This document shows positions 1-64,000 of a DNA stretch of 64,000 nt, piece after piece. The DNA is taken from NCBI RefSeq assembly GCF_022346925.1, contig NZ_JAKRNJ010000008.1, positions 1 to 64,000 on the forward strand, written 5' to 3'. Numbering within the stretch: position 1 is the first letter of the stretch; each line of letters begins with the position of its first letter. The translations under genes and the position numbers were made by a program. Under the pieces are notes generated by a model. The model was given only the letters and a program-made list of their open reading frames with translations. It did no database searches and was not told where the DNA came from. Source of the DNA: Microvirga sp. ACRRW (GTDB lineage: Bacteria; Pseudomonadota; Alphaproteobacteria; Rhizobiales; Beijerinckiaceae).

Positions 1-2
1 TG

Positions 3-662
3 TACGGCGACGACGGCAACGACTCGCTGTTTGGCGATGACGGCCACGACAACATCTGGGGCGGGGCCGGGCAGGACTGGATGTGGGGCGGCGCTCACAA
101 CGACACGCTCTCCGGCGGCCTCGGCAACGACGTGATCTATGGTGGCCTCAACGAGGACCGGATCTACGGCGACGACGGGGACGACACGCTGGACGGCGAG
201 GACGGCTACGACACGCTGTTCGGCGGGGCCGGCAACGACGTGGTCTCGGGCGGCAATCACCGCGACACGCTCTACGGCGGGGCCGGGGACGACGCGCTGT
301 ATGGCGGCGACGGGGACGATTACCTGTTCGGCGACGAGGGCAACGACGTGCTGCAGGGCGGGTCGGGCAACGACACCTTGTATGGCGGGTCGGGCAACGA
401 CAAGTTCGTGTTCCATGCAGGCAGCGGCTCGGACGTGGTGAGCGGCTTCGGCTATGGCGACGTGATCCGTCTGATCGGGGTGTCGCGCTCGACCAGCGAC
501 TTCTGGAGCAGCTACAACAAGCCGAAGAACGTGTCGGAGTGGTTCACGCACAAGGGCGTGGAGATCACGGTGAGCGACGGCCGGACGATCTTCATCGAAG
601 GCGTCAAGGCGGAGCAGCTGAAGGGCGGCATCGTCGACGGCGCCTGGCAATGGTGGATGTAA
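3..662 (+). CDS. RTX-type calcium-binding repeat protein, C-terminal part (5' end outside window)
   Basis: The frame is open from the first bases of the window, so about 219 residues of the C-terminus are visible and the start lies upstream. Roughly the first 130 visible residues are tandem nonapeptides of the GGxGxDxLx type, which in RTX proteins fold into a calcium-binding parallel beta-roll. They are followed by a non-repetitive tail of about 80 residues ending in W-Q-W-W-M. RTX proteins usually leave the cell through a type I secretion system that reads an uncleaved C-terminal signal; no secretion genes are visible here. The enzymatic or adhesive part, if any, is upstream, so the function cannot be named. 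A second, smaller RTX gene lies at 32109-32717. Confidence 0.9.
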   Translation, partial: YGDDGNDSLFGDDGHDNIWGGAGQDWMWGGAHNDTLSGGLGNDVIYGGLNEDRIYGDDGDDTLDGEDGYDTLFGGAGNDVVSGGNHRDTLYGGAGDDALYGGDGDDYLFGDEGNDVLQGGSGNDTLYGGSGNDKFVFHAGSGSDVVSGFGYGDVIRLIGVSRSTSDFWSSYNKPKNVSEWFTHKGVEITVSDGRTIFIEGVKAEQLKGGIVDGAWQWWM

Positions 663-693
663 CCGCCGCCTCTTCACACAGCTGACACACACA

Positions 694-724
694 AAGCCCG
701 CCGTGCACACAACACGGCGGGCTT
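694..724 (+). terminator. Bidirectional-looking terminator hairpin
   Basis: Perfect 12-bp arms (AAGCCCGCCGTG) enclose a 7-nt loop, followed on the plus strand by a T-rich stretch (CGATTTTGATT). It sits 31 bp after the RTX stop codon and between the convergent RTX and TetR genes, so it can end both transcripts. Confidence 0.8.
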
Positions 725-788
725 CGATTTTGATTGCCGGAATGGACAGGTGTTCGTGCCGAGCGCGTTGTATGCGCTTGATGAGGGG

Positions 789-1454
789 TTAAGCCTTCGG
801 TCCGTAAGCGGCGAAGAAAACGCTGATGGCGTTCTCTACGTTGCGCTTGATCTCATCCGCAGTCGGCGGCTCGCCGACGGAGAAGAGGAGGCGGCGCAGG
901 ATTCCGGATTGGCAGAGATCGAGGAAGTGCTGGGCCGCAACGGCTGTGTCCGCGATGGCGAGACGCCCCGCTTCGTTCTGTTGGTCGAGATAGGCGGCAA
1001 GCCGCGCAATGCCCTGGCAGGGGCCGGCTTCGTAAAAGGCTTGGCCCAGGCGGGGGAATTTTTCGGCGACGCCGATGACCATGCGGATCGAGGAGATGTG
1101 CTCCGGCTTGCTGAAGCGGCCGATATAGGTCTGGCCGAGCTTGGTCAGAACGGCGCGGACATCGGGATCGTCGGCATCCAGCTTGAACAGAACCTCCGCC
1201 AAGCCACGCTTCTCTTCGATGGTCAGCGCCTCGAACAAGCTCTCCTTGCTGTCGAAATAGACATAAAGTGTGCCCTTCGAGACGCCGGCCGTTTTCGCGA
1301 TCTCGCCCATGCTGGCGCCATCGAAGCCGCTCGCCAGGAAGACCTGGCGGGCTCCCTCCAAAATCTGGCGGCGCTTGGCACTCTCCGCGCCTTCCTCTGT
1401 GGAGGAGGGGGCGGAAGGGGCCGTTACGCGGGCGATGTCTTTCAGGTCGCTCAT
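789..1454 (-). CDS. TetR/AcrR family transcriptional repressor
   Basis: A 221-residue protein with the TetR N-terminal helix-turn-helix at about residues 48-70 (G-E-I-A-K-T-A-G-V-S-K-G-T-L-Y-x-Y-F), preceded by an Ala/Ser-rich tail of about 25 residues. The C-terminal half is the variable ligand-binding and dimer domain. It is divergent from the emrAB-type pump genes, with a 21-bp palindrome in between, so by analogy with other pump/TetR pairs it probably represses the pump and itself until a toxic ligand binds. The ligand cannot be read from sequence. Confidence 0.9.
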   Translation of the reverse strand: MSDLKDIARVTAPSAPSSTEEGAESAKRRQILEGARQVFLASGFDGASMGEIAKTAGVSKGTLYVYFDSKESLFEALTIEEKRGLAEVLFKLDADDPDVRAVLTKLGQTYIGRFSKPEHISSIRMVIGVAEKFPRLGQAFYEAGPCQGIARLAAYLDQQNEAGRLAIADTAVAAQHFLDLCQSGILRRLLFSVGEPPTADEIKRNVENAISVFFAAYGPKA

Positions 1455-1478
1455 GTGCGTTTTGTCACCTTCGGGCTA

Positions 1479-1507
1479 TTGACCGAACGGTTCGGTCAAA
1501 TCATATG
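1479..1507 (+). promoter_or_regulatory. TetR operator palindrome overlapping the pump promoter
   Basis: Two perfect 10-bp arms (TTGACCGAAC and its complement) flank a single G at 1489, giving a 21-bp palindrome at 1479-1499. The left end doubles as a -35-like TTGACC, followed after 17 bp by CATATG (1502-1507), a plausible -10 of the alphaproteobacterial CTTGAC-N17-CTATAT type. A bound dimer would cover the -35 and spacer. The site is 25 bp upstream of the TetR start and about 100 bp upstream of the emrA-like gene, so it can serve both directions. The palindrome is seen directly; assignment to the adjacent TetR is inference. Confidence 0.75.
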
Positions 1508-1596
1508 TAGGCTACTTAGTCATTATAGTCCACCGCTGCAAGAACGGCTCCAGACTTTGAGAACCGGGCGGCCTGGGCTGTTGAAAGAGAGTTTCG

Positions 1597-2811
1597 ATGG
1601 CTTACCGGGAAGAGTTCTCGCAAGGTGGCAAGGGTGCCGAGCCTGTCATGGATCGGCAGCCCGCCCAGGTGCTGGAAGCTGCGCCTGCTGCAAAGGAAAC
1701 AGGGCAGGGAAGCCCGGCCTCCGGTGAGGCCACGCCTGCCAAGCCGAAGTCACGCAAGAAGCCCCTTATCATGGCGCTTGCGGGCGCAGCTTTGCTGTTC
1801 GGCGGCTATGAAGGCTTCAACTGGTGGACGGAAGGCCGGTTCATGGTCTCGACCGAGGACGCCTATGTGCAGGCCGACATCACGATCCTTTCGGCGAAGA
1901 TCTCCGGCTATGTGTCCTCCGTGGCGGTCGCGAACAACCAGAGCGTCAAGGCCGGTGACCTGATCGCCAAGATCGACGACGGTGATTACCGTTTTGCCCT
2001 GCAATCCGCCAAGGACAAGCTCGCCACCCAGGACAGCGCCATCGAGCGTATCGGTCGCCAGATCGAGGCGGGCCGCGCTTCCGTGGCTCAGGCCGAGGCG
2101 CAGGTCGTGTCGGCTCAGGCTGGGCTTGAGCGTTCCGAAGGCGACTACGGCCGTCAGCAGCAGCTTGCCCGCTCGGATTACACGAGCCGTGCGGCGCTCG
2201 AGAATGCCAAGGCTGCCCGCGATCAGGCCGATGCCGGTGTGAAGAGCGCACAGGCTGCGCTTGTCGCGGCCAAGGCGAATGTCGATGTGCTCGCCGCGCA
2301 GCAGAACGAGGCGCGCCGCGTCGCGGCCGAGTTGCAGACCTCCGTCGAAAAGGCCCAACGCGATCTTTCCTTCACGGAAATCCGTGCGCCTGCCGACGGA
2401 GTGATCGGCAACAAGGCGGTCGAGGTCGGCACCTACGTGCAGCCGGGCGCAAGGCTGGCTGCTCTCGTGCCGCTGACCAGCGTGCATGTGGATGCCAACT
2501 TCAAGGAGACTCAACTCTCCTCGCTGAAGGTGGGCCAGAAGGTGAAGATCGAAGTCGATGCCTTCCCGGATACGGACATCGTCGGCACGGTGGAAAGCGT
2601 CTCGCCTGCGTCCGGCGCCGTGTTCAGCCTGCTGCCACCCGAGAACGCCACCGGCAACTTCACGAAGATCGTGCAGCGCGTGCCCGTGCGCGTGGCCGTG
2701 AACCCGGAAGTCGCGCAGCAAGGGCTTCTGCGCCCGGGCCTCTCGGTCGTGGTCGATGTCGACACGCGCACCTCGTCTGAGCCGCAGAAAACGGCCAGCG
2801 CCAAACAGTAA
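1597..2811 (+). CDS. emrA: HlyD/EmrA-type membrane fusion protein of a drug efflux pump
   Basis: A 404-residue periplasmic adaptor. A basic, Pro/Lys-rich cytoplasmic tail (1-55) leads into one membrane helix (about 57-75), then the family motif S-T-E-D-A-Y-V-Q-A-D (about 85-94), a lipoyl half-domain, a long Ala/Gln-rich coiled coil (about 130-250) and the second lipoyl/beta-barrel part. It links an inner-membrane MFS exporter to an outer-membrane channel. The start at 1597 has a GAAAGAGAG ribosome site 6 bp upstream; a later ATG at 1648 is less likely. The stop is 17 bp before the emrB-like gene, so the two form an operon. The outer-membrane partner is not in the window. Confidence 0.92.
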   Translation: MAYREEFSQGGKGAEPVMDRQPAQVLEAAPAAKETGQGSPASGEATPAKPKSRKKPLIMALAGAALLFGGYEGFNWWTEGRFMVSTEDAYVQADITILSAKISGYVSSVAVANNQSVKAGDLIAKIDDGDYRFALQSAKDKLATQDSAIERIGRQIEAGRASVAQAEAQVVSAQAGLERSEGDYGRQQQLARSDYTSRAALENAKAARDQADAGVKSAQAALVAAKANVDVLAAQQNEARRVAAELQTSVEKAQRDLSFTEIRAPADGVIGNKAVEVGTYVQPGARLAALVPLTSVHVDANFKETQLSSLKVGQKVKIEVDAFPDTDIVGTVESVSPASGAVFSLLPPENATGNFTKIVQRVPVRVAVNPEVAQQGLLRPGLSVVVDVDTRTSSEPQKTASAKQ

Positions 2812-2828
2812 GAGAAGAGCAAGCCGCA

Positions 2829-4418
2829 ATGGCCGCTTCCGCCGCCATATCGAACCCGGCCACTATCCCGGCCGCAAAACCTGCGCAGGTCAGCCGGCGC
2901 AGGACCTTTGCGTTCTTCTGCATGGTCTTCGGCATGTTCATGGCGATCCTGGACATCCAGATTGTCTCGGCTTCGCTTGCGGAAATTCAGGCGGGCCTCT
3001 CGGCCTCGTCCGATGAAATCTCCTGGGTGCAGACGAGCTACCTGATCGCGGAAGTGATCATGATCCCGCTCTCGGGCACGCTCTCGCGCGTGCTCTCGAC
3101 GCGCTGGATGTTCGTGATCTCCGCAGGCGGCTTCACGTTCATGAGCTTCCTGTGCGCGACGGCGACGAATATCGACCAGATGATCGTCTACCGCGCGCTG
3201 CAGGGCTTCATCGGCGGCGGCATGATCCCGACGGTGTTCGCCTCGGCCTTCACCGTCTTTCCGCCGGAGAAGCGGCCCGTGATCTCGCCGATCATCGGCC
3301 TCGTGGCGACGCTTGCGCCCACCATCGGCCCGACGCTCGGCGGTTATCTCACCGACATCTTCTCGTGGCACTGGTTGTTCCTGATCAACATCGTGCCCGG
3401 CATCTTCGTAACAATCTCGACCTATCTGCTGGTCGATTTCGACGAGCCGAATTTAGAGCTGTTCAAGAGCTTCGACTGGGCAGGCCTCGGTTTCATGGCG
3501 GCCTTCCTCGGCAGTCTCGAATACGTGCTGGAAGAGGGCCCTCTGAACGAGTGGTTCCAGGATGAGCTGGTGCTGATCCTTACCATCGTCTGCGTCGTAG
3601 GCGCGTTCGGCTTCTTCTATCGCGCCTTCACGGCCAAGCAGCCGATCGTGGATTTACGGGCCTTCGCCGACCGCAACTTCCTCGCGGGCTCGTCCTTCAG
3701 CTTCGTCATGGGCATCGGCCTCTATGGCCTGACCTATCTGTACCCGGTCTATCTCGGCCGCGTGCGGGGCTATTCCTCGCTGCAGATCGGCGAGACGATG
3801 TTCGTGTCGGGCGCGGTCATGTTCCTGATGGCGCCGGTGGCCGGCATCCTGTCACGCAAGATGGACCCTCGCGTGATGATGGGCATCGGCTTCGCGGCTT
3901 TTGCCTTCGGCACGTTCCTGATGAGCGGGATCACCAAGGATTGGGATTTCTGGGAACTTTTCATCCCGCAGATCTTCCGCGGCGTCGGCCTCATGATCTG
4001 CATGGTGCCGATCAATAACATCGCTCTCGGGACGCTTCCGCCCGAGCGCATCAAGAACGCGTCCGGCCTCTACAACCTCACCCGTAACCTGGGCGGTGCG
4101 GTAGGTCTGGCGCTCATCAACACGGTACTCAACAATCGCCTGGACCTTCATCTCCAGCGGCTGCATGAGAGTGTGAACTGGGGCCGCTCGACAGCGGTCG
4201 AGACTCTGAACGCCATGACCATGAAGTTTCAGGCTCTCGGCACCGATGCCAACGCGGCGGCCATCAAGACCCTGTCCAACATGGTCCGGCGCGAGGCCAT
4301 GGTCATGTCCTTCGCGGATGTGTTCCTGCTGCTGACCGTGCTGTTCCTGGGCCTGATCCTCGCCTTGCCTTTCATCAAGAAACCGCGTGCGGCGCCAGCC
4401 GGTGCCGGCGGCCACTGA
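2829..4418 (+). CDS. emrB: EmrB/QacA-type (DHA2) MFS multidrug exporter
   Basis: A 529-residue protein with about 14 predicted membrane helices, the length and topology of DHA2 drug:H+ antiporters. The antiporter signature G-P-T-L-G-G-Y followed by W-H-W-L-F-L-I-N-I-V-P-G is at about residues 163-190. It would export hydrophobic drugs across the inner membrane through the EmrA-type adaptor encoded just upstream. A good ribosome site (AGAGAAGAGC) precedes the ATG. Substrate range cannot be read from sequence. A strong terminator follows 30 bp after the stop, so the operon has two genes. Confidence 0.93.
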   Translation: MAASAAISNPATIPAAKPAQVSRRRTFAFFCMVFGMFMAILDIQIVSASLAEIQAGLSASSDEISWVQTSYLIAEVIMIPLSGTLSRVLSTRWMFVISAGGFTFMSFLCATATNIDQMIVYRALQGFIGGGMIPTVFASAFTVFPPEKRPVISPIIGLVATLAPTIGPTLGGYLTDIFSWHWLFLINIVPGIFVTISTYLLVDFDEPNLELFKSFDWAGLGFMAAFLGSLEYVLEEGPLNEWFQDELVLILTIVCVVGAFGFFYRAFTAKQPIVDLRAFADRNFLAGSSFSFVMGIGLYGLTYLYPVYLGRVRGYSSLQIGETMFVSGAVMFLMAPVAGILSRKMDPRVMMGIGFAAFAFGTFLMSGITKDWDFWELFIPQIFRGVGLMICMVPINNIALGTLPPERIKNASGLYNLTRNLGGAVGLALINTVLNNRLDLHLQRLHESVNWGRSTAVETLNAMTMKFQALGTDANAAAIKTLSNMVRREAMVMSFADVFLLLTVLFLGLILALPFIKKPRAAPAGAGGH

Positions 4419-4447
4419 CGACCTTCCGGCTAACCTCCAAAAACTTC

Positions 4448-4474
4448 AGCCCGGCTTCCAAGCCGGGCTTTTTT
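4448..4474 (+). terminator. Intrinsic terminator of the emrAB-type operon
   Basis: Arms AGCCCGGCTT and AAGCCGGGCT with a 2-nt spacer, followed directly by five T residues. It lies between the convergent emrB-like and DUF2267 genes. Confidence 0.9.
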
Positions 4475-4483
4475 CTACCGCGT

Positions 4484-4978
4484 TCATGCCTCGCGCGAGA
4501 GACGGTTCTCGTCGATTTGAATTTCGACGCGGGTGATCTCCACAAGCGCAGCTTTTTCTGGCCAGATGGCGCGAATGTCCTCCGGCAGGGCGTGACGCAT
4601 CTTTTGCACCTGTCCCTCTGGGAGGTGCCGCGTCAGGACGGTGAAAACGGTCCGGGTGACATTTTCCGCATCGAGCGGTCGGGTCGATCTCATATCCTCA
4701 GCGACACGCTCCAGAAATTCATCGCGCGAGCGATAATGCTCTGGAGCTGTTGTCGGATTCCATCTGTCGTAGAGAAGCCCGCGGACCAGAAGCGGCAGTT
4801 CCGCGCCGAGGTGCGCAGTCAACTCGATGGGGACTCGGTCGCGCAGGGCCCGCAAGACGGAGCCCAGCGCATGCCAGGCGACATGCCGGTCGCAATTGAG
4901 CGCCTCCATGATCTCCTTGAGCCAGCTATTGGTTGCGTGAAGGGTTCTATCAAAGACTTCGAGACCGGTTGCGCTCAT
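4484..4978 (-). CDS. DUF2267 domain protein
   Basis: A 164-residue, mostly helical, soluble protein matching the DUF2267 pattern: an N-terminal segment L-x-x-T-x-x-W-L-x-E-I, a conserved H-A-L-G-S-V-L-R-A-L-R-D-R-V stretch (about 35-50), a G-A-E-L-P-L-L-V-R-G-L-L-Y-D-x-W segment (about 57-72) and a second helical repeat ending in L-P-E-D-I-R-A-I-W-P. Function is unknown. Members are often found near stress-related genes, which is not evident here. Its start codon at 4978 is followed upstream by about 290 bp without a gene. Confidence 0.85.
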   Translation of the reverse strand: MSATGLEVFDRTLHATNSWLKEIMEALNCDRHVAWHALGSVLRALRDRVPIELTAHLGAELPLLVRGLLYDRWNPTTAPEHYRSRDEFLERVAEDMRSTRPLDAENVTRTVFTVLTRHLPEGQVQKMRHALPEDIRAIWPEKAALVEITRVEIQIDENRLSREA

Positions 4979-5272
4979 GGCGAACCTCCTGAGTCATGCG
5001 GCCTGCCCCTCTCGACCGTGCGGCAGGCGCGGTTTCCGCCTTCTCCGCGATCATGGCGCTGGAATGGGGCGTATGCGTGTCGGTTGCCTGTGCCCGGCCT
5101 TTCTGAAGCCTCATTTTTCCTTCCCTCCGGTCCGCCTGGACAGGCAGGGACTGGAGGGATGGCGTGTCCTTATGAATGGATGGGGACTGTTGCCTTTAAA
5201 TCTGTTGTTCTTGAGGCCCGAACATCATAGCTTGCGCGGCAGGTTCTCTCGCTTAGGTGAAGTTCAAAAATC
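4979..5272. other. Intergenic region before potGHI, no gene seen
   Basis: 294 bp between the divergent DUF2267 gene and the polyamine transporter operon. No convincing reading frame or hairpin was found. It must carry promoters for both directions, but no clear -35/-10 pair stands out. Confidence 0.5.
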
Positions 5273-6442
5273 TTGCCTCCTCCACTCCGCCAATCCGCTT
5301 CCGTCGGCGCCGTGCGCCGGACCTTCGCTCCCTGGGCCGATCCCAATGCCAAGCCGTTGATCCGCGTCGAGAACGTGACGAAGCGTTTCGGCGAGGCGGT
5401 CGCGGTGGATCACCTGACGCTGGATATCTTCGAGGGCGAGTTCTTCTGCCTGCTTGGCCCCTCCGGCTGCGGCAAGACGACCCTCATGCGCATGCTGGCA
5501 GGCTTCGAATACCCGACGGAAGGGCATATCACCCTGGCGGGCCAGAGCCTGGAGGGCGTGCCGCCCTACCGCCGCCCTGTGAACATGATGTTCCAGTCCT
5601 ACGCGCTCTTCCCGCATATGAGCGTGGAGAAGAACATCGCCTTCGGCCTGAAGCAGGACGGTTTGCCCAAATCCGAGATCGCGGACCGCGTCGGCGAGAT
5701 GCTGCGCCTCGTGCAGCTGGAAAAGCTCGCCAAGCGCTATCCGAGCCAGCTCTCCGGCGGCCAGCGTCAGCGCGTGGCGCTTGCCCGCGCGCTCGCCAAG
5801 AAGCCGAAGGTGCTTCTCCTCGACGAGCCCCTCGGCGCCCTCGACAAGAAGCTGCGCGAGGAAACCCAGTTCGAGCTGATGGACATCCAGCACGAGCTCG
5901 GCATGACCTTCGTGGTCGTCACCCACGACCAGGAAGAGGCGATGACCATGGCCGACCGCATCGCGGTCATGGACCATGGCCGCATCGTGCAGGTTGCCGA
6001 TCCCGGCGAGATCTACGAACAGCCCAAGACCCGCTTCATCGCGGAGTTCGTGGGCGACGTGAATATCCTCGAAGGCCATGTGATGGGCCAAGAGAACGGC
6101 CTCTGGCGCGTGAAGACCGCTTCTGCCGAAGTGCCGCTCACCATCGACGATCCGGATGAGGTGCTGCATTCCGGCCAGGCCGTCGCCATCGCGGTGCGGC
6201 CTGAGAAAATGACGATCCAGCGTGAGAAGCCGGGCCCCGAGGCCGTGAACGTGCTCACCGGCGAGGTGTGGGACATCGGCTATCTTGGCGACTGGACCGT
6301 TTACAGGGTCAAGCTCGCAACGGGTGAAATCCTGAGGGTGACGCGCGCCAACGTGTCCCGTTTCGTGGACAATCCCATCGATTGGGACGAGCAGGTCTAC
6401 ATCACCTTCGCGCCGGGTGCGGCGGTGATCCTGGCGGAATAG
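5273..6442 (+). CDS. potG: Polyamine (putrescine-type) ABC transporter ATPase, PotG/PotA family
   Basis: A 389-residue ATPase: Walker A G-P-S-G-C-G-K-T-T at about 62-70, Q-loop M-M-F-Q-S-Y-A-L-F-P-H-M, signature L-S-G-G-Q-R-Q-R at about 160, Walker B L-L-L-D-E-P, switch H in V-V-T-H-D-Q-E-E-A at about 218, and a C-terminal TOBE domain from about 290. The pattern V-P-P-Y-x-R-P-V-N-M-M-F and the G-L-K-Q-D segment match PotG closely. Translation apparently starts at TTG 5273, with AGGTGA 13 bp upstream; the next in-frame candidate is GTG 5312. The N-terminal R-R-T-F-A-P-W-A-D-P is inside the longer frame, which supports the TTG. It heads a potG-potH-potI operon. Confidence 0.92.
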   Translation: MPPPLRQSASVGAVRRTFAPWADPNAKPLIRVENVTKRFGEAVAVDHLTLDIFEGEFFCLLGPSGCGKTTLMRMLAGFEYPTEGHITLAGQSLEGVPPYRRPVNMMFQSYALFPHMSVEKNIAFGLKQDGLPKSEIADRVGEMLRLVQLEKLAKRYPSQLSGGQRQRVALARALAKKPKVLLLDEPLGALDKKLREETQFELMDIQHELGMTFVVVTHDQEEAMTMADRIAVMDHGRIVQVADPGEIYEQPKTRFIAEFVGDVNILEGHVMGQENGLWRVKTASAEVPLTIDDPDEVLHSGQAVAIAVRPEKMTIQREKPGPEAVNVLTGEVWDIGYLGDWTVYRVKLATGEILRVTRANVSRFVDNPIDWDEQVYITFAPGAAVILAE

Positions 6443-6444
6443 CC

Positions 6445-7350
6445 ATGAAAGAGCGTTCCTTCACGAAGAGGCTGAGCGCTGGGCTGGTGCCCGCCGTGCC
6501 GTATCTCTGGCTCGGCGTGTTCTTCCTCGTGCCGTTCCTGATTGTGCTCAAGATCAGCCTGTCCGATCCCGCCGTCGCGCAGCCGCCGTACAAACCAGTT
6601 TTCGAGTGGAGCGACATCGCGGGCTTCTTCAGCGCGCTCGATCTGGAGAATTTCGAGCTGCTGACGCAGGACGATCTCTATTTCCGCGCCACTCTCTCAT
6701 CCGTACGGATCGCGGCGATCTCGACCTTGCTTCTGCTGCTCGTCGGGTTCCCCATCGCCTATGGCATGGCGCGCGCGCCGGAGCGGCACCGCTCCCTGCT
6801 GGTGGCGCTCGTCATCCTGCCGTTCTGGACGAGCTTCCTCATCCGCATCTATGCGTGGATCGCGATCCTGAAGCCTGAAGGTCTGCTCACGCAGGCGCTC
6901 ATGGGTGTCGGCCTCATTTCAGAACCTATCGAGATCCTCAACACGGAATGGGCGGTCTATATCGGCATCGTCTATGCCTATCTGCCCTTCATGGTGCTGC
7001 CGCTCTACGCGACGCTCGAGAAGATGGACGACACGCTTCTGGAAGCGGCGCTCGATCTCGGCTCGACGCCGTGGCGCTCGTTCTGGACGATCACGGTGCC
7101 GCTTGCCATGCCCGGCATCATCGCAGGCTCGCTCCTCTGCTTTATTCCGGCGGTGGGCGAGTTCGTGATCCCGGATCTGCTCGGCGGATCGGAAACGCTC
7201 ATGATCGGGCGTCAGCTCTGGAGCGAGTTCTTCTCGAACCGCGACTGGCCGCTGGCTTCCGCCGTCGCCATCCTGCTGCTCATCATTCTCGTCCTGCCCA
7301 TCGTGGTCTATCGCGATGTGGAGGCACGCCGTCTGGAGACGCGGCCATGA
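6445..7350 (+). CDS. potH: Polyamine ABC transporter permease PotH
   Basis: A 301-residue inner-membrane permease with six predicted helices and the EAA loop (E-A-A-L-D-L-G-S-T-P-W-R-S-F at about 200-213), where the ATPase docks. It belongs to the PotB/PotH group. The ATG at 6445 is 2 bp after the potG stop. Its stop overlaps the potI start (ATGA, 7347-7350), so translation is coupled. With PotI it forms the transmembrane channel. Confidence 0.92.
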   Translation: MKERSFTKRLSAGLVPAVPYLWLGVFFLVPFLIVLKISLSDPAVAQPPYKPVFEWSDIAGFFSALDLENFELLTQDDLYFRATLSSVRIAAISTLLLLLVGFPIAYGMARAPERHRSLLVALVILPFWTSFLIRIYAWIAILKPEGLLTQALMGVGLISEPIEILNTEWAVYIGIVYAYLPFMVLPLYATLEKMDDTLLEAALDLGSTPWRSFWTITVPLAMPGIIAGSLLCFIPAVGEFVIPDLLGGSETLMIGRQLWSEFFSNRDWPLASAVAILLLIILVLPIVVYRDVEARRLETRP

Positions 7351-8150
7351 CGAGGCGTCTCAGCGTTTTCAATGTCACGTCGCTGGTTCTGGGCTTCGCG
7401 TTCCTCTACCTGCCGATCCTGCTGCTCGTCGTCTATTCCTTCAACGCATCAAGGCTCGTGACAGTCTGGGGCGGCTTCTCGACGCAATGGTACGGCGCGC
7501 TCTTCCGCAACCAGGCGCTCATGGAGGCGGCCTGGGTGACGCTGCGCATCGCGTTGCTATCGGCCAGCATGGCAACGGTGCTCGGAACCCTCGCGGCGCT
7601 TGCGCTCACGCGATACGGGCGCTTCACGGGGCGTACGCTCTTCACCGGCATGATCTATGCGCCCATGGTGATGCCTGAGGTGATCACCGGTCTGTCGCTG
7701 CTGCTGTTCTTCGTCGCCATCGATCTCGATCGCGGCTTCTGGACGGTCACGCTCGCGCATACCACGCTCACCATGTGTTTCGTCACCGTGGTGGTGCAGT
7801 CGCGTCTCATGACCTTTGATCGCTCGCTGGAAGAGGCGGCGATGGATCTCGGCGCGCCGCCTTTGCGCACGTTCTTCGCCGTGACGCTGCCGCTGATCGC
7901 GCCGTCCATCGTGGCGGGATTCCTGTTGGCCTTCACCTTGTCGCTCGACGATCTCGTGATTGCGAGCTTCAACACGGGGCCGGGCGCGACGACGCTGCCG
8001 ATCAAGATCTACAGCCAGGTTCGCCTGGGCCTGTCGCCGGAGATCAACGCGGCCTCCACCATTCTGATCGGCCTCGTGACGCTCGGCGTGATTTCAGCAA
8101 CGTTGATCAGTAAGCGCTCGGTGATGCGCTCGAAGCGAAACGCTCACTGA
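7347..8150 (+). CDS. potI: Polyamine ABC transporter permease PotI
   Basis: A 267-residue permease with six predicted helices and an EAA loop (E-A-A-M-D-L-G-A-P-P-L-R-T-F), the PotC/PotI group. It pairs with PotH. The ATG overlaps the potH stop by 4 bp. No potF-like periplasmic binding protein follows; instead the gene runs 7 bp into the 3' end of a convergent AsmA-like gene. The binding protein for this transporter must be encoded elsewhere. Confidence 0.92.
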   Translation: MTRRLSVFNVTSLVLGFAFLYLPILLLVVYSFNASRLVTVWGGFSTQWYGALFRNQALMEAAWVTLRIALLSASMATVLGTLAALALTRYGRFTGRTLFTGMIYAPMVMPEVITGLSLLLFFVAIDLDRGFWTVTLAHTTLTMCFVTVVVQSRLMTFDRSLEEAAMDLGAPPLRTFFAVTLPLIAPSIVAGFLLAFTLSLDDLVIASFNTGPGATTLPIKIYSQVRLGLSPEINAASTILIGLVTLGVISATLISKRSVMRSKRNAH

Positions 8151-9946
8151 GCGGTTGCCTGCGGCCTGGGCTCGTCCGGGGGCACGCGGCTTGAGGGCAG
8201 GAGGGGCTTTGCCGCTCCTGACCGCTCGATCAGGGAGCGAGCCTTCGGGGCGACGCTCACATTGTCCCAGCCGCCATTGATGTCGAAAGCGATGGCGGGG
8301 ACGGATGAGGAGGCCGAGGAGATCTCCGCCTTCAGGCTGAGCGTGCGCTCCACCATGAGCACCTGACCCTTCATCTCGGCCGTCACATCCTCGGACGTGA
8401 GCCTTCCTTCCGTCACTTCGCCGATGCCGTCCTGAACGGCGATCTGCGCCTGGGCTTCCTGGAACGGCGTGCGTCCGCCCTTCCAGTTGAGGCTGGCGAG
8501 AAGCGGATGTTTCTCGACACGCTTCAGCGCATCGTCAAGGGCAATGCCGACGAGCTCGCCCTTGCGGACAGTGACCGAGCTGCGGCCATGCGCCTTCTGC
8601 ACCACTTCGACAGGATTGCGCCCCTTGCCCTCGAAAGTGAATTGTCCCTGCGCGCGGCCCGTGATCCAGCGCGGCTCTCCCATGCTGCTCAGGAAAGGCG
8701 CGATCTCGACGTTGCTGAAGGTGCCCTGGCTTTTGAACTCGGTCTCGCCATTGACGGAGATGAGCGACAGGCGGCCCTTAAGGCTGCCGTCATGAAAATC
8801 GGCACGGCCGATGGAGGCTTCGATCTCGCCTGGGCGCACGAGGACGCTGGCTGCCATATCCTCGACGCGCAGCTTGCCCAGACGCGCAGAAGCCGCAGAG
8901 AGGCGCAGGTCGAGATCGCTGCCCGTCACATGGGCCAGATCGAGCGCATCCTCGCTCCACGCCCCGGACGAGGTGCGGGCATGGCCGAAAGGCGCAAAGA
9001 GATCCGCGAGGTTCAGGTCGTCCGCCGCGAGCGTGCCCGAGATCACAGGCCGCTCCGTGTCGAAGCGAACCGCCATCGTGCCCTCCAGCTTGTCGTCGCC
9101 CAGCTTGACGGCGACGGAGGGCCAGGACAGGCGGCGGCGGTCCATGGAGAAGTCGCCCTTGACCGAGAAGGCCTGAACCAGGGGGCCGAACGGCAGCTTC
9201 ACACCGCTCCAGCGGGCGAAATCCCGCATGGAAACGGTTTCGATGGAGCCGTGGCCGGTGAGGCCGGGATTGGCGCCCAGCTGCGCCTCGCCCTGGAGGC
9301 TCAGGCGCATCGTGGGAGCAGCGACGCTCAGCTCGATAGGGCTGATGCGGCCGGCGGTGATCCGGTCAGGATGGATGGAGGCTTCTTCGACCGCGACCCG
9401 CTCACCCCGCCAGAGAACGTTTCCATAGGCCATCAGCGGCTCTTTTTCGCCGACCCAGCGAATGACGAACTCCGAAACGTCCAGATCCGAATCCTTCAGG
9501 TCGGTCCAGTGGATGGCGGTGCGGTTGAGGATCAGGCGACGGGCATGAAGAGCGCTGGAGCGGCTCTTGAACACCTCGTCCCATTTCACGTTCTGAAGGG
9601 CCTGGGCGGAGGCCGTGATCTTGCTGTCGCTCAGGTCGAAATCCGACAGCTCGACCCTTCCGAACAGAAGGGGAAGAACCCTGATCTCGCCGCGCAGCGT
9701 CCCGCCCTCGGCCTTGAGGGCCTGTTCCGGGAAGCGGAGGCTGACGTTCTCGAACTTGACCCGTGGGATCGGCAGCACGGCAAAGGTGGAGCGGCCCTCG
9801 ACCGTCAGGTCCAGGCCGTAGCGCTCCTTCATGTGGTCGGAGAGGGCAGACGACAGGCCGTTCTCCCTGAGGGTCCAGGGAGCTGCGGCCGCTCCAAGAA
9901 CGGCAAGCGCAATCAACGCGATGAAAAAGGCGACGCGGCGGGACAT
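8144..9946 (-). CDS. AsmA family protein
   Basis: A 600-residue protein with one N-terminal membrane helix (about 5-22, F-F-I-A-L-I-A-L-A-V-L-G) followed by a large periplasmic beta-rich region. The N-terminal part matches the AsmA domain, and the C-terminal section carries the AsmA_2 pattern with G-x-G-x-N-P (about 440) and L-x-G-x-L-x repeats. AsmA-like proteins are bridge-like factors linked to outer-membrane assembly or lipid transport between membranes. The start has no strong alternative. It overlaps potI tail-to-tail by 7 bp. Confidence 0.85.
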   Translation of the reverse strand: MSRRVAFFIALIALAVLGAAAAPWTLRENGLSSALSDHMKERYGLDLTVEGRSTFAVLPIPRVKFENVSLRFPEQALKAEGGTLRGEIRVLPLLFGRVELSDFDLSDSKITASAQALQNVKWDEVFKSRSSALHARRLILNRTAIHWTDLKDSDLDVSEFVIRWVGEKEPLMAYGNVLWRGERVAVEEASIHPDRITAGRISPIELSVAAPTMRLSLQGEAQLGANPGLTGHGSIETVSMRDFARWSGVKLPFGPLVQAFSVKGDFSMDRRRLSWPSVAVKLGDDKLEGTMAVRFDTERPVISGTLAADDLNLADLFAPFGHARTSSGAWSEDALDLAHVTGSDLDLRLSAASARLGKLRVEDMAASVLVRPGEIEASIGRADFHDGSLKGRLSLISVNGETEFKSQGTFSNVEIAPFLSSMGEPRWITGRAQGQFTFEGKGRNPVEVVQKAHGRSSVTVRKGELVGIALDDALKRVEKHPLLASLNWKGGRTPFQEAQAQIAVQDGIGEVTEGRLTSEDVTAEMKGQVLMVERTLSLKAEISSASSSVPAIAFDINGGWDNVSVAPKARSLIERSGAAKPLLPSSRVPPDEPRPQATAQ

Positions 9947-10145
9947 GAGCTTAAGTGTTTAAACCTTGTGCCCCACCTCGCAAGTGACGGATGGTCAACA
10001 CTCTGTGGGTTGGCGGGGCCGAATTATCATTTGTTCCCATATATCCATAGGAAGGGATTGTCTAAATTGAGGCCAAGTTGCAGGGTGCGACCCGATTACA
10101 TTTCAAGGCCTTGAAGGGCGGGTGGAGCCCTAGGAGGAATCGTTG

Positions 10146-10856
10146 ATGAATAAGGTTTACAGCGACGCGCGGTCCGCGCTGGCCGGCGTCGTGAAGGACG
10201 GGATGACGATCATGGCCGGAGGCTTCGGCCTGTGCGGCATTCCGGAGACGCTGATCGAGGCGATCCGTGATTCGGGAGCGAAGGATCTCACCTTCATCTC
10301 CAACAACGCAGGCGTCGACGGCGTCGGTTTGGGCCGCCTCCTGGAGACCCGCCAGATCCGCAAGATGATCTCGTCGTATGTGGGTGAGAACAAGCTCTTC
10401 GCCCAGCAATACCTCTCCGGCGAGCTGGAACTCGAATTCAATCCTCAAGGCACGCTCGCCGAGCGCATTCGCGCGGGCGGCGCGGGCATTCCGGCCTTCT
10501 ACACCAAGACCGGCGTCGGCACGCTGATTGCCGAGGGCAAGGAAGTGCGCGAATTCAATGGCGAGAAATACGTCATGGAAACCGGCCTCTTCGCCGACAT
10601 CTCCGTGGTTCATGCCTGGAAGGGCGACACGGAGGGCAACCTCGTCTACCGCAAGACCGCCCGCAACTTTAACCCGATGATGGCAAGCGCCTCGCGCATG
10701 ACGATTGCCGAGGTGGAAAATCTGGTGCCCGCCGGCGAGATCGACCCGGATTGCATCCATACGCCCGGCATTTTCGTGAAGCGCATGGTGCATGTTCCGA
10801 ACCCGGTCAAACACATCGAGCAGCGCACCACCCGCAAGCGCGAGGAGACAGTCTGA
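10146..10856 (+). CDS. scoA: 3-oxoacid CoA-transferase, subunit A
   Basis: A 236-residue CoA-transferase alpha subunit. It shows the family signature [10 protein letters not shown]-x-L-I near residues 21-33 and S-N-N-A-G at about 52-56. With subunit B it moves CoA from succinyl-CoA (or a similar donor) to a 3-oxoacid such as acetoacetate, feeding ketone-body or aromatic-derived acids to central metabolism. A strong AGGAGGA sits 7 bp before ATG 10146; a TTG one codon upstream is less likely. The stop overlaps the next start (TGATG), so both subunits are co-translated. Distinguishing SCOT from 3-oxoadipate or AtoDA types would need a phylogeny. Confidence 0.9.
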
Positions 10857-11536
10857 TGGCATGGACCCGTGAACAGATGGCGGCCCGCGCCGCCAAGGAG
10901 CTGCGCGACGGTTATTACGTGAACCTCGGCATCGGCATTCCGACGCTCGTGTCGAACTACATTCCCTCCGGCATGCATGTGCAGTTGCAGTCGGAGAACG
11001 GCATGCTCGGCATGGGACCTTTCCCCTTCGAGGGCGAGGAGGATGCCGACCTCATCAACGCCGGCAAGCAGACGATCACCGAGCTGCCGACCACGAGCTA
11101 TTTCTCGTCCGCGGATTCCTTCGGCATGATCCGTGGCGGCCATATCGACCTGTCGATCCTCGGCGCTATGCAGGTGGCCCAGAACGGCGATCTCGCCAAC
11201 TGGATGATCCCCGGCAAGATGGTGAAGGGCATGGGCGGCGCCATGGACCTGGTGGCTGGCGTGAAGCGCGTGGTCGTGGTCATGGAGCATGTGGCGAAGG
11301 CCAAGGACGGCTCGGAAGAGGCGAAGCTCCTGAAGGCCTGCACCCTGCCGCTGACCGGCACGGGCGTGGTCGACATCGTGATCACCGATCTCGGCGTCTT
11401 CTCCATCGACAAGAAGGGCGGCAACGGCATGACCCTGATCGAGCTGGCCGATGGCGTCACGCTCGACGAGATCAAGGCGAAGACGGAAGCCGACTTCAAG
11501 GTTGAGCTGAACGGCAAGCAATCGAACGCTGCTTAA
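10856..11536 (+). CDS. scoB: 3-oxoacid CoA-transferase, subunit B
   Basis: A 226-residue beta subunit. The catalytic glutamate lies in Q-S-E-N-G-M-L-G (about residues 45-52), which forms the glutamyl-CoA thioester in this family. The N-terminus [16 protein letters not shown][14 protein letters not shown] is typical. Start ATG 10856 shares one base with the subunit A stop. A hairpin terminator follows 24 bp after the stop. Confidence 0.92.
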
Positions 11537-11559
11537 CGCGCTTCGGATATTCCGCACCG

Positions 11560-11595
11560 CAGGCCTCGGGTGCTCTCCGGGGCCTGTTTGTTTTT
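11560..11595 (+). terminator. Intrinsic terminator after the CoA-transferase genes
   Basis: Arms CAGGCCTCGG and CCGGGGCCTG (one mismatch) with a 7-nt loop, followed by TTTGTTTTT. It ends the two-gene operon before the hydrolase gene. Confidence 0.75.
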
Positions 11596-11633
11596 GGAGG
11601 GAACCGGGGCGGGGCCGGTCCGTTTGCCTGACT

Positions 11634-12224
11634 ATGACGCCCCTAGGCCCCAACACGCTTCACCTGTGCATCGACATGCAGCGGCTCTTTTCACCCGACG
11701 GGCCGTGGCCGACCCCGTGGATGGAGCGCGTGCTGCCAACGGTCGCGCAGATTGCCGAACAAGCGCCTGACCGTACGGTCTTCACGCGTTTCATTCCCCC
11801 GCACCGGCCCGAGGACATGCCCGGCACATGGCGCGGCTATTACGAGCGCTGGCGTGAAGTGACCCGCGAGCATCTCGATCCGCGCCTTCTGGAACTGATG
11901 CCGCCGCTGCAACGGCTCGTTCCGCCTGCGATCGTGCTGGACAAGCCGGTTTACTCAGCATTCGCCGGTCACAAGCTGCGCGATCTCGTCAGCGAGCGCG
12001 GGATAGACACACTCCTCATCACAGGCTCGGAGACCGACATGTGCGTTCTTGCCACCGTGCTCGGTGCGGTCGATCTGGGCTTGCGCGTCGTGATCGTCAC
12101 CGACGGTGTTTGCAGCTCATCCGACGAGGGTCACGATACGCTCCTGACGCTCTATACCAAGCGCTTCAGCTATCAGGTCGAGACGATTACCAGCGAAGTC
12201 GTGCTGGCGGAATGGGCGGCGTGA
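11634..12224 (+). CDS. Isochorismatase-family cysteine hydrolase
   Basis: A 196-residue alpha/beta hydrolase of the isochorismatase/nicotinamidase superfamily. The catalytic triad can be read as Asp14 (L-C-I-D-M-Q), Lys104 (L-D-K-P-V-Y-S-A-F) and Cys137 (G-S-E-T-D-M-C-V-L-A-T). Members cleave amides such as nicotinamide, ureidoacrylate or carbamoyl sarcosine, or vinyl ethers such as isochorismate; the substrate is not evident. The next gene runs in the opposite direction, 19 bp away. It follows the CoA-transferase terminator, so it probably has its own promoter. Confidence 0.85.
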   Translation: MTPLGPNTLHLCIDMQRLFSPDGPWPTPWMERVLPTVAQIAEQAPDRTVFTRFIPPHRPEDMPGTWRGYYERWREVTREHLDPRLLELMPPLQRLVPPAIVLDKPVYSAFAGHKLRDLVSERGIDTLLITGSETDMCVLATVLGAVDLGLRVVIVTDGVCSSSDEGHDTLLTLYTKRFSYQVETITSEVVLAEWAA

Positions 12225-12243
12225 GGGGCAAATGAAATGCCGG

Positions 12244-13974
12244 TCACGAGCTCGGGTTGCTCGAGGGTGAGTCCGGACTCTCCGGCCTCTTCTGACGAGC
12301 CTCCGCGCTGCGCACCAGTTGGATGACGGGCAGAAGGCCGATCAGCACGATGACGAGCGCGGCGAGGGAGCCGTCCTCGAAGCGTCCGCGTGAGGCGTAG
12401 GTATAGACCTGCGTGGCGAGCGTTTCCGTGTTGAGAGGGCGCAGCAGCAGGGTCGCGGGCAATTCCTTGATGCAATCCACGAAGATCAGCAAGGCGGCGC
12501 TCGCCATTGCCGGACGCATGAGCGGGATTTGAATGCGCCAAGCCATTTCCTTGCGCGACGAGCCCAAAGTGCGCGCCGCATCCTCAAGGCTCGGCGAAAC
12601 GCGGTCGAGGCCTGCAGAGAGCGAGCCGGTCGCAATCGACAGGAAGCGCAGGACGTAGGCGATGATGATGGCGAAAGACGTGCCCATGAGAAGCAGGCCA
12701 AGGCGCTCCCCGGTGAGGTGGCGCCAGATCGTGCCGATTACTTCGTCGATTTTGACCAGCGGCGTCATGAGGCCGAGCGCGAGCACCGTGCCGGGAACCG
12801 CATACCCTAAGCCTGCTACGAACAGAGTGCTTCTCGCCAGCGGCGACTTGGCGATGCGCGCAACGGAGACGAGCAAGGTGGCGAGCGCAAGAACCGCGAT
12901 GGTCGCCGTGACCGACAGGCCCAGCGTGATCAGGAGATGATCGAGAAACTCGGAGTCGAACTGTGCAATAAGGCTCCCGCGCAGGATCTCGCGCAACAGG
13001 AAGGCGACAGGCAAAACGAAGCCGAGGAAAACCGGGATGGCGCATAGCACCGTCGCGAGCCATGCACGCCCGCCAAACAGCGGAGCCGGATGCACGACGC
13101 GCGAGCGCTTGGCCGAGGTCGCGTAGCGCTTGTCCTTACGGCCGTAGCGCTCGATGAGTATCAGCGCGACGACGAACGCGAGCATCACGCAGGCGATCTG
13201 CGCGGCGCCGGGAAGGCTGCCCCGGTTGAGCCATGTGTTGTAGACGGCGACGGTGAGCGTACGCACGCCGAGATATTCGCTTGCCCCGATGTCGTTCAGC
13301 GCTTCGAGCATGGCGAGCGACAGGCCGACAGCCAGGGCAGGGCGGGCGAGGGGGAGGGCGATGACGCGAAAGAGCTTCAGGCGGCTTGCGCCGAGAACGC
13401 GCGCGACCTCCAGCATGCTGGCGCTTTGCGTCAGGAACATCGCGCGCGAGACGATGTACACATAAGGGTAGAGGACGGCGGACATCACGAGGATGCAGCC
13501 ATAGAGCGAACGGATTTCAGGGAACCAGTAATCGCCGCGCGACGTCCAGCCCATGGCATTGCGCAGAGCCATCTGCACGAGGCCCGCGGAATCGAACAGC
13601 TCCACGTAGATATAGGCCGTGATGTAGGTCGGCACGGCGAGCGGCAGGGGCAGAAGCCACACGAGAATGCTGCGGCCGGGGAAGCGATGCGCGGTCACGA
13701 GCCAGGCGGAGGTGATGCCCATGGAGCCCGCAACCACCGCGATGCCGGCAAGAAGCGCCAGCGTGTCGACGATGCTCGACGGCAGGACGTTGCGGATGAG
13801 GTGGGGCCAGATCTCCGCGTCGCCCTCGGCCGCGATCCCGATCAGTGCCGCGATGGGCAAAAGCACGAGCAGCCCCGCCGCAGCCACGGCGGCGGATAGC
13901 CACCAGGGAATGCGCTTCCCCGACTGTCTCAGGGCGGTACGGAATAGGGATTGTGCTTCTGCGGTTGCTCTCAA
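12244..13974 (-). CDS. fbpB: Ferric iron ABC transporter permease (FbpB-type, two fused permease domains)
   Basis: A 576-residue inner-membrane protein with about 12 helices, arranged as two BPD_transp_1 halves, each with an EAA-like loop (E-V-A-R-V-L-G-A-S-R-L-K-L-F at about 190-205 and E-D-A-A-R-T-L-G-S-S-R-K-E-M in the second half). This double-permease layout is typical of FbpB/SfuB/HitB iron transporters. It is transcribed after the FbpA-like binding protein, with a 69-bp gap that holds a strong hairpin. No ATPase (fbpC) gene adjoins it; the ATPase must be supplied from elsewhere. Confidence 0.9.
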   Translation of the reverse strand: MRATAEAQSLFRTALRQSGKRIPWWLSAAVAAAGLLVLLPIAALIGIAAEGDAEIWPHLIRNVLPSSIVDTLALLAGIAVVAGSMGITSAWLVTAHRFPGRSILVWLLPLPLAVPTYITAYIYVELFDSAGLVQMALRNAMGWTSRGDYWFPEIRSLYGCILVMSAVLYPYVYIVSRAMFLTQSASMLEVARVLGASRLKLFRVIALPLARPALAVGLSLAMLEALNDIGASEYLGVRTLTVAVYNTWLNRGSLPGAAQIACVMLAFVVALILIERYGRKDKRYATSAKRSRVVHPAPLFGGRAWLATVLCAIPVFLGFVLPVAFLLREILRGSLIAQFDSEFLDHLLITLGLSVTATIAVLALATLLVSVARIAKSPLARSTLFVAGLGYAVPGTVLALGLMTPLVKIDEVIGTIWRHLTGERLGLLLMGTSFAIIIAYVLRFLSIATGSLSAGLDRVSPSLEDAARTLGSSRKEMAWRIQIPLMRPAMASAALLIFVDCIKELPATLLLRPLNTETLATQVYTYASRGRFEDGSLAALVIVLIGLLPVIQLVRSAEARQKRPESPDSPSSNPSS

Positions 13975-13982
13975 TGTAAAAC

Positions 13983-14006
13983 GGCGCTGCCGTTGCCGGC
14001 AGCGCC
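13983..14006 (-). terminator. Intercistronic hairpin between fbpA and fbpB
   Basis: Perfect 10-bp arms (GGCGCTGCCG) around a 4-nt loop; read on the minus strand it is followed by GTTTTACATT. It probably acts as a partial terminator or an mRNA-stabilising 3' end so that the binding protein is made in excess of the permease. Confidence 0.7.
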
Positions 14007-14043
14007 TCCTTTGAAGTGCAGCTTTAAGGCGCTGCGCATCGCT

Positions 14044-15072
14044 TTACTGGTCGAAGCCGACCTTGTCGACCAGTTCACTGGCCTTCTTGCGCAGCTTGGC
14101 GATCTCGGCGATCGACACGTTGTCCGCCTTCAGCTCGCCGAAGGAGGCGATGGTCGGGTGAACCTTGATGCCTGCCTTGATCGGGTATTCGGAGTTGGCT
14201 TCGGCATGGATGTGCTGCGAGTCGTCGGAGACCATGAACTCCATGAACTTCACGGCGTTCGCCTTGTTCGGAGCGTTCTTGGCGAGCGCGAGGCCGGAGA
14301 CGTTCACATGCGTGCCGCCGCCCTGGAAGGTCGGGAGGATCACGTTGATGGCCTCACCCCACTTCTTCTGCTCTTCGTCCTTGCCGTTCAGCATGAGCGA
14401 AACGTAGTAGGTGTTGCCGACAGCGATGTCGCAGACGCCGGCGAGGATGTCCTTGGCCTGCTCGCGGTCGCCGCCCGAGGGCTTCTTGGCGAGGTTGGCC
14501 TTCACGCCCTTCAGCCATTCCTCGGCCTTGGCTTCGCCCATATGGGCGATGGCGGCTGCGATGAGGCTGACATTGTAGAGATGCTGGCCGGAACGAATGC
14601 AGACCTTGCCCTTCCACTTGGGATCGGCGAGCTCTTCATAGGTGATGGCCGTCTGCTTCACGCGCTCCTTGGAGGCGTAGACCACGCGGCCGCGCAGGGC
14701 GATTCCGAACCAGTGACCTTCCGGGTCGCGATAGGCGGCGGGAATCACCTTCTCAAGCGCCTCGGACTTCACGGCTTGAGTCACGCCGTAATCCTTGGCG
14801 GCCTGAAGGCGGCCGATATCGACGGTGAGGATGATGTCCGCAGGGCTGTTCGCGCCCTCGGTGCGCACGCGCTCCTCGAGGCCGTTATTGATGAAGATCG
14901 TGTTGACCTTGATGCCGGTCTCTTTGGTGAACTCGTCGAGAACCGGCTTGATGAGGCCCGGCTCGCGGGTAGTGTAGATGTTGAGTTCCTGGGCGGAGGC
15001 CGCCGTACCCGCAAGAGTGCCGAGAGCGACGGCACCGGCCAGGAAGCCGCGCATGAATTTCACATTTGCCAT
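14044..15072 (-). CDS. fbpA: Ferric iron ABC transporter periplasmic binding protein (FbpA-type)
   Basis: A 342-residue secreted protein. The signal peptide is residues 1-27 (hydrophobic core, cleavage after A-S-A before Q-E-L-N-I-Y). The N-terminus L-N-I-Y-T-T-R-E-P of the mature protein and a tyrosine pair at 222-223 (G-N-T-Y-Y-V-S-L) match the iron-coordinating residues of FbpA/FutA proteins. It binds Fe3+ in the periplasm and delivers it to the FbpB-type permease encoded downstream. The upstream region is unusually AT-rich and contains an inverted repeat resembling iron-regulator sites. Confidence 0.9.
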   Translation of the reverse strand: MANVKFMRGFLAGAVALGTLAGTAASAQELNIYTTREPGLIKPVLDEFTKETGIKVNTIFINNGLEERVRTEGANSPADIILTVDIGRLQAAKDYGVTQAVKSEALEKVIPAAYRDPEGHWFGIALRGRVVYASKERVKQTAITYEELADPKWKGKVCIRSGQHLYNVSLIAAAIAHMGEAKAEEWLKGVKANLAKKPSGGDREQAKDILAGVCDIAVGNTYYVSLMLNGKDEEQKKWGEAINVILPTFQGGGTHVNVSGLALAKNAPNKANAVKFMEFMVSDDSQHIHAEANSEYPIKAGIKVHPTIASFGELKADNVSIAEIAKLRKKASELVDKVGFDQ

Positions 15073-15161
15073 TTTTGGTTCTCCACGGATTCAGGGGCGT
15101 CATATCGCGCCGAAACTGTGCCGCAAGAACCACGATCCAGGACTGGGGTCAAATAAAAAAC

Positions 15162-15208
15162 AAGTTATATCAATAACTTAGATAAATTCTAAACTGTTCT
15201 TGTTTAGA
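15162..15208. promoter_or_regulatory. AT-rich region with three inverted repeats: possible iron-regulator box and terminator
   Basis: Three overlapping symmetric elements are seen. AAGTTAT-ATCA-ATAACTT (15162-15179), read leftward, is followed by a T-rich run and may be the terminator of the cyclic-nucleotide-binding gene. TTAGA-N5-TCTAA (15178-15192) resembles the TTAGAA/TTCTAA symmetry of Irr (ICE) boxes of alphaproteobacteria, about 106 bp upstream of the fbpA start. TCTAAAC-N7-GTTTAGA (15188-15208) is a perfect 7-bp repeat. The symmetry is direct observation; iron control is inference from the neighbouring gene. Confidence 0.4.
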
Positions 15209-15214
15209 GGTTTT

Positions 15215-15886
15215 CTAGGCTGATATGGCCTTCTGGACGGTGGGCTTGTCGGCCCGCAGCGTTTCGATCTCCGCTTCCATCCTCTGCATGTTCTTGAACA
15301 GGCGCTCGCTGGTAAGCCGCAGGAAGTAGAAGCCGAATTGCGGGTTCTGGAAATAGAGCTGGCGCACCTCGTCGTAGGAGATGTTCAGCACCTCTCCGTC
15401 CTCCAAACATTCCAGGGTTTGAGTCCGCTTGTTGTCCGGAGACATGAAGCCCATTTCGCCGACGACCTGTCCCTGCAGCAGCTCGATATCGAGTTCTTTC
15501 AAATGATAGCGGCCGGAGAGAGTGTAGAACATGCAGTTGGCGGTATCGCCTCGGGCGAACAGAATTTCGCCGGCCTTCACATTACGGCGTGTCATGAAGG
15601 GCTTAAGCCATTCCATCGATAGGTCACTCTTCGAGGCCTGTTTCACCTGCCGGATCAGGCGGATCATCTGGTAGAGCCGCACCGCGTTGAGGGGCAGAAG
15701 GATCAGGTTGACCGTGATGCTGGGATAAAGCCGCATGATCACGGCATAGGTGAGCGAAACGGCATTCGTCGCGATGCCGACGCAGCGCAGCGGAATGATC
15801 GTGCGCATTGCGCTGCCGGTGATGGAAAGAGCGGCTGCCAGCCAAGCAATGCCATCGATCCAGGTCAGTGAGTTGAGCCACGCCAT
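15215..15886 (-). CDS. Membrane-anchored cyclic-nucleotide-binding domain protein (Popeye-like layout)
   Basis: A 223-residue protein. Residues 8-80 form about three membrane helices, followed by a cyclic-nucleotide-binding domain at about 90-200: V-K-A-G-E-I-L-F-A-R-G-D (103-114) and a phosphate-binding-cassette-like G-E-M-G-F with a downstream R-T-Q-T (143-157, Glu144 and Arg154 present). No DNA-binding helix-turn-helix follows; the tail is a short coiled-coil-like stretch. Membrane helices before a CRP-like domain recall Popeye-domain proteins. It may sense cAMP or cGMP at the membrane. The effector is unknown. It stands alone between fbpA and a lipoprotein gene. Confidence 0.75.
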   Translation of the reverse strand: MAWLNSLTWIDGIAWLAAALSITGSAMRTIIPLRCVGIATNAVSLTYAVIMRLYPSITVNLILLPLNAVRLYQMIRLIRQVKQASKSDLSMEWLKPFMTRRNVKAGEILFARGDTANCMFYTLSGRYHLKELDIELLQGQVVGEMGFMSPDNKRTQTLECLEDGEVLNISYDEVRQLYFQNPQFGFYFLRLTSERLFKNMQRMEAEIETLRADKPTVQKAISA

Positions 15887-15999
15887 GAAGCTTATTTCCC
15901 CATGTTATTCCGCAACGTCATATACGTATCATCGCAGAGTGCAAATGCGACACCCCGCTTCGCGCAGTCCGGTGAGGCTGGGCCGCAGGGTGGGACACG

Positions 16000-16024
16000 A
16001 AAAAGGCCCCCAGTCGGGGACCTT
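16000..16024 (-). terminator. Intrinsic terminator after the small lipoprotein gene
   Basis: Read leftward, the arms AAGGTCCCCG and CGGGGGCCTT (one mismatch) are followed by TTTTTCG. It is 34 bp beyond the lipoprotein stop. Confidence 0.75.
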
Positions 16025-16058
16025 GAGCTGGGCGCGCCGGGCACAAGCGCGGCGGTAG

Positions 16059-16295
16059 TCAAGGCTGCGCGGCGGGGCGAGGTGTGACCAGTCGATCGGG
16101 CACCGTGAGGCTACGGCGCTGCGGTTGCACACTTGTGGACGCGGTGGTGGCGCGGTCCCGTGAGTTGCTGGAGACTGAGGGCGGCGGGGGGACATCGGTG
16201 CGCGGAAGCACGCCTTCGGGAGCGGCCGAGATCGCACATCCGGCCAAAGCCAAACATGACAGGCCGATAAGGGAAACGATTGCTGTCCGATGCAT
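16059..16295 (-). CDS. Small lipoprotein, unknown function
   Basis: A 78-residue product with a lipoprotein signal: M-H-R-T-A-I-V-S-L-I-G-L-S-C-L and lipobox L-A-G-C with Cys20 as the lipidated residue. The mature 59 residues are Pro/Ser/Arg-rich and probably unstructured. Residue +2 is Ala, so sorting to the outer membrane is expected under the Lol rule for enterobacteria. No relative can be named. It has its own terminator, and the gene reads as complete. Confidence 0.65.
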   Translation of the reverse strand: MHRTAIVSLIGLSCLALAGCAISAAPEGVLPRTDVPPPPSVSSNSRDRATTASTSVQPQRRSLTVPDRLVTPRPAAQP

Positions 16296-16451
16296 GGCAT
16301 CACTCTCCGTTCTTGTCGCTAAAGCTAGGCCATAAAAGCGTGAAGTCGAGTCTGGGCGGCCTGAAAATTCCTAGGGCGGGGCTCCTCCAGGGGACGTCGA
16401 GACCTACCTTCATGAGGAAGCCCAATGCCCTTGCAAAGCATAGAGGAGTTC

Positions 16452-17240
16452 ATGAGCCCCAATCGCCTGAAGATGAGCGCCGGAATGCTCGGCAAAGGAT
16501 GCGGCCTTCTGGCCGGAGCGTGGCTGGCCGTGATGGTCTTCGGCAGTGCGGCCGAAGCGAAGTGCCAGGATGCGCCAGGGCCGAGGGTCGATTGGGCGGG
16601 CTGTTCCAAGGCGCGGATCATGCTGACCGGCGAGGACCTCTCAGGCACGAACTTTCACCGGTCGCTTCTGACCTTAAGCGATTTCGGCGGGTCGAAGTTG
16701 GTAGGCGCCAATCTCAGCGAGACCGAGATCAGCCGCACGCGTTTCGAGAAGGCCGATCTGTCGAAGGCGAATTTTACCAAGGCGCTCGGATGGCGGGCGA
16801 ACTTTGCCGAAGCGATTTTGGCCGAGGCGAATTTCGCATCCGCTGACATGAACCGCTCGAACTTCGCAAAGTCCCGGGCAACAGGAGCCGATTTCCAGAA
16901 GGCGGAATTGAACCGGTCGGATTTCAGCGGCGCGAACCTGGAGCGTGCCAACATGGCGAAAGCCGAGCTGGCGCGCGTCGTCTTTCAGCAAACGGCGCTC
17001 ACGGGCGTCGACTTCAACCATTCCAACCTCTCCCGCGCCCAACTGAGCGGAGCGATGCTTCGGGATGTGAACATGGAGGGTGCCTACCTCTACCTTACTC
17101 AATTCAGCGGTGCGGATCTGTCGGGCGCGAAGGGGTTGACGCAGACTCAGGTCGACATGGCCTGCGGCGACGCCCAAACCAAGCTGCCTTCAGGGATAAC
17201 GGTCCCCAAGACCTGGCCCTGTGCCAGCGACGACGATTGA
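16452..17240 (+). CDS. Secreted pentapeptide-repeat protein
   Basis: From ATG 16452 the product has 262 residues; an upstream ATG at 16425 would add nine. A signal peptide (about 36 residues, G-L-L-A-G-A-W-L-A-V-M-V-F-G-S-A-A-E-A) precedes about 35 tandem pentapeptides of the A-(D/N)-(L/F)-x-x type (for example A-N-L-S-E, A-D-L-S-K, A-N-F-T-K, A-D-F-Q-K), which fold into a right-handed quadrilateral beta-helix. Cysteines flank the helix at C-Q-D..., G-C-S-K, M-A-C-G and W-P-C and may form disulphides. Such proteins in the periplasm have no settled role. Ribosome site GAGGAG is close to 16452. Confidence 0.8.
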   Translation: MSPNRLKMSAGMLGKGCGLLAGAWLAVMVFGSAAEAKCQDAPGPRVDWAGCSKARIMLTGEDLSGTNFHRSLLTLSDFGGSKLVGANLSETEISRTRFEKADLSKANFTKALGWRANFAEAILAEANFASADMNRSNFAKSRATGADFQKAELNRSDFSGANLERANMAKAELARVVFQQTALTGVDFNHSNLSRAQLSGAMLRDVNMEGAYLYLTQFSGADLSGAKGLTQTQVDMACGDAQTKLPSGITVPKTWPCASDDD

Positions 17241-17294
17241 ACCCCGCGGGTTGAAACAAACCACCAGCTTAACCGTTGGATTCCGTGAGACTTG

Positions 17295-17768
17295 ATGGCC
17301 CGAACAACCATTTCCGGGAGCAGGCCTGCGGTGACGACGCTCAAGGAATTCGAGGACGCCCTCCGCGAGCAGGGCATGCAGATGGCCCTCGCGATCCTGC
17401 AGAAGCTACGCGAAAGGGACAAGGACAAGCGCTCCGTGGCGCCTGCGCGCCGCATTACGGGACGCAAGATGACGCCCGAACTCGCCCGGCACATTCTCGA
17501 TCTGCACGCGACGACGGACATGACCCAGCAGGAAATCGCCTTCGAGCTTGGGGTCAATCAGGGGCGCGTCAACGAAGTCATCAAGCGCGGAAAATGGTTG
17601 GATGACGACCCTAATTCGCCTGAGGCGATAGCGCGAGACAAGGCCAAGGCGCGCATGAAAACCACAGCTAACCGCAAGCCCTCCGTCCGGAGGAGAGATA
17701 CTTCTTCGCAGAAACGCCGGCCTCACACGTCAAGCAATCAGGCGCAGCTGAGCCTCGGGGATCTATAG
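17295..17768 (+). CDS. Helix-turn-helix protein, unknown regulator
   Basis: A 157-residue basic protein. Residues about 75-98 (T-Q-Q-E-I-A-F-E-L-G-V-N-Q-G-R-V-N-E-V-I-K-R-G-K) form a clear helix-turn-helix resembling homeodomain-like or resolvase-type HTHs. The N-terminal part is helical (K-E-F-E-D-A-L-R-E-Q-G) and the C-terminal 50 residues are Lys/Arg/Ser-rich and probably disordered, ending in Q-L-S-L-G-D-L. It could bind DNA as a regulator; no ligand domain is seen. A TTG codon precedes the ATG directly. It may be co-transcribed with the pentapeptide gene 54 bp upstream. Confidence 0.7.
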   Translation: MARTTISGSRPAVTTLKEFEDALREQGMQMALAILQKLRERDKDKRSVAPARRITGRKMTPELARHILDLHATTDMTQQEIAFELGVNQGRVNEVIKRGKWLDDDPNSPEAIARDKAKARMKTTANRKPSVRRRDTSSQKRRPHTSSNQAQLSLGDL

Positions 17769-17802
17769 GCGCGGCAGAAGGTGGGGGCCATCTCATCAGG
17801 CC

Positions 17803-17870
17803 AGAAAAAACCCTGCCCAGGAGGGCAGGGTGGATAGTTGTCTCCTCGCCTTCGGTTGGTACCCGAAAAC
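17803..17870 (-). ncRNA. Candidate minus-strand small RNA ending in a strong terminator
   Basis: Read leftward, a perfect 9-bp hairpin (arms ACCCTGCCC, loop UCCU, 17810-17831) is followed by six T residues (17809-17804), a textbook terminator. No minus-strand gene lies upstream of it for over 1.5 kb, and on the plus strand the hairpin has no T-run, so it does not suit the HTH gene. A TTGACT at about 17901-17906 (minus strand) could be a -35. This suggests a transcript of roughly 70 nt. Its terminator loop and flanks contain CCUCCU, complementary to Shine-Dalgarno sequences. Existence is inferred. Confidence 0.35.
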
Positions 17871-17923
17871 AGGGTCATTACGGCATGTAAAAAAGGTAAA
17901 GTCAAATTAATCTATTGCAAAAA

Positions 17924-17952
17924 GTTTCATTATTTGAATATATGCTTATAAT
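17924..17952 (+). promoter_or_regulatory. Promoter of the Omp25-like gene
   Basis: A perfect -10 TATAAT at 17947-17952 with GTTTCA 17 bp upstream (17924-17929) in an AT-rich block. It predicts transcription from about 17959 and a 5' leader of about 136 nt. Confidence 0.6.
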
Positions 17953-17964
17953 CGCTTGAATATA

Positions 17965-17984
17965 CAAAAGTAGTAATACTTTTG
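17965..17984 (+). promoter_or_regulatory. Hairpin at the 5' end of the omp leader
   Basis: Perfect 8-bp arms (CAAAAGTA and TACTTTTG) with loop GTAA. It would sit a few nucleotides from the predicted mRNA 5' end, where such stems commonly protect outer-membrane-protein mRNAs from decay; a protein operator is the alternative. Confidence 0.4.
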
Positions 17985-18094
17985 GTACTTGGCAATGTGG
18001 CTGCTTAAAGGTGCGTGTTGCTCGTTTGCAATAGCTTTTTCTTGTCGAAAGAGCGAAGTTTCAACCGTGGATCTCACAATCAGGGGTTACGGTT

Positions 18095-18862
18095 ATGAGA
18101 AAGTCTGTATTGAGTCTTCTTGCGGGAGCTGCAGGAGTTACGTTGCTTGCAGCCAACGCTTCAGCCGCGGACCTTCCGCGTGCTGCTCCTCCTCCGATCG
18201 TTGCGGCTCCTCCCATCTTCACCTGGACCGGGTTCTATGCCGGTGTGAACGCAGGCTGGGGCTGGCGGGACGACAATAGTGAAAGCGTTATCCTCGGCGG
18301 CGCTGTTCCCGGCACGTTGTTCTTCGACAACAACAACGACGGAGGTTTCGTCGGCGGCGGCCAGATCGGTTACAACTACCAGATGGGGTCGTTCGTCATC
18401 GGCGTTGAAACCGACATCCAATGGGCCGACACCGACCAGAACGTCAATGTCCGGTTTGTGCCTGCTGCGCTTCCTGGCACCTTCGTGCCCGGCGAGTTCA
18501 ATAACGACTTGTCGGACTGGTTTGGTACGGTTCGCGTCCGTGCCGGTGTTGCGTTCGATCGCGTGCTTATCTACGCCACCGGTGGTCTTGCGTATTCGGA
18601 CGACAATACCGGTTGGGCTCTCGGCGGTGGTGTTGAGTGGGCGTTGCCTGTGAACATGTTCGGGTCTTCAGCGGTCACCTTCGGCCTTGAAGGTCTGTGG
18701 CTCAGCTTCGACGAAGACAACAACAACGGCGACGGTTTCGTCGGGACGTTTACCCCTGTCGCAGGGGGCCCAGTCGGCGTCTTCGCCCCTGATCTGGGTA
18801 ATAATGACAACGACTTCTTTGTCGCGCGTGCCAAGTTGAACTTCAAGTTCGGTACTTACTAA
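18095..18862 (+). CDS. Omp25/Omp31-type outer-membrane beta-barrel protein
   Basis: A 255-residue protein with a signal peptide (1-24, cleavage after A-S-A) and a mature start A-D-L-P-R-A-A-P-P-P, then F-T-W-T-G-F-Y-A-G-V-N-A-G-W-G-W, the hallmark opening strand of rhizobial Omp25/Omp31 proteins. Alternating-residue strands continue to a C-terminal A-R-A-K-L-N-F-K-F-G-T-Y, with a final aromatic residue as expected for BAM recognition. It is an abundant surface protein in related bacteria, with structural or adhesion roles. Ribosome site GGGG lies upstream of the ATG. Its leader is long and structured, and a strong terminator follows. Confidence 0.9.
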   Translation: MRKSVLSLLAGAAGVTLLAANASAADLPRAAPPPIVAAPPIFTWTGFYAGVNAGWGWRDDNSESVILGGAVPGTLFFDNNNDGGFVGGGQIGYNYQMGSFVIGVETDIQWADTDQNVNVRFVPAALPGTFVPGEFNNDLSDWFGTVRVRAGVAFDRVLIYATGGLAYSDDNTGWALGGGVEWALPVNMFGSSAVTFGLEGLWLSFDEDNNNGDGFVGTFTPVAGGPVGVFAPDLGNNDNDFFVARAKLNFKFGTY

Positions 18863-18888
18863 GCGTTGCGTCCTCCCTGTTGGACTTG

Positions 18889-18915
18889 GGCCCGGGAGAA
18901 ATCCCGGGCCTTTTT
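18889..18915 (+). terminator. Intrinsic terminator of the omp gene
   Basis: Arms GGCCCGGGA and TCCCGGGCC, tetraloop GAAA, then five T residues. Confidence 0.92.
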
Positions 18916-18947
18916 GCATGCTCAGCTAAAGCAGAGATTTAGAGGTT

Positions 18948-19027
18948 GGCCGCGACCGGCTCGTTCGTGCGAACCTGATCGCGGCCTCGGCCCGGGTTTG
19001 CCCCCACGGGAGGTTTAGACCTAAACC
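18948..19027. repeat. Two inverted repeats in the intergenic region after omp
   Basis: GGCCGCGA (18948-18955) pairs with TCGCGGCC (18979-18986) around a 23-nt loop that itself contains GTTCG-TG-CGAAC. A separate operator-like palindrome, GGTTTAG-AC-CTAAACC, is at 19012-19027. No gene starts nearby on either strand, so the role of these elements is unclear; the second could control the small RNA transcript starting near 19118. Confidence 0.5.
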
Positions 19028-19086
19028 GTTCAAACGTGACCTGAATAGGGCACAGCTTGAGGTTCAAAGATTTTTCAAAAAAGCTC

Positions 19087-19111
19087 GGAACCTATTCGTT
19101 TAACGAGCGTT
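19087..19111 (+). promoter_or_regulatory. EcfG (sigma-ECF15) general stress promoter
   Basis: GGAAC at 19087-19091 and CGTT at 19108-19111 are separated by exactly 16 bp, which is the published consensus for EcfG-dependent promoters of the alphaproteobacterial general stress response. No protein gene follows in the plus direction, only the terminated segment ending at 19186. Confidence 0.6.
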
Positions 19112-19117
19112 TATAGG

Positions 19118-19186
19118 CATCTCCGGTCCTTTTTGCCCCTACGGCCGGACACCTCAGAGCACCCTTCGGGTGCTCTTTTTCTTTTC
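19118..19186 (+). ncRNA. Candidate general-stress small RNA
   Basis: About 70 nt between the EcfG-type promoter and a strong intrinsic terminator. Predicted structure: stem TCCGGTC (19122-19128) with GGCCGGA (19143-19149) around a U- and C-rich loop, then terminator stem AGAGCACCC/GGGTGCTCT (19156-19176) followed by TTTTTCTTTT. No open reading frame of note is inside. The arrangement promoter, two hairpins, U-tail is that of a trans-acting sRNA. Its transcription is inferred from sequence only. Confidence 0.5.
19156..19186 (+). terminator. Intrinsic terminator of the candidate sRNA
   Basis: Perfect 9-bp arms AGAGCACCC/GGGTGCTCT, 3-nt loop, then a run TTTTTCTTTT. Confidence 0.9.
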
Positions 19187-19203
19187 CGCTATCCTTCGAA
19201 CCC

Positions 19204-19227
19204 CTTGGATTTCCAATAAAATCCAAG
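19204..19227 (-). terminator. Possible 3' hairpin of the HAAT transporter operon
   Basis: Arms CTTGGATTT and AAATCCAAG with a 6-nt loop, 17 bp beyond the last gene of the leftward operon. No T-run follows on the minus strand, so this may be an RNA 3'-end stem rather than an intrinsic terminator. Confidence 0.35.
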
Positions 19228-19243
19228 CTGGCCCGTTTCCTGA

Positions 19244-20494
19244 TCAACTATAGCTGCGCTCATCCGCAATGACTTTGCCGTCATTAGGCAAGGTTCCCGG
19301 TGCGACGATCGAGACGGTGCCTTTGAGCTTCGTGACGGCCAGAAGCGTGGCCGCGACGGCGCCGGCAAGATCGCCCGATACTTGCGCGCATTCGGCGAGA
19401 AGCGTCATAGCATCGGCCTCGTTGTCCCGCTCGACGCGCAGGCGAAGGCGCCCCAGCTCCGGATGGCGGCGGCCGATTTCCGCCACCTGTTCCGGGCGCA
19501 CGAACATGCCTTTCACCTTGGTGGATTGGTCGGCCCGGCCCATCCAGCCCTTGATGCGCATGTTGGTGCGGCCGCAGGGGCTCAACCCGGGCATCGCGGC
19601 TGTGAGATCGCCGAGAGCGAGGCGGATGAAGGGGTGGCGCGGGTCCAGAGTGGTGACCACGATCTCGCCGACCTCGCCCTCCGCAACCGGATCGCCCGTA
19701 CCGGGACGCACGATTTCCACGATGATCTCTTCATTGACCACGAGCCCCTCGCGCGCCGAGGTCTCGTAAGCGATGAAGCCGAGATCGGCGGTGGCATAGG
19801 CTTGGTACGCATCGATGCCTTTGGTCGTGAATTCTTCCTGCAGGGATTTCGGAAAGGCCGCACCCGAAACGAGCGCACGCTTGATGGAAGATATATCGCG
19901 CCCGGCTGCCGCCGCGCCGTCGAGCAGAATCTTCAGGAAATCCGGCGTGCCGCAATAGGCTCTCGGGCGATAGGCTTCGATCAGTTCGAATTGCTGCTCG
20001 GTATTGCCGGGCCCTGCAGGAATGACGGCACAGCCCAGGGCGCGCGCACCGGAATCCATGATGAAGCCGCCCGGCGTCAAGTGGTAGCTGAAGGTGTTGA
20101 GGACAACATCTCCCTGTCGAAAGCCCGCGGCGAAGAGGCCGCGCGCCGCGCGCCATGGATCGCTCTCGGCCGGTTCCGCCTCGAAAATAGGTCCTGGCGA
20201 CGTGAAGAGACGTCCGAACGAGCCCGGGGCGTTGCTGACGAAGCCGCCGAAGGGCAGGGCGCTTTTCTGCAGTGTCGAGAGTTCGCTCTTGCGCAGCACG
20301 GGAAGGGCGGCCAGCGCTTCACGGCTGGTGATGCTCGCCGGATCGAAGCCCCTCAACCGCTCCGCATAGGCCGGAGCGGCTGAGGCGCGTCTCAGGATCT
20401 CGGGCAGCCGGATGAAGAGATCGCGTTCGCGATCTGACGGCGCACGGGTTTCAAGAGCATCGAATGTATCGGTCAAGGCAGTCTCGTCTCTCAA
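19244..20494 (-). CDS. Phenylacetate-CoA ligase-like adenylate-forming enzyme (PaaK family)
   Basis: A 416-residue enzyme of the short PaaK-type branch of the AMP-binding superfamily. Seen are the N-terminal L-R-x-x-x-A-A-P-A-Y-A-E-R-L motif, a T-S-P-G-P glycine-poor P-loop region (about 112-116, weaker than the usual S-S-G-T-T-G), Y-A-T-A-D-L-G-F (about 238-245, where the adenine site Y-G-x-x-E is expected) and a C-terminal K-G-W-M-G-R-A-D-Q-S-T-K-V-K-G-M-F-V. It would activate an aryl or acyl carboxylate to its CoA thioester. It is the last gene of a seven-gene transporter operon, 7 bp after the LivF-type ATPase gene, so the imported compound is a likely substrate. Confidence 0.8.
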   Translation of the reverse strand: MRDETALTDTFDALETRAPSDRERDLFIRLPEILRRASAAPAYAERLRGFDPASITSREALAALPVLRKSELSTLQKSALPFGGFVSNAPGSFGRLFTSPGPIFEAEPAESDPWRAARGLFAAGFRQGDVVLNTFSYHLTPGGFIMDSGARALGCAVIPAGPGNTEQQFELIEAYRPRAYCGTPDFLKILLDGAAAAGRDISSIKRALVSGAAFPKSLQEEFTTKGIDAYQAYATADLGFIAYETSAREGLVVNEEIIVEIVRPGTGDPVAEGEVGEIVVTTLDPRHPFIRLALGDLTAAMPGLSPCGRTNMRIKGWMGRADQSTKVKGMFVRPEQVAEIGRRHPELGRLRLRVERDNEADAMTLLAECAQVSGDLAGAVAATLLAVTKLKGTVSIVAPGTLPNDGKVIADERSYS

Positions 20495-20501
20495 TGATCA
20501 A

Positions 20502-21338
20502 TCAAGCCAGCCAGCGCTTGCGGCGCTTGTAGCTTTTCACGGCACGGAACGACTTGCGGTCACCTTCCGAGACGCCGAGGTAGAATTCCTTCACGTCTTC
20601 GTTCTCGCGCAGCGCCTGTGCGGGGCCGTCCATCACCACGCGACCGGTTTCGAGAATGTAGCCGTAGGTGGCGTATTTGAGCGCCATGTTGGTGTTCTGC
20701 TCCGCGAGCAGGAAGGACACGCCCTCGGATGAATTGAGAATGCGCACGATCTCGAAGATCTCTTCCACGATCTGCGGTGCCAGGCCCATGGACGGCTCGT
20801 CGAGGAGGATCATGGAAGGTTTCGACATCATGGCGCGCCCGATGGCGCACATCTGCTGCTCGCCGCCGGAGGTATAGCCCGCCATGGAGGTGCGCCGCTG
20901 CTTCAGTCGCGGGAAATATTCGTAGATCGCCTCCAGATCGTGCTTGATAGCGGCGTTGCCGTCCTTGCGCGTGAAGGCGCCGGTGAGCAGGTTCTCTTCG
21001 ATGGTGAGGTGGCCGAAGCAATGGCGGCCTTCCAACACCTGGATGCAGCCGCGTCTCACCAGTTCGTTGGGAGACAGCTTGTCGACACGCTCGCCGTTGA
21101 ATTCGATGGAGCCCTTCGTCACTTCGCCGCGCTCCGCATGGAGCAGGTTGGAGACGGCCTTCAGGGTCGTCGTCTTGCCCGCGCCGTTCGCGCCGAGAAG
21201 CGCCACGATGCCGCCCTTCGGTACGGTGAGCGACACGCCCTTCAACACGAGGATCACGTGGTCATAAACCACCTCGATATTGTTGACGGTCAGAACGGTT
21301 TCAGCGGATGCGGGCTGCATCTGGACGGCGCTGCTCAT
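20502..21338 (-). CDS. livF: HAAT-family ABC transporter ATPase (LivF-type)
   Basis: A 278-residue ATPase with Walker A G-A-N-G-A-G-K-T-T at 49-57, an ABC signature T-S-G-G-E-Q-Q-M where the usual leading Leu is Thr, Walker B S-M-I-L-L-D-E-P, and the LivF hallmark L-L-A-E-Q-N-T-N-M-A-L in place of a switch His. It is one of two ATPases of the uptake system encoded from 27.7 to 19.2 kb on the minus strand. The C-terminus is long and basic (Y-K-R-R-K-R-W-L-A). A strong hairpin separates it from the binding-protein gene upstream. Confidence 0.9.
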   Translation of the reverse strand: MSSAVQMQPASAETVLTVNNIEVVYDHVILVLKGVSLTVPKGGIVALLGANGAGKTTTLKAVSNLLHAERGEVTKGSIEFNGERVDKLSPNELVRRGCIQVLEGRHCFGHLTIEENLLTGAFTRKDGNAAIKHDLEAIYEYFPRLKQRRTSMAGYTSGGEQQMCAIGRAMMSKPSMILLDEPSMGLAPQIVEEIFEIVRILNSSEGVSFLLAEQNTNMALKYATYGYILETGRVVMDGPAQALRENEDVKEFYLGVSEGDRKSFRAVKSYKRRKRWLA

Positions 21339-21373
21339 GAACGATCCCTTCGGGCTATCCCCTTAAGAAAGGA

Positions 21374-21399
21374 AGCATGCGGGATTTCTCCCGCATGCT
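21374..21399 (-). terminator. Intercistronic hairpin after the HAAT binding-protein gene
   Basis: Perfect 11-bp arms (AGCATGCGGGA) with loop of 4 nt; read leftward it is followed by TCCTTTCTT. It lies between the binding-protein and LivF-type genes and probably works as an attenuator or stabilising 3' end, as at fbpA/fbpB. Confidence 0.7.
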
Positions 21400-21415
21400 G
21401 TCTGTCAAAGCGCTC

Positions 21416-22738
21416 TCAGCTCGCCTTGTCGCAGGCTTCCGAGCGCTTGGGCCAGCCGGCGTTCTTCTCGGCATAGTCCTTCGCAGCGGCATCGAGCTGC
21501 GTCTTCACGCGGTCGGTCATCGGCTCGATCGGGTTCGAGATCTTCACCCACTTCGTGCCGTCCCATTCCTGCATGAAGGCGGCGCGGTGGCCGTTGTGAT
21601 CGTTGCAGGAAAGCACGAGCTGGTCGGTGAAGCCTTCGAGCCCGAGCTCCTTCAGGCGGGCCGCATCGAGCTTGATGTTCTCGAGGCCGCGGCGCACGTC
21701 CTCACCGGTCACGGCCTTCTTACCCGTGATCTTCTGCGCCTGGGCGATACCCTCGGCGATCAGCAGCGAGTTGTAGACGCCACGGTTGTAGAGAACCTCA
21801 CCCACCTTGTCCTTGGCGGCCTTGGAGAGGCCCTTATCCACTACGTGCTTCTGGATGTCCTGGATCGCGGGGAAGTTCGCACCCACCGCGTGCCAGTTGA
21901 GTGTCTTGAAGCCCTTGGCGCCTGCGCCGCCGGAGCGCGCGTCATCCTCGCTCGGCCACCACACGGAATAGAACTTGTCCATGGGATAGCCGGAGCGCAC
22001 CGCTTCCTTCACGGCCGCGCCGTTCATGGTGCCCCAGCCCCACATGATCATGTAGTCGGGCTTGTCGCGCCGGGCCGAAAGCCATTGCGAGGACTGGTTC
22101 TGCATGTCCTGCGCTGCGACGGGATAGAGCGCCACCTCGAAGCCGATATCCTTCGCCATTTCCTGCAGCAGCGGGATCGGTTCCTTGCCGAAGGCGGCGT
22201 CGAGGTGGATGAAGCCGATCTTCTTGCCCTTCAGCTTATCGAGGCCGCCTTCCTTCTCGCCGATGTACTTGATGATCATCGACATGCCGTCCCAATAGGT
22301 GGCCGGCGGGTTGAACACCCAGGGGAAGACGTCGCCGCGCGCCGAGGCGGAGAGGCCGTAGGCCATGGAGAGGACCGGGATCTTGTCGACGGAGGCGCGC
22401 GGGATCAGCGGCAGGGTGATGCCGGTCGACCACGGATTGACCACGACCGGGCTCTTGCCCTTCACCGCCTCATAGCATTCGACGCCTTTCTTGGTGTCGT
22501 AGCCGGTCTCGCATTCCTCGATGACGAGCTTGACGCCGCCGATGCCGCCGTCGCGCTCGTTCAGCATGCGCAGATAATCATGCATGCCGTCGGCGATGAA
22601 GGTGCCGGAGCCCGCGAAGGGGCCGGTGCGGTAGGTGAAGAGGGGGACGTAGATCGAATCCTGCGCGAAGGCAGGCAGCGCGGTGCCAGTGAGAAGGGTC
22701 GCGGCGACCAGTTTCAGGCTCAGCTTGCGAAACGACAT
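21416..22738 (-). CDS. HAAT-family ABC transporter substrate-binding protein
   Basis: A 440-residue secreted protein. The signal peptide is about 1-24 (M-S-F-R-K-L-S-L-K-L-V-A-A-T-L-L-T-G-T-A-L-P-A-F-A). The mature chain starts Q-D-S-I-Y-V-P-L-F-T-Y-R-T-G-P-F-A-G-S-G, a Peripla_BP_6 fold. Its length (about 415 mature residues) exceeds that of classical LivJ/LivK (about 345) and fits the subgroup found with aromatic- or acyl-CoA-ligase operons. ATG 22738 has GGGAGG 9 bp upstream. The ligand is unknown but should be the compound activated by the two ligases of the operon. Confidence 0.88.
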   Translation of the reverse strand: MSFRKLSLKLVAATLLTGTALPAFAQDSIYVPLFTYRTGPFAGSGTFIADGMHDYLRMLNERDGGIGGVKLVIEECETGYDTKKGVECYEAVKGKSPVVVNPWSTGITLPLIPRASVDKIPVLSMAYGLSASARGDVFPWVFNPPATYWDGMSMIIKYIGEKEGGLDKLKGKKIGFIHLDAAFGKEPIPLLQEMAKDIGFEVALYPVAAQDMQNQSSQWLSARRDKPDYMIMWGWGTMNGAAVKEAVRSGYPMDKFYSVWWPSEDDARSGGAGAKGFKTLNWHAVGANFPAIQDIQKHVVDKGLSKAAKDKVGEVLYNRGVYNSLLIAEGIAQAQKITGKKAVTGEDVRRGLENIKLDAARLKELGLEGFTDQLVLSCNDHNGHRAAFMQEWDGTKWVKISNPIEPMTDRVKTQLDAAAKDYAEKNAGWPKRSEACDKAS

Positions 22739-22812
22739 TGTGCGTTTCCTCCCGTTGTTGTCCGGCATGGAGCCGGTTCTTTGAACTTCCCGTCTCCTTT
22801 TCACGCCAGCCG

Positions 22813-23898
22813 TCAGTAGGGGAACGGCCAGACGAGGAGCTTCTGCTTGCCGATCTGCCAGAGCCGCGCGAGGCCGTGCGGTTCCACGATCAGGAAAAAG
22901 ATGATGAGCGCGCCCACGATCATGAAGCGCAGGTGCTCGATGGTGTCGGCGCCCACCGAAATTCCGAAGGGCGAGAGCATGGCTGGCAGAACGATGCCCA
23001 GCACGATCGGCAGGATGAAGATGAGCGCCGCGCCGAAGAACGAGCCGATGAGGCTGCCCAATCCGCCGATGATCACCATGAAGAGGATGAAGAAGGACTG
23101 GTTGATATTGAACACATCGTATTCCGCGCCGCCGTACCAGAAGAAGACCATGAGCGCGCCTGCGACGCCGCAATAATAGGACGAGACGGCAAAGGCGAGG
23201 AGCTTGGTCTGGAGCGGACGGATGCCCATGAGTTCGGCAGCCAAGTCCATGTCACGAATGGCGATCCACATGCGCCCGATGCGGCCATGGACGAGGTTGG
23301 AGGCGAGCCAGGTCAACACGATGACGATGGTGAGCACCAGAAGATAGCGCGTCTGTGGCGTGGCGTTCGGCCCCATGATCGGAATACCGAAGAGAGTGCG
23401 CAACGGCGCATCGAGCGCGCCGGAGACGTTGTAGTTCACGAGCCACGGGATGCGGATGAAGCACCATTGCAGGAAGAACTGCGCCGCAAGCGTGGCCACC
23501 GCGAGGTAGAAGCCCTTGATGCGAAGCGACGGCAGGCCGAACAGCGCGCCGATGGCGGCGGAGAAAAACCCGGAGACGAAGATCCAGACGATCACGTTCA
23601 CGCCCGGAAAGGCCGTCATCAGCTTGTAGCAGGCGTAAGCCCCGACGCCCATGAACGCGCCGGTGCCGAGCGAGAGCAGGCCCGTATAACCGGTGAGGAT
23701 ATTGAGCCCGATGGAGGCGAGAGAGAACACCAGGAAGGGGATCATCACGGCTTGCAGCAGGAAGCTGTTGCCGACGAAGGCCAGCGCATAGGCGGCGAGA
23801 ATGATGAGGGCGATGCCGATCCTGTCCTGACGCAGCGGGAAGATCGCGGAGTCGCTGACGTAGTTCGTCTTGAATTGACCGGCTTCGCGGTAAAGCAC
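22813..23898 (-). CDS. livM: HAAT-family ABC transporter permease (LivM-type)
   Basis: A 361-residue inner-membrane protein with about ten helices. LivM-type markers are G-L-N-I-L-T-G-Y-T-G-L-L-S-L-G-T-G-A-F near residue 65 and the loop with R-D-M-D-L-A-A-E-L-M-G-I at about 220. It forms a heterodimeric channel with the LivH-type protein. It lies 12 bp after that gene and 74 bp before the binding-protein gene. Confidence 0.9.
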   Translation of the reverse strand: MLYREAGQFKTNYVSDSAIFPLRQDRIGIALIILAAYALAFVGNSFLLQAVMIPFLVFSLASIGLNILTGYTGLLSLGTGAFMGVGAYACYKLMTAFPGVNVIVWIFVSGFFSAAIGALFGLPSLRIKGFYLAVATLAAQFFLQWCFIRIPWLVNYNVSGALDAPLRTLFGIPIMGPNATPQTRYLLVLTIVIVLTWLASNLVHGRIGRMWIAIRDMDLAAELMGIRPLQTKLLAFAVSSYYCGVAGALMVFFWYGGAEYDVFNINQSFFILFMVIIGGLGSLIGSFFGAALIFILPIVLGIVLPAMLSPFGISVGADTIEHLRFMIVGALIIFFLIVEPHGLARLWQIGKQKLLVWPFPY

Positions 23899-23910
23899 GT
23901 CAGAACTCCC

Positions 23911-24867
23911 TTAAATCCGTTCGATGATCTTCTCGCCGAACAGACCTTGCGGCCTGTAGAGCAGGAAGAGGAGGGCGATCACATAGGCAAGCCAGGTCTC
24001 CACACCGCCGCCGACGAGCGGGCCCCAGTAGAACTCGCCGAGCTTCTCGCCCACGCCGATGATGAGGCCGCCGATGATCGCGCCCGGAATGGAGGTGAAG
24101 CCGCCGAGGATGAGAACGGGCAGGGCTTTGAGCGCGATGATCTGGAGAGAAAACGACACGCCCGAACGCGCGCCCCACATGATGCCGGCGACCAAAGCTA
24201 CAAGGCCCGCGGCGAACCACACGATCACCCAGATCTGGTTGAGTGAAATGCCGACGGAAAGCGCCGCCTTGTGGCTGTCCGCCACGGCGCGTAAGGCGCG
24301 TCCGATGCGGGTCTTGGAGAAGAACACCGCGAGCAGGGCGATCATGATCGAGGCGATGATGGCGGCGGCGATGTCGAGATGCTGCAGGCGGATGGAGCCG
24401 CCGAGCGCCTCGATCTCCGTGGTGCCTTGCGGCAGGAGGAGTGCCTCCGTGATCATCTCGCGCGGGCTGCCGCCGAAGATGAGTTCGCCGAAGCCGATGA
24501 GAAGATAGGTGAGGCCGAAGGTGGCCATGAAGAGGATGATGTCGGGCTGGTTCACGAGCGGGCGCAGCACCACGCGCTCCACCACGACGGCGAGGACGAG
24601 CATCGCAAGGGCCGCGAGGATCAGCGCCAAGAAGGCGGGAACGCCTTTCTCGTAGAGGCCGACCAGGATCAGCGCCGCGAACACGACCATGATGCCTTGC
24701 GCGAAGTTGAACACGCCCGAGGCCTTGAAGATCAGCACGAAGCCGAGCGCGATGAGCGCATAGAGAACGCCGGAGACGAGGCCCTCCCACAGAGTCTGGA
24801 TCAGTAGATCTGGCGCTTCGCCCATGAAGAGGAAGGGTTCGATGAAAACCTTATAAAGAATGTCCAT
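23911..24867 (-). CDS. livH: HAAT-family ABC transporter permease (LivH-type)
   Basis: A 318-residue permease with about eight helices. Typical sequence: G-L-V-S-G-V-L-Y-A-L-I-A-L-G-F-V-L-I-F-K (first helices) and R-A-V-A-D-S-H-K-A-A-L-S-V-G-I (EAA-like loop, about 185-200). ATG 24867 has GAGGGG 7 bp upstream and sits 10 bp after the LivG-type stop; a longer start at 24903 would overlap that gene and is less likely. Confidence 0.9.
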   Translation of the reverse strand: MDILYKVFIEPFLFMGEAPDLLIQTLWEGLVSGVLYALIALGFVLIFKASGVFNFAQGIMVVFAALILVGLYEKGVPAFLALILAALAMLVLAVVVERVVLRPLVNQPDIILFMATFGLTYLLIGFGELIFGGSPREMITEALLLPQGTTEIEALGGSIRLQHLDIAAAIIASIMIALLAVFFSKTRIGRALRAVADSHKAALSVGISLNQIWVIVWFAAGLVALVAGIMWGARSGVSFSLQIIALKALPVLILGGFTSIPGAIIGGLIIGVGEKLGEFYWGPLVGGGVETWLAYVIALLFLLYRPQGLFGEKIIERI

Positions 24868-24877
24868 CAGCCGCCCC

Positions 24878-25678
24878 TCAATGCGCCACGCCGAGATAGG
24901 CATCGATCACGCGCTGGTCGCGTTTCACCTCATCGGGCGTGCCGTCCGCGATCTTGCGGCCGTATTCCAGCACGACCACGCGGTCGGAGAGGTCCATCAC
25001 CACGCCCATGTCGTGTTCGATCAGGGCGATGGTGGTGCCGTATTGCTGGTTCACCTCCAGGATGAAACGGGACATGTCCTCCTTCTCCTCGAGGTTCATG
25101 CCGGCCATCGGCTCGTCGAGGAGCAGTAGGTCCGGCTCCATGGCGAGCGCGCGGCCCAGCTCCACGCGCTTCTGCAGGCCATAGGGCAGGCGGCCCACGG
25201 GGGTTTTGCGGATATGCTGGATTTCGAGGAAGTCGATGATCTCCTCCACGAATTTCCGGTGCTCCACCTCTTCCTTCATGGCCGGGCCATGGCGGAAGAG
25301 CTGCCAGAAGAAGCTGGAATTCATTCTGATCGAGCGTCCCGCCATGATGTTGTCGAGTGTCGACATGCTCTTGAAGAGCGCGACGTTCTGGAACGTGCGG
25401 GCAATGCCGCCGCGCGCTGCTTCGTAAGGCCTCATCTTCGGGCGCTTGACGCCCTTGAAGGTGATGCGGCCGTCGGTCGGATAATAGAAGCCGTTGATGC
25501 AGTTGAGCATCGAGGTCTTGCCCGCGCCGTTCGGGCCGATGATGGCGCGGATCTCGCTCTTGCGGATGTCGAAGGACACGTCGGTCAGCGCCTTCACGCC
25601 GCCGAAGCCCAGCGAGACGTTCTCGACGGCGAGCAGCACATCGCCCTTGGACAGCACGGGATGATCGGGCGCTCTCAT
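24878..25678 (-). CDS. livG: HAAT-family ABC transporter ATPase (LivG-type)
   Basis: A 266-residue ATPase. Walker A G-P-N-G-A-G-K-T at 48-55, a degenerate signature L-P-Y-G-L-Q-K-R-V-E-L-G-R-A-L as is usual for LivG, Walker B L-L-L-L-D-E-P-M-A-G-M-N, and switch His in I-E-H-D-M. The LivG-specific A-R-T-F-Q-N-V-A-L-F is present. Its start overlaps the stop of the upstream ligase gene by 4 bp (ATGA). Confidence 0.92.
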   Translation of the reverse strand: MRAPDHPVLSKGDVLLAVENVSLGFGGVKALTDVSFDIRKSEIRAIIGPNGAGKTSMLNCINGFYYPTDGRITFKGVKRPKMRPYEAARGGIARTFQNVALFKSMSTLDNIMAGRSIRMNSSFFWQLFRHGPAMKEEVEHRKFVEEIIDFLEIQHIRKTPVGRLPYGLQKRVELGRALAMEPDLLLLDEPMAGMNLEEKEDMSRFILEVNQQYGTTIALIEHDMGVVMDLSDRVVVLEYGRKIADGTPDEVKRDQRVIDAYLGVAH

Positions 25679-27657
25679 TCGGCGGCCTCCGGGATGAGAG
25701 TGGACTTCTCGACGGGATAGAGCTTCATGTCCCTGATCTTCACGCGCGCCGAAATCACGCCCTTGCGGCCGTCCTCAAAGGTGACCTCGGTGGATATGTC
25801 CGCTTCGGGCGAGCCGTCGTAGAGCGCTTCGATCAACGGCGCATAGCGCTCGGCGATGAAGCCGCGCCGTACCTTCTGGGTGCGGGTCAGCTCGCCGTCA
25901 TCGGCGTCGAGTTCCTTGTGCAGGATGAGGAAGCGCTTGATCTGCGCGCCGCCCATGCGCGGTTCGGAGGCGAGGGACCGGTTCACCTCATCCACATGCT
26001 TCTCGATCATCTCGTAGACACGCGGGTGTCCGGCAAGCTCCTGATAAGAAGCGTAAGTCACACCGTTGCGCTCGGCCCAGTTGCTTACCGCCACGAGGTC
26101 GATATTGATGAAGGCCGAGACGTAATCCTTGCCGTCGCCGAAGCAAACCGCTTCCTTGATGTTGGGATAGAACTTCAGTTTGTTCTCGACATATTTCGGC
26201 GGGAAGAGCGCGCCGTCGCGCATCTTGCCCACGTCCTTGGCGCGGTCGATGATCTTCAGGTGCCCATTGGCATCGAAGAAACCGGCGTCGCCCGAATGCA
26301 CGAAGCCGTCCGGCGTCTTGGTCTCGGCAGTCTTCTCGTCGTCTTTGTAGTAGCCGATGAACACGCCCGGCGAGCGGTAGAGCACCTCGCCGTTGTCCGC
26401 GATGCGGATTTCCACCTCGGGAGCAGGGCGGCCCACCGTGTCGGCGCGGATCTCGCCGTCCGGCTGCATGGTGATGTAGACGCTTGCTTCCGTCTGGCCG
26501 TAGAGCTGCTTCAGGTTCACGCCGATGGAGCGGTAGAAGCGGAAAATCTCGGGACCGATAGCCTCGCCCGCCGTGTAACCCACCTTCACGCGCGTCATGC
26601 CGAAGCGGTTGCGTAAAGGCGCATAGACCAGCACGTTGCCGATCTGCCAGAGCAGGCGGTCCCATGCGCCGACGCCGCTTTCCTTGTTGAGGATCTTCTC
26701 GCCCACCTTGTTGGCGTGCTTGATGAAAAAATGGAACATGCGCCGCTTCAGCGCGCTCGCATCCTCGATGCGCACCATAGTGAGCGTGAGAATGCTCTCG
26801 AACACGCGCGGCGGCGCGAAGACATAAGTGGCGCCGATCTCGCGGCGGTCTTCGGCAACCGTCTCGGGGCTTTCCGGGCAGTTTACGCAAAGCCCGGCGA
26901 GGAAGGCTTGTGCATAAGAGAAGATGTGGTCGCCCACCCATGCGATGGGCAGATACGCCATGATCTCGTCGGTCTCGTTGAGATTGTCGAAATCGCAACC
27001 GATCCTAGCGGCCGCAATTACCGCATCGGATGTGAGCATCACGCCCTTGGGGCGGCCGGTGGTGCCCGAGGTATAGAGAATGATCGCAAGGTCCGCGCCC
27101 TTGCCGGATTGTAGCTCACTCTCGATCTTCGCGGCCTCGCCCGCGTCAGTGAGCCGAGCGCGTCCTTCCTCGATCACGGAAGAGATGGAATGCAAGCGGC
27201 TGTGGTCGTAGTCGCGCAGGCCCTTCACTTCGTCGTAGAGCACATGCTCCAGCCTCAGAAGCTGGTCGGAGACGGAAAGGAGCTTGTCGACCTGCTCCTG
27301 ATTTTGCACCGCCGCGTGCGTCACCTCGGCGTGACTGAGCACATAGGCCATCTCCTCGGCCACGGAATCCGCATAGACGGGAATGGGGATCGCGCCGAGC
27401 CATTGGGCTGCCGTGATGGTCCAATAGAGATAGGGGCGGTTGTAGCCGATGACGGCGATCTTGCTGCCGCGCTCAAGGCCGAGTGCCTGCAGGCCTGCCG
27501 CATAGGCGCGGACAATGTCGTGGACTTCTTCCCACGTCCAGGATTGCCAGATGCCGAGATCCTTATGGCGGAACGCGGTGCGGCGGGGGCGAATGCGTGC
27601 ATTCCGCGCCAGCAGTTTGGGGAACGTATCTTCGCGCGAGTCCGCAGCCGCCGTCAC
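25675..27657 (-). CDS. Long-chain-type acyl-CoA synthetase (AMP-binding), first gene of the HAAT operon
   Basis: A 660-residue adenylate-forming ligase of the FadD15/long-chain group. Motifs: P-loop Y-T-S-G-T-T-G-R-P-K-G-V (about 195-206), A5-like Y-G-Q-T-E-A (about 392), Y-R-S-P-G-V-F-I-G-Y-Y-K and S-G-D-A-G-F-F (about 455), and a C-terminal lysine region. It forms an acyl-AMP and then an acyl-CoA. Being first in an operon with a complete HAAT transporter, it probably traps the imported acid as a thioester. The stop overlaps the LivG-type start by 4 bp. The exact substrate (aromatic, terpenoid or fatty acid) is not evident. Confidence 0.88.
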   Translation of the reverse strand: MTAAADSREDTFPKLLARNARIRPRRTAFRHKDLGIWQSWTWEEVHDIVRAYAAGLQALGLERGSKIAVIGYNRPYLYWTITAAQWLGAIPIPVYADSVAEEMAYVLSHAEVTHAAVQNQEQVDKLLSVSDQLLRLEHVLYDEVKGLRDYDHSRLHSISSVIEEGRARLTDAGEAAKIESELQSGKGADLAIILYTSGTTGRPKGVMLTSDAVIAAARIGCDFDNLNETDEIMAYLPIAWVGDHIFSYAQAFLAGLCVNCPESPETVAEDRREIGATYVFAPPRVFESILTLTMVRIEDASALKRRMFHFFIKHANKVGEKILNKESGVGAWDRLLWQIGNVLVYAPLRNRFGMTRVKVGYTAGEAIGPEIFRFYRSIGVNLKQLYGQTEASVYITMQPDGEIRADTVGRPAPEVEIRIADNGEVLYRSPGVFIGYYKDDEKTAETKTPDGFVHSGDAGFFDANGHLKIIDRAKDVGKMRDGALFPPKYVENKLKFYPNIKEAVCFGDGKDYVSAFINIDLVAVSNWAERNGVTYASYQELAGHPRVYEMIEKHVDEVNRSLASEPRMGGAQIKRFLILHKELDADDGELTRTQKVRRGFIAERYAPLIEALYDGSPEADISTEVTFEDGRKGVISARVKIRDMKLYPVEKSTLIPEAAE

Positions 27658-27897
27658 CGACGTCTCCTCCCTGACACCGCACGCTTAAGAGCGTGCGGGT
27701 TGGCCTCGTTTCCTCTGACGCGGCTGTTCTTGGGGGCCGCGCTGTTCTTGCCGGTCTATCGCCGGATGCTCTTGGTGAGCTTCATGGGAGGTATTCTGTC
27801 GTGCCCCTTCGGCATCGGCAAGGGCGGGTCACCAATACCATGGGCTAATATGCTCCCGCTTGCTTTCAGGGCAGGGGCGCGCCAACCGGTTCAGGCT

Positions 27898-28101
27898 TTA
27901 CGGCACAGCCGTCAGGGATGCAGGCTCGATCTCATCCGCCCTCACCAGCCGTTCGATGCCGATCGTATTCTTGATGCGGTAGAGCCGGTCCCCCTCTTCG
28001 TGGGCGACAAGGCAAACGATGCAATACGTCCGGTGATCCGCATACCCTGAGGAGGAATGGGTAATCCGCACCAGCTGGCCGATATGGAAGGTATTCTGCA
28101 T
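27898..28101 (-). CDS. Small conserved-type hypothetical protein
   Basis: A 67-residue soluble protein beginning M-Q-N-T-F-H-I-G-Q-L-V-R-I, predicted beta-rich (SH3- or KOW-like spacing: G-Q-L-V-R-I ... Y-C-I-V-C-L-V ... D-R-L-Y-R-I-K). ATG 28101 has GGAGG 5 bp upstream; the ATG at 28116 would add five residues but has no well-spaced ribosome site. The tail E-R-L-V-R-A-D-E-I-E-P resembles small proteins common in rhizobial genomes. Function unknown. Confidence 0.65.
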   Translation of the reverse strand: MQNTFHIGQLVRITHSSSGYADHRTYCIVCLVAHEEGDRLYRIKNTIGIERLVRADEIEPASLTAVP

Positions 28102-28342
28102 CTGCGCCTCCACCATCCTTCGAGATGCATCAGCGAGGGCGGATCAAGGATGATGGCTGCGGCGAAACGATGACAATGGAGCGCTCCGGCGCAGGACCGA
28201 CACCTCGATCCAAGGCACCGTCAAGAGAACGTGATTACGCGGTGACCGCATTAACATAGGTGATGAGTGCGGCGCGCGAAGCGCAAAAGCCGCGCCATGG
28301 ATTCAACCTCACCGCAGGCTTGGCCGGCGCTTTGGCGAAAGC

Positions 28343-28383
28343 AAAAGAAAAGCCGCGTCCGGATCAGATCCAGGAACGCGGCT
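28343..28383 (-). terminator. Leftward intrinsic terminator without an obvious gene
   Basis: Arms AGCCGCGT (28351-28358) and ACGCGGCT (28376-28383) enclose an inner GGATC-A-GATCC stem; read leftward it is followed by TTTCTTTTGC. No minus-strand gene ends here, which suggests an unannotated minus-strand transcript. Confidence 0.6.
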
Positions 28384-28386
28384 CGC

Positions 28387-28410
28387 GCCGTGCAAGCCCC
28401 CATGCACGGC
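28387..28410. repeat. Hairpin GCCGTGCA-N8-TGCACGGC
   Basis: Perfect 8-bp arms with an 8-nt loop, 3 bp from the previous hairpin. On the plus strand a T6 run starts 5 bp later, so it may end a rightward transcript; on the minus strand it would be an upstream stem of the same RNA ended at 28343. Confidence 0.5.
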
Positions 28411-28780
28411 AGTCATTTTTTATGAAATGCGGTTGGTTATTTGTCGTGAATCGCCCCCATCAATGAGATGGCGTGTAACTCAATCCTTCACTCGGAAGAA
28501 GTAAGTGATACTACGTATTTTTACTGCCAAGGTTAGAGATGTCAGAGGTGGCAGCTATAGGAATGCTTGCGTAAACAGGGTTTGACCTTGGCTTTGGGGT
28601 AGTATCGGTAAGACGAAGTCTTTTTGTCGCATGCCGGGGATTGCTCTGAACTGTATCGGTGCGAGCCAGCCCGCCGCATGAAGCTTCGCGGCAGGCGCCT
28701 TACACCTACTCTCTTGAGTGACGTAAGGTAATGCGCTTACTGCCAAGCTGTGCTAGAGGAGGCCATTCTCCCTATGGCAG

Positions 28781-29092
28781 ATGCGGGGCGGCAGAATGCG
28801 GTTGTTCTTGATCCTTGCGAGTGTGATCGGTTGTTCCCTTGTGCCGGCCAATGCGCAGACATGGTCCGCCCGTGGTCAATGTCCGCCCAATACGCGCCCG
28901 AGCGGTGCGTTCTGCCTGGTTAATGTTCCCGACTCCCTCCGCAACAGGGGCGTGTGCCCTGAGGATTACGTCAGCACGGCGGACGGCGCTTACTGCGTGC
29001 TCGCTCCGAGGAAGGATTGGGTCCGGGTCAGGGCGATCTGTCCGGCTGGATACCAACCGAGCTCCGGCGGGGAATTCTGCGTCGAAGGTTGA
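28781..29092 (+). CDS. Small secreted protein with three C-P...C repeats
   Basis: 103 residues (or 98 from ATG 28796). The signal peptide M-R-L-F-L-I-L-A-S-V-I-G-C-S-L-V-P-A-N-A is followed by a mature chain of about 77 residues with six cysteines arranged in three units: C-P-P-N-T-R-P-S-G-A-F-C, C-P-E-D-Y-V-S-T-A-D-G-A-Y-C and C-P-A-G-Y-Q-P-S-S-G-G-E-F-C. Each unit could close one disulphide in the periplasm. The repeat recalls small EGF-like knots but no family can be named. Convergent with the gene at 29105, 12 bp away. Confidence 0.65.
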   Translation: MRGGRMRLFLILASVIGCSLVPANAQTWSARGQCPPNTRPSGAFCLVNVPDSLRNRGVCPEDYVSTADGAYCVLAPRKDWVRVRAICPAGYQPSSGGEFCVEG

Positions 29093-29104
29093 GAGAGCCT
29101 CGCC

Positions 29105-29386
29105 TCAACGAAGCGCCGAACAATCGCTCATGGGAAGCGTCGTCTGGCTCTTATGGTTGTAATAGGCCCGCTCCGCGCGGCTGTAGCTCCAGGGCTCATC
29201 GCTGCAATTGCGCCCGAAGGCTCCGAGATCGTTCTCGAAGATGACCCATTTCAACTCGGAATTGGGGCATTGCCCCTCATATTGCGATGAGACGGTGTTG
29301 ATGCGCGGATAGCATTGCCTGCTCTGCGCGAATGCGCCGGCGGCAGATGCGAGAAGCATAATCGAAGCAGCTAAAAAACGCAGCAT
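29105..29386 (-). CDS. Small secreted hypothetical protein
   Basis: 93 residues with a signal peptide (1-20, cleavage after A-F-A before Q-S-R-Q-C-Y). The mature part of about 73 residues has four cysteines (Q-C-Y, Q-C-P, N-C-S, D-C-S) and several aromatics (W-V-I-F, P-W-S-Y, A-Y-Y-N). It probably folds with two disulphides in the periplasm. No family recognised. It shares a small secreted Cys-rich character with the neighbour at 28781. Confidence 0.6.
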   Translation of the reverse strand: MLRFLAASIMLLASAAGAFAQSRQCYPRINTVSSQYEGQCPNSELKWVIFENDLGAFGRNCSDEPWSYSRAERAYYNHKSQTTLPMSDCSALR

Positions 29387-29518
29387 GTCGAACCCGTGCG
29401 TGTCTTTGTTAAGGCGTCATGAGATCGGTCGAGACAAGGTTTGATGAGCCGTCCGGCGTAAAGCCGTTTGGATCGCCTCACGCAACATCATTTCCTGTCC
29501 TGTATGACTAAATCATCC

Positions 29519-29626
29519 TTATTGAGCCTTGTAACAAGGCCATGGAACCAATGGCAACTGCTTCATCCTCGAGGGCTCGCTAATGGCCTTCAAGGCTTCT
29601 GCCGCCTCAGTTTCTGAGATCTTCAT
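29519..29626 (-). CDS. Possible 35-residue small protein
   Basis: A short frame, M-K-I-S-E-T-E-A-A-E-A-L-K-A-I-S-E followed by 18 residues, with GGAG 7 bp before the ATG. It lies 44 bp downstream of the large membrane-protein gene on the same strand and could be translated from the same mRNA. The N-terminal half should be an amphipathic helix. No homologue is known to me; it may be a chance frame or a remnant of a larger gene. Confidence 0.25.
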   Translation of the reverse strand: MKISETEAAEALKAISEPSRMKQLPLVPWPCYKAQ

Positions 29627-29670
29627 GCCGTAACTCCAGCAAGAAGAATAAACTAACCGAGGCTGCAAGG

Positions 29671-31473
29671 TCACGACCTGAGACATCCGTGGAGATCGTG
29701 CCCATTTCCTTGAAAGACTTTCAGGTCCTGCATCGAACGAATACGGGTGGCTCTCTCAGTCAAGAGATCGTATCCGCTCCTTGAAACGACGTTCGGATTC
29801 TCCACGCTGATAGGAGAGGCGATCCGACTTGCATAGCTTGCCATGTCCTGATTTCGGTTATGGACTATATAGACAGTGGATTGCCCCGCAGTTGCGCAGA
29901 ATCGCTTCGGGATACTGAGCCAGCCGTCTCCGACCATTTTCCCTTCCCACATCGCAACAGGCGCGGGTGACAGATTGGTTTCCGTGAGGATGGCTAAACG
30001 ATAAGCATCCCAATATTCCGCATATAGATTGCCGGAGCCGACGCGGATCGATTCTATCTCGCGCAGCTTTGAAAGAATGTCCTGAAGATTGGCGCGCAGA
30101 TCGTGCTCATTCTGGCGAAAAGCCCCGCTGATGATCGGTAGAATAACGGGGCTGGCCATGATCAGTGAAGCCGCCGTGACCCAGCTGATGCCACGCTGGA
30201 GTGATGGCGTTTTCTTGAGGCATGCGTTCGCTACGATCCAGACCAAAGCAAACTTGATCATGAAAATGCCAGGCAGCGCATGGCGCGATACGGCATCTAA
30301 TTTGCCTATTACCCCAACGGAAAAGCCGATGAGGCTGACGATTAAGCCTATCGCCCCGACGAAAATCGGAAGATCTGCCGGGATTGGATCTTCAACTGCG
30401 AAGGCTTTCAGTCTTCTTAAAAGAAGAAACAGTGACTTCCATGCGATCCAAACTGTCAAAGCGGCGAACGCGGTCATCGTTAGTAGGTGGGCGATTGAGA
30501 ATAGGATCGCTCCTAGATCGTAGGAGGATAACGCCCTTGTCGAGAAGGCGACCGTCCGCAGATCATACAAAAGCTCGACCAGCTTCTGAACAACTCCGCT
30601 CGCTGTAATGCTGAAGGCCAGATGCGTGACCCCAGTGAGCTGAACATGCTGGAGAATGAGATGCCGAATGCAAAAGCCCGCTCCAAGTGCAAGTACAAAG
30701 ATACCTGCTGACATGAAGGCACGACGGTTCAATGGAAACTGCACAATGCTTACGGCTAAGATCGCTGCAGTTGTCAGGATTGCTCGCGTGATGGAATCGA
30801 TGGCCAAGAGCATCATGAAGGCGAATACAGACAGCACTGCGAGGCGGCCGGCCAGGCCCTTGTTGATCTGAAAGACGAGTACAGCCGCTGCCAGCGAGAG
30901 ACTGCACTGCATAAGGTGTGATTGCTGCGCTAGAATGTAGTCAAATTCGTTGCCGCCCAATGGTATGAATAAAAGGCAAGCCGCAAGGAGAGGCGCGATG
31001 CTTCCTGGCCGGCAGAGCAAAAGGGTGAAGGCAACAATAGAAAACGCGACGGCGAACATAAGAGACGTTGCAAGGGCATATGCATCATAGCCGCTCATTC
31101 CGAGCTTCAACAAAGCGGCAATGGCGAATTGGGGGCGCAAAAAGAACAGATCGTTTCCGAACCTGAAAAGCTCTGGAAAAAGCTTTCCCTCATCCAAAAT
31201 CTGCGTGGCAACGACATAGGCTACGGCGGAGTCGCTGTGAAACCGCTGCCAAAAGAACATGTTCATGAATGCGATATGCGCAAGAAAGGCCAGTAACACG
31301 ACCGCAATCAAAATGATCGCGCTTCTTTTCGGCAGACCTGCACCGGATGTGCGCTGCTCACCGTAAATACTGGACATGCCCACTTGCGTCGCCTTTGTTG
31401 AGCCCACTTTCGATCTGCCGGCTTGAGGTGCCAGAGAGCTCGTGCGGTTCTTTGTTGCGCTCTTTCCGCCCAA
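29671..31473 (-). CDS. Large polytopic membrane protein, glycosyltransferase-39/GT-C-like
   Basis: 600 residues; a hydrophilic N-terminus of about 50 is followed by 10-12 membrane helices to about residue 445 and a soluble tail of about 150. The first lumenal loop contains F-H-S-D-S-A-V-A-Y, where the acidic residue is placed as in GT-C (PMT/ArnT-like) glycosyltransferases, then F-R-F-G-N-D-L-F-F-L-R-P-Q-F. The product may glycosylate a surface polymer using a lipid-linked sugar, but this is a fold-level guess. Local GC is clearly below the window average, suggesting acquisition. The start at 31473 lacks a clear ribosome site; M-S-S-I-Y-G-E (about residue 33) is an alternative. Confidence 0.7.
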   Translation of the reverse strand: MGGKSATKNRTSSLAPQAGRSKVGSTKATQVGMSSIYGEQRTSGAGLPKRSAIILIAVVLLAFLAHIAFMNMFFWQRFHSDSAVAYVVATQILDEGKLFPELFRFGNDLFFLRPQFAIAALLKLGMSGYDAYALATSLMFAVAFSIVAFTLLLCRPGSIAPLLAACLLFIPLGGNEFDYILAQQSHLMQCSLSLAAAVLVFQINKGLAGRLAVLSVFAFMMLLAIDSITRAILTTAAILAVSIVQFPLNRRAFMSAGIFVLALGAGFCIRHLILQHVQLTGVTHLAFSITASGVVQKLVELLYDLRTVAFSTRALSSYDLGAILFSIAHLLTMTAFAALTVWIAWKSLFLLLRRLKAFAVEDPIPADLPIFVGAIGLIVSLIGFSVGVIGKLDAVSRHALPGIFMIKFALVWIVANACLKKTPSLQRGISWVTAASLIMASPVILPIISGAFRQNEHDLRANLQDILSKLREIESIRVGSGNLYAEYWDAYRLAILTETNLSPAPVAMWEGKMVGDGWLSIPKRFCATAGQSTVYIVHNRNQDMASYASRIASPISVENPNVVSRSGYDLLTERATRIRSMQDLKVFQGNGHDLHGCLRS

Positions 31474-31675
31474 CCGAGTAACGATCCTCGGGCACTAACT
31501 CAAGCGGCTGGCGTAGGCTGAAAGCGAGGGGCGCATAGCTATTGCTTATCTCGCGCCCGGCCATGAGAGGAACATGGCAATTCTGGAAACATAATTGTCT
31601 AGCCGGGTGGGAAATTATTCTCCAGCCGCTCGTCCACGATTTTCAGAATTTCAGCTAAGTGCTTTATTTTGCAAT

Positions 31676-31749
31676 TGGCTGGGGAACCTGGATTCGAACC
31701 AAGACTAGCGGAGTCAGAGTCCGCTGTTCTACCATTAAACTATTCCCCA
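31676..31749 (-). tRNA. tRNA-Gln (anticodon CTG)
   Basis: On the minus strand a complete cloverleaf is seen: acceptor TGGGGAA/TTCCCCA, anticodon stem GCGGA/TCCGC with loop CTCTGAC (anticodon CTG, reading CAG codons), T-arm CTTGG-TTCGAAT-CCAGG, discriminator G and an encoded CCA (31676-31678). Length 74 nt with CCA. Confidence 0.97.
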
Positions 31750-31834
31750 CCGAAGCTATTGAAAACCTTGTGCTTTTTCGGGATCTGAGCCGCAGCAGAG
31801 AAGGTTTTTCATTCCCGCATCGGGGACGGCGTGG

Positions 31835-31863
31835 AGATAGGACCCTTTTGTCGTGGCGTCAAG
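31835..31863 (-). promoter_or_regulatory. Promoter of tRNA-Gln
   Basis: On the minus strand CTTGAC, 17 bp, CTATCT: nearly the rhizobial sigma-70 consensus CTTGAC-N17-CTATAT. It predicts a start near 31828 and a leader of about 80 nt before the mature tRNA. Confidence 0.75.
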
Positions 31864-31976
31864 CCATGAAATTGAAAAGGCCATTCACTTGGGAAACTTT
31901 GGCTTCCGCTAAAGGCCGGAGCTTCGGTTGCCGGCAGCGTATAGGCTTCGGATGAGCCCTGAGCGGGTTGGATTTT

Positions 31977-32077
31977 CCTGCGATGTCTCGAAAGAGACAG
32001 GTGCGCAAGCGCACGGATTGACGTAAGGGAAGAATTTAATCGCAGGCATGGTTCGCTGAGCCGCTAGGGCGGTTCGC
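31977..32077 (+). promoter_or_regulatory. Structured RNA leader upstream of the second RTX gene
   Basis: CCTGCGA (31977-31983) pairs with TCGCAGG (32040-32046) and encloses two back-to-back hairpins: TGTCTC-GAAA-GAGACA (31984-31999, a GNRA tetraloop) and GTGCG-CAAG-CGCAC (32001-32014), plus a 25-nt purine-rich single strand. Just downstream, GAGCC (32058-32062) can pair with either of two copies of GGTTC (32050-32054 or 32071-32075), giving two exclusive hairpins. It ends about 30 nt before the RTX start codon. The layout looks like a riboswitch or other cis-acting RNA; it matches no class I can name. Confidence 0.45.
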
Positions 32078-32108
32078 AAGACCACTGTTCTGATAGGGGT
32101 ATTTCATT

Positions 32109-32717
32109 ATGGCAACGGTTCGCGTCAAACCCGATGGTAGTGCTGTCGGCACGAAGGGCAACGACAAGGTCTACGGCAACAACGGCACCAACCTGATGTT
32201 CGGCAACAAGGGCAATGACACCCTTTGGGGCAGAGGCGGCGTGGACCTGATCGGCGGGGGCGACGGAAACGATGTCCTCTACGGCGAGTCCGGGTCCGAT
32301 ATCCTGAGCGGCGAGGCAGGAAACGACAAACTTTATGGCGGCACGGGCAATGATTTCCTGAGCGGAGGCCGGGGCAGGGATACCCTCGTCGGCGGCAGCG
32401 GCAAGGACACTTTCGTGTTCGAGACGAAGCTGAGTTCGAAGGAAGTCGACACCATCACCGATTACAGGGTCTCGGACGACGCGATCCTGCTGGATCTGTC
32501 CATCTTCACGAAGGTAGGCAAGACCAATACCGTCCTGAAATCCAGTGCCTTCACCATCGGGACGGCAGCCAAGGATTCGAGCGACCGGATCATCTACAAC
32601 AAGGACACGGGTGCGCTCTATTACGATCCCGACGGCACAGGCGCGAAGGCTGCCGTGCAGTTCGCCAAGATCGCGGCCGGCCTCGCCATGACGCACAAGG
32701 AATTCCTGATCCTCTGA
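32109..32717 (+). CDS. Small RTX-type calcium-binding repeat protein
   Basis: 202 residues. Residues about 15-100 contain some eight nonapeptides (G-N-K-G-N-D-T-L-W, G-G-D-G-N-D-V-L-Y, G-E-A-G-N-D-K-L-Y, G-G-T-G-N-D-F-L-S), a short calcium-binding beta-roll. It is followed by G-K-D-T-F-V-F-E and D-T-I-T-D-Y, the usual transition to a C-terminal secretion domain, ending F-L-I-L. There is no catalytic domain and no N-terminal signal peptide, so type I export is expected. It is preceded by an unusual structured leader and shares only the repeat type with the RTX gene at the left edge. Confidence 0.88.
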   Translation: MATVRVKPDGSAVGTKGNDKVYGNNGTNLMFGNKGNDTLWGRGGVDLIGGGDGNDVLYGESGSDILSGEAGNDKLYGGTGNDFLSGGRGRDTLVGGSGKDTFVFETKLSSKEVDTITDYRVSDDAILLDLSIFTKVGKTNTVLKSSAFTIGTAAKDSSDRIIYNKDTGALYYDPDGTGAKAAVQFAKIAAGLAMTHKEFLIL

Positions 32718-32753
32718 GCGAGAGCATTCAAAGCCGTGCTCTGTGCGTGGGAA

Positions 32754-33317
32754 TCACTCATCGTCCAATGAGCCGCCTTCAGGCGGCTTATCCATGTCGA
32801 GGCTTCTCCTGAAAGCGGCCTCGTCCTCGGCCTCCTCAGCATCCGCCGCGATCCGCTCGTAGCGGTCCAAAGCCCCTTGCAGGATGTAGGCGGCTGCCAT
32901 CTTGTCCACGGCGTCGGCGCGCTTGGCGCGGGAGGCGTCCGCGTCGAGCAGGGTGCGGGTGACGACCATGGTGGACATGCGCTCGTCCCAGAACAGCACG
33001 GGCAGCGGCATCAGGGGTTTAAGGTTGCGTACGAAGGCCCGGGTCGCCTGGGAGCGTGGCCCTTCCGAGCCGTCCATGTTGAGGGGCAGGCCAAACACCA
33101 GCCCGCCGACCTCGTAGCGCTCCACCAGCGCCTTGATCTGCTGAACGTCGGGGGTGAACTTCACGCGCTTGATGGTCTCGAGCGGCGTCGCAATCCGCTT
33201 CTCCACGTCCGAGAGCGAGAGCCCGATGGTCTTGGTGCCGAGATCGACGCCCATGAGGCGCACACGGGGCGGCAGTCCTTCGATGAAGGCGATCAACTCG
33301 TCATCCCTCGATAGCAT
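32754..33317 (-). CDS. ruvX: RuvX/YqgF family Holliday-junction resolvase-like nuclease
   Basis: 187 residues. The RNase H-like fold shows [15 protein letters not shown] (about 23-37, catalytic Asp25), [15 protein letters not shown] (about 84-98) and the late acidic motif [13 protein letters not shown] (about 146-158). YqgF proteins take part in 16S rRNA 5'-end maturation and in junction processing. ATG 33317 has GAGGAGG 8 bp upstream, better than longer alternatives. The tail has an acidic A-E-E-A-E-D-E-A extension. Confidence 0.92.
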
Positions 33318-33388
33318 CGGCGGCCTCCTCGTATGGCTGTCTCGATGACAGCCAGTATAGAGGAAGTGGGCTTGCGTCGAGACGCCGG

Positions 33389-33424
33389 TTATCATCCCCG
33401 GCGGATGAGGGCCGGGAACGACAC
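33389..33424. repeat. Intergenic GTCATCCC-type palindromic repeat, short copy
   Basis: ATCATCCCCGGCGG ... GGGCCGGGAACGAC: a shortened copy of the element found at 38492, 39291, 45521 and 54518, located between ruvX and the sugar ATPase gene. Confidence 0.5.
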
Positions 33425-33432
33425 GGAGTCTA

Positions 33433-34569
33433 TTAGGCCGCTCTGCTGCTCAGGTCGGGAGACGGTGGAGCAGGGGTTCTGCCCTCCGAGAGGAAGGGTA
33501 GGGCTTCGCCCGATTCCCTGAACAGGTGGCAGGATTCCCCCGCCAGCGAGAGGCTGACCTGTTGTCCGGCCTCGTGATGCGCATCGCCCGGCTCGCGGAT
33601 TGTCAGGCGTTGCCCCTGGCCGACATCCACATAAAGCAGGTGGTTCTCGCCCAGTTCCTCCACCAGTTCGATACGCCCGGTGAGGGTGCCTTGCGGAGAC
33701 GCCTTTACATGGTCCGGGCGGATGCCGAGAGTGACAGCCTCACCCACGCGCACGCCATCCGCCGAGGTGGGAACGGTGATCGTGCCGGCATTGGGGAGCT
33801 GCACCTGCACACCGTCCGATCCGATGTGCGAGACCTTGCAGGCGATGAAATTCATCTGCGGCGAGCCGATGAAGCCTGCCACGAAGAGATTGGCCGGGCG
33901 GTGATAAAGCTCGAGCGGCGTGCCGACCTGCTCGATGCGGCCTCCGTTGAGAACCACGATGCGGTCGGCAAGCGTCATCGCCTCCACCTGGTCGTGGGTC
34001 ACGTAGATCATGGTGGCGCGGGTGTCGTTATGGAGCTTTGCGATCTCGATGCGGGTCTGAACGCGTAGCGCGGCGTCAAGATTGGAGAGCGGCTCGTCGA
34101 ACAGAAATACCTTCGGATCGCGCACGATGGCGCGACCGATGGCGACGCGTTGGCGCTGGCCGCCGGAAAGCTGGCGCGGCTTGCGGTCGAGGAGGTTCTC
34201 GATCTGCAGCATGCGCGCTGCCTCGCGCACCTTGGCGTCGATGGTCGTCTTGGAGGATTTCGCCAGTTCCAGGCCGAAGGCCATGTTGTCGTAGACGCTC
34301 ATGTGCGGATAGAGCGCGTAGGACTGGAACACCATGGCGATGCCGCGCTTGGCGGGCGCGAGATCGTTCACGCGCTCATTGCCGATGAAGAGATCGCCGG
34401 AGGAAATGTCCTCCAATCCGGCGATGAGGCGCAGCAGCGTCGATTTTCCGCAGCCGGATGGCCCGACGAAGACGATGAACTCACCGTCCTTGATGGCGAG
34501 ATCGACGCCGTGGATCACATGAGCCTTGCCGAAGGATTTGCGAACATTTTTGAGTACGACATCAGCCAT
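33433..34569 (-). CDS. Sugar ABC transporter ATPase (MsmK/UgpC/ThuK group)
   Basis: 378 residues, CUT1-type ATPase: Walker [10 protein letters not shown] at about 37-45, Q-loop [12 protein letters not shown], signature [15 protein letters not shown], Walker [13 protein letters not shown], switch His in [11 protein letters not shown], and a TOBE/OB regulatory domain from about 240. ATG 34569 has AAGGA 8 bp upstream. It is the last gene of a four-gene operon (binding protein, two permeases, ATPase). Confidence 0.9.
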
Positions 34570-34583
34570 TTGAAAGTCCTTGT

Positions 34584-35408
34584 TTATCCCTTGACCGCGC
34601 CCGCGGTGAGGCCCGCGACGATCTTGCGCTGGAAGACCAGCACCATGGCGATGATCGGTAGCGTCACAATGACGGAAGCCGCCATGATCGTGCCCCAGGG
34701 CAGTTCGTAAGCGGTCGATCCGCTCATGAGCGCGATGGCGGGCGGCACGGTGCGCTGTTCGTTGGTCAGGGTGAAGGTGAGGGCGAAGAGAAACTCGTTC
34801 CACGAGACGATGAAGGCGAGGAGCCCCGTCGTCACCGCTGCCGGCATCATGAGAGGCAGGAACACGCGGCGCACGACGATCCACGGCGTTGCGCCGTCGA
34901 CGAAGGCCGCTTCCTCGATCTCCTTCGGCAATTCGCGCATGAAGGTGGTGAGCACCCAGACCGTGAAGGGCAGGGTGAGCATGAGGTTGGCGAGGATCAG
35001 GCCGGGCAGGGTGTTATAGAGCCCAAAGCTGCGGATCAGCTCGAACATGCCCGACAGCACCGCCACTTGCGGAAACATGGAAACCGCGAGGATCGTCATG
35101 AGCAGCAGCGACCTGCCCTTGAAGCGGATGCGCCCGAAAGCGTAGGCCGCGGTGATGCCAAGCGCCAGCGAGAGCGCCACGACGGAAGCTGCCACCACGA
35201 TCGAGTTGAAGATGTTGGTGCCGAAGGGCTGGCGCTCGAATACGGCGATGTAGTTGGAGGCGTCGAACCGTTCCGGCCAGTAGGCCACCTTGAAGAGATC
35301 GCTCCCGGAGCGGAAGGACGAGATCACCGCGTAATAGAACGGGAAGATCGAGAACAGGCCAATAGTGGCGACAAGCAGCCAGAAGCCGATGCGGGTGAGG
35401 ATTTTCAT
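34584..35408 (-). CDS. Sugar ABC transporter permease (MalG-type)
   Basis: 274 residues, six helices, EAA loop E-E-A-A-F-V-D-G-A-T-P-W at about 165-176. CUT1 family partner of the MalF-type permease. Its ATG overlaps the stop of that gene by 4 bp, so expression is coupled. Confidence 0.9.
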   Translation of the reverse strand: MKILTRIGFWLLVATIGLFSIFPFYYAVISSFRSGSDLFKVAYWPERFDASNYIAVFERQPFGTNIFNSIVVAASVVALSLALGITAAYAFGRIRFKGRSLLLMTILAVSMFPQVAVLSGMFELIRSFGLYNTLPGLILANLMLTLPFTVWVLTTFMRELPKEIEEAAFVDGATPWIVVRRVFLPLMMPAAVTTGLLAFIVSWNEFLFALTFTLTNEQRTVPPAIALMSGSTAYELPWGTIMAASVIVTLPIIAMVLVFQRKIVAGLTAGAVKG

Positions 35409-36376
35409 CGGGGATCTCCGCTCAAGCGGACCCGTCCCGCCGCCATGGTGATGACGATGAGAAGGGCGATGATGAGGAAGATGAGGGTGGAAGCGGCGGA
35501 GCCGAGGCCGACCTCCTGGAAATCCACGAGCTGCTGGCGCGCATAGACGGACATGGAGGCCGTATCGCGTGAGTTCGCGGTGAGCACGTAGATCAGGTCG
35601 AAGACGCGGAGCGCATCGAGAGCACGGAAGATCACGGCAACGATGAGCGCGGGCTTGATGAGCGGCAGCGTGATGCGGAAGAACACCTTCACGGGATGCA
35701 CGCCGTCCACCTTCGCCGCCTCGTAGATGTCGCCGGGCAGCATCTGGAGGGCGGCCAGGATGAGCAGCGCCATGAAGGGCGTGGTCTTCCACACGTCCAC
35801 CATCACGACCGTCCACAAAGCCGTGTCCGGGTTCGCCGTCCAGGTGATGGGCGCTGCGACGAGGCCGAGCTTCAGGAGCATATCGTTGATCACGCCGAAC
35901 TGGTCGTGCAGCATCCAGTTCCACATCTTGGCGGAGACCACTGTGGGGATCGCCCAGGGAATGAGAATGACCGCACGCATGAGGCCGCGTCCGGGAAAGG
36001 ACGCGTTGAGGATCAGCGCGACGATGGTGCCGAGCACGGTCTCGATGGAGACGGAGATTGCAGTGAACCACACCGTATTCCACACCGAGCGCCACCAATC
36101 GGGATCAGTGAGCAGGCCAAGCCACTCGCCGTCGTAATTGGCGAGGTAATTCTCGAAGCCGATGAACTGGTAATCGTTGAGATTGTCGAGACTGGCATCC
36201 GTGAAGCTGAACCAGATGGTCCGCGCGAGAGGCCAGCCTGCGATGAGGGCCAGCACGATCAGGGTCGGTGCGATGAAGACCCAGGCCGCCCTGATACGCG
36301 AGCGGGTGAGGGAAGAGCGGGCTCCCTGCACGGCTTCCCGTGCAGGGGAACTGACTTGGGCAACGGCGCCAGACAT
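35405..36376 (-). CDS. Sugar ABC transporter permease (MalF-type)
   Basis: 323 residues, six membrane helices after a 30-residue cytoplasmic N-terminus, EAA loop Y-E-A-A-K-V-D-G-V-H-P-V at about 215-226. It pairs with the MalG-type permease. It starts 2 bp after the binding-protein stop. Sequence style is closest to ThuF-type trehalose/sucrose permeases, but the sugar is not certain. Confidence 0.88.
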   Translation of the reverse strand: MSGAVAQVSSPAREAVQGARSSLTRSRIRAAWVFIAPTLIVLALIAGWPLARTIWFSFTDASLDNLNDYQFIGFENYLANYDGEWLGLLTDPDWWRSVWNTVWFTAISVSIETVLGTIVALILNASFPGRGLMRAVILIPWAIPTVVSAKMWNWMLHDQFGVINDMLLKLGLVAAPITWTANPDTALWTVVMVDVWKTTPFMALLILAALQMLPGDIYEAAKVDGVHPVKVFFRITLPLIKPALIVAVIFRALDALRVFDLIYVLTANSRDTASMSVYARQQLVDFQEVGLGSAASTLIFLIIALLIVITMAAGRVRLSGDPR

Positions 36377-36378
36377 GA

Positions 36379-37644
36379 TTATTGCCAGCCGTTGCGCTTG
36401 ATCCGCTTCAGGTCACGGTCGAGGCGATTGAGCTCCTGTTCCGGTTGCGAGCGCTTCGAGAGCACCTGGTGCACCGCGTTGAAAAACTCGGTCGAGACCT
36501 TGTTGTAGTTCTGGCCCGTCACTGTCGCAGGACGCGCGACGGCATTGGAGAACACATTCGCCAGATCCCCGATGAACGGGTTTGCTTTGGCTATATCTGC
36601 ATCGCCATAGAGCGACACGATGGTGGGGTTGAACGAGCCCTCAACCGCGCGGCGCTTCTGCTCCTGCTGACTCGTCAGGTACATGACGAGATCGGTCGCG
36701 GCATCCGCGTTCTTCGAGTATTTGGAAACAGCGAGAAGCTGGCCACCGAGTGAGCCTGCATGGCGGCCGTCCGCGCCGCCTTTCGGCAGGGGCGCGATGC
36801 CGACCTTGCCCTTGATGGTGCTGTCCGCGCCTTGCGCCAGCGCCCAGGCATAGGGCCAGTTGCGCATGAAGAGCGCATTGCCGGCCTGGAAGACGCCGCG
36901 CGCTTCCTCTTCCGTGTAATTGAGCACGCCTTCGGGCGTGACGGTGCCGACCCATCCGGCTGCGGTCTTGAGAGCTTCGGTCGCCTTCGGATTCTCGATG
37001 GTGATCTCGCCCTTCTCGTCGACGATGGTGCCGCCGTTGAACGAGGCCACCCATTCGAGAGCATTGGTGGTCAGGCCTTCATAGGCGCGGCCCTGCCACA
37101 CATAGCCCCAAAAATCGCCCTTGCCGTCCTTGCGCTCGCCTTCCTGCACGATACGCGCGGTCTCGGTGAGGTCGGCCCAGTTCTGCGGCACGGGGCGCTT
37201 GTATTTGTCGAGCAGATCCTGGCGATAGTATAGCAGGCCCGCATCGGCGAACCACGGCATCGCCATGAGCTTGCCGTTCACGCGGCTCGTCTCGGCCATG
37301 GCGGGCAGATGTCCGCCGATCTCGCCCTGGCCCTTCGCGGTCAGGTCCTGCAGGTGCTGGGCGAGAATGCCGGTCCACACCACGTCGATCTGGAACACGT
37401 CGATGTCGCCCGCGCCTGCGGCGAGAAGCTGTTGATAGAGCGCGAGACGCTCGGTGGCGGAGTTCGGCGTCGAAACGATTTTGACCGTGTTGCCGGTTTG
37501 CTTGGCCCAGGCATCGACACCCTGCTTGCAGATTTCATATTCCTTGCCGAGCGCGCTGCACGAAATCGAAATCTCGACGGCGGAAGCGCTTGCCGATGCG
37601 AGCAGGCCTGCTGCTAACATGAGACTGGCGATAAGGCGTGACAT
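36379..37644 (-). CDS. Sugar ABC transporter substrate-binding protein (ThuE-like)
   Basis: 421 residues, periplasmic. Signal peptide 1-23 (M-S-R-L-I-A-S-L-M-L-A-A-G-L-L-A-S-A-S-A-S-A). The mature start V-E-I-S-I-S-C-S-A-L-G-K-E and V-F-Q-I-D-V-V-W-T-G-I-L-A-Q-H (about 95-110) are typical of cluster-1 sugar-binding proteins of the trehalose/maltose/sucrose group. GGAGG is 6 bp before ATG 37644. First gene of the operon; unlike fbpA and the HAAT binding protein it has no intercistronic hairpin after it. Confidence 0.88.
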   Translation of the reverse strand: MSRLIASLMLAAGLLASASASAVEISISCSALGKEYEICKQGVDAWAKQTGNTVKIVSTPNSATERLALYQQLLAAGAGDIDVFQIDVVWTGILAQHLQDLTAKGQGEIGGHLPAMAETSRVNGKLMAMPWFADAGLLYYRQDLLDKYKRPVPQNWADLTETARIVQEGERKDGKGDFWGYVWQGRAYEGLTTNALEWVASFNGGTIVDEKGEITIENPKATEALKTAAGWVGTVTPEGVLNYTEEEARGVFQAGNALFMRNWPYAWALAQGADSTIKGKVGIAPLPKGGADGRHAGSLGGQLLAVSKYSKNADAATDLVMYLTSQQEQKRRAVEGSFNPTIVSLYGDADIAKANPFIGDLANVFSNAVARPATVTGQNYNKVSTEFFNAVHQVLSKRSQPEQELNRLDRDLKRIKRNGWQ

Positions 37645-37776
37645 GGCTATCCTCCAGCGGCTTTGAGAATTATTGCTTAGCTTCATAAGACGCGAGGGTG
37701 CACTTTGTTCCTTTGAAACATAGCCGTATGCCCTCTACGCCCCATCTCCATGCTCCTGAAATCGAAGGGTGCTCAT

Positions 37777-38478
37777 ATGAAAATTACCTGGTTCGGACAT
37801 TCCGCCTTCCGGCTCGACTTCGCCGACAAGGCCGTGCTCATCGATCCGTTCTTCACCGGCAATCCGGCCTTTGAAGGCGACAAGGCGAAGATCACGGAAG
37901 GGGTCAGCCATATCCTGCTCACCCACGGCCACGGCGATCATGTGGGCGACACAGTGGACATCGCGAAAGCGACGGGCGCTAAGGTCGTCACCAATTTCGA
38001 GCTGTGCATGTACCTGTCGAAGCAGGGCGTTCAGAACATCGATCCCATGAACACGGGCGGCACCACGGATCAGGGCGGCTTTACCGTCACTCTGGTGCGG
38101 GCAGACCATTCCGCCGGTCTCGTGGAGATGGACGTGAATTTCCCGCTGGGCTCCGCCAACGGCATCATCGTGAAGGCACCCGGCGAGCCGACGATCTATC
38201 ACATGGGCGATACGGACATTTTCGGCGACATGGCGCTCATCGCTGAGATCCACCAGCCGGACGTGGCCATGGTGCCCATCGGCGACCGCTTCACCATGGG
38301 CCCCGAGGTCGCGGCGCTCGCCGTCCAGCGCTATTTCAGTAACCTGAAGGCGGTCATTCCCTGCCACTATGCCTCGTTTCCGCCGCTCGTCCCCGATGCG
38401 GATAGGTTCGTGGCGGCCATGGAGGGCAAGGGCGTCCAGGTGGTGGTGCCGCACAAGACGGTCGGGGTGAGGGTTTGA
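37777..38478 (+). CDS. UPF0173 metal-dependent hydrolase (metallo-beta-lactamase fold)
   Basis: 233 residues. Metal-binding motif H-G-H-G-D-H at 50-55 and downstream ligands in A-D-H-S-A-G and H-M-G-D-T-D match the UPF0173/YtkL group of beta-lactamase-fold hydrolases. The substrate is unknown. GAAGGG is 8 bp upstream of ATG 37777, better than an ATG at 37750. It is divergent from the sugar transporter operon and followed by a palindromic repeat. Confidence 0.88.
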
Positions 38479-38491
38479 TTCCCTCAGAAAA

Positions 38492-38552
38492 TGTCATCCG
38501 GGACGGCGGAGCCGATCCCGGATCTCCGCTGCGCTCCAGCCGGGAATGACAC
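38492..38552. repeat. Intergenic palindromic repeat, GTCATCC family
   Basis: Begins TGTCATCCGGGACGGCGG and ends CGGGAATGACA, with an inner ATCCCGGAT. Same family as elements at 39291, 45521 and 54518. Confidence 0.7.
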
Positions 38553-38650
38553 CAGGGAGCAGGACCACGCTCCTGCAAAGTTCTCACGGCCAAGCTAGAA
38601 CTTGGCGGTTTCAAAGCCGTTGAATGGAGACGCTATGCTTGGAGTGAAAC

Positions 38651-38875
38651 GTGGGAAATCTGACCTTCGATGGCCGTGGGCCTTATGACCTGCCTGACGC
38701 GACCCATGCCGACGCGCACAGGGACGGTGACGGGTTCGTCTTCTCGTTCCGGCTCTGGAGGTCGGAGCATGACTGGACCTTAGTCCGCATCAAGGTCTCC
38801 CACGAGCAGGCCGAGAAGCTACAGCGCCAGATCGGCGACGAGCGGATGAAGGCCGACGGCAGCACCATCATTTAA
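38651..38875 (+). CDS. Small hypothetical protein
   Basis: 74 residues from GTG 38651, with GGAG 8 bp upstream. Composition is protein-like (F-V-F-S-F-R-L-W-R-S-E-H-D-W, then a helix V-S-H-E-Q-A-E-K-L-Q-R-Q-I-G-D-E-R). It is probably soluble. No family recognised. It sits between the UPF0173 gene and gatC. Confidence 0.55.
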   Translation: MGNLTFDGRGPYDLPDATHADAHRDGDGFVFSFRLWRSEHDWTLVRIKVSHEQAEKLQRQIGDERMKADGSTII

Positions 38876-38930
38876 GGTCTAAAGGCGGTATCCGGGCCGG
38901 AAAGGGCTGGGCCCTTGGCTGCATATACGC

Positions 38931-38960
38931 CGTTGCCCCCCGAGGCAGGCGGGTGCTATA
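38931..38960 (+). promoter_or_regulatory. Possible gatC promoter
   Basis: GTTGCC, 18 bp, CTATAG (38955-38960), about 37 bp upstream of the gatC ATG. Confidence 0.4.
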
Positions 38961-38996
38961 GCCCGCCCATCGGAATTCCAAGGGGTATGACCATTC

Positions 38997-39284
38997 ATGT
39001 CGGTCGATGAGAAAACGGTCCGCCGCATCGCCCATCTGGCGCGCATTGCCGTGACGGATGCGGAGGTGCCTCACCTTCAGGGCGAACTCAACGCGATTCT
39101 CGCCTTCGTGGAGCAGCTCAACGAGGTGAATGTGGAGGGCGTCGAGCCCATGACCTCCGTGACGCCCATGAGCATGAAGAAGCGCCAGGACGGCGTGACC
39201 GATGGCGGCTATCCGCAAAAGATCGTCCAGAACGCCCCCGCCACGGAAGACAACTTCTTCCTGGTGCCGAAGGTGGTCGAATAA
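38997..39284 (+). CDS. gatC: Asp/Glu-tRNA amidotransferase subunit C
   Basis: 95 residues, full length. Conserved R-R-I-A-H-L-A-R-I at about 9-17 and the L-N-x-I-L-x-F-V-E-Q-L-N segment (about 30-42), then V-E-P-M-T-S-V. GatC clamps GatA and GatB in the complex that amidates misacylated Glu-tRNA-Gln or Asp-tRNA-Asn. It is followed by gatA after a palindromic repeat; gatB is 2.6 kb beyond gatA. Confidence 0.95.
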
Positions 39285-39290
39285 GAACCC

Positions 39291-39376
39291 GTCATCCCGG
39301 CCGGAGAGCCGGGATCGCCCGATCCAGTTATTTCTTCCAGACGATCCCGGGTTCCGCTTCGCAGCCCCGGGATGAC
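39291..39376. repeat. Intergenic palindromic repeat, GTCATCCCGG family
   Basis: Starts GTCATCCCGG and ends CCGGGATGAC, with two inner GGGATCG/CGATCCCGGG halves. It sits between gatC and gatA and ends 13 bp before the gatA start, so it will be in the mRNA leader and may form a long stem. Confidence 0.8.
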
Positions 39377-39389
39377 AGGATGTGATCCA

Positions 39390-40901
39390 GTGACCGAACT
39401 GACCCATCTCACGATTGCCGAGGCCCGCGACGGGCTGAAGGCCAAGACCTTCTCCGCCACCGAGCTGACGAAGGCCCATATCGCCGCCGTGGAAAAGGCG
39501 AGGGCGCTGAACGCCTATGTGCTCGAGACGCCCGAGAAGGCGCTCGCCATGGCGAAAGCCTCCGACGACAAGATCGCCAAGGGCGAGGCCGGCCCGATGG
39601 AAGGCATCCCGCTGGGCATCAAGGACCTGTTCTGCACGGAGGGCGTGGTCTCCACCGCCGGCTCCAAGATCATCGGCAACTTCAATCCGCCTTACGAATC
39701 CACCGTCACCCGGAACCTCTGGAACGACGGCGCGGTGATGCTCGGCAAGCTCAACATGGACGAGTTCGCCATGGGCTCCTCCAACGAGACCAGCGCCTTC
39801 GGCCCGGTGGTGTCGCCCTGGCGTCGCGAAGGCTCGAACGTGAGCGCGGGTGCTGCCGGCCAGATCGAGGGCACGCATCTCGTGCCCGGCGGCTCCTCCG
39901 GCGGTTCGGCTGCGGCTGTCGCCGCTCATCTCTGCCTCGGTGCGACTGCAACGGATACAGGCGGTTCGATCCGCCAGCCCGCGGCTTTCACCGGCACGGT
40001 CGGCATCAAGCCGACCTATGGCCGCGTTTCCCGCTGGGGCACGGTGGCCTTCGCCTCGTCGCTGGATCAGGCTGGCCCCATCACCCGCACGGTTCGCGAC
40101 GCCGCCATCATGCTGCGCTCCATGGCGAGCACGGACGCCAAGGACACCACCTGCGTGGACATGCCGGTGCCGGATTACGAGGCTGCCGTCACGCGCGGCG
40201 TGAAGGGCCTGAAGATCGGCATTCCGAAGGAATACCGCGTCGACGGCATGTCGCCCGAGATCGAGAAGCTCTGGCAGCAGGGCATCGAATGGCTGCGCGC
40301 AGCCGGCGCCGAGATCGTCGATGTCTCCCTGCCGCACACGAAATACGCGCTTCCCGCCTACTACATCGTCGCTCCCGCGGAAGCGTCGTCCAACCTCGCT
40401 CGTTATGACGGCGTGCGCTACGGCCTGCGCGAGAACGGCAAGGACATCGTGGAGCTTTACGAGAAGACTCGCGCCGCCGGTTTCGGCCGCGAGGTCAAGC
40501 GCCGCATCATGATCGGCACCTATGTGCTCTCGGCGGGCTATTACGACGCCTATTACGTGCGCGCCCAGAAGATCCGCACGCTCATCAAGCAGGACTTCGA
40601 GAAGGTTTACGCCCAGGGCGTTCACGCGATCCTCACCCCCGCCACGCCGACCGCCGCTTTCGGCATCGGCGAGAAGGGCTCCGGCGATCCGGTCGAGATG
40701 TATCTCAACGACATCTTCACGGTGACGGTGAACATGGCGGGCCTGCCGGGCCTTGCCGTTCCCGCCGGTCTCGACGCACAAGGCCTGCCGCTCGGCCTCC
40801 AGCTCATCGGCCGCGCCTTCGACGAGGAGACCCTCTTCGCCGTCGGTCAGGCCATTGAAGACGCCGCCGGACGCATCAAGCTGCCGACAGCCTGGTGGTG
40901 A
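39390..40901 (+). CDS. gatA: Asp/Glu-tRNA amidotransferase subunit A
   Basis: 503 residues, amidase-signature enzyme that releases ammonia from glutamine for tRNA amidation. Catalytic triad Lys78 (G-I-K-D), cis-Ser169 (G-G-S-S-G-G-S) and nucleophile Ser193 (D-T-G-G-S-I-R-Q-P). I chose GTG 39390 because the upstream ATG at 39372 lies inside the palindromic repeat. The stop overlaps the GTG of the next gene (GTGA). Confidence 0.95.
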
Positions 40902-41206
40902 GCGGCGTGGGACCGACCGTTCCCGTCATCCATCTCTGGGACTGGCTGCCCGCGGCCTTCGATCCGGTGCTGATCCTGATTGCCGTGCTGCTCGGCTGGA
41001 AGGCCGATCAGTTCGGCAAGGTGCTGATTGCCGCCATCGCGGCTCTGGCCTTATCCGTGCTGGTGTCCTGGCTCATCGCGAGCCTCGGCATTCCATGGGT
41101 TGCACCTGTACGCGCCGACGGGCTGACGCTGTTTCCCGTGCGTGTCATTGCGGCGCTCCTCTGGGCCAGCGCCGCCTATGGCGTGCGGCGCGCGGCCAAG
41201 CGCTAG
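40898..41206 (+). CDS. Small integral membrane protein
   Basis: 102 residues with three hydrophobic segments (about 22-40, 44-66 and 82-95) in a short protein. GTG 40898 overlaps the gatA stop by 4 bp, suggesting translational coupling. No family recognised. Its stop overlaps the end of the convergent ArsR-type gene by 4 bp. Confidence 0.7.
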
Positions 41207-41898
41207 TCGATCTCGATCCCGAACGTCGATTTCAAGCCTTTGCGTCCTGCCGCCGTGATCGCCAGGGCGCGGCTGTCCTTGATCCGCTCCACCCAGGCCA
41301 GATCGAACATTCGCGTGCAGAGCGCCGCTCCGAGGCGGCCCGCGAGGTGAGGGCGACGCTCGCTCCAGTCGAGGCAGGTCTTGCAGAGCACGCGTTTGTT
41401 CTTCTCGTCATCCAGATCGATGCCGAAGCTGCAGAGAAAACGTCGGCCCTTTTCCGTCAAAGCGCCTGCGCTCTCCGACAGCACCAGATGATCCTGCGAG
41501 GTGAGAGCGTCGGCAACCGCGATGCCGAGCCGGCCTGCCAGATGGTCGTAGCAGGTGCGGGCTTTGCGAAGCGCCTCATCTTTCGGCCCGACCGGGCGGT
41601 GGCGCTTCGGCCCGAAGGAGGCCAGCGCCATCATCGCCTCGATGGCCTGCGCCACTTCCGGAGAGGCAAGCCTGTAATACCGATGCCGGCCCTGTTTCGC
41701 CATCGCGATCAGGTTGGCCTCGGTGAGCTTGGCGAGATGGCCGCTCGTGGTCTGCGCGCTGACCCCGCTGTGCCAGGCGAGTTCGCTTGCCGTCAGCGCC
41801 CGTCCGTCCATGAGGGAGGAGAGGATGTTGGCGCGCGCCACATCGCCCATGAGGGCGGCGATTTCCGCAAGAGTGATGCCTGAGACCATCGGTGACAT
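41203..41898 (-). CDS. ArsR-family winged-helix regulator
   Basis: 231 residues. N-terminal winged helix: A-A-L-M-G-D-V-A-R-A-N-I-L-S-S-L-M (15-31), recognition region A-S-E-L-A-W-H-S-G-V-S-A-Q-T-T-S-G-H-L (about 37-55), wing K-Q-G-R-H-R-Y-Y-R-L (about 68-77). The C-terminal 130 residues are unusual for ArsR and carry C-K-T-C and several Cys/His, possibly a metal or effector site. It is divergent from an EamA exporter gene and may control it. Confidence 0.85.
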   Translation of the reverse strand: MSPMVSGITLAEIAALMGDVARANILSSLMDGRALTASELAWHSGVSAQTTSGHLAKLTEANLIAMAKQGRHRYYRLASPEVAQAIEAMMALASFGPKRHRPVGPKDEALRKARTCYDHLAGRLGIAVADALTSQDHLVLSESAGALTEKGRRFLCSFGIDLDDEKNKRVLCKTCLDWSERRPHLAGRLGAALCTRMFDLAWVERIKDSRALAITAAGRKGLKSTFGIEID

Positions 41899-42037
41899 GG
41901 GGGCATCTTAGGGGATGCAACCTCGCCGGTCAGCAAAGAACATTTCGGCCGTGACCGAACTATTGCAGGGCGACAGGAAGGTCGCCGCATGCCAGTTTCG
42001 CGCCGCTTCGAAACAACGAGAAACGGGTGCGATTCCC

Positions 42038-42955
42038 ATGGCAATGAGCCACCAGAAGACCAACTATGCCCTCGAGCTTTCCCTGCTGGCGGCGCTCGCG
42101 ACCCTGTGGGCCGCGGCCTATACCTTCATCAAGGTCGGGGTCGAGACCATTCCGCCCATCACCTTGATCGCAACCCGCACCCTGATCGCCGGAAGCCTCC
42201 TGGTCCTGATCATGCGCCTGCGCGGAGTGAGCCTGCCGCGTGACCGGATGAGCTGGCGCAACTTCATGATCCAAGCCTGCCTCAACAGTGCCGTGCCCTT
42301 CACCCTCATCGCCTGGGCCGAGACATCCATCGATGCGGGGCTAGCCGTGATCCTGAACTCGATGACGCCGGTCTTCACCTTCCTGATCACCCTTGTCTGG
42401 TCCCGGCACGAGACGACCGGCCTCCGCAAATTCGCGGGCGTCGTCATCGGGCTGACCGGAACCTGCGTGATCGTCGGGAACCAGGCGCTGACGCATGTGG
42501 GGCAGGAGCTTTACGCGCAGCTCGCGGTCGTCCTGGCGGCCATGTGTTATGCGGGCGCGGCCATCTTCGGGCGCAATTTCAAGAATCTCGATCCCATGGC
42601 GCCCGCCGCCGGCTCCCTCCTGTCGGGTGCGATGATCCTGATTCCGATCAGCCTCATCGTCGACAAGCCCTGGACTCTGGCTCCTTCGGGCGCATCGGTC
42701 ATGGCGCTGGTTGCGCTCGCGGTGTTTTCCACCTCCATGGCCTTCGTGATCTACTTCCGGCTCCTCCATACCCTGGGGTCGGTGGGCACGACGGCGCAGG
42801 CTTACTTGAGAGTGCCGCTCGGTGTGGCGATCGGTATCTACTTCCTTGGCGAGACACCCGATGCGACAGCTTTGGTAGGCTTGGTCTGCATTCTCATCGG
42901 CGTTGCCTTCATGACCCTGCCGGAACGCAAGCGCGTGGCCATAGCTGCGGCCTGA
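42038..42955 (+). CDS. EamA/DMT-family exporter
   Basis: 305 residues with ten predicted membrane helices in two EamA repeats (A-L-A-T-L-W-A-A-A-Y-T-F-I-K at the start, G-A-A-I-F-G-R-N-F-K mid-protein). Drug/metabolite transporter superfamily, usually proton-driven export of amino acids or metabolites. Start 42038 chosen because the first helix follows within 20 residues; a ribosome site is weak. Divergent ArsR-type regulator. Confidence 0.85.
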   Translation: MAMSHQKTNYALELSLLAALATLWAAAYTFIKVGVETIPPITLIATRTLIAGSLLVLIMRLRGVSLPRDRMSWRNFMIQACLNSAVPFTLIAWAETSIDAGLAVILNSMTPVFTFLITLVWSRHETTGLRKFAGVVIGLTGTCVIVGNQALTHVGQELYAQLAVVLAAMCYAGAAIFGRNFKNLDPMAPAAGSLLSGAMILIPISLIVDKPWTLAPSGASVMALVALAVFSTSMAFVIYFRLLHTLGSVGTTAQAYLRVPLGVAIGIYFLGETPDATALVGLVCILIGVAFMTLPERKRVAIAAA

Positions 42956-42959
42956 CCAT

Positions 42960-42992
42960 AAAGGAAAAGGGCCTGACCGAGGTCAGGCCCTT
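42960..42992 (-). terminator. Terminator between EamA and the small Pro/Ala-rich protein
   Basis: Perfect 12-bp arms (AAGGGCCTGACC) with a minimal loop. Leftward it is followed by TTCCTTTATG, so it mainly ends the minus-strand gene; it lies between two convergent genes. Confidence 0.75.
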
Positions 42993-43017
42993 GTAGCAGT
43001 TTACGCAAGACGCAAGA

Positions 43018-43323
43018 TTACTGCGGGTTAGCCGGGGCCGACGGAGCGGCCGGTGCCGGGGTAGACGGGGAAGCCGGAGCAGCAGGGGCTGCCGGAGAGG
43101 CTGGCCGGGTGCTCGGAGAGGAGCTTTCCGTCTGCGTGCCGGTGCTGCCCGTGGTGCTCGGCTCGTTGCCGCCATCATAGAAAAGGAAGGCCAGCAGGCC
43201 GAGGGCGATAACAAGACCGCCAATCACGTAAGCAAGAGTGTTTGAGCCGCGACCAGACGTATCGTAGACATTCGTCTCACGATTGTAGACGTTCGGTTCG
43301 CGATCCATGGGATCCATAGCCAT
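43018..43323 (-). CDS. Small single-pass membrane protein with Pro/Ala/Ser-rich tail
   Basis: 101 residues (ATG 43323; an ATG at 43326 is also possible, ribosome site AAGGAG). An N-terminal D-P-M-D-R-E-P-N-V-Y-N-R-E-T-N-V-Y-D segment is followed by one membrane helix (about 30-48) and a low-complexity tail of Ser, Thr, Pro and Ala. Similar small proteins are widespread in rhizobia; the role is unknown. Confidence 0.7.
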   Translation of the reverse strand: MAMDPMDREPNVYNRETNVYDTSGRGSNTLAYVIGGLVIALGLLAFLFYDGGNEPSTTGSTGTQTESSSPSTRPASPAAPAAPASPSTPAPAAPSAPANPQ

Positions 43324-43546
43324 CATTAAGCTCCTTGACCGTTTTACCTCCCGAACAACGCCTGATGTTGGATGCGGTTTCATCGCAGCGTGGCAATTAT
43401 TTTAAATCTCTGTGCATAAAGCGGAATTAATCTTGGCCATGTTCCGGATAGTCTGAACGTCTGTTCATCTTCCGAAAGGGGTTGACCGTCCCTCGGGAGG
43501 CTCTTACTCCGAGCGGGAAAGACAAGATATTAAAGGCGCACGGCTC

Positions 43547-45022
43547 ATGAACGCTCCGGTCAACCCCAAGAAGCTCATCAAAGGCGCGACAGGCGATTGG
43601 GAAATCGTCATCGGCATGGAAATTCATGCCCAGGTGACGAGCCAGGCCAAGCTGTTTTCCGGCGCCTCGACAGCCTTCGGCAACGACCCGAACAGCAACG
43701 TCTCCCTCGTGGACGCGGCCATGCCCGGCATGCTGCCCGTGATCAACGAGGAATGCGTGCGCCAGGCGATCCGCACGGGTCTGGGCCTGAAGGCCGAGAT
43801 CAACCTGAAGAGCACCTTCGACCGGAAGAACTATTTCTACCCGGATCTGCCGCAGGGCTACCAGATCAGCCAGTATAAGAGCCCCATCGTGGGCGAGGGC
43901 GAAGTCATCGTGGACGTGCCGGAAACCGGCGAGACGATCACGGTGCGCATCGAGCGCCTGCATCTCGAGCAGGATGCCGGCAAATCGATCCACGACCTGC
44001 ACCCCACCCTGAGCTTCGTCGATCTCAACCGCTCCGGCGTCGCGCTGATGGAAATCGTGTCGAAGCCGGACCTGCGTTCGGCGGACGAGGCACGCGCCTA
44101 TGTCACCAAGCTGCGCACGATCCTGCGTTATCTCGGCACCTGCGACGGCGACATGGACAAGGGCAATCTCCGCGCCGACGTGAACGTGTCCGTGCGCCGC
44201 CCCGGCGAGGAACTCGGCACCCGCTGCGAGATCAAGAACGTCAACTCCATCCGCTTCATCGGCCAGGCCATCGAAGTCGAGGCGCGCCGCCAGATCGCGA
44301 TCATCGAGGACGGCGGCAAGATCGACCAGGAAACCCGCCTCTACGATCCAGGCAAGGGCGAGACCCGCTCCATGCGCTCGAAGGAAGAGGCGCACGATTA
44401 CCGCTACTTCCCCGATCCGGACCTGCTGCCGCTCGAATTCGACCAGGCCTATGTGGACGACCTCGCGCAGCATTTGCCGGAACTGCCGGACGCCAAGAAG
44501 GCTCGCTTCATGGCCGATTACGGCCTGTCGCCCTATGACGCGGGCGTGCTGGTGGCCGAACGTTCCTCCGCCGACTTCTTCGAGGAAGTCGCGAAGGGCC
44601 GCGACGGCAAGGCCGCCGCGAACTGGATCATCAACGAGCTGTTCGGCCGCCTCAACAAGGAAGGCAAGGACATCACGGAGTCCCCGGTTTCAGCATCCCA
44701 GCTCGGCGGCATCATCGAGCTGATCGGCGAGAACGTGATCTCCGGCAAGATCGCCAAGGACATGTTCGAGATCGTCTTCACGGAAGGCGGCGACCCGCGC
44801 GACATCGTCGAGAAGCGCGGCATGAAGCAGGTGACCGATACGGGCGCCATCGAGAAGGCCGTGGACGAGATCATCGCCGCCAATCCCGACAAGGTTGAGC
44901 AGGCGAAGGCGAAGCCCACGCTGCTCGGCTGGTTCGTCGGTCAGGTGATGAAGCAGACCGGCGGCAAGGCCAACCCGCAGGCCGTGAACGATATCCTGAA
45001 GGCGAAGCTCGGGATCGAGTGA
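43547..45022 (+). CDS. gatB: Asp/Glu-tRNA amidotransferase subunit B
   Basis: 491 residues, full length. Start [13 protein letters not shown] (about 16-28), phosphotransferase-like kinase domain with metal-binding M-E-I-H-x-[18 protein letters not shown] (about 278-294), and the C-terminal YqeY-like tail domain ([12 protein letters not shown]). It activates the misacylated tRNA side chain and accepts ammonia from GatA. Separated from gatCA by three genes; a GNAT gene overlaps its stop. Confidence 0.95.
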
Positions 45023-45513
45023 TCGTGAGCGAATTGCAAACTCCTATCCTGCGCAATGCGGAAGATCGCGATGCGCAGGATCTGTTCGGGCTCCTGTCGC
45101 TGTGCTTCGCGGATTTTCCCGGCTGCTATGTCGATCCGCATGACGACCTGAAGGATCTGCTCACGCCGGGAGCCGCGCGCAAGAACGACGGCATCCTCTG
45201 GGTGTCGGAAGACGAGAATGGACGCATCCGTGCATGCGCCTCCGTCGATTTTCCCGAAACCGGTACGGCGGAAATTCATCGCCTTTACGTGCGCCCGGAT
45301 CAGCAGGGCAAAGGCCTCGGCTCATCCCTCGTGCGCGCCGTCGAGGGCCACGCCCGCGAGAAGGGCGCGACACGTTTGACTCTGTGGTCGGACACCCGCT
45401 TCACCGATGCGCACCGCCTCTACAGGAAGCTCGGCTTCACACAGACGGATCGCATGCGCGATCTCGGCGACATTTCCAACTCGTCTGAATATTTCTTCGA
45501 GAAGGCGCTTTAA
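45019..45513 (+). CDS. GNAT-family N-acetyltransferase
   Basis: 164 residues (GTG 45019 overlapping the gatB stop, or 162 from GTG 45025). Acetyl-CoA binding motif [22 protein letters not shown] (about 90-110), then T-L-W-S-D and Y-R-K-L-G-F-T-Q-T. Substrate unknown. Coupled to gatB by overlap. Confidence 0.85.
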
Positions 45514-45520
45514 CCTTCGC

Positions 45521-45618
45521 TGTCATCCCCGGCGGCCTAAGGCCGGGAAGGGGATCCATAGCGCGGCGTTTGATCGTGGATTCCCTTCCCCTTCGCGGCG
45601 CTCCGGCCGGGAATGACA
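45521..45618. repeat. Intergenic palindromic repeat, GTCATCCCCGG family
   Basis: Starts TGTCATCCCCGGCGG and ends CCGGGAATGACA with inner GGGAAGGGGATCC and GATTCCCTTCCC halves. It lies between the convergent GNAT and cyclase genes. Confidence 0.75.
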
Positions 45619-45631
45619 GTGGGGGGCTGCC

Positions 45632-47038
45632 TCACGGGATCTCATAAACCGAGAACTCGTTGTTGATCCCGCGCAGGGTCGTCTTCTGCAGGGTCGGGCG
45701 GATGCCTTGCGTTTCGATGATCTCCTGCGCTTCTGGATTTTCGACCACGGTCCCGGTCGCGTAGATCGAGTGCGACATTGCCAGGTTCTGCACCCGCGAT
45801 GCGATGTTGACGGTTTGCCCGAAATAATCCTGCCGCTCGTTGAGCACGACAGCAAGGCACGGTCCCTCGTGAATGCCGATCTTCAGCAGAAAATCCTGCT
45901 CCCCGCGCTCTCTGTTGAGGCCGCGCATGGCCTCGCGCATGCGCAGCGCCGCTGAGATGGCATGGTCCGGCGTCGGGAAGGTGGCCATTACCGCATCGCC
46001 GATGGTCTTTACCACCGCTCCGGCTTCCGAGGCCACGATCTCGTGCAGCACGCGGAAATGCTCGCGCACCAGATCGTAGGCGACGAGATCTCCGACGCGC
46101 TCGTAGAGTTCCGTCGATCCCTTCAGGTCGGTGAACAGGAAGGTGAGGCTCGTGATCTTCAGGCGCTGGTCGATGTCGAGCGTTTCCGTGCGGTAGATAT
46201 CGCGGAAGGTCTGGTTCGTCAGCAGGCGCTTGGCCGTCAGGAACGGGCGGCGGTGTTCCATCAGGCCATGCAGCTTATCGTCTGCGATCCAGACGGCGGG
46301 GAGCGTGCGGCGCTTGGTGTGGTTCTCGAGCAGCAGACGCAAAGGTCCAGGGTGCATCTTGAGGGTGCTGTTTTCCGCGTGGAGTTCATTGAGCACGAGG
46401 GAAAGGTTCTGGCGCTCGCGCGTCGGTTCGCCCTCGACCTCGATGAACTGGGCGGCATGCGTCACGGGATCGAAAACGATCACGAAGGCGGATGGAAGCT
46501 GCAGGGACAGGATGACCCGTTCCCCCGGAGGCAGCTCGACCGCGTCGATCACGATCTCGTCGAGCAGCTGCTCGAAATTCTCCGGCAGGTCGACGCCCGA
46601 GCTCCAGAAAACCTGACGCAGATATTCATGCATCGGAAGTTTATCGGGCTCGTGAGCCGCGATTTTGCGCACCCGTGGGCTCACCGTGAACGTGACCTCG
46701 ACCATCTCGTCCAGGGTGGGCTCATAGCCTGCGGCGCAAAGAGCGCAGCTATATTCCTTTTGGGTAAGGGATTTGAGGCTCGCGCCCTCATCCAGAACGC
46801 CGCCACATCCTGGGCACAGAACATTCCAGGACATCTCGAACAGGCCGATCCTGGCGGCATGCAGGAAGGCTGCGATGGTGGCCTCCTCATCGAGGCCATG
46901 CTTTGCCGCAAAGGCAAGAACATTAATGCGGTTCAGCTCGTAATCGGGAGCATCATGGATCAGGCGCTCGATGTGATCGACAACCGTGCGATCCGCCGAT
47001 TGCTGTAAAACTGCGAGGAGCTTCTGGTCTTCACTCAT
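45632..47038 (-). CDS. Class III adenylyl cyclase with DUF5939-type N-terminal region
   Basis: 468 residues. The N-terminal region has a helical segment and a zinc-ribbon-like C-P-G-C (75-78) ... C-A-L-C (98-101). The C-terminal catalytic domain (about 295-440) shows both metal Asp (304 in F-T-D-L-K-G-S-T and 348 in T-I-G-D), Lys344 and Asp404 (R-Q-D-Y-F-G) typical of ATP specificity, and Asn411/Arg415 (V-N-I-A-S-R). It should make cAMP; the N-terminal part probably senses an unknown signal. GGAGG is 8 bp before the ATG. It stands alone. Confidence 0.88.
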   Translation of the reverse strand: MSEDQKLLAVLQQSADRTVVDHIERLIHDAPDYELNRINVLAFAAKHGLDEEATIAAFLHAARIGLFEMSWNVLCPGCGGVLDEGASLKSLTQKEYSCALCAAGYEPTLDEMVEVTFTVSPRVRKIAAHEPDKLPMHEYLRQVFWSSGVDLPENFEQLLDEIVIDAVELPPGERVILSLQLPSAFVIVFDPVTHAAQFIEVEGEPTRERQNLSLVLNELHAENSTLKMHPGPLRLLLENHTKRRTLPAVWIADDKLHGLMEHRRPFLTAKRLLTNQTFRDIYRTETLDIDQRLKITSLTFLFTDLKGSTELYERVGDLVAYDLVREHFRVLHEIVASEAGAVVKTIGDAVMATFPTPDHAISAALRMREAMRGLNRERGEQDFLLKIGIHEGPCLAVVLNERQDYFGQTVNIASRVQNLAMSHSIYATGTVVENPEAQEIIETQGIRPTLQKTTLRGINNEFSVYEIP

Positions 47039-47234
47039 GGTCAGACCTCCTTTGAGGGCAGGCTCGCCGTGAGTCTCAGGCATCATCGCCGCATGTCCGA
47101 AAACATGCGCCGGGATGCCGCCTCATACGCTTTCAGGATACCACTTCATAGGCTCACTGGCTTGTAGAACAATGAATCTGGCCGGTATTCCGGCGCCGGC
47201 AAGGCGCGAGTGCGCGCAAATCGGATGCTTGCGG

Positions 47235-47654
47235 TCAGGCCTCCGCCACGCCGAATTCCTCAGCATAGCGGTTAGCGACCCGTGTCTGCCACAGGCAGAG
47301 GAAGGGGGCGACGATCAGCTCGATCAGCAGCCCGCCCACCATGAAAAACGAGGGAAAGCCGGTCAGCGCAAGGCCGATGAGGCGGCCCAAGCCCCCGATG
47401 ACTACGAGGAGGGTCAGCATCCGGAAGCGGTTGGTGTGTTCCTCGATGCGGGGCAGGGTGCTCCAGAAGCACAGGCCAATGCCGAGGAGAAGACCGGACA
47501 GGAAGCGGAAATGGCTCTCCGCCGAGATGCTCACCGCATCGCCCGTCAGCGCCTGCCCGAAGAGCACGCCGTAAAGCCCCGTCGCCACGGGGATGGCAGC
47601 AATGATGGCAACTGTCTGCTGCAGCAGCTTCTTCTCGCGTTCCATGCTGGGCAT
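47235..47654 (-). CDS. DUF4345 family membrane protein
   Basis: 139 residues with four membrane helices. The pattern G-L-Y-G-V-L-F-G (first helix), S-H-F-R-F-L-S-G-L-L-L-G-I-G-L (second) and L-V-V-I-G-G-L-G-R-L-I-G-L (third) is typical of DUF4345. ATG 47654 has GGAGGAGG 8 bp upstream. Function unknown. Confidence 0.82.
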   Translation of the reverse strand: MPSMEREKKLLQQTVAIIAAIPVATGLYGVLFGQALTGDAVSISAESHFRFLSGLLLGIGLCFWSTLPRIEEHTNRFRMLTLLVVIGGLGRLIGLALTGFPSFFMVGGLLIELIVAPFLCLWQTRVANRYAEEFGVAEA

Positions 47655-47743
47655 AACCGGTCCTCCTCCGGAATTCTGCGCCTTCCTCTCGGAGAAGCAA
47701 TCCTCTAGCTTGGCGGAATGAAACTTGCTCACAGGAGCTGACG

Positions 47744-48385
47744 GTGTCCGCGCGTTTTGAACTTCACGGAATTGCCCTTTCAGGCCCCACCTACAAGGTC
47801 GGGCTGACGCTGTCTTTTGCGGGCGAAGCCTTCGACTACGTACACGTGCCTCTCCGCGAGGGCGCGCACAAGCAGCCGGCTTATCTCGCCAAGCAGCGCT
47901 TCGGCCAGGTTCCGCTTCTGATCGACAGGAACAACGGGCGGCATCTCTGCCAGTCGGCGGCCATTCTGGAATATCTTGCGGATACGCTGGGTAGGTTCGG
48001 CGGCGCGACCCTCGAAGAGCGGCTGCAGATCCGCGAATGGCTCTATTGGGATTTCGACCGGCTTGCCCCGTCGGTCTACCGCACGCGCAGCGCCAAGCGG
48101 GGCTTCCGCCAGTTCGCGCCCGAGGTTCTGGAGATGTATGCAGCCGAGGCCGCTGCCGCCCTCAAGGTGCTGGACGATCATCTGGCAGGCCGCAGTTGGA
48201 TCGTCGGGGAGGGCGTCACGATCGCCGACATCGATGTCTTCGGCGTGCTGGCCCTTGCTGGCGAGGCGGAAATCGACCTGTCTCCTTACGCGCATGTCGG
48301 CGCTTGGCTGAAGCGCATGGAGGCGCTGCCCGGCGCAAAGCTTCCGCAGAACTTCCTGCCGATGGAATCCAAGGCCGCCGCATGA
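47744..48385 (+). CDS. Glutathione S-transferase family protein
   Basis: 213 residues: an N-terminal thioredoxin-like domain with K-V-G-L-T-L-S-F (about 18-25), G-Q-V-P-L-L at about 52-57 and C-Q-S-A-A-I-L-E-Y-L (about 68-77), then an all-helical domain with I-A-D-I-D-V-F-G-V (about 163). GTG 47744 has AGGAG 7 bp upstream. Substrate unknown. It is coupled by ATGA overlap to a GNAT gene. Confidence 0.85.
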   Translation: MSARFELHGIALSGPTYKVGLTLSFAGEAFDYVHVPLREGAHKQPAYLAKQRFGQVPLLIDRNNGRHLCQSAAILEYLADTLGRFGGATLEERLQIREWLYWDFDRLAPSVYRTRSAKRGFRQFAPEVLEMYAAEAAAALKVLDDHLAGRSWIVGEGVTIADIDVFGVLALAGEAEIDLSPYAHVGAWLKRMEALPGAKLPQNFLPMESKAAA

Positions 48386-48840
48386 GCATTCTGGATATTC
48401 GCGAGGCGAAGGCGGAGGATCTCGAAGCGATCATCCGCCTGCATGAGGAAGACGAACTCGGCTCTCATGGAGATGCGTGGACGCCGGAGACGAAGCCTGT
48501 CTACGAGGCCGCTTTCGCGGCCATCGCGCGCAGTGCTGAGAATGTGCTGTTCGTGGCGGTGGACGGAAGCGAGGTCGTCGGCACGTTCCAGCTCACCTTC
48601 ATTCCCAATCTCACGGGACGCGGCACTTTGCGCGTGAAGGTGGAGAGCGTGAAGGTGAAAGCCGCCCGCCGCTCCGGCGGCATCGGCGCGAAGATGATGA
48701 CCTTCGCGGAAGACTACGCCCGCTCGCGCGGCGCGAAGGCCATGGAGCTGACCTCCAACAAGACCCGCAAGGACGCGCATCGCTTCTACGAGCGGCTTGG
48801 TTTCACGCGCTCACACGAGGGCTTCAAGAAGAAGCTGTGA
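48382..48840 (+). CDS. GNAT-family N-acetyltransferase
   Basis: 152 residues. Motif A V-E-S-V-K-V-K-A-A-R-R-S-G-G-I-G-A-K-M-M (about 94-112) and F-Y-E-R-L-G-F-T-R-S near the end. ATG overlaps the stop of the GST gene. The close pairing suggests a shared detoxification role, which is inference. Confidence 0.87.
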   Translation: MSILDIREAKAEDLEAIIRLHEEDELGSHGDAWTPETKPVYEAAFAAIARSAENVLFVAVDGSEVVGTFQLTFIPNLTGRGTLRVKVESVKVKAARRSGGIGAKMMTFAEDYARSRGAKAMELTSNKTRKDAHRFYERLGFTRSHEGFKKKL

Positions 48841-48885
48841 GCCGCATATGTGGAGGCCTGCTGAACTCTGCCCTAATGATCAGCG

Positions 48886-49053
48886 CTAAGGTCGATAGTT
48901 ATAGTCTTCTTCGCACAGGTACCAGAAAGCTCTGTCATAATTGATGCGATCAAGACAGGCATCAAAGTGAACAAGGCCATAGAGCCAATATGCAACTGCA
49001 AGAATGCAGAAGGTGACCAAAAGAAGCCTTTTTACCCACGGTCTCGTAAGCAA
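48886..49053 (-). CDS. Possible small single-pass membrane protein (55 residues)
   Basis: A TTG-initiated frame: L-L-T-R-P-W-V-K-R then a hydrophobic helix L-L-L-V-T-F-C-I-L-A-V-A-Y-W-L-Y-G-L-V (about 10-28) and an acidic, aromatic-rich tail with cysteines (D-A-C-L-D-R, W-Y-L-C-E-E-D-Y-N-Y-R-P). Basic residues precede the helix and acidic ones follow, giving N-in topology by the positive-inside rule. GAGAAAAG lies upstream. An in-frame stop 9 bp upstream limits the start to this TTG. It lies downstream of the secreted PsiF-like gene on the same strand. Confidence 0.45.
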   Translation of the reverse strand: MLTRPWVKRLLLVTFCILAVAYWLYGLVHFDACLDRINYDRAFWYLCEEDYNYRP

Positions 49054-49075
49054 TTCTTTTCTCTAGGATAAAGGC

Positions 49076-49107
49076 TTCGGGCGCTCCCTCATAAAAGGGC
49101 GCCCGAA
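49076..49107 (-). terminator. Hairpin after the PsiF-like gene
   Basis: Arms TTCGGGCGC and GCGCCCGAA with a 14-nt loop that can form CCC/GGG pairs. On the minus strand it is followed by GCCTTTATCC, a weak T-run. Confidence 0.55.
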
Positions 49108-49119
49108 ACGCTAACGCTC

Positions 49120-49368
49120 TTAAGCCTTCGTGCCGCCTTTGAGGCGCGTGTTGCAGGCGCTCCAGTATTTCGGCCACTTCATGCCGGCCTCGATCTTTTT
49201 GGCCGCCTTGGCTTCCTTCCACTCCGCGCTGCATGTCTTCATGCGTTCACGAGCGGCGAGCTGGGCTGCGGTCGGCTCTTTCTTCGGCTTCGTCTCGGCC
49301 ATGGCCGGAGCGGCGAAAGCCAGGGCGAGAGAGGCGGCAAGGGCCGTGCTGAGAATGCGGTTCATCAT
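49120..49368 (-). CDS. Small secreted PsiF-like protein
   Basis: 82 residues. Signal peptide about 1-24 (S-T-A-L-A-A-S-L-A-L-A-F-A-A-P-A-M-A). The mature part begins E-T-K-P-K-K-E-P and has R-E-R-M-K-T-C-S-A-E-W-K ... W-P-K-Y-W-S-A-C-N-T-R-L-K, like one unit of PsiF-type proteins, with two cysteines. Role unknown; PsiF was named for phosphate-starvation induction. Ribosome site GGGGG lies upstream of the ATG. Confidence 0.65.
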   Translation of the reverse strand: MMNRILSTALAASLALAFAAPAMAETKPKKEPTAAQLAARERMKTCSAEWKEAKAAKKIEAGMKWPKYWSACNTRLKGGTKA

Positions 49369-49556
49369 AAAATCCCCCATAGGCGCTTCGAAGGGCGCTC
49401 GGGCGCATCTCATGATGAAACATTGAAACATGCAAGGCTCCGAAGGCGGCCATGCGCTCTATCCACCGTAAACCTCGCCCTTTGAGGGTGCGTGATCGGG
49501 CGCGATACCCTACCTTCCCGCTAGATCCGCATCGTCACATGAAGGAGAGGCCTGCC

Positions 49557-50264
49557 ATGGCGGCATCCACCCAGCAACCGATCGATCTCTATTACTGGCC
49601 GACCCCGAACGGGTGGAAGATCACCATCATGCTCGAGGAATGCGGGCTGCCTTATGCGATCCATCCGGTGAATATCGGCAAGGGCGACCAGTTCAAGCCC
49701 GAGTTCCTGGCTTTCTCCCCCAACAACAAGATGCCGGCCATCATCGACCATGACGGGCCTGACGGGCAGCCGATCTCCGTGTTCGAGTCCGGTGCGATCC
49801 TGCAATATCTCGGCCGCAAGACGGGGAAGTTCTACAGCCAAGATGAGCGCCAGCGCGTCGAGATCGATCAATGGCTGTTCTGGCAGATGGGCGGCTTCGG
49901 CCCCATGCTCGGCCAGACGCACCATTTCCGCATCTATGCGCCGGAGCAGGTGCCCTATGCCATCGAGCGCTACACCAACGAGACCAACCGTCTCTACGGC
50001 GTGCTCAACAAGCGCCTCGCGGACCGGGACTTCGTAGCAGGCGAATATTCCATCGCCGACATGGCCATCGCCCCCTGGGCCAAGCTCTGGGAGCGCCAGG
50101 GCCAGAACATCGACGATTTCCCGCATGCGAAGCGCTGGCTCAAAGCGGTGCTGGAGCGTCCGGCGGTGAAGCGGGCCTTGGAAGTCGGGGCGGAAGATCG
50201 TGGCTCCAACGACATGAAGGATCCGGCGGTGCAGGCCATCCTGTTCGGTCAGAAGGCGCGGTAA
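49557..50264 (+). CDS. Glutathione S-transferase, YghU/Ure2p-like
   Basis: 235 residues. Start I-D-L-Y-Y-W-P-T-P-N-G-W-K-I-T-I-M-L-E-E (about 8-27), N-K-M-P-A-I-I-D (about 57), E-S-G-A-I-L-Q-Y-L (about 78) and I-A-D-M-A-I-A-P-W (about 168) match Nu-class/Ure2p-like GSTs. These enzymes act on peroxides or disulphides with glutathione. AAGGAGAGG precedes ATG 49557. Confidence 0.9.
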   Translation: MAASTQQPIDLYYWPTPNGWKITIMLEECGLPYAIHPVNIGKGDQFKPEFLAFSPNNKMPAIIDHDGPDGQPISVFESGAILQYLGRKTGKFYSQDERQRVEIDQWLFWQMGGFGPMLGQTHHFRIYAPEQVPYAIERYTNETNRLYGVLNKRLADRDFVAGEYSIADMAIAPWAKLWERQGQNIDDFPHAKRWLKAVLERPAVKRALEVGAEDRGSNDMKDPAVQAILFGQKAR

Positions 50265-50282
50265 GCCATATCGCTCCCAAAG

Positions 50283-50302
50283 GCAGCCCACTTTCGGGCT
50301 GC
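50283..50302. terminator. Hairpin between convergent GST and secreted-protein genes
   Basis: Arms GCAGCCC and GGGCTGC with a 6-nt loop; T-runs on either side are short. It overlaps the last base of the minus-strand stop codon. Confidence 0.45.
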
Positions 50303-50655
50303 TATATCCTCTTCCTGGTGGAAGCGGCCGGAGGCTTCGCGCATACCGATACATCGACCCGGGCAAGCGCCGCCTCGGTCCGTAGCCTGATAGCCCTGGC
50401 CCTTTGGGCGCTGAGGGGATCGCAGACAGGAAAATACTCGTCCGCTGCCTGATTGATCTCCGTCGCTTCTCTCCAAAGGAGGCATACAGCCTTGATCTCG
50501 GCTTCCTTTCCTTTGGGGCGCTCGCGCCGTCCGATCTCCATGACCTTGCGCATGGCCAATTCCCAACGGTCCTGGATGGCCTTTGTGCATTCCGCGGCCT
50601 GAAGCGGACCTGTGAAGGCGAGGAGAAGGGAAAGAGCGAAAAGGGGGCGTCGCAT
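50302..50655 (-). CDS. Secreted hypothetical protein with four cysteines
   Basis: 117 residues with a signal peptide (1-20, A-L-S-L-L-L-A-F-T-G-P-L-Q-A-A). The mature part is helical and starts E-C-T-K-A-I-Q-D-R-W, with cysteines at A-V-C-L, F-P-V-C-D and V-S-V-C-A. It may form two disulphides. No family recognised. Confidence 0.65.
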   Translation of the reverse strand: MRRPLFALSLLLAFTGPLQAAECTKAIQDRWELAMRKVMEIGRRERPKGKEAEIKAVCLLWREATEINQAADEYFPVCDPLSAQRARAIRLRTEAALARVDVSVCAKPPAASTRKRI

Positions 50656-50781
50656 AAGAAGCTCCGAAGAATGGCTTCTTTATTACGTATCAAATTATAT
50701 CCCGAGGATCAGGATAGGAAAATTTTATCCACCGCAGCTTTATCGCTCGGTTGGCTGCGGTGGATGCCTGACTGCCTTGGA

Positions 50782-51198
50782 TCAATTCACCTTCGCCCAG
50801 GTTTGCGAGCGGCAGATGAGGCCGCCCATGACGCAGCCGGAGAGTTGCATGGCCTTGCCCTCGAAGGTCATCTTGCCCGTATAGGTCTTGCCGTCCTTGT
50901 AATTGTAGAGCTGGCCGGTGAAGCCGTTGCCGGAGGGCTGGATGTTGGAGATCATCTGGACGCCGACGAGGCTTCGGGCCTTCAGGTTGGCGTCCGGATT
51001 GTTCACGTCCTTGGCGTCGCCCTGAACGGAAATGATGGTTCCGCAATGGGCCTGGCCGCATTTGGCGATGCGCACCCTGGTTTCGCCGCTCTCGCTCAAG
51101 TAAGTGCCGCTCGGGTCCTGAGCCTGGGTTTGAGCCTGGACCTGGGCTGCCCCCGTCAGCAGGAAAAGGTCAATGGCGGCAAGGGATAGAGACTTCAT
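50782..51198 (-). CDS. DUF2147 domain secreted protein
   Basis: 138 residues. Signal peptide about 1-22 (L-F-L-L-T-G-A-A-Q-V-Q-A). The mature region D-P-S-G-T-Y ... V-R-I-A-K-C-G-Q-A-H-C-G-T-I and G-Q-L-Y-N-Y-K-D-G-K-T-Y-T-G-K-M, L-S-G-C-V-M-G-G-L-I-C-R are the DUF2147 landmarks, a beta-barrel-like periplasmic fold. Function unknown. Confidence 0.85.
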   Translation of the reverse strand: MKSLSLAAIDLFLLTGAAQVQAQTQAQDPSGTYLSESGETRVRIAKCGQAHCGTIISVQGDAKDVNNPDANLKARSLVGVQMISNIQPSGNGFTGQLYNYKDGKTYTGKMTFEGKAMQLSGCVMGGLICRSQTWAKVN

Positions 51199-51315
51199 GC
51201 TGTTCCTCCGGCTCGGTCTTCACTGGACCGATCAGGGAAAAGACTAGAGGACAAGATTCAGCTTTCCAACCCGGCGCGCTCTTTACGATAACCCTTCGCA
51301 GGGGCGAAAAGGCGC

Positions 51316-51344
51316 TTGAGAGCTAAGGGTCTCGCCGCTATAAG
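51316..51344 (+). promoter_or_regulatory. Promoter of ndk
   Basis: TTGAGA (51316-51321), 17 bp, TATAAG (51339-51344), giving a predicted start near 51351 and a 37-nt leader. Confidence 0.7.
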
Positions 51345-51387
51345 CGCCGGACTTTCCGAATTTTTCCTCTAAAAAGGGTGACCATCC

Positions 51388-51810
51388 ATGGCCATCGAGC
51401 GTACTTTCTCCATCATCAAGCCCGACGCGACCGAGCGTAACCTGACCGGCGCCGTCAACGCCGTCATCGAGAAGGCCGGCCTGCGTATCGTCGCGCAGAA
51501 GCGCATTCTGATGAGCCGCCGCGAGGCCGAGACTTTCTACGCCGTCCACAAGGAGCGCCCCTTCTTCGGTGAGCTCGTGGACTTCATGGTTTCCGCCCCG
51601 GTCGTCGTGCAGGTTCTCGAAGGCGAGAACGCCGTTCTCCGCTACCGCGAGATCATGGGCGCCACGAACCCGGAGAGCGCTGCCGAGGGCACCATCCGCA
51701 AGCTCTACGCCAAGTCCATCGGCGAGAACTCGGTGCACGGCTCCGACAGCATCGACAACGCCAAGATCGAGATCGCCCAGTTCTTCTCGGGCAACGAGAT
51801 CGTCGGCTAA
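51388..51810 (+). CDS. ndk: Nucleoside diphosphate kinase
   Basis: 140 residues, the standard length. [14 protein letters not shown] at the start binds nucleotide; the phosphorylated active-site His is in N-S-V-H-G-S-D-S (about 117). It equalises NTP pools. Own promoter and a strong terminator make it a single-gene unit. Confidence 0.97.
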
Positions 51811-51841
51811 GCCTCATCAGGCTTTCCGAACGGAATGATCA

Positions 51842-51868
51842 GGCCGCCTTCAGGGCGGCCTTTTCTTT
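51842..51868 (+). terminator. Intrinsic terminator of ndk
   Basis: Arms GGCCGCC and GGCGGCC with a 5-nt loop, then TTTTCTTT. Confidence 0.92.
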
Positions 51869-51898
51869 GGCCTCCCGCTCCGTCATGATGCGCCCGCC

Positions 51899-54052
51899 AT
51901 GAACCAAGCTCCCCGCATCGACCGCCGCTCGTCCATCTGCCCGCACGATTGCCCCTCGGCCTGCTCCCTCGATGTGGAGGTTGTCGGGGCTAAGAGCATC
52001 GGGCGCGTGCATGGGGCGAAGACCAACAGTTACACGGCGGGCGTGATCTGCGCGAAGGTGGCGCGCTATGCGGAGCGCATTCATCATCCCGAGCGGCTGC
52101 TCTACCCGATGAAGCGCACCGGCCCGAAAGGATCGGGCCAGTTCGAGCGGATTTCCTGGGACCAGGCGCTCGACATCGTGGCAAAGGCCTTCCTGAAGGC
52201 CGAGGATGAATTCGGCTCGCAATCGGTCTGGCCCTATTACTATGCGGGCACCATGGGCCTCGTGATGCGCGACGGCATCAACCGCCTGCGCCACGTCAAA
52301 AAGTATTCCGGCCAGTATTCCACAATCTGCACGCCCATGGGCTGGACCGGCTATGTGGCGGGCACCGGCAAGCTCGCGGGTTCCGATCCGCGTGAGATGG
52401 CGGTTTCCGATTGCGTGGTGATCTGGGGCACCAACCCGGTTCACACGCAGGTCAACGTGATGACCCACGCCATGCGCGCGCGCAAAGAGCGCGGCGCGAA
52501 GATCGTCGCCGTCGACATCTACATGAACGCCACCATGAAGCAGGCCGACATGGCGCTGCTCGTGAAGCCCGGCACCGACGGCGCGCTTGCCTGCGCCGTG
52601 ATGCACGTGCTCTTCCGCGATGGCTATGCGGACTGGGATTATCTGGAGCGCTACACCGATCATCCGCGCGCGCTGGAAGCGCATCTCAAAACCCGGGATC
52701 CGGCATGGGCCTCCGCCATCACCGGTTTGCCGGTGGAGGAGATCGAGGCCTTTGCGAAACTCATCGGCACCACCAAGCGCACGTTCTTCCGCCTCGGCTA
52801 CGGCTTCGGGCGCCAGCGCAACGGCGCGGTCAACATGCATGCCGCTGCCTGCATTCCTGCTGTGACGGGTGCATGGCGGCATGAGGGCGGCGGTGCGTTT
52901 CATTCCAACAGCGGCATCTTCAAATGGAACAAGGCGCTGATTGAAGGGCACGAGGCCATCGACCGCTCGATCCGGCTGCTCGACCAATCGCAGATCGGGC
53001 GCGTGCTCACAGGCGATGCCGAGGCTCTCTATAACGGCCCGCCGATCAAGGCGATGCTGATCCAGAACACGAACCCGGTTTCGGTCGCGCCGGAACAGGA
53101 GCTGGTGAAACAAGGCTTCGCTCGCGAGGACCTGTTCGTCTGCGTGCACGAGCAGTTCATGACCGAGACGGCGATGATGGCCGATATCGTTCTGCCCGCG
53201 ACCATGTTCATGGAACACGACGATCTCTATTCCGGCGGCGGGCATCAGCACTTCCAGATCGGGCCGAAGCTCGTCGATGCACCGGGCGAGTGCTGGTCGA
53301 ACCACGAAGTCACGCGGGCCCTCGCCAAGCGCATCGGCGCGGAGCATCGCGCGTTCGACATGGAGCCGCGCGAGATCATCGACTGGACCTTGCGCAATTC
53401 AGGTTGGGGTTCCATCGAGGAGCTGGAGGCCGCCGTGCACAAGGATGTGCAGCCGCCTTTCGAGGAAGCGCATTACCTGAAAGGTTTCGGGTACCCCGAC
53501 GGCAAGTTCCGCTTCAAGCCGGATTGGACCTCCGTGCCGTCCTACAACAACGGCCCGATGGGGCCGTATAATGACATGCCGGAATTTCCGGATCATTGGG
53601 GCGTCATCGAAGCGGCAACGGAGGAATATCCGTTCCGTCTCGCAACAAGTCCGGCGCGCAGCTTTCTCAATTCCACCTTCACCGAGACGCCCGGTTCCGT
53701 TGCCAAGGAAGGCAGGCCCGAGGTGATGATCCATCCGCTCGACGCTGAGCGGCAGGATATTGCCGACGGCGATTGGGTGAAGCTCAGGAACCATCGCGGC
53801 GAGGTGTACCTGCGCGCGCGCCTGTTCGAGGGCGTGCGGCGCGGCGTTCTGATCGCGGAAGGCATCTGGCCCAACAAGGCTCATCCACAGGGGCGGGGCA
53901 TCAACACTCTCACCGGCGGCGATCAGGTTGCTCCCTATGGGGGTGCTGCCTTCCACGACAACCGCGTGGCGCTGGAGAAGGTGAATGGCGATCTGGCGGT
54001 GGAGACGCCACTCGCCACATTGCGCGAGAGAACCGAGCCGATTGTTGTCTAA
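51899..54052 (+). CDS. Molybdopterin-dependent oxidoreductase (formate-dehydrogenase/BisC-like large subunit)
   Basis: 717 residues. An N-terminal [4Fe-4S] motif C14-x3-C18-x3-C22 ... C51 precedes the molybdopterin-binding domains (S-W-D-Q-A-L-D, W-G-T-N-P-V-H-T-Q, G-G-A-F-H-S-N-S, N-T-N-P) and a C-terminal molydopterin dinucleotide-binding domain with L-A-T-S-P-A-R-S-F-L-N-S-T-F. The catalytic metal ligand is not identifiable by eye. No small subunit or fdhD-like chaperone adjoins it, so it may work with a partner encoded elsewhere. Start by position; no strong ribosome site before the ATG. Confidence 0.85.
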   Translation: MNQAPRIDRRSSICPHDCPSACSLDVEVVGAKSIGRVHGAKTNSYTAGVICAKVARYAERIHHPERLLYPMKRTGPKGSGQFERISWDQALDIVAKAFLKAEDEFGSQSVWPYYYAGTMGLVMRDGINRLRHVKKYSGQYSTICTPMGWTGYVAGTGKLAGSDPREMAVSDCVVIWGTNPVHTQVNVMTHAMRARKERGAKIVAVDIYMNATMKQADMALLVKPGTDGALACAVMHVLFRDGYADWDYLERYTDHPRALEAHLKTRDPAWASAITGLPVEEIEAFAKLIGTTKRTFFRLGYGFGRQRNGAVNMHAAACIPAVTGAWRHEGGGAFHSNSGIFKWNKALIEGHEAIDRSIRLLDQSQIGRVLTGDAEALYNGPPIKAMLIQNTNPVSVAPEQELVKQGFAREDLFVCVHEQFMTETAMMADIVLPATMFMEHDDLYSGGGHQHFQIGPKLVDAPGECWSNHEVTRALAKRIGAEHRAFDMEPREIIDWTLRNSGWGSIEELEAAVHKDVQPPFEEAHYLKGFGYPDGKFRFKPDWTSVPSYNNGPMGPYNDMPEFPDHWGVIEAATEEYPFRLATSPARSFLNSTFTETPGSVAKEGRPEVMIHPLDAERQDIADGDWVKLRNHRGEVYLRARLFEGVRRGVLIAEGIWPNKAHPQGRGINTLTGGDQVAPYGGAAFHDNRVALEKVNGDLAVETPLATLRERTEPIVV

Positions 54053-54143
54053 GTCTTAAGCCTATTTTCGCGTAAGCCTTGATCCTGCCGGGCCGAGCCT
54101 ATTCTTAAGCTCCGACGTGAATATTGTTCCTGGGGAGCCTTCC

Positions 54144-54506
54144 ATGATCTCGACCTTTCGCGCGCTGCTCACCGTTGCAGCGCTGACATTCAGCGCCACG
54201 GCAGCCCTTGCCGCCGCGTCCAACACACCGACCCTCTATACGCCCGACCCGGCTCTGAAGACCGCGACCATGGCCGATCTGCGGGCCCGCGTGAGCCAGG
54301 CCTGCTCCATCACCCAGGCCAAGATGCAGAACGTGGCGGAAAGCTCCTTGAGCGGCAAGTGCGGCTGCTATGCGGGCCGCACCATGCGCTCGCTCAGCGC
54401 CGATGAGGTGCAGGCCTATCGCGACACGGGCGTGTTCAACGACAGCGCTCGCGAGAAGGCCCTCGCTGCCATCGATGCCTGCAAGCTGCAACGCCCGCAG
54501 CTGTAA
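54144..54506 (+). CDS. Small secreted hypothetical protein
   Basis: 120 residues; signal peptide about 1-27 (L-L-T-V-A-A-L-T-F-S-A-T-A-A-L-A-A-A-S). The mature chain has cysteines in Q-A-C-S-I-T, K-C-G-C-Y-A and D-A-C-K-L, and a helical tail. ATG 54144 has GGGGAG 7 bp upstream. No family recognised. Confidence 0.7.
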   Translation: MISTFRALLTVAALTFSATAALAAASNTPTLYTPDPALKTATMADLRARVSQACSITQAKMQNVAESSLSGKCGCYAGRTMRSLSADEVQAYRDTGVFNDSAREKALAAIDACKLQRPQL

Positions 54507-54517
54507 GCAAGAATAGC

Positions 54518-54615
54518 GTCATCCCGGACGGCGCAGCCGATCCGGGATCGTCGGCAGGATATAGCGCTATACTCGTCTTGCGATCCCGGGTTCTGCTGCG
54601 CAGCCCCGGGATGAC
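54518..54615. repeat. Intergenic palindromic repeat, GTCATCCCGG family
   Basis: Starts GTCATCCCGGACGGCGCAG and ends CAGCCCCGGGATGAC, with inner GATCCGGGATCG and GCGATCCCGGG halves. Situated between a secreted-protein gene and purN. Confidence 0.8.
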
Positions 54616-54636
54616 GTGTTTCAGGGATGACGCGTT

Positions 54637-55281
54637 TCAGGAAGGCGAGCGCAACGCGCCTTCGCTGTTCCAGCCTTTCGAGAACACCACGCGGCTGCCT
54701 TCAAGCCGCGCGCTGCCGTCGCTGATCATGCGCAAAGCCTGCGGGTAGAGCAGGTGTTCCTGCACGAGGATGCGCGCGGCGAGGCTCTCTTCCGTATCAT
54801 TGGGGATCACCGGCACGGCGGCCTGGGCGATGATCGGGCCAGCATCAAGTTCCGGCACCACGAAATGCACCGTGCAGCCGTGAATGAGCACGCCTTCCTC
54901 AAGCACGCGGCGATGCGTGTGCACGCCACGGAACAGCGGCAGCAGGGATGGGTGGATGTTGATCATCCGGCCCGCCCAGCGCTCTACGAACCAATCGGTA
55001 AGCACGCGCATGAATCCGGCGAGGCAAATGAACTCGATGTTGTGCTGTTCAAGCACCGCATCCATCGCCTGTTCGAAATCCTCGCGGGTCGGATGCTCCT
55101 TGTGGTCGATGATCGCCGTCGCGATGCCAGCGGCTTTGGCGCGTTCCAGCCCGCCTGCATCGGGGCGGTTCGAGAGAACGAGGGCGATCTCGGCGGGAAA
55201 TCCCGGCGCGGCCGCGGCCTCGATCAGCGAGACCATGTTGGACCCGCGCCCGGAAATCAGAACGGCGACGCGGCGTGTCAT
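54637..55281 (-). CDS. purN: Phosphoribosylglycinamide formyltransferase
   Basis: 214 residues. V-L-I-S-G-R-G-S-N (7-15) binds the substrate phosphate; the catalytic segment N-I-H-P-S-L-L-P (about 109-116, Asn/His) and D-A-G-P-I-I (about 148) match PurN. It uses 10-formyl-THF in purine synthesis. Its ATG shares one base with the purM stop, so the two are coupled. Confidence 0.95.
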   Translation of the reverse strand: MTRRVAVLISGRGSNMVSLIEAAAAPGFPAEIALVLSNRPDAGGLERAKAAGIATAIIDHKEHPTREDFEQAMDAVLEQHNIEFICLAGFMRVLTDWFVERWAGRMINIHPSLLPLFRGVHTHRRVLEEGVLIHGCTVHFVVPELDAGPIIAQAAVPVIPNDTEESLAARILVQEHLLYPQALRMISDGSARLEGSRVVFSKGWNSEGALRSPS

Positions 55282-56357
55282 CAGAGCTTCAGCGAACCGG
55301 ACGTCTGCACGGGCTCACCGCTTGTGTGAGCGATGGTCTCGCCGATACGGACCGGGCTCTCGCCCGCCTGGCGCAGGCGCTCGATCACCGCGTCCGCCTT
55401 GTCGGCGGATGCGACCACGATCATGCCGATGCCGCAGTTGAAGGTGCGCAGCATCTCCGCTTCCGCCACGCCGCCGGTCTTGGCGAGCCAGCCGAACACG
55501 GGCGGGGCATCGATGGCGTTCAGATCGAGGCGCACGCCGACACCGTCGGGCAGCACGCGCGGAATGTTGTCGGGGAAGCCGCCGCCGGTGATGTGGCAGA
55601 GCGCGTTGATGCCGTCGCCGCCCTTCAGCGCCTGGAGCAGAGCCTTCACGTAGATGCGGGTCGGCTCGAGAAGCGCCTGGGCCAGCGTCTTACCGGAAGC
55701 AAACGGTGCGGGCGCATCCCAGCTGAGGCCGGAATGCTCCACGATGCGGCGCACCAGCGAGAAGCCGTTGGAGTGGACGCCGGAGGAGGGCAGGCCGATC
55801 AGCACGTCGCCCACCTTCACGTCTTTGGGGAGCAGCGTGCCGCGCTCGGCCGCACCCACCGCGAAGCCCGCGAGGTCGTAATCGCCTTTGGCGTAGAGGC
55901 CCGGCATTTCCGCCGTCTCGCCGCCGATCAGCGCGCAGCCCGCCTGGAGGCAACCCTCGGCGATGCCCTTGACGATGTGGACGCCGACCTCGGGGGAGAG
56001 CTTTCCGGTGGCGAAATAGTCGAGGAAGAAGAGGGGCTCCGCGCCCTGCACGATGATGTCGTTCACGCACATGGCCACGAGGTCGATGCCGATCGTGTCA
56101 TGGATGCCTGTATCGATGGCGATCTTCACCTTGGTGCCCACGCCGTCATTGGCGGCGACCAGGATGGGGTCCTTGAAGCCTGCGGCCTTCAGGTCGAAGA
56201 GGCCGCCGAAGCCGCCGATCTCCGCATCCGCGCCGGGGCGGCGGGTGGAGCGCACCAGGGGCTTGATCTGGTCGACCATGGCATTGCCCGCGTCGATGTC
56301 GACGCCCGCTTGGGCATAGGTCAGGCCGTTCGTCTGCTTCTCGGACTTCTCGGTCAT
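55281..56357 (-). CDS. purM: Phosphoribosylformylglycinamidine cyclo-ligase
   Basis: 358 residues from ATG 56357. The start [13 protein letters not shown] (about 9-21), the ATP-binding A-N-D-G-V-G-T-K (about 64-71), G-G-E-T-A-E-M-P-G and [11 protein letters not shown] are typical. Catalyses ring closure to AIR. GGGGA precedes ATG 56357; an upstream ATG at 56411 would give a poor extension. purM-purN is a common arrangement. Confidence 0.95.
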
Positions 56358-56456
56358 GGGCACATCCCCGTGTTGGCTCAGGGGAGTAAGGCGAGAGAGG
56401 GCCGGAAGCAAGGGGGAGGCGGCACTTTGAGAGCCGGTATGAGGCTCAAAATGAAA

Positions 56457-56483
56457 CAGGAGCCGGTGAGGTACCGGCTCCTG
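56457..56483 (-). terminator. Terminator of the methyltransferase operon
   Basis: 11-bp arms (CAGGAGCCGGT) with a 5-nt loop; leftward followed by TTTCATTTTG. It is 30 bp after the methyltransferase stop. Confidence 0.75.
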
Positions 56484-56513
56484 TGCAGTGAGAGATTTGC
56501 GCTTGCTTGAGGC

Positions 56514-57926
56514 TTATTTGGGCTCGCAGAAATAGATCCTGCGGTGGCCGCCCTTCAGGTCCTGGCTCTCGATGATCCGGAAGCGGGCGTTCAGCTCACG
56601 CTCGAAAGCATCCATGTTGTAGTCAGGATACTTTTCTTTCTTGTTCAGAAGCAGCTTCTGCACCATCTCGTCGGGCCGGTCCACGAACTCGATCACGAGC
56701 TTCGCGTCAAGCGAGCGCAGCCATTCCAGGAAGAGCGGAATCGGCACATTGGCCGAGAGGCTGATGTGGTGGATCAGCGCCAGGCAGACCACGAAATCGG
56801 GGCTGTTGCGGTCGGTGAAGCCCAGGCGCTCCGTGCCCGCCCATCCCTGGTTCGGGGAAGGGTTGGCGAGGTTCATGTAGAGCGGTAGGATCTTGCCAGC
56901 GGCGTTGCCCTTCTCACCGAGATAGAGCTTCTCCACCGCATCGTGGTCGCCGTCGACGGTGATCACCCGGTCGGAATATTCCGCGCAGATCTTCGAGAAG
57001 GTGCCCGTGTTGCCGCCGATGTCCCAAGCGGTGCCCCAATGGCTGGTTTTCGCGGCATTGCGGACAAAGGCGAGCTTCGCCTCGAAGGCCTGCTGCTCGT
57101 AGGAATGGGTGTTGGCGTATTCCGACCATTCCGTGTGCCGGATGGGGGATTGCAGTGACTGCACGAGCCGCTTCATGCTCTGCACGAGACCCAGCACCAT
57201 GGCGTCGGACTGCTTGAGGCTGTCGCGCTTCTTGGCGGGAGCCCGGTCCTTCTCGCTGCTCTCGACGCGGCCTTCGATCATGGCCGGAACCGTGATGTGG
57301 CTGGTTACGCCCTTCTTGAACCGCTTCGTGCCCTTGAAGTAGCGCGAGGCCTCGCTGGGGGTGAGGCCGTCCAGGTTGGAGCGCAGCACGGGCTGGAAGT
57401 CGAGGCCGAGATGGGCCTTGAGCATCAGCGGGTAGAGGAAGAGCATGCAGAACTGACGGTAGGCAGCCCAATGCTCGCCCTGCTCGCGGGGCTCGAAGGA
57501 GGGGATGTCGATGAAGACGGGCTTCGCGCCGACGAACTGGATGTTGAACGGCGTCGAATCCTTGATCGTCCAGCCTTCCTTGATGCCGCTCTCCAGAAGG
57601 TCGAGCTGCAGCAGGGCAGCGTCCTTCAGCATGGAGAAGGTCCACTCATAAGGGTAGGAGATCAGGGGCACGCGCTCGTGCGCCAGAACGCCCGCCCAGC
57701 CCTGGGCGAGGATGCCCTTGGCCGCTTCGTCTGCCGGATCGGCGAGAGTTGTCCGGACAATGAGGCCGCGCTCCACGTAATCCTTGAAGAAGGCGGATTG
57801 CTCGAGGGCCTTGAAGTTCTCGAGCGCAGCGCTCGTCACGCCACGAAGGATACGCCCTTCATGCTCGTAAACGCGGTTGGCGGGATCGCGGAACGATCCG
57901 TTGATCGGGAGCGCAACGTGCTTCAT
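56514..57926 (-). CDS. SAM-dependent methyltransferase, NoeA-like
   Basis: 470 residues. The N-terminal half (to about 260) is a conserved region without clear membrane helices, containing P-Y-E-W-T-F-S-M-L-K and S-T-P-F-N-I-Q-F (about 120-145), kinase-like in places. The C-terminal half is a class I methyltransferase with motif I A-W-D-I-G-G-N-T-G-T-F (about 297-307) and I-T-V-D-G-D-H-D (about 321). It resembles NoeA-type proteins involved in surface or Nod-factor modification. The ATG overlaps the stop of the small membrane protein by 4 bp, and the sulfatase gene lies just upstream, so all three are co-translated. Substrate unknown. Confidence 0.8.
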   Translation of the reverse strand: MKHVALPINGSFRDPANRVYEHEGRILRGVTSAALENFKALEQSAFFKDYVERGLIVRTTLADPADEAAKGILAQGWAGVLAHERVPLISYPYEWTFSMLKDAALLQLDLLESGIKEGWTIKDSTPFNIQFVGAKPVFIDIPSFEPREQGEHWAAYRQFCMLFLYPLMLKAHLGLDFQPVLRSNLDGLTPSEASRYFKGTKRFKKGVTSHITVPAMIEGRVESSEKDRAPAKKRDSLKQSDAMVLGLVQSMKRLVQSLQSPIRHTEWSEYANTHSYEQQAFEAKLAFVRNAAKTSHWGTAWDIGGNTGTFSKICAEYSDRVITVDGDHDAVEKLYLGEKGNAAGKILPLYMNLANPSPNQGWAGTERLGFTDRNSPDFVVCLALIHHISLSANVPIPLFLEWLRSLDAKLVIEFVDRPDEMVQKLLLNKKEKYPDYNMDAFERELNARFRIIESQDLKGGHRRIYFCEPK

Positions 57927-58144
57927 TGAATGTCACCGGCCTTCTTATCTTTCTTGAAGAAGTTTTTGACCTTAGCGACGTAGAGGCGGGCCGTATAGCC
58001 GACAGCCGCAAATGCGCCGAGGATAGCGGTGACGATGATGCTGGCGGAGCCGGGATCGACATAAGCCTGCGCCGACTGGGCCTGCGCGACCAGAAGAATG
58101 CCGGCCAGAACGGCCAGATGCCGGTGTGTTTTATTCATAGACAT
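57923..58144 (-). CDS. Small YVDPGS-motif membrane protein (copy 1)
   Basis: 73 residues. Signal-like helix M-S-M-N-K-T-H-R-H-L-A-V-L-A-G-I-L-L-V-A-Q-A-Q-S-A-Q-A is followed by A-Y-V-D-P-G-S-A-S-I-I-V-T, a second helix (I-I-V-T-A-I-L-G-A-F-A-A-V-G-Y) and a basic tail (K-V-K-N-F-F-K-K-D-K-K). Small proteins of this kind are known next to membrane sulfatase-fold genes; a role as enzyme partner is inference. The start overlaps the sulfatase stop by 14 bp and the stop overlaps the methyltransferase start by 4 bp. An almost identical copy is at 60003. Confidence 0.82.
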   Translation of the reverse strand: MSMNKTHRHLAVLAGILLVAQAQSAQAYVDPGSASIIVTAILGAFAAVGYTARLYVAKVKNFFKKDKKAGDIQ

Positions 58145-59630
58145 AGTCCTCAAACCTCTCGTACGTCTTGACTTGTGGAGGGGGGATGACGCCGAAGTCG
58201 ACTTCGTTGATGAAGGGGCTCTCGCCGCCTGCGAGGCACCGGACCAGGCTGGCCACGATCCTCCCATTGGTCTGGAAACGCTGCCCTTCGGGCGGCGTCA
58301 GGTAAGGCTCGCATTGTTCTGCGTTGATCACGGCTCCCAGAGTGCCATGGCGATCTTGCACGAAGAATTCCTTGTCCTTGGCGAACGAAATTTTGCGGGA
58401 TACCCAGGTCCCATGATCGCCATAGATGAAAACGATCGCAGTTGGATCGGATTTCCGGATTTCGGTGAGCATCCTGTCCATCGCTTTCGCCGCGATATCC
58501 GAGCGCTGCTCGAAATAAGCTCTGTAATTGGCATGATCCTTCACTGAACCTGCGAATACAGACAGCGTGTGGCTCGGATAAAGGACGTGCTGCATATAGA
58601 AGTGAGGGCCTGAATTCCTGTCTCTCGCAATGGTCTCGATCAAGTTGTAGGTGTAGTCGAGAAAAGAGAGGTCATTGCCGCCGGTCGTGGGGCCGTCGGA
58701 TTCCTTAAGGTCGCGGATCGAGCAGTAGCCGAAGAAACCGTAGCGACGCGCATCGTCCGTGAGGAAGCGGCAGGCCGAATAGGGGCGATAGAGATTATAG
58801 CTCGTCAGGTATTTTCCCTTGGATGGTCCGAAGAAGCCGCTCTCAAAGGTGAAGTGGGTCGTGTAGCCGTTGGCCGCGAGAATATGACGAAGTGCGCTCG
58901 GGGCTGCGCCTGTTATGGCTTGGGTGGTGTGCGGTTCTTCAAGGACCGTAGGACCCATGTTGAGAACATTCGCAAGTGAACGCTTCGTCGGAACGGCATC
59001 CGCGAAATTGTTTCGGATGAAGTTGGCTTTGTGCTTCTTCAAAACGCCAATGTAAGGCGGGCTCGGAACGCCGAGGAATTTGATCGCCAGGCTCTCCGGA
59101 ACCATCGCGTCGAAGGACAGGAAATAGAGGTTCGGCTTGCTCTTGAATTCTACGGTTTTGATGTTGGCCGGCACGGTCTGCTCAGTGTCCTCCTCGCCGG
59201 CAAGCAGCGACAAGGACGAGATGCCGATAAACAGGGCAACCACCACCGGCGCCCCGAGAACGAGCCATCGTCTCATCGAGCCGGCGCGAAGCACGATATC
59301 GAAGATCACCCAGTAGAGAGCCAGGATCGCGGCGCAGATGCCGATCTGCGCCCACACGCTCATCGCCCCAATATCTGCGCTAAGCACGATATAGAGCAAA
59401 TAGGTGTTGATCAAAGCAAACGCTGGGAAAACGATCCGAACGACACCTTTTGCAAAGATCAGGACCGTCGTTTGCGCCGCCAGGACGAGAGTTGTAAGGC
59501 CGATAGTAAGGAGAATATCGGATCTGGATACTTCTGCATGGGTGTTCAGGAGGGCATTGAACAACCAGAAGTATGAGATAGACGCTAAAAGAACAGGGGA
59601 AATCAGGCGCTGATTTATGCCCTTGCTCAT
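58131..59630 (-). CDS. Membrane sulfatase-fold hydrolase/transferase (copy 1)
   Basis: 499 residues from ATG 59630. Five N-terminal membrane helices (to about 155) and a periplasmic alkaline-phosphatase-superfamily domain: N-L-Y-F-L-S-F-D-A-M-V-P (about 165-176, metal Asp), T-K-R-S-L-A-N-V (about 214, position of the nucleophile Thr/Ser), and Y-G-D-H-G (about 403-407, metal Asp/His). The layout resembles phosphoglycerol or phosphoethanolamine transferases acting on surface polymers. It heads a sulfatase/small-protein/methyltransferase operon. A paralogue is at 60199. Confidence 0.82.
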   Translation of the reverse strand: MSKGINQRLISPVLLASISYFWLFNALLNTHAEVSRSDILLTIGLTTLVLAAQTTVLIFAKGVVRIVFPAFALINTYLLYIVLSADIGAMSVWAQIGICAAILALYWVIFDIVLRAGSMRRWLVLGAPVVVALFIGISSLSLLAGEEDTEQTVPANIKTVEFKSKPNLYFLSFDAMVPESLAIKFLGVPSPPYIGVLKKHKANFIRNNFADAVPTKRSLANVLNMGPTVLEEPHTTQAITGAAPSALRHILAANGYTTHFTFESGFFGPSKGKYLTSYNLYRPYSACRFLTDDARRYGFFGYCSIRDLKESDGPTTGGNDLSFLDYTYNLIETIARDRNSGPHFYMQHVLYPSHTLSVFAGSVKDHANYRAYFEQRSDIAAKAMDRMLTEIRKSDPTAIVFIYGDHGTWVSRKISFAKDKEFFVQDRHGTLGAVINAEQCEPYLTPPEGQRFQTNGRIVASLVRCLAGGESPFINEVDFGVIPPPQVKTYERFEDYVYE

Positions 59631-59839
59631 AATCTGTCGCCTGAACATATTGTGCGCCCCAAAATCGGCGCGCATCTTGCGGATGGCGTCTGGTGTGTCA
59701 AGCAAAATGCCAATGTTGTTGCATGCAACGCCGAGAAATGAATGATTTCAAGGCTCTGCGCCATCGAGGCGGTGCTTTGTCGGCTAAGTCCGAGCGGAGT
59801 AAAAGAGCCAGCTTATCAATGCGTTATGGCGCCAAGCTT

Positions 59840-60000
59840 GAGGGCTCGGCAAGCTCTCCATGCGTCAGAACGTCCTTCGGGTCCGCTGGCGGAATCCCAA
59901 GGCGAAGCAGGCGATGAGGTTGCGCTCCACATATTCCGAGAATCAGTGGGCGGGGTCGCTGGCCGATCCGATGATCGGGAGCGCAACGTGCTTCTTCGAT
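59840..60000 (-). pseudogene. Decayed 5' fragment of the NoeA-like methyltransferase gene
   Basis: On the minus strand, immediately after small-protein copy 2, the sequence AAGCACGTTGCGCTCCCGAT matches the start of the intact methyltransferase gene (57926), but its ATG has become AAG. A stop codon interrupts the frame after about 15 codons (D-P-A-H-stop), and about 100 bp are missing before a second matching block (T-A-T-G-T-G-G-A-G-C-G-C). This is what is left of a third gene after tandem duplication of the trio. Confidence 0.75.
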
Positions 60001-60002
60001 CG

Positions 60003-60212
60003 TCAGGCCTGCTTGTCTTTCTTGAAGAGGTTCTTGACCTTGGCGACGTAAAGGCGGGCCGTATAGCCGACAGCCGCAAATGCGCCGAGGATAGCGGTGA
60101 CGATGATGCTGGCGGAGCCGGGATCGACATAAGCCTGCGCCGACTGAGCCTGGGCGATCAGAAGGATGCCGGCCAGGGCGGCCAGATGCCGGGCTGTTTT
60201 ATTCGTAGACAT
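60003..60212 (-). CDS. Small YVDPGS-motif membrane protein (copy 2)
   Basis: 69 residues, nearly identical to copy 1: M-S-T-N-K-T-A-R-H-L-A-A-L-A-G-I-L-L-I-A-Q-A-Q-S-A-Q-A, then A-Y-V-D-P-G-S-A-S-I-I-V-T and a shorter tail (K-N-L-F-K-K-D-K-Q-A). It overlaps the stop of the second sulfatase gene by 14 bp, as in copy 1. The start at the first ATG is supported by that shared arrangement. What follows is the methyltransferase remnant. Confidence 0.82.
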   Translation of the reverse strand: MSTNKTARHLAALAGILLIAQAQSAQAYVDPGSASIIVTAILGAFAAVGYTARLYVAKVKNLFKKDKQA

Positions 60213-61710
60213 AGTTCTCAAACCTCTCGTTTTCATTGATCTGGCGTATGACGCCGAAGTCGACTTCGTTGATGAAGGGGCTCTCGCCGCCTGCGAGGCA
60301 CCGGACCAGACCGGTCACGATCCTGGCATTTGTTTGGAAACGCTGCCCTTCGGGCGGCGTCAGATAAGGCTCGCATTGTTCTGCGTTGATCACGGCTCCC
60401 AGAGTACCGTAGCGATCCTGCACGAAGAACTGCCTGTCCTTGTCGAATTGCACCGGCCGGGAAACAAAGGCTCCGTGGTCGCCGTAAAGGAAAACAATCG
60501 CAGTTGGATCGGATTTCCGGATTTCGGTGAGCATCCTGTCCATCGCTTTCGCCGCGATGGCCGAGCGCCTCTCGAAATACGCCTTGTAATTGTCATTGTC
60601 CTTGGCCGAACCCGCGAACAAAGGCAGCGTGTGGCTCGGGTAAAGGATGTGCTGCATATAGAAATGGGGCCCGGAATTCTTGTCCCGTGCGATGGTCTCG
60701 ATCAAGCCATAGGCGAAGTCTAAAAAGGACCGCTCCCGGACTGCGTTGATGACGCCATCGAAGATCTTGAGATCCCTGAGAGGGCAATAGCCGAAAAAGC
60801 CGTATTGACGGGCGTTGTCCGCCAGGAATTGGCAGGCGGAATGGGGGCGGTAGAGATTGTAGCTCGTCAGATACTGCCCTTTGGCCGACCCGAAAAATCC
60901 CGTATCGAATGTGAAATGGGTCTTATAGCCATTAGCGCTGAGGATGTATCCAAGCGCGCTTGGAACCCTGCCTGTGATGATGCGGTCAGCCTCCACGTCT
61001 CTCTGGGCAACGGGAGATAGGGTCAGGATATTCGCGAGCGCGCGCTTGGTCGGTACTGCATCCGAGAAGTTGTTCGCGATGAAGTTCGCGCCGTGTTTTT
61101 TCAGGACATCGAGATAGGGCGGATTGGGGACGCCGATGAACTTGCTGGAAAGGCTCACCGGAACCATGGCGTCGAAGGACAGGAAATAGAGGTTCGGCTT
61201 GTTCTTGAACTCTACGGTCCTGATGTTGGCCGGTGTGGCGGTGTTGTCTGCGCCGCTATCGACGAGGAGGGGCCATGCCGAGATGCCCGTGAACAGAGCG
61301 GCCAGGACCGGCACGCCAAGGACGAGCCATCGCTGCATGCGCCCGGCGCGCAGCACGATATCGAGGGCGACCCCATAAAGCGCCAGGATTGCCGCGCAAA
61401 TCCCGATTTGAGCCCAGAGACTCATGACGCCGATCTCGGCGCTCAGAACGATAAAGAGAAGATAGGTGTTGAGAAGGCTGAAAAGCGGGAAAAGCAGTTG
61501 AACGGCCGCTCTCGCCAAGAAGAACACGGCGATCTGGACGAGGATGACGAGGCTCGAAAGGGCAAGGATGAGAAAGATGTCGGACGTCGATATGTCGGTG
61601 ACAGTATTGATGAGAGCCTTGCCGAGCCAGAAATAAGAGATCGACGCCAGCAGAACGGACGCGACCAAGCTTTTGCTCATCCCCGATTTTTCAACAGGCT
61701 GCTGTGACAT
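60199..61710 (-). CDS. Membrane sulfatase-fold hydrolase/transferase (copy 2)
   Basis: 503 residues (493 if started at ATG 61680, where the alignment with copy 1 begins: M-S-K-S-L-V-A-S-V-L-L-A-S-I-S-Y-F-W-L). Same helices and catalytic segments as copy 1, including F-D-A-M-V-P and Y-G-D-H-G (about 410). The long N-terminal extension with Q-Q-P-V-E-K may be untranslated. The C-terminus ends with the conserved E-N-Y-V-Y-E. It diverges more from copy 1 in the N-terminal membrane part than in the catalytic domain, as expected for a paralogue under functional constraint. Confidence 0.8.
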   Translation of the reverse strand: MSQQPVEKSGMSKSLVASVLLASISYFWLGKALINTVTDISTSDIFLILALSSLVILVQIAVFFLARAAVQLLFPLFSLLNTYLLFIVLSAEIGVMSLWAQIGICAAILALYGVALDIVLRAGRMQRWLVLGVPVLAALFTGISAWPLLVDSGADNTATPANIRTVEFKNKPNLYFLSFDAMVPVSLSSKFIGVPNPPYLDVLKKHGANFIANNFSDAVPTKRALANILTLSPVAQRDVEADRIITGRVPSALGYILSANGYKTHFTFDTGFFGSAKGQYLTSYNLYRPHSACQFLADNARQYGFFGYCPLRDLKIFDGVINAVRERSFLDFAYGLIETIARDKNSGPHFYMQHILYPSHTLPLFAGSAKDNDNYKAYFERRSAIAAKAMDRMLTEIRKSDPTAIVFLYGDHGAFVSRPVQFDKDRQFFVQDRYGTLGAVINAEQCEPYLTPPEGQRFQTNARIVTGLVRCLAGGESPFINEVDFGVIRQINENERFENYVYE

Positions 61711-62046
61711 GGTGCCGGCCCAGATTTCTCAAAAGTTTCTTGCGGCGCCAGACGAGTCAGCGCAAATATAACATTGTCCCATAAAGCCTAAAGCAGGTGT
61801 CATCAAGACTTCATAGGCCTCTGTGACAAACATTCGCTGAGCAGGGAAACAGCTCAAGTTCGGTTCATCTTGACTGTTCGAACCTTAAGCCTGCAGAGGC
61901 CCGATTTATTGAGCTTTATGAGGGTGCGTCGGCGTTACTGCTGCGAATCATCCCTTCCGTTGAGGCTGCCAGCCACCGCCCGGCTTGTCCCTTCGGACCC
62001 TGTGTCGCAGGTTGCAGGAGCAACCGCGCCCCGGCATCATCGGCTC
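61711..62046. other. Intergenic region before the phosphatidyltransferase gene
   Basis: 336 bp between divergent genes. A CTTGAC (61869-61874) could be a -35 but no good -10 follows; GTTCGAAC (61876-61883) is an 8-bp palindrome. A leftward promoter for the sulfatase gene may be the AT-rich segment near 61760-61780. Nothing further is supported. Confidence 0.4.
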
Positions 62047-62577
62047 ATGACCATCCCGAACCTGATCACCATCGCCCGGCTCATCATGGTCCCCATCGTG
62101 ATCGTCATGATCATGCAGCAACGGTGGGCGGCGGCCTTTATCCTGTTCGTCGTGGCGGGCGTTTCGGATGGGGTCGACGGCTTCATAGCCCGGCATTTCG
62201 ACATGAAAAGCGAGTTCGGGGCCTATATCGACCCGATCGCCGACAAGGCGCTGCTGGTCTCGATCTATGTGGCGCTCGCCGTGGTCGGGGCGATTCCGAG
62301 CTGGCTTGCCATCGTCGTGGTGTCGCGGGATGCGATGATCGTCGCCGCCGTGCTCCTGTCATGGGTCATGAGCCGTCCGGTCGAGATCAAGCCGATCTGG
62401 TTAAGCAAGCTGAATACGGTGGCCCAGATCGGCTTTGCGGCCTTTGCCCTTGCGGCCAATGCCTATGGGGTGGAGCTTGCCGGTTTCGAGGATATCGCGA
62501 TGCTGGCCGTTGCCACCTTGACCGTGGCATCCGCAGGTGCCTATCTCGGGGGCTGGCTGCGGCACATGGCGGCCTAA
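62047..62577 (+). CDS. CDP-alcohol phosphatidyltransferase (PgsA-like)
   Basis: 176 residues with about five membrane helices. The catalytic motif D-G-x2-A-R-x8-G-x3-D-x3-D is present as D-G-F-I-A-R-H-F ... G-A-Y-I-D-P-I-A-D (about 43-65). The short length fits the phosphatidylglycerolphosphate synthase group, although cardiolipin-synthase relatives are similar. ATG 62047 chosen because it begins the conserved N-terminus T-I-P-N-L-I-T-I-A-R. Followed 27 bp later by the AI-2E-type gene. Confidence 0.85.
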   Translation: MTIPNLITIARLIMVPIVIVMIMQQRWAAAFILFVVAGVSDGVDGFIARHFDMKSEFGAYIDPIADKALLVSIYVALAVVGAIPSWLAIVVVSRDAMIVAAVLLSWVMSRPVEIKPIWLSKLNTVAQIGFAAFALAANAYGVELAGFEDIAMLAVATLTVASAGAYLGGWLRHMAA

Positions 62578-62604
62578 GAGGCGTTCTTAGAGTATGGAGT
62601 ACCG

Positions 62605-63717
62605 ATGACGATCCAACGGCAGATCGGATTCTGGGTCGCTGCGCTGGTCGTGGCGGTGCTCCTGCTGTTCGTGCTGCGCGGTATTCTTCTGCCGTTCGTG
62701 GCGGGCTTCGCGCTGGCCTATCTTCTCGATCCCCTGGCCGACCGGCTTCAGAAGATCGGGGTCGGGCGCCTTGGCGCCAGCCTCCTGATCCTGGTGATCT
62801 TCGTTCTCGTCTTCATCGTGACACTCATGGTCCTGGTGCCCTTCGCGGTTCAGCAGGTCGGGGCTTTCGTCGAACGCGTGCCGAGCTACGTGGCGAGGCT
62901 TCAGGAGCTGGCGAACGACCAGTTGAAGCCGCTGCTCGACCGGCTCGGCGCCAACGGCGCGTTGCCGGAAATGCAGACCTCGGTCGGCAACCTCATCAGC
63001 CAGGGCATCGCATGGATCGCCACCTTCCTTCAGGGGCTCTGGTCCGGCGGGCAGGCGCTGCTCGGCATCTTCTCCCTGCTGGTGGTGACGCCGGTGGTGG
63101 CCTTCTACATGCTCGTGGACTGGGACCGCATGGTGAGGACCATCGATTCCTGGATGCCGGTCCACCAGCGGGAGACAATCCGCGCCATCGCCCGCGACAT
63201 CGACCGCGCCATTGCGGGCTTCGTGCGCGGGCAGGCTCTGGTCTGCATCATCCTCGGCACCTTCTATGCCGTGGGGCTGACCGTGATCGGCCTCAATTTC
63301 GGGGCCCTCATCGGCATGACGGCGGGCCTCCTGAGCTTCATCCCCTATGTGGGCTCGCTCACCGGCCTCATCATCTCCATGGGCGTCGCCATCGTGCAGT
63401 TCTGGCCTGACTGGACCATGATCGCGGCCACGCTCGGCATCTTCGTGTTCGGGCAGTTCGTAGAGGGCAACATCCTGTCGCCCAAGCTGGTGGGCGATTC
63501 CGTAGGGCTGCACCCGGTCTGGCTGATGTTCGCGCTGCTCGCCTTCGGCGTGCTGTTCGGCTTCGTGGGCCTGCTGCTCGCCGTGCCGCTCGCCGCCGCC
63601 ATGGGCGTGATCGCGCGGTTCGCGCTGGGCCGGTATCTGGCGAGCCCCCTTTATCGCGGGACGGGGTCTGCGATCCTTCATCCTCGGGTCGAGGACAAGG
63701 CCGATCTCGATGCCTGA
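62605..63717 (+). CDS. AI-2E family transporter (UPF0118)
   Basis: 370 residues, about eight membrane helices with long loops. Typical sequence near the start L-P-F-V-A-G-F-A-L-A-Y-L-L-D-P-L-A-D (about 25-42), and G-F-V-R-G-Q-A-L-V-C-I-I-L-G-T-F-Y and N-I-L-S-P-K-L-V-G-D further on. Members have varied proposed substrates. The stop overlaps the start of hdaA by 8 bp. Confidence 0.85.
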   Translation: MTIQRQIGFWVAALVVAVLLLFVLRGILLPFVAGFALAYLLDPLADRLQKIGVGRLGASLLILVIFVLVFIVTLMVLVPFAVQQVGAFVERVPSYVARLQELANDQLKPLLDRLGANGALPEMQTSVGNLISQGIAWIATFLQGLWSGGQALLGIFSLLVVTPVVAFYMLVDWDRMVRTIDSWMPVHQRETIRAIARDIDRAIAGFVRGQALVCIILGTFYAVGLTVIGLNFGALIGMTAGLLSFIPYVGSLTGLIISMGVAIVQFWPDWTMIAATLGIFVFGQFVEGNILSPKLVGDSVGLHPVWLMFALLAFGVLFGFVGLLLAVPLAAAMGVIARFALGRYLASPLYRGTGSAILHPRVEDKADLDA

Positions 63718-64000
63718 TGCGCCCAAGCAGCTCGCCTTCGATCTGCCGCTCGATCCGCGTTACGGGGCGGAGGATTTTCTCGTCAGCCCCTCCAACGAGC
63801 AGGCCTATGGGCTCATCGAGAGCTGGCCGGATTGGCCGGATACGATCCTGCTTCTCATCGGCCCTCCCGGCAGCGGCAAGAGCCATCTCGCTTCGATCTG
63901 GGCGACAAACGCCCATGCCTGGACGGTGGATGCCCGCGAGATCACCCACGATAAGGTTCCGCATCTTGTCTCCAACGGAGCGCTCGCCATCGAGGACATG
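63710..64000 (+). CDS. hdaA: DnaA-related ATPase HdaA (5' part, truncated by window edge)
   Basis: 97 codons visible. Start M-P-D-A-P-K-Q-L-A-F-D-L-P (1-13) and Walker A G-P-P-G-S-G-K-S-H at 51-59 are typical of HdaA, an AAA+ protein of alphaproteobacteria that promotes hydrolysis of DnaA-bound ATP together with the DNA clamp and so limits re-initiation. The Q-L-A-F-D-L clamp-binding-like motif is near the N-terminus. It overlaps the AI-2E-type gene by 8 bp. The rest is outside the window. Confidence 0.85.
   Translation, partial: MPDAPKQLAFDLPLDPRYGAEDFLVSPSNEQAYGLIESWPDWPDTILLLIGPPGSGKSHLASIWATNAHAWTVDAREITHDKVPHLVSNGALAIEDM

Follow-up and report, generated by a model that had tools for sequence, protein, structure and literature searches.

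The 64,000-nucleotide stretch of Microvirga sp. ACRRW DNA analysed here (the window) carries two tandem genes for a sulfatase-fold membrane enzyme, each followed by a gene for a tiny membrane peptide, together with a single NoeA-like gene, and it raises the question of whether these products act together and on what. All these genes lie on the minus strand. Copy 2 of the enzyme (60199..61710; 503 aa, placed in the alkaline phosphatase superfamily by PF00884 and alignment) overlaps at its stop the start of a 69-aa YVDPGS peptide gene (60003..60212) by 14 nt, ATGTCTACGAATAA. Copy 1 (58131..59630, its start being uncertain between ATG 59630, ATG 59648 and TTG 59705), with 69% protein identity to copy 2, overlaps the gene for a 73-aa peptide (57923..58144) by 14 nt, ATGTCTATGAATAA; the two peptides are 91% identical to each other. 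This first peptide gene is coupled downstream through an ATGA overlap to the gene for a 470-aa NoeA-like protein (56514..57926). A preliminary description had reported the two pairs with the same 14-nt overlap, the ATGA coupling and an offset of about 2.07 kb between the copies, all of which are confirmed by the coordinates (offset 2,068 nt, 60199 minus 58131). Searches of the organism's own genome at E <= 0.001 recovered two sulfatase copies, two peptides and one NoeA-like gene. The operon possibly ends at a terminator-like hairpin of 12 pairs 3' of the NoeA-like gene (56456..56484, minus strand), which is weak evidence except for its position and the length of its stem, the region holding 4 terminator-like sites against 5.1 expected in shuffles. 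No sigma-70-like promoter was found in 56300-62200, and Rfam gave nothing at gathering score in 50000-64000.

The label of sulfatase given to the enzyme earlier holds for the fold and is incomplete beyond it. Copy 2 matches PF00884 at 28.5 bits (cut-off 25) and copy 1 at 16.4 bits, under that cut-off; the first ~150 aa of copy 2 are hydrophobic, and D180, H360 and D411 are invariant in the aligned family, with the position of H412 occupied by Glu in part of it. Formylglycine (S1) sulfatases have the nucleophile motif C/S-x-P-x-R, which is absent from both window copies; both contain A-V-P-T-K-R, and the aligned nucleophile position 221 is, by eye, Thr in 17 and Ser in 3 of 20 sequences. The lack of this motif makes a true sulfatase unlikely, and the residues at this position, with the missing motif, make a phosphotransferase the more likely prediction. 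LtaS/EptA-type phosphotransferases use a Thr nucleophile together with Asp/His metal ligands, of which Thr221, D180, H360 and D411 could be the counterparts. Profile matches in the PDB include lipoteichoic acid synthases (4uoo, 5.7e-7; 2w5q, 2.6e-5), which are outscored by sulfatases (best 2.8e-13). The branch to which the window enzyme belongs is rare, with matches in 2 of 384 other genomes of the class and, among 397 others of the phylum, a single short fragment in one; as sole query it matched nothing in the genome contig collection or in plasmids.

The NoeA-like protein shares 31-32% identity over 98% of its length with S. meliloti NoeA, whose annotated gene is carried by CP140882. An atypical Arg/Asp/Asn/Asp kinase site has been reported for the Lani_1194/NoeA family in the accessible part of PMC9758233, and the residues R28, D123, N128 and D140, invariant across 50 NoeA-like sequences, would be the counterparts of R38 and the D/N/D site of Lani_1194. 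Methyltransf_23 is matched by 36 of the 50 members (best 1.7e-7) and by the window protein at 0.002, below the curated cut-off; here the methyltransferase matches lie at 301-419 and the kinase-like motif at 123-140. For the 50 members, the 25 Pfam families listed comprise methyltransferases and scattered single matches, with no kinase family among them. Judged by homology and invariant residues, the protein is a predicted fusion of an N-terminal kinase-like and a C-terminal class I methyltransferase domain, such that the previous label of methyltransferase was correct for the latter domain and passed over the former. The kinase assignment is taken from the available text of PMC9758233, where such a fusion, with NoeB as a neighbour, was already described.

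The peptides combine an AY[LV]DPG-type motif with a basic tail and are encoded next to a NoeA-like or sulfatase-fold gene. Across 20 sequences A27, Y28, D30 and G32 are invariant, and both window peptides have one hydrophobic span starting at about residue 29. Pfam returned nothing at E 1, and NCBIfam only weak matches far under cut-offs (antiporter subunits, E 0.024 at best). The long leader of the peptide seems dispensable, because 32 of 36 Actinomycetota peptides from the best 80 of at least 571 NoeA-like relatives carry a Met no more than 12 aa from the motif Tyr. In all three ORFs longer than 400 aa, from three genomes, the peptide core is fused to a CDP-glycerol phosphotransferase domain (PF04464; 48.8, 42.4 and 30.1 bits against a cut-off of 22.1). 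Open-licence PMC papers contain neither YVDPGS nor YVDPGTG, those with YLDPG or YVDPG all bear unrelated titles, and of those on nodL/noeA and small ORFs none, judged by title, concerns this gene; the peptide may be described in the literature elsewhere. New here are the constancy of the peptide, its adjacency to sulfatase-fold genes where NoeA is absent, and the three genomes in which it is fused to CDP-glycerol-type phosphotransferases.

That the three genes form a module, as had been suggested from the window, is borne out by other genomes. We took the best 80 of at least 571 NoeA-like relatives, an uneven sample (41 Actinomycetota) in which several stretches stop at contig ends. Within these best 80 of at least 571 loci, a strict motif identified the peptide in 65 (a looser one gave 66, including a wrong-frame match in locus L136), with 9 more recognized by HMM match only; a sulfatase-fold gene (E <1e-5) lies within 700 nt in 62, and both partners are present in 51. 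These 51, still from the best 80 of at least 571, belong to nine named phyla, apart from a few unplaced records, the phylum names coming from record titles, some of which are uncertain bins. For comparison, 12 distal sulfatase ORFs occur in ~398 kb from these loci (best 80 of at least 571), and a 184-kb control including the window has none besides the window's own two. Enzyme, peptide and NoeA-like gene are thus a conserved module. Neither order nor overlaps proved to be conserved: the commonest order in the best 80 of at least 571 loci is peptide, NoeA-like, sulfatase, with the sulfatase upstream on the same strand in only 6 of the 80. As gene order varies between loci, the 14-nt overlap is not a general feature. 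Neighbours at other loci include an rfbA-like gene, named by eye, and annotated phosphomannomutase and mannose-1-phosphate guanylyltransferase genes.

Based on these observations we propose, at roughly even odds, that the locus encodes a NoeA-type surface-glycan modification module in which the peptide is a membrane tether between the NoeA-like protein and the sulfatase-fold enzyme. In the cytosol, the NoeA-like protein would add phosphate and methyl groups to a lipid-linked sugar or glycan, with an effect comparable to that of WbdD. The YxDPG peptide, as a predicted one-span membrane protein with its basic tail toward the cytosol, would tether this protein at the inner membrane, next to the sulfatase-fold enzyme. 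The catalytic domain of the latter would lie outside and, with Thr as nucleophile, would transfer a phosphate-containing group to that glycan or remove one from it. The two enzyme/peptide pairs might supply two specificities or dosages, one NoeA-like protein serving both. Beyond this locus, the peptide has the look of a membrane anchor, so far overlooked, for surface-sugar-modifying enzymes. More tentatively, it might be a membrane-tethering module, widespread in bacteria and still without a name, which brings cytosolic phosphate-handling glycan enzymes to the inner membrane, next to an outward-facing phosphotransferase resembling LtaS, with NoeA-type kinase-methyltransferases and, by fusion, CDP-glycerol-type phosphotransferases as its clients, and with a fourth, overlooked gene in the S. 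meliloti nodL-noeA-noeB host-range operon as one of its instances. It could alternatively be a lipid-binding or regulatory subunit. The preliminary description is confirmed in part as an observation and supported in part as an interpretation.

The peptide could instead be primarily a partner of the sulfatase-fold enzyme, as an accessory subunit or stabiliser, its proximity to NoeA-like genes being secondary. Consistent with this, the 14-nt overlap joins it to the sulfatase in both window copies, and in 4 of 14 stretches examined (L200, L203, L205 and L208) it adjoins a sulfatase-fold gene while the fetched sequence yields no NoeA-like match, which also lends support to the earlier suggestion that the enzyme/peptide pair need not depend on the third gene. 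Two of the genomes concerned (G247, G256) are outside the 48 with a NoeA-like match, and the other two (G400, G381) have such a match elsewhere on the same contig. However, no sulfatase-fold gene was found within 700 nt in 14 of the 65 peptide-bearing NoeA-like loci (best 80 of at least 571; some stretches are short), and the peptide also occurs fused to a third type of enzyme, so we regard this explanation as rather unlikely.

A second alternative is that the trio modifies small secreted signals, namely lipo-oligosaccharides resembling Nod factors, rather than a surface polymer. The S. meliloti nodL-noeA-noeB genes are described as host-range nodulation genes, a status that NoeA and NoeB have had since 1995 (Ardourel, as cited in later papers); their action on Nod factors is still called a hypothesis in the available papers, PMC9758233 among them. 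The strain M162, which has a truncated noeA, is nodule-less on 17 of 27 M. truncatula genotypes. Against this, within the best 80 of at least 571 loci the module is found in Actinomycetota, Planctomycetota, one Patescibacteria record and other groups, which are not known to make Nod factors. Together with the rfbA-like and annotated neighbours listed above, this renders the secreted-signal explanation improbable.

The history of the second pair bears on whether it is functional. Over 497 aligned codons the sulfatase-fold copies have a dS of 1.10, which is distributed unevenly: the first 100 codons are saturated at synonymous sites (pS 0.79-0.81), the last 147 show pS of 0.29-0.43, and the peptide pair has a dS of 0.17. 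For each of the four longest runs of identity (95, 62, 62 and 41 nt), none of 2000 shuffles preserving codon position reached the observed length. The two copies are therefore old paralogues in which the 3' third of the sulfatase-fold gene and the peptide have been homogenised, probably by gene conversion. The tandem duplication recognized earlier stands as two tandem pairs, and a recent date for it is ruled out because the 5' synonymous sites are near saturation. The decayed third gene said to follow copy 2 is clear only at its beginning. In the tested stretch 59700-60005, ~49 nt after peptide 2 (59946..59994, minus strand) show a clear alignment with the 5' end of the NoeA-like gene (43/49 by count on the alignment; score 80, which none of 500 shuffles reached), with the ATG replaced by AAG and a stop after ~17 codons, just as had been claimed. 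Beyond it the stretch scores only 30 (a value that 6 of 500 simple shuffles attain; family HMM E at least 0.5), which does not establish a full decayed gene; since only ~49 nt align clearly, they may be a breakpoint stub. That the second pair is a non-functional relic, intact through gene conversion alone, would fit the homogenised 3' end and the stub, but is very doubtful given a dN/dS of 0.19 over the 497 codons alongside saturated 5' synonymous sites, the intact ORFs retaining D180, H360, D411 and Thr221, and the recurrence of two tandem sulfatase-fold genes beside a NoeA-like gene in 5 of 28 stretches examined (L012, L014, L049, L051, L056).

The module sits between a purM-like gene (minus strand, up to 56357) and a pgsA-like gene (plus strand, from 62047), both named by eye, the whole insertion site extending over 55281..62577. 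As it lies outside any evident polysaccharide cluster, the context suggests no substrate. Among 22 same-genus loci taken with 1.5-kb flanks, 20 have the pgsA-like gene beside purM, the two being close together without the module, and blastn of the module against these loci gave just 4 matches of 36-40 nt. The 36 other genomes of the genus that were searched contain no match to the window sulfatase; in 3 of them a diverged peptide and a NoeA-like gene stand side by side, adjoined by sulfatase-fold genes of another branch, which an iterated profile detected. In a tree that included two of these three congeners, the window NoeA-like protein is sister to a Bradyrhizobium homologue (locus L084; support 100/96), apart from S. 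meliloti NoeA and both congeners; the same locus provides the window peptide's best match (21/42) in the best 80 of at least 571 loci. The module was probably acquired horizontally.

The conservation of the small gene by nodL/noeA and of the trio in several phyla makes this a general system open to testing, in which a putative tether would link a kinase-methyltransferase with a phosphotransferase-like enzyme that faces outward. Because the peptide also occurs fused to an enzyme of teichoic-acid type, the common theme may be surface glycans that contain phosphate.

Among known systems the closest is the S. meliloti nodL-noeA-noeB operon (nod box n5), which shares with the window the NoeA homologue and a sulfatase-fold NoeB close by (PF00884, 43.1 bits), and in which an unnamed gene for a 71-aa YLDPGTGS peptide lies between nodL and noeA, directly before the latter and overlapping it. 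It differs in its order of peptide, noeA, noeB, whereas the window has two enzyme/peptide pairs, purM-like and pgsA-like flanks and no nodL; the resemblance of the window sulfatase to NoeB is distant (hhalign probability 3.2, E 0.014). The Lani_1194/NoeA family, in the accessible part of PMC9758233, has the same domain architecture, conserved Arg/Asp/Asn/Asp site and conserved neighbours, one of them of alkaline-phosphatase fold. That part does not describe the YxDPG peptide; it does report Lani_1193 as a neighbour in 65% of 816 neighbourhoods, and this may be the same small protein. WbdD, the terminator of the E. coli O9a O-antigen (PMC11231755, as available), similarly unites kinase and methyltransferase in one protein acting at a glycan end. 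The matched methyltransferase stretch of WbdD chains is at ~53-106. Its kinase lies after the methyltransferase, the reverse of the window NoeA-like protein, in which the kinase-like domain comes first. WbdD and Lcin_0519, the latter from a kinase-methyltransferase family other than that of Lani_1194, are only remotely related according to the available text of PMC9758233. LtaS and its relatives are, like the window enzyme, membrane-anchored members of the alkaline phosphatase superfamily (the 5.7e-7 profile match), with low similarity to it and a teichoic acid context that the window lacks. The nucleophile of LtaS is Thr, the residue that the window sulfatase-fold enzyme has at the aligned position.

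The module is encoded on the minus strand (56514-61710). Read in the direction of transcription, it begins with sulfatase-fold copy 2 and peptide 2, continues past a short stub into sulfatase-fold copy 1 and peptide 1, and ends with the NoeA-like gene, with a terminator-like hairpin 3' of the latter (56456-56484). Both sulfatase/peptide pairs display an identically laid out 14-nt stop/start overlap (ATGTCTATGAATAA, ATGTCTACGAATAA), and an ATGA overlap couples peptide 1 to the NoeA-like gene. Elsewhere in the window, an ORF of 600 aa (29671-31473) shows hydrophobic stretches by eye. The preliminary description regarded enzyme, peptide and methyltransferase as a trio, and a survey of NoeA-like loci confirms a genuine module: among the best 80 of at least 571, picked by their NoeA-like protein, a strict motif finds the peptide in 65, a sulfatase-fold gene lies no more than 700 nt away in 62, and 51 loci have both partners. 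These 80 comprise Actinomycetota (41), Pseudomonadota (16), Planctomycetota (7), Chloroflexota (3), Armatimonadota (2) and single records (11); within them, the loci with both partners span nine named phyla, one Patescibacteria record and two unplaced records. The most frequent order is peptide, NoeA-like gene, sulfatase-fold gene, with divergent and other arrangements also present. Across 385 genomes of the class the NoeA-like profile matched in 48. Of these, 24, counting the window's own, reached E 1e-17 or better, and the remainder are short methyltransferase matches; the peptide was matched in 36 and the window's sulfatase branch in 3, again including its own. One of these 3 (G406) combines the peptide and NoeA-like gene with two sulfatase-fold genes in tandem. 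The doubled enzyme is a recurrent theme, as tandem sulfatase-fold ORFs adjoin NoeA-like genes in 5 of the 28 stretches examined (L012:4451-9180, L014:3505-8216, L049:781-5582, L051:8147-11250 and L056:3121-6638, all from other genomes).

A 2022 report describes the NoeA family as a fusion of a kinase-like domain with a methyltransferase, having two conserved neighbors (PMC9758233). The invariant R28, D123, N128 and D140 of the NoeA-like family fit the kinase-like assignment made there. The sulfatase-fold protein retains D180, H360 and D411, and its best PDB profile matches are to sulfatases (2.8e-13), with further ones to the lipoteichoic acid synthases 4uoo (5.7e-7) and 2w5q (2.6e-5) as well as to the primase 4uop (3.2e-4). 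It lacks the CxPxR motif of true sulfatases, and the aligned nucleophile position of the family is Thr in 17 and Ser in 3 of 20 proteins. Sequence comparison thus makes the fold clear, and we infer the reaction from the nucleophile residue. Part of the family carries Glu instead of His in the DHG motif (DEG), as seen in the sulfatase-fold ORFs of L075, L077, L078, L079, L080, L116, L120 and L145.

The peptide, rightly singled out earlier as the undescribed part of the module, shows invariant A27, Y28, D30 and G32 across 20 aligned members, with a single hydrophobic span from about residue 29 followed by a basic tail. Most Pseudomonadota forms have a longer leader (11 of 14 lack a Met within 12 residues of the Tyr), whereas 32 of 36 Actinomycetota forms have a Met within that distance; hence the core is the YxDPG motif, span and tail. 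In four loci (L200, L203, L205, L208) the peptide adjoins a sulfatase-fold gene in a stretch devoid of NoeA-like matches, and in three it is fused to the N-terminus of a PF04464 (CDP-glycerol:poly(glycerophosphate) glycerophosphotransferase-type) domain (L214:418-1722, L215:394-1767, L216:403-1680, all minus strand), the last having a sulfatase-fold neighbor. Short stretches around five further peptides (L202, L209, L211, L213, L217) gave neither NoeA-like nor sulfatase-fold matches; other contexts may exist. Because the peptide stands alone in one system while another fuses it to a cytosolic enzyme, it would most simply be understood as an anchor of such an enzyme.

In 20 of 22 same-genus loci a pgsA-like gene lies beside the purM-like gene (names assigned by eye), with none within 1.5 kb in the other two; a blastn search with the module as query recovered only 4 matches, of 36-40 nt, in the 22 loci. 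A diverged peptide and NoeA-like gene are adjacent in 3 of 60 relatives searched, all of the same genus, and the window's sulfatase had no match in any of the 60. In those three congeners sulfatase-fold genes from another branch adjoin the pair, as a tandem twosome in G005 and G002. A tree built from 64 NoeA-like proteins makes a Bradyrhizobium jicamae protein sister to that of the window (support 100/96) and puts S. meliloti NoeA, together with both congeners sampled, in another clade (100/100). The same Bradyrhizobium locus supplies the best peptide match among the 80 named loci (21 of 42 residues; 17 and 15 for two congeners). The peptide and NoeA-like genes thus probably arrived jointly, by transfer. 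Third-position GC is 0.85 in the NoeA-like gene, near that of purM (0.90), as against 0.68-0.74 in the sulfatase/peptide pairs, so these adjoining genes may have arrived at different times or had different histories.

The two sulfatase-fold copies share 69% protein identity, and dN/dS across the whole gene (0.19) fits purifying selection. Their first 100 codons are saturated at synonymous sites (pS 0.79-0.81), whereas pS is just 0.29-0.43 over the last 147 codons and dS between the peptides is 0.17; the longest identical runs (95, 62, 62 and 41 nt) all exceed every one of 2000 shuffles. We read the contrast between the saturated 5' part and the similar 3' part, with its long identical runs, as suggesting an old paralogous pair whose 3' parts were homogenized by gene conversion. 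Alternatively, the DNA sequence of the 3' part might itself be strongly constrained. A decayed third gene had been proposed after copy 2: about 49 nt downstream of peptide 2 do clearly match the start of the NoeA-like gene, but nothing more is clearly alike. As this stub is about as similar to that start as the peptide regions are to each other, the end of a conversion or duplication tract explains it, and a lost gene is not required.

S. meliloti NoeA is 31-32% identical to the window's NoeA-like protein over 98%. In the one annotated S. meliloti record inspected for the peptide (strain ml46), an unnamed 71-aa gene on pSymA (L154:3754-3969) lies between nodL and noeA, overlapping the latter, and its product contains AHAYLDPGTGSMLVQGLIG, which identifies it as a member of the peptide family. 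The next gene, noeB, encodes a sulfatase domain (43.1 bits against a cut-off of 25). The kinase-methyltransferase nature of NoeA and its link to NoeB are already published; what is new, as far as our searches reach, is that the peptide is so constant, that the nodulation operon contains it and that it occurs fused to an enzyme.
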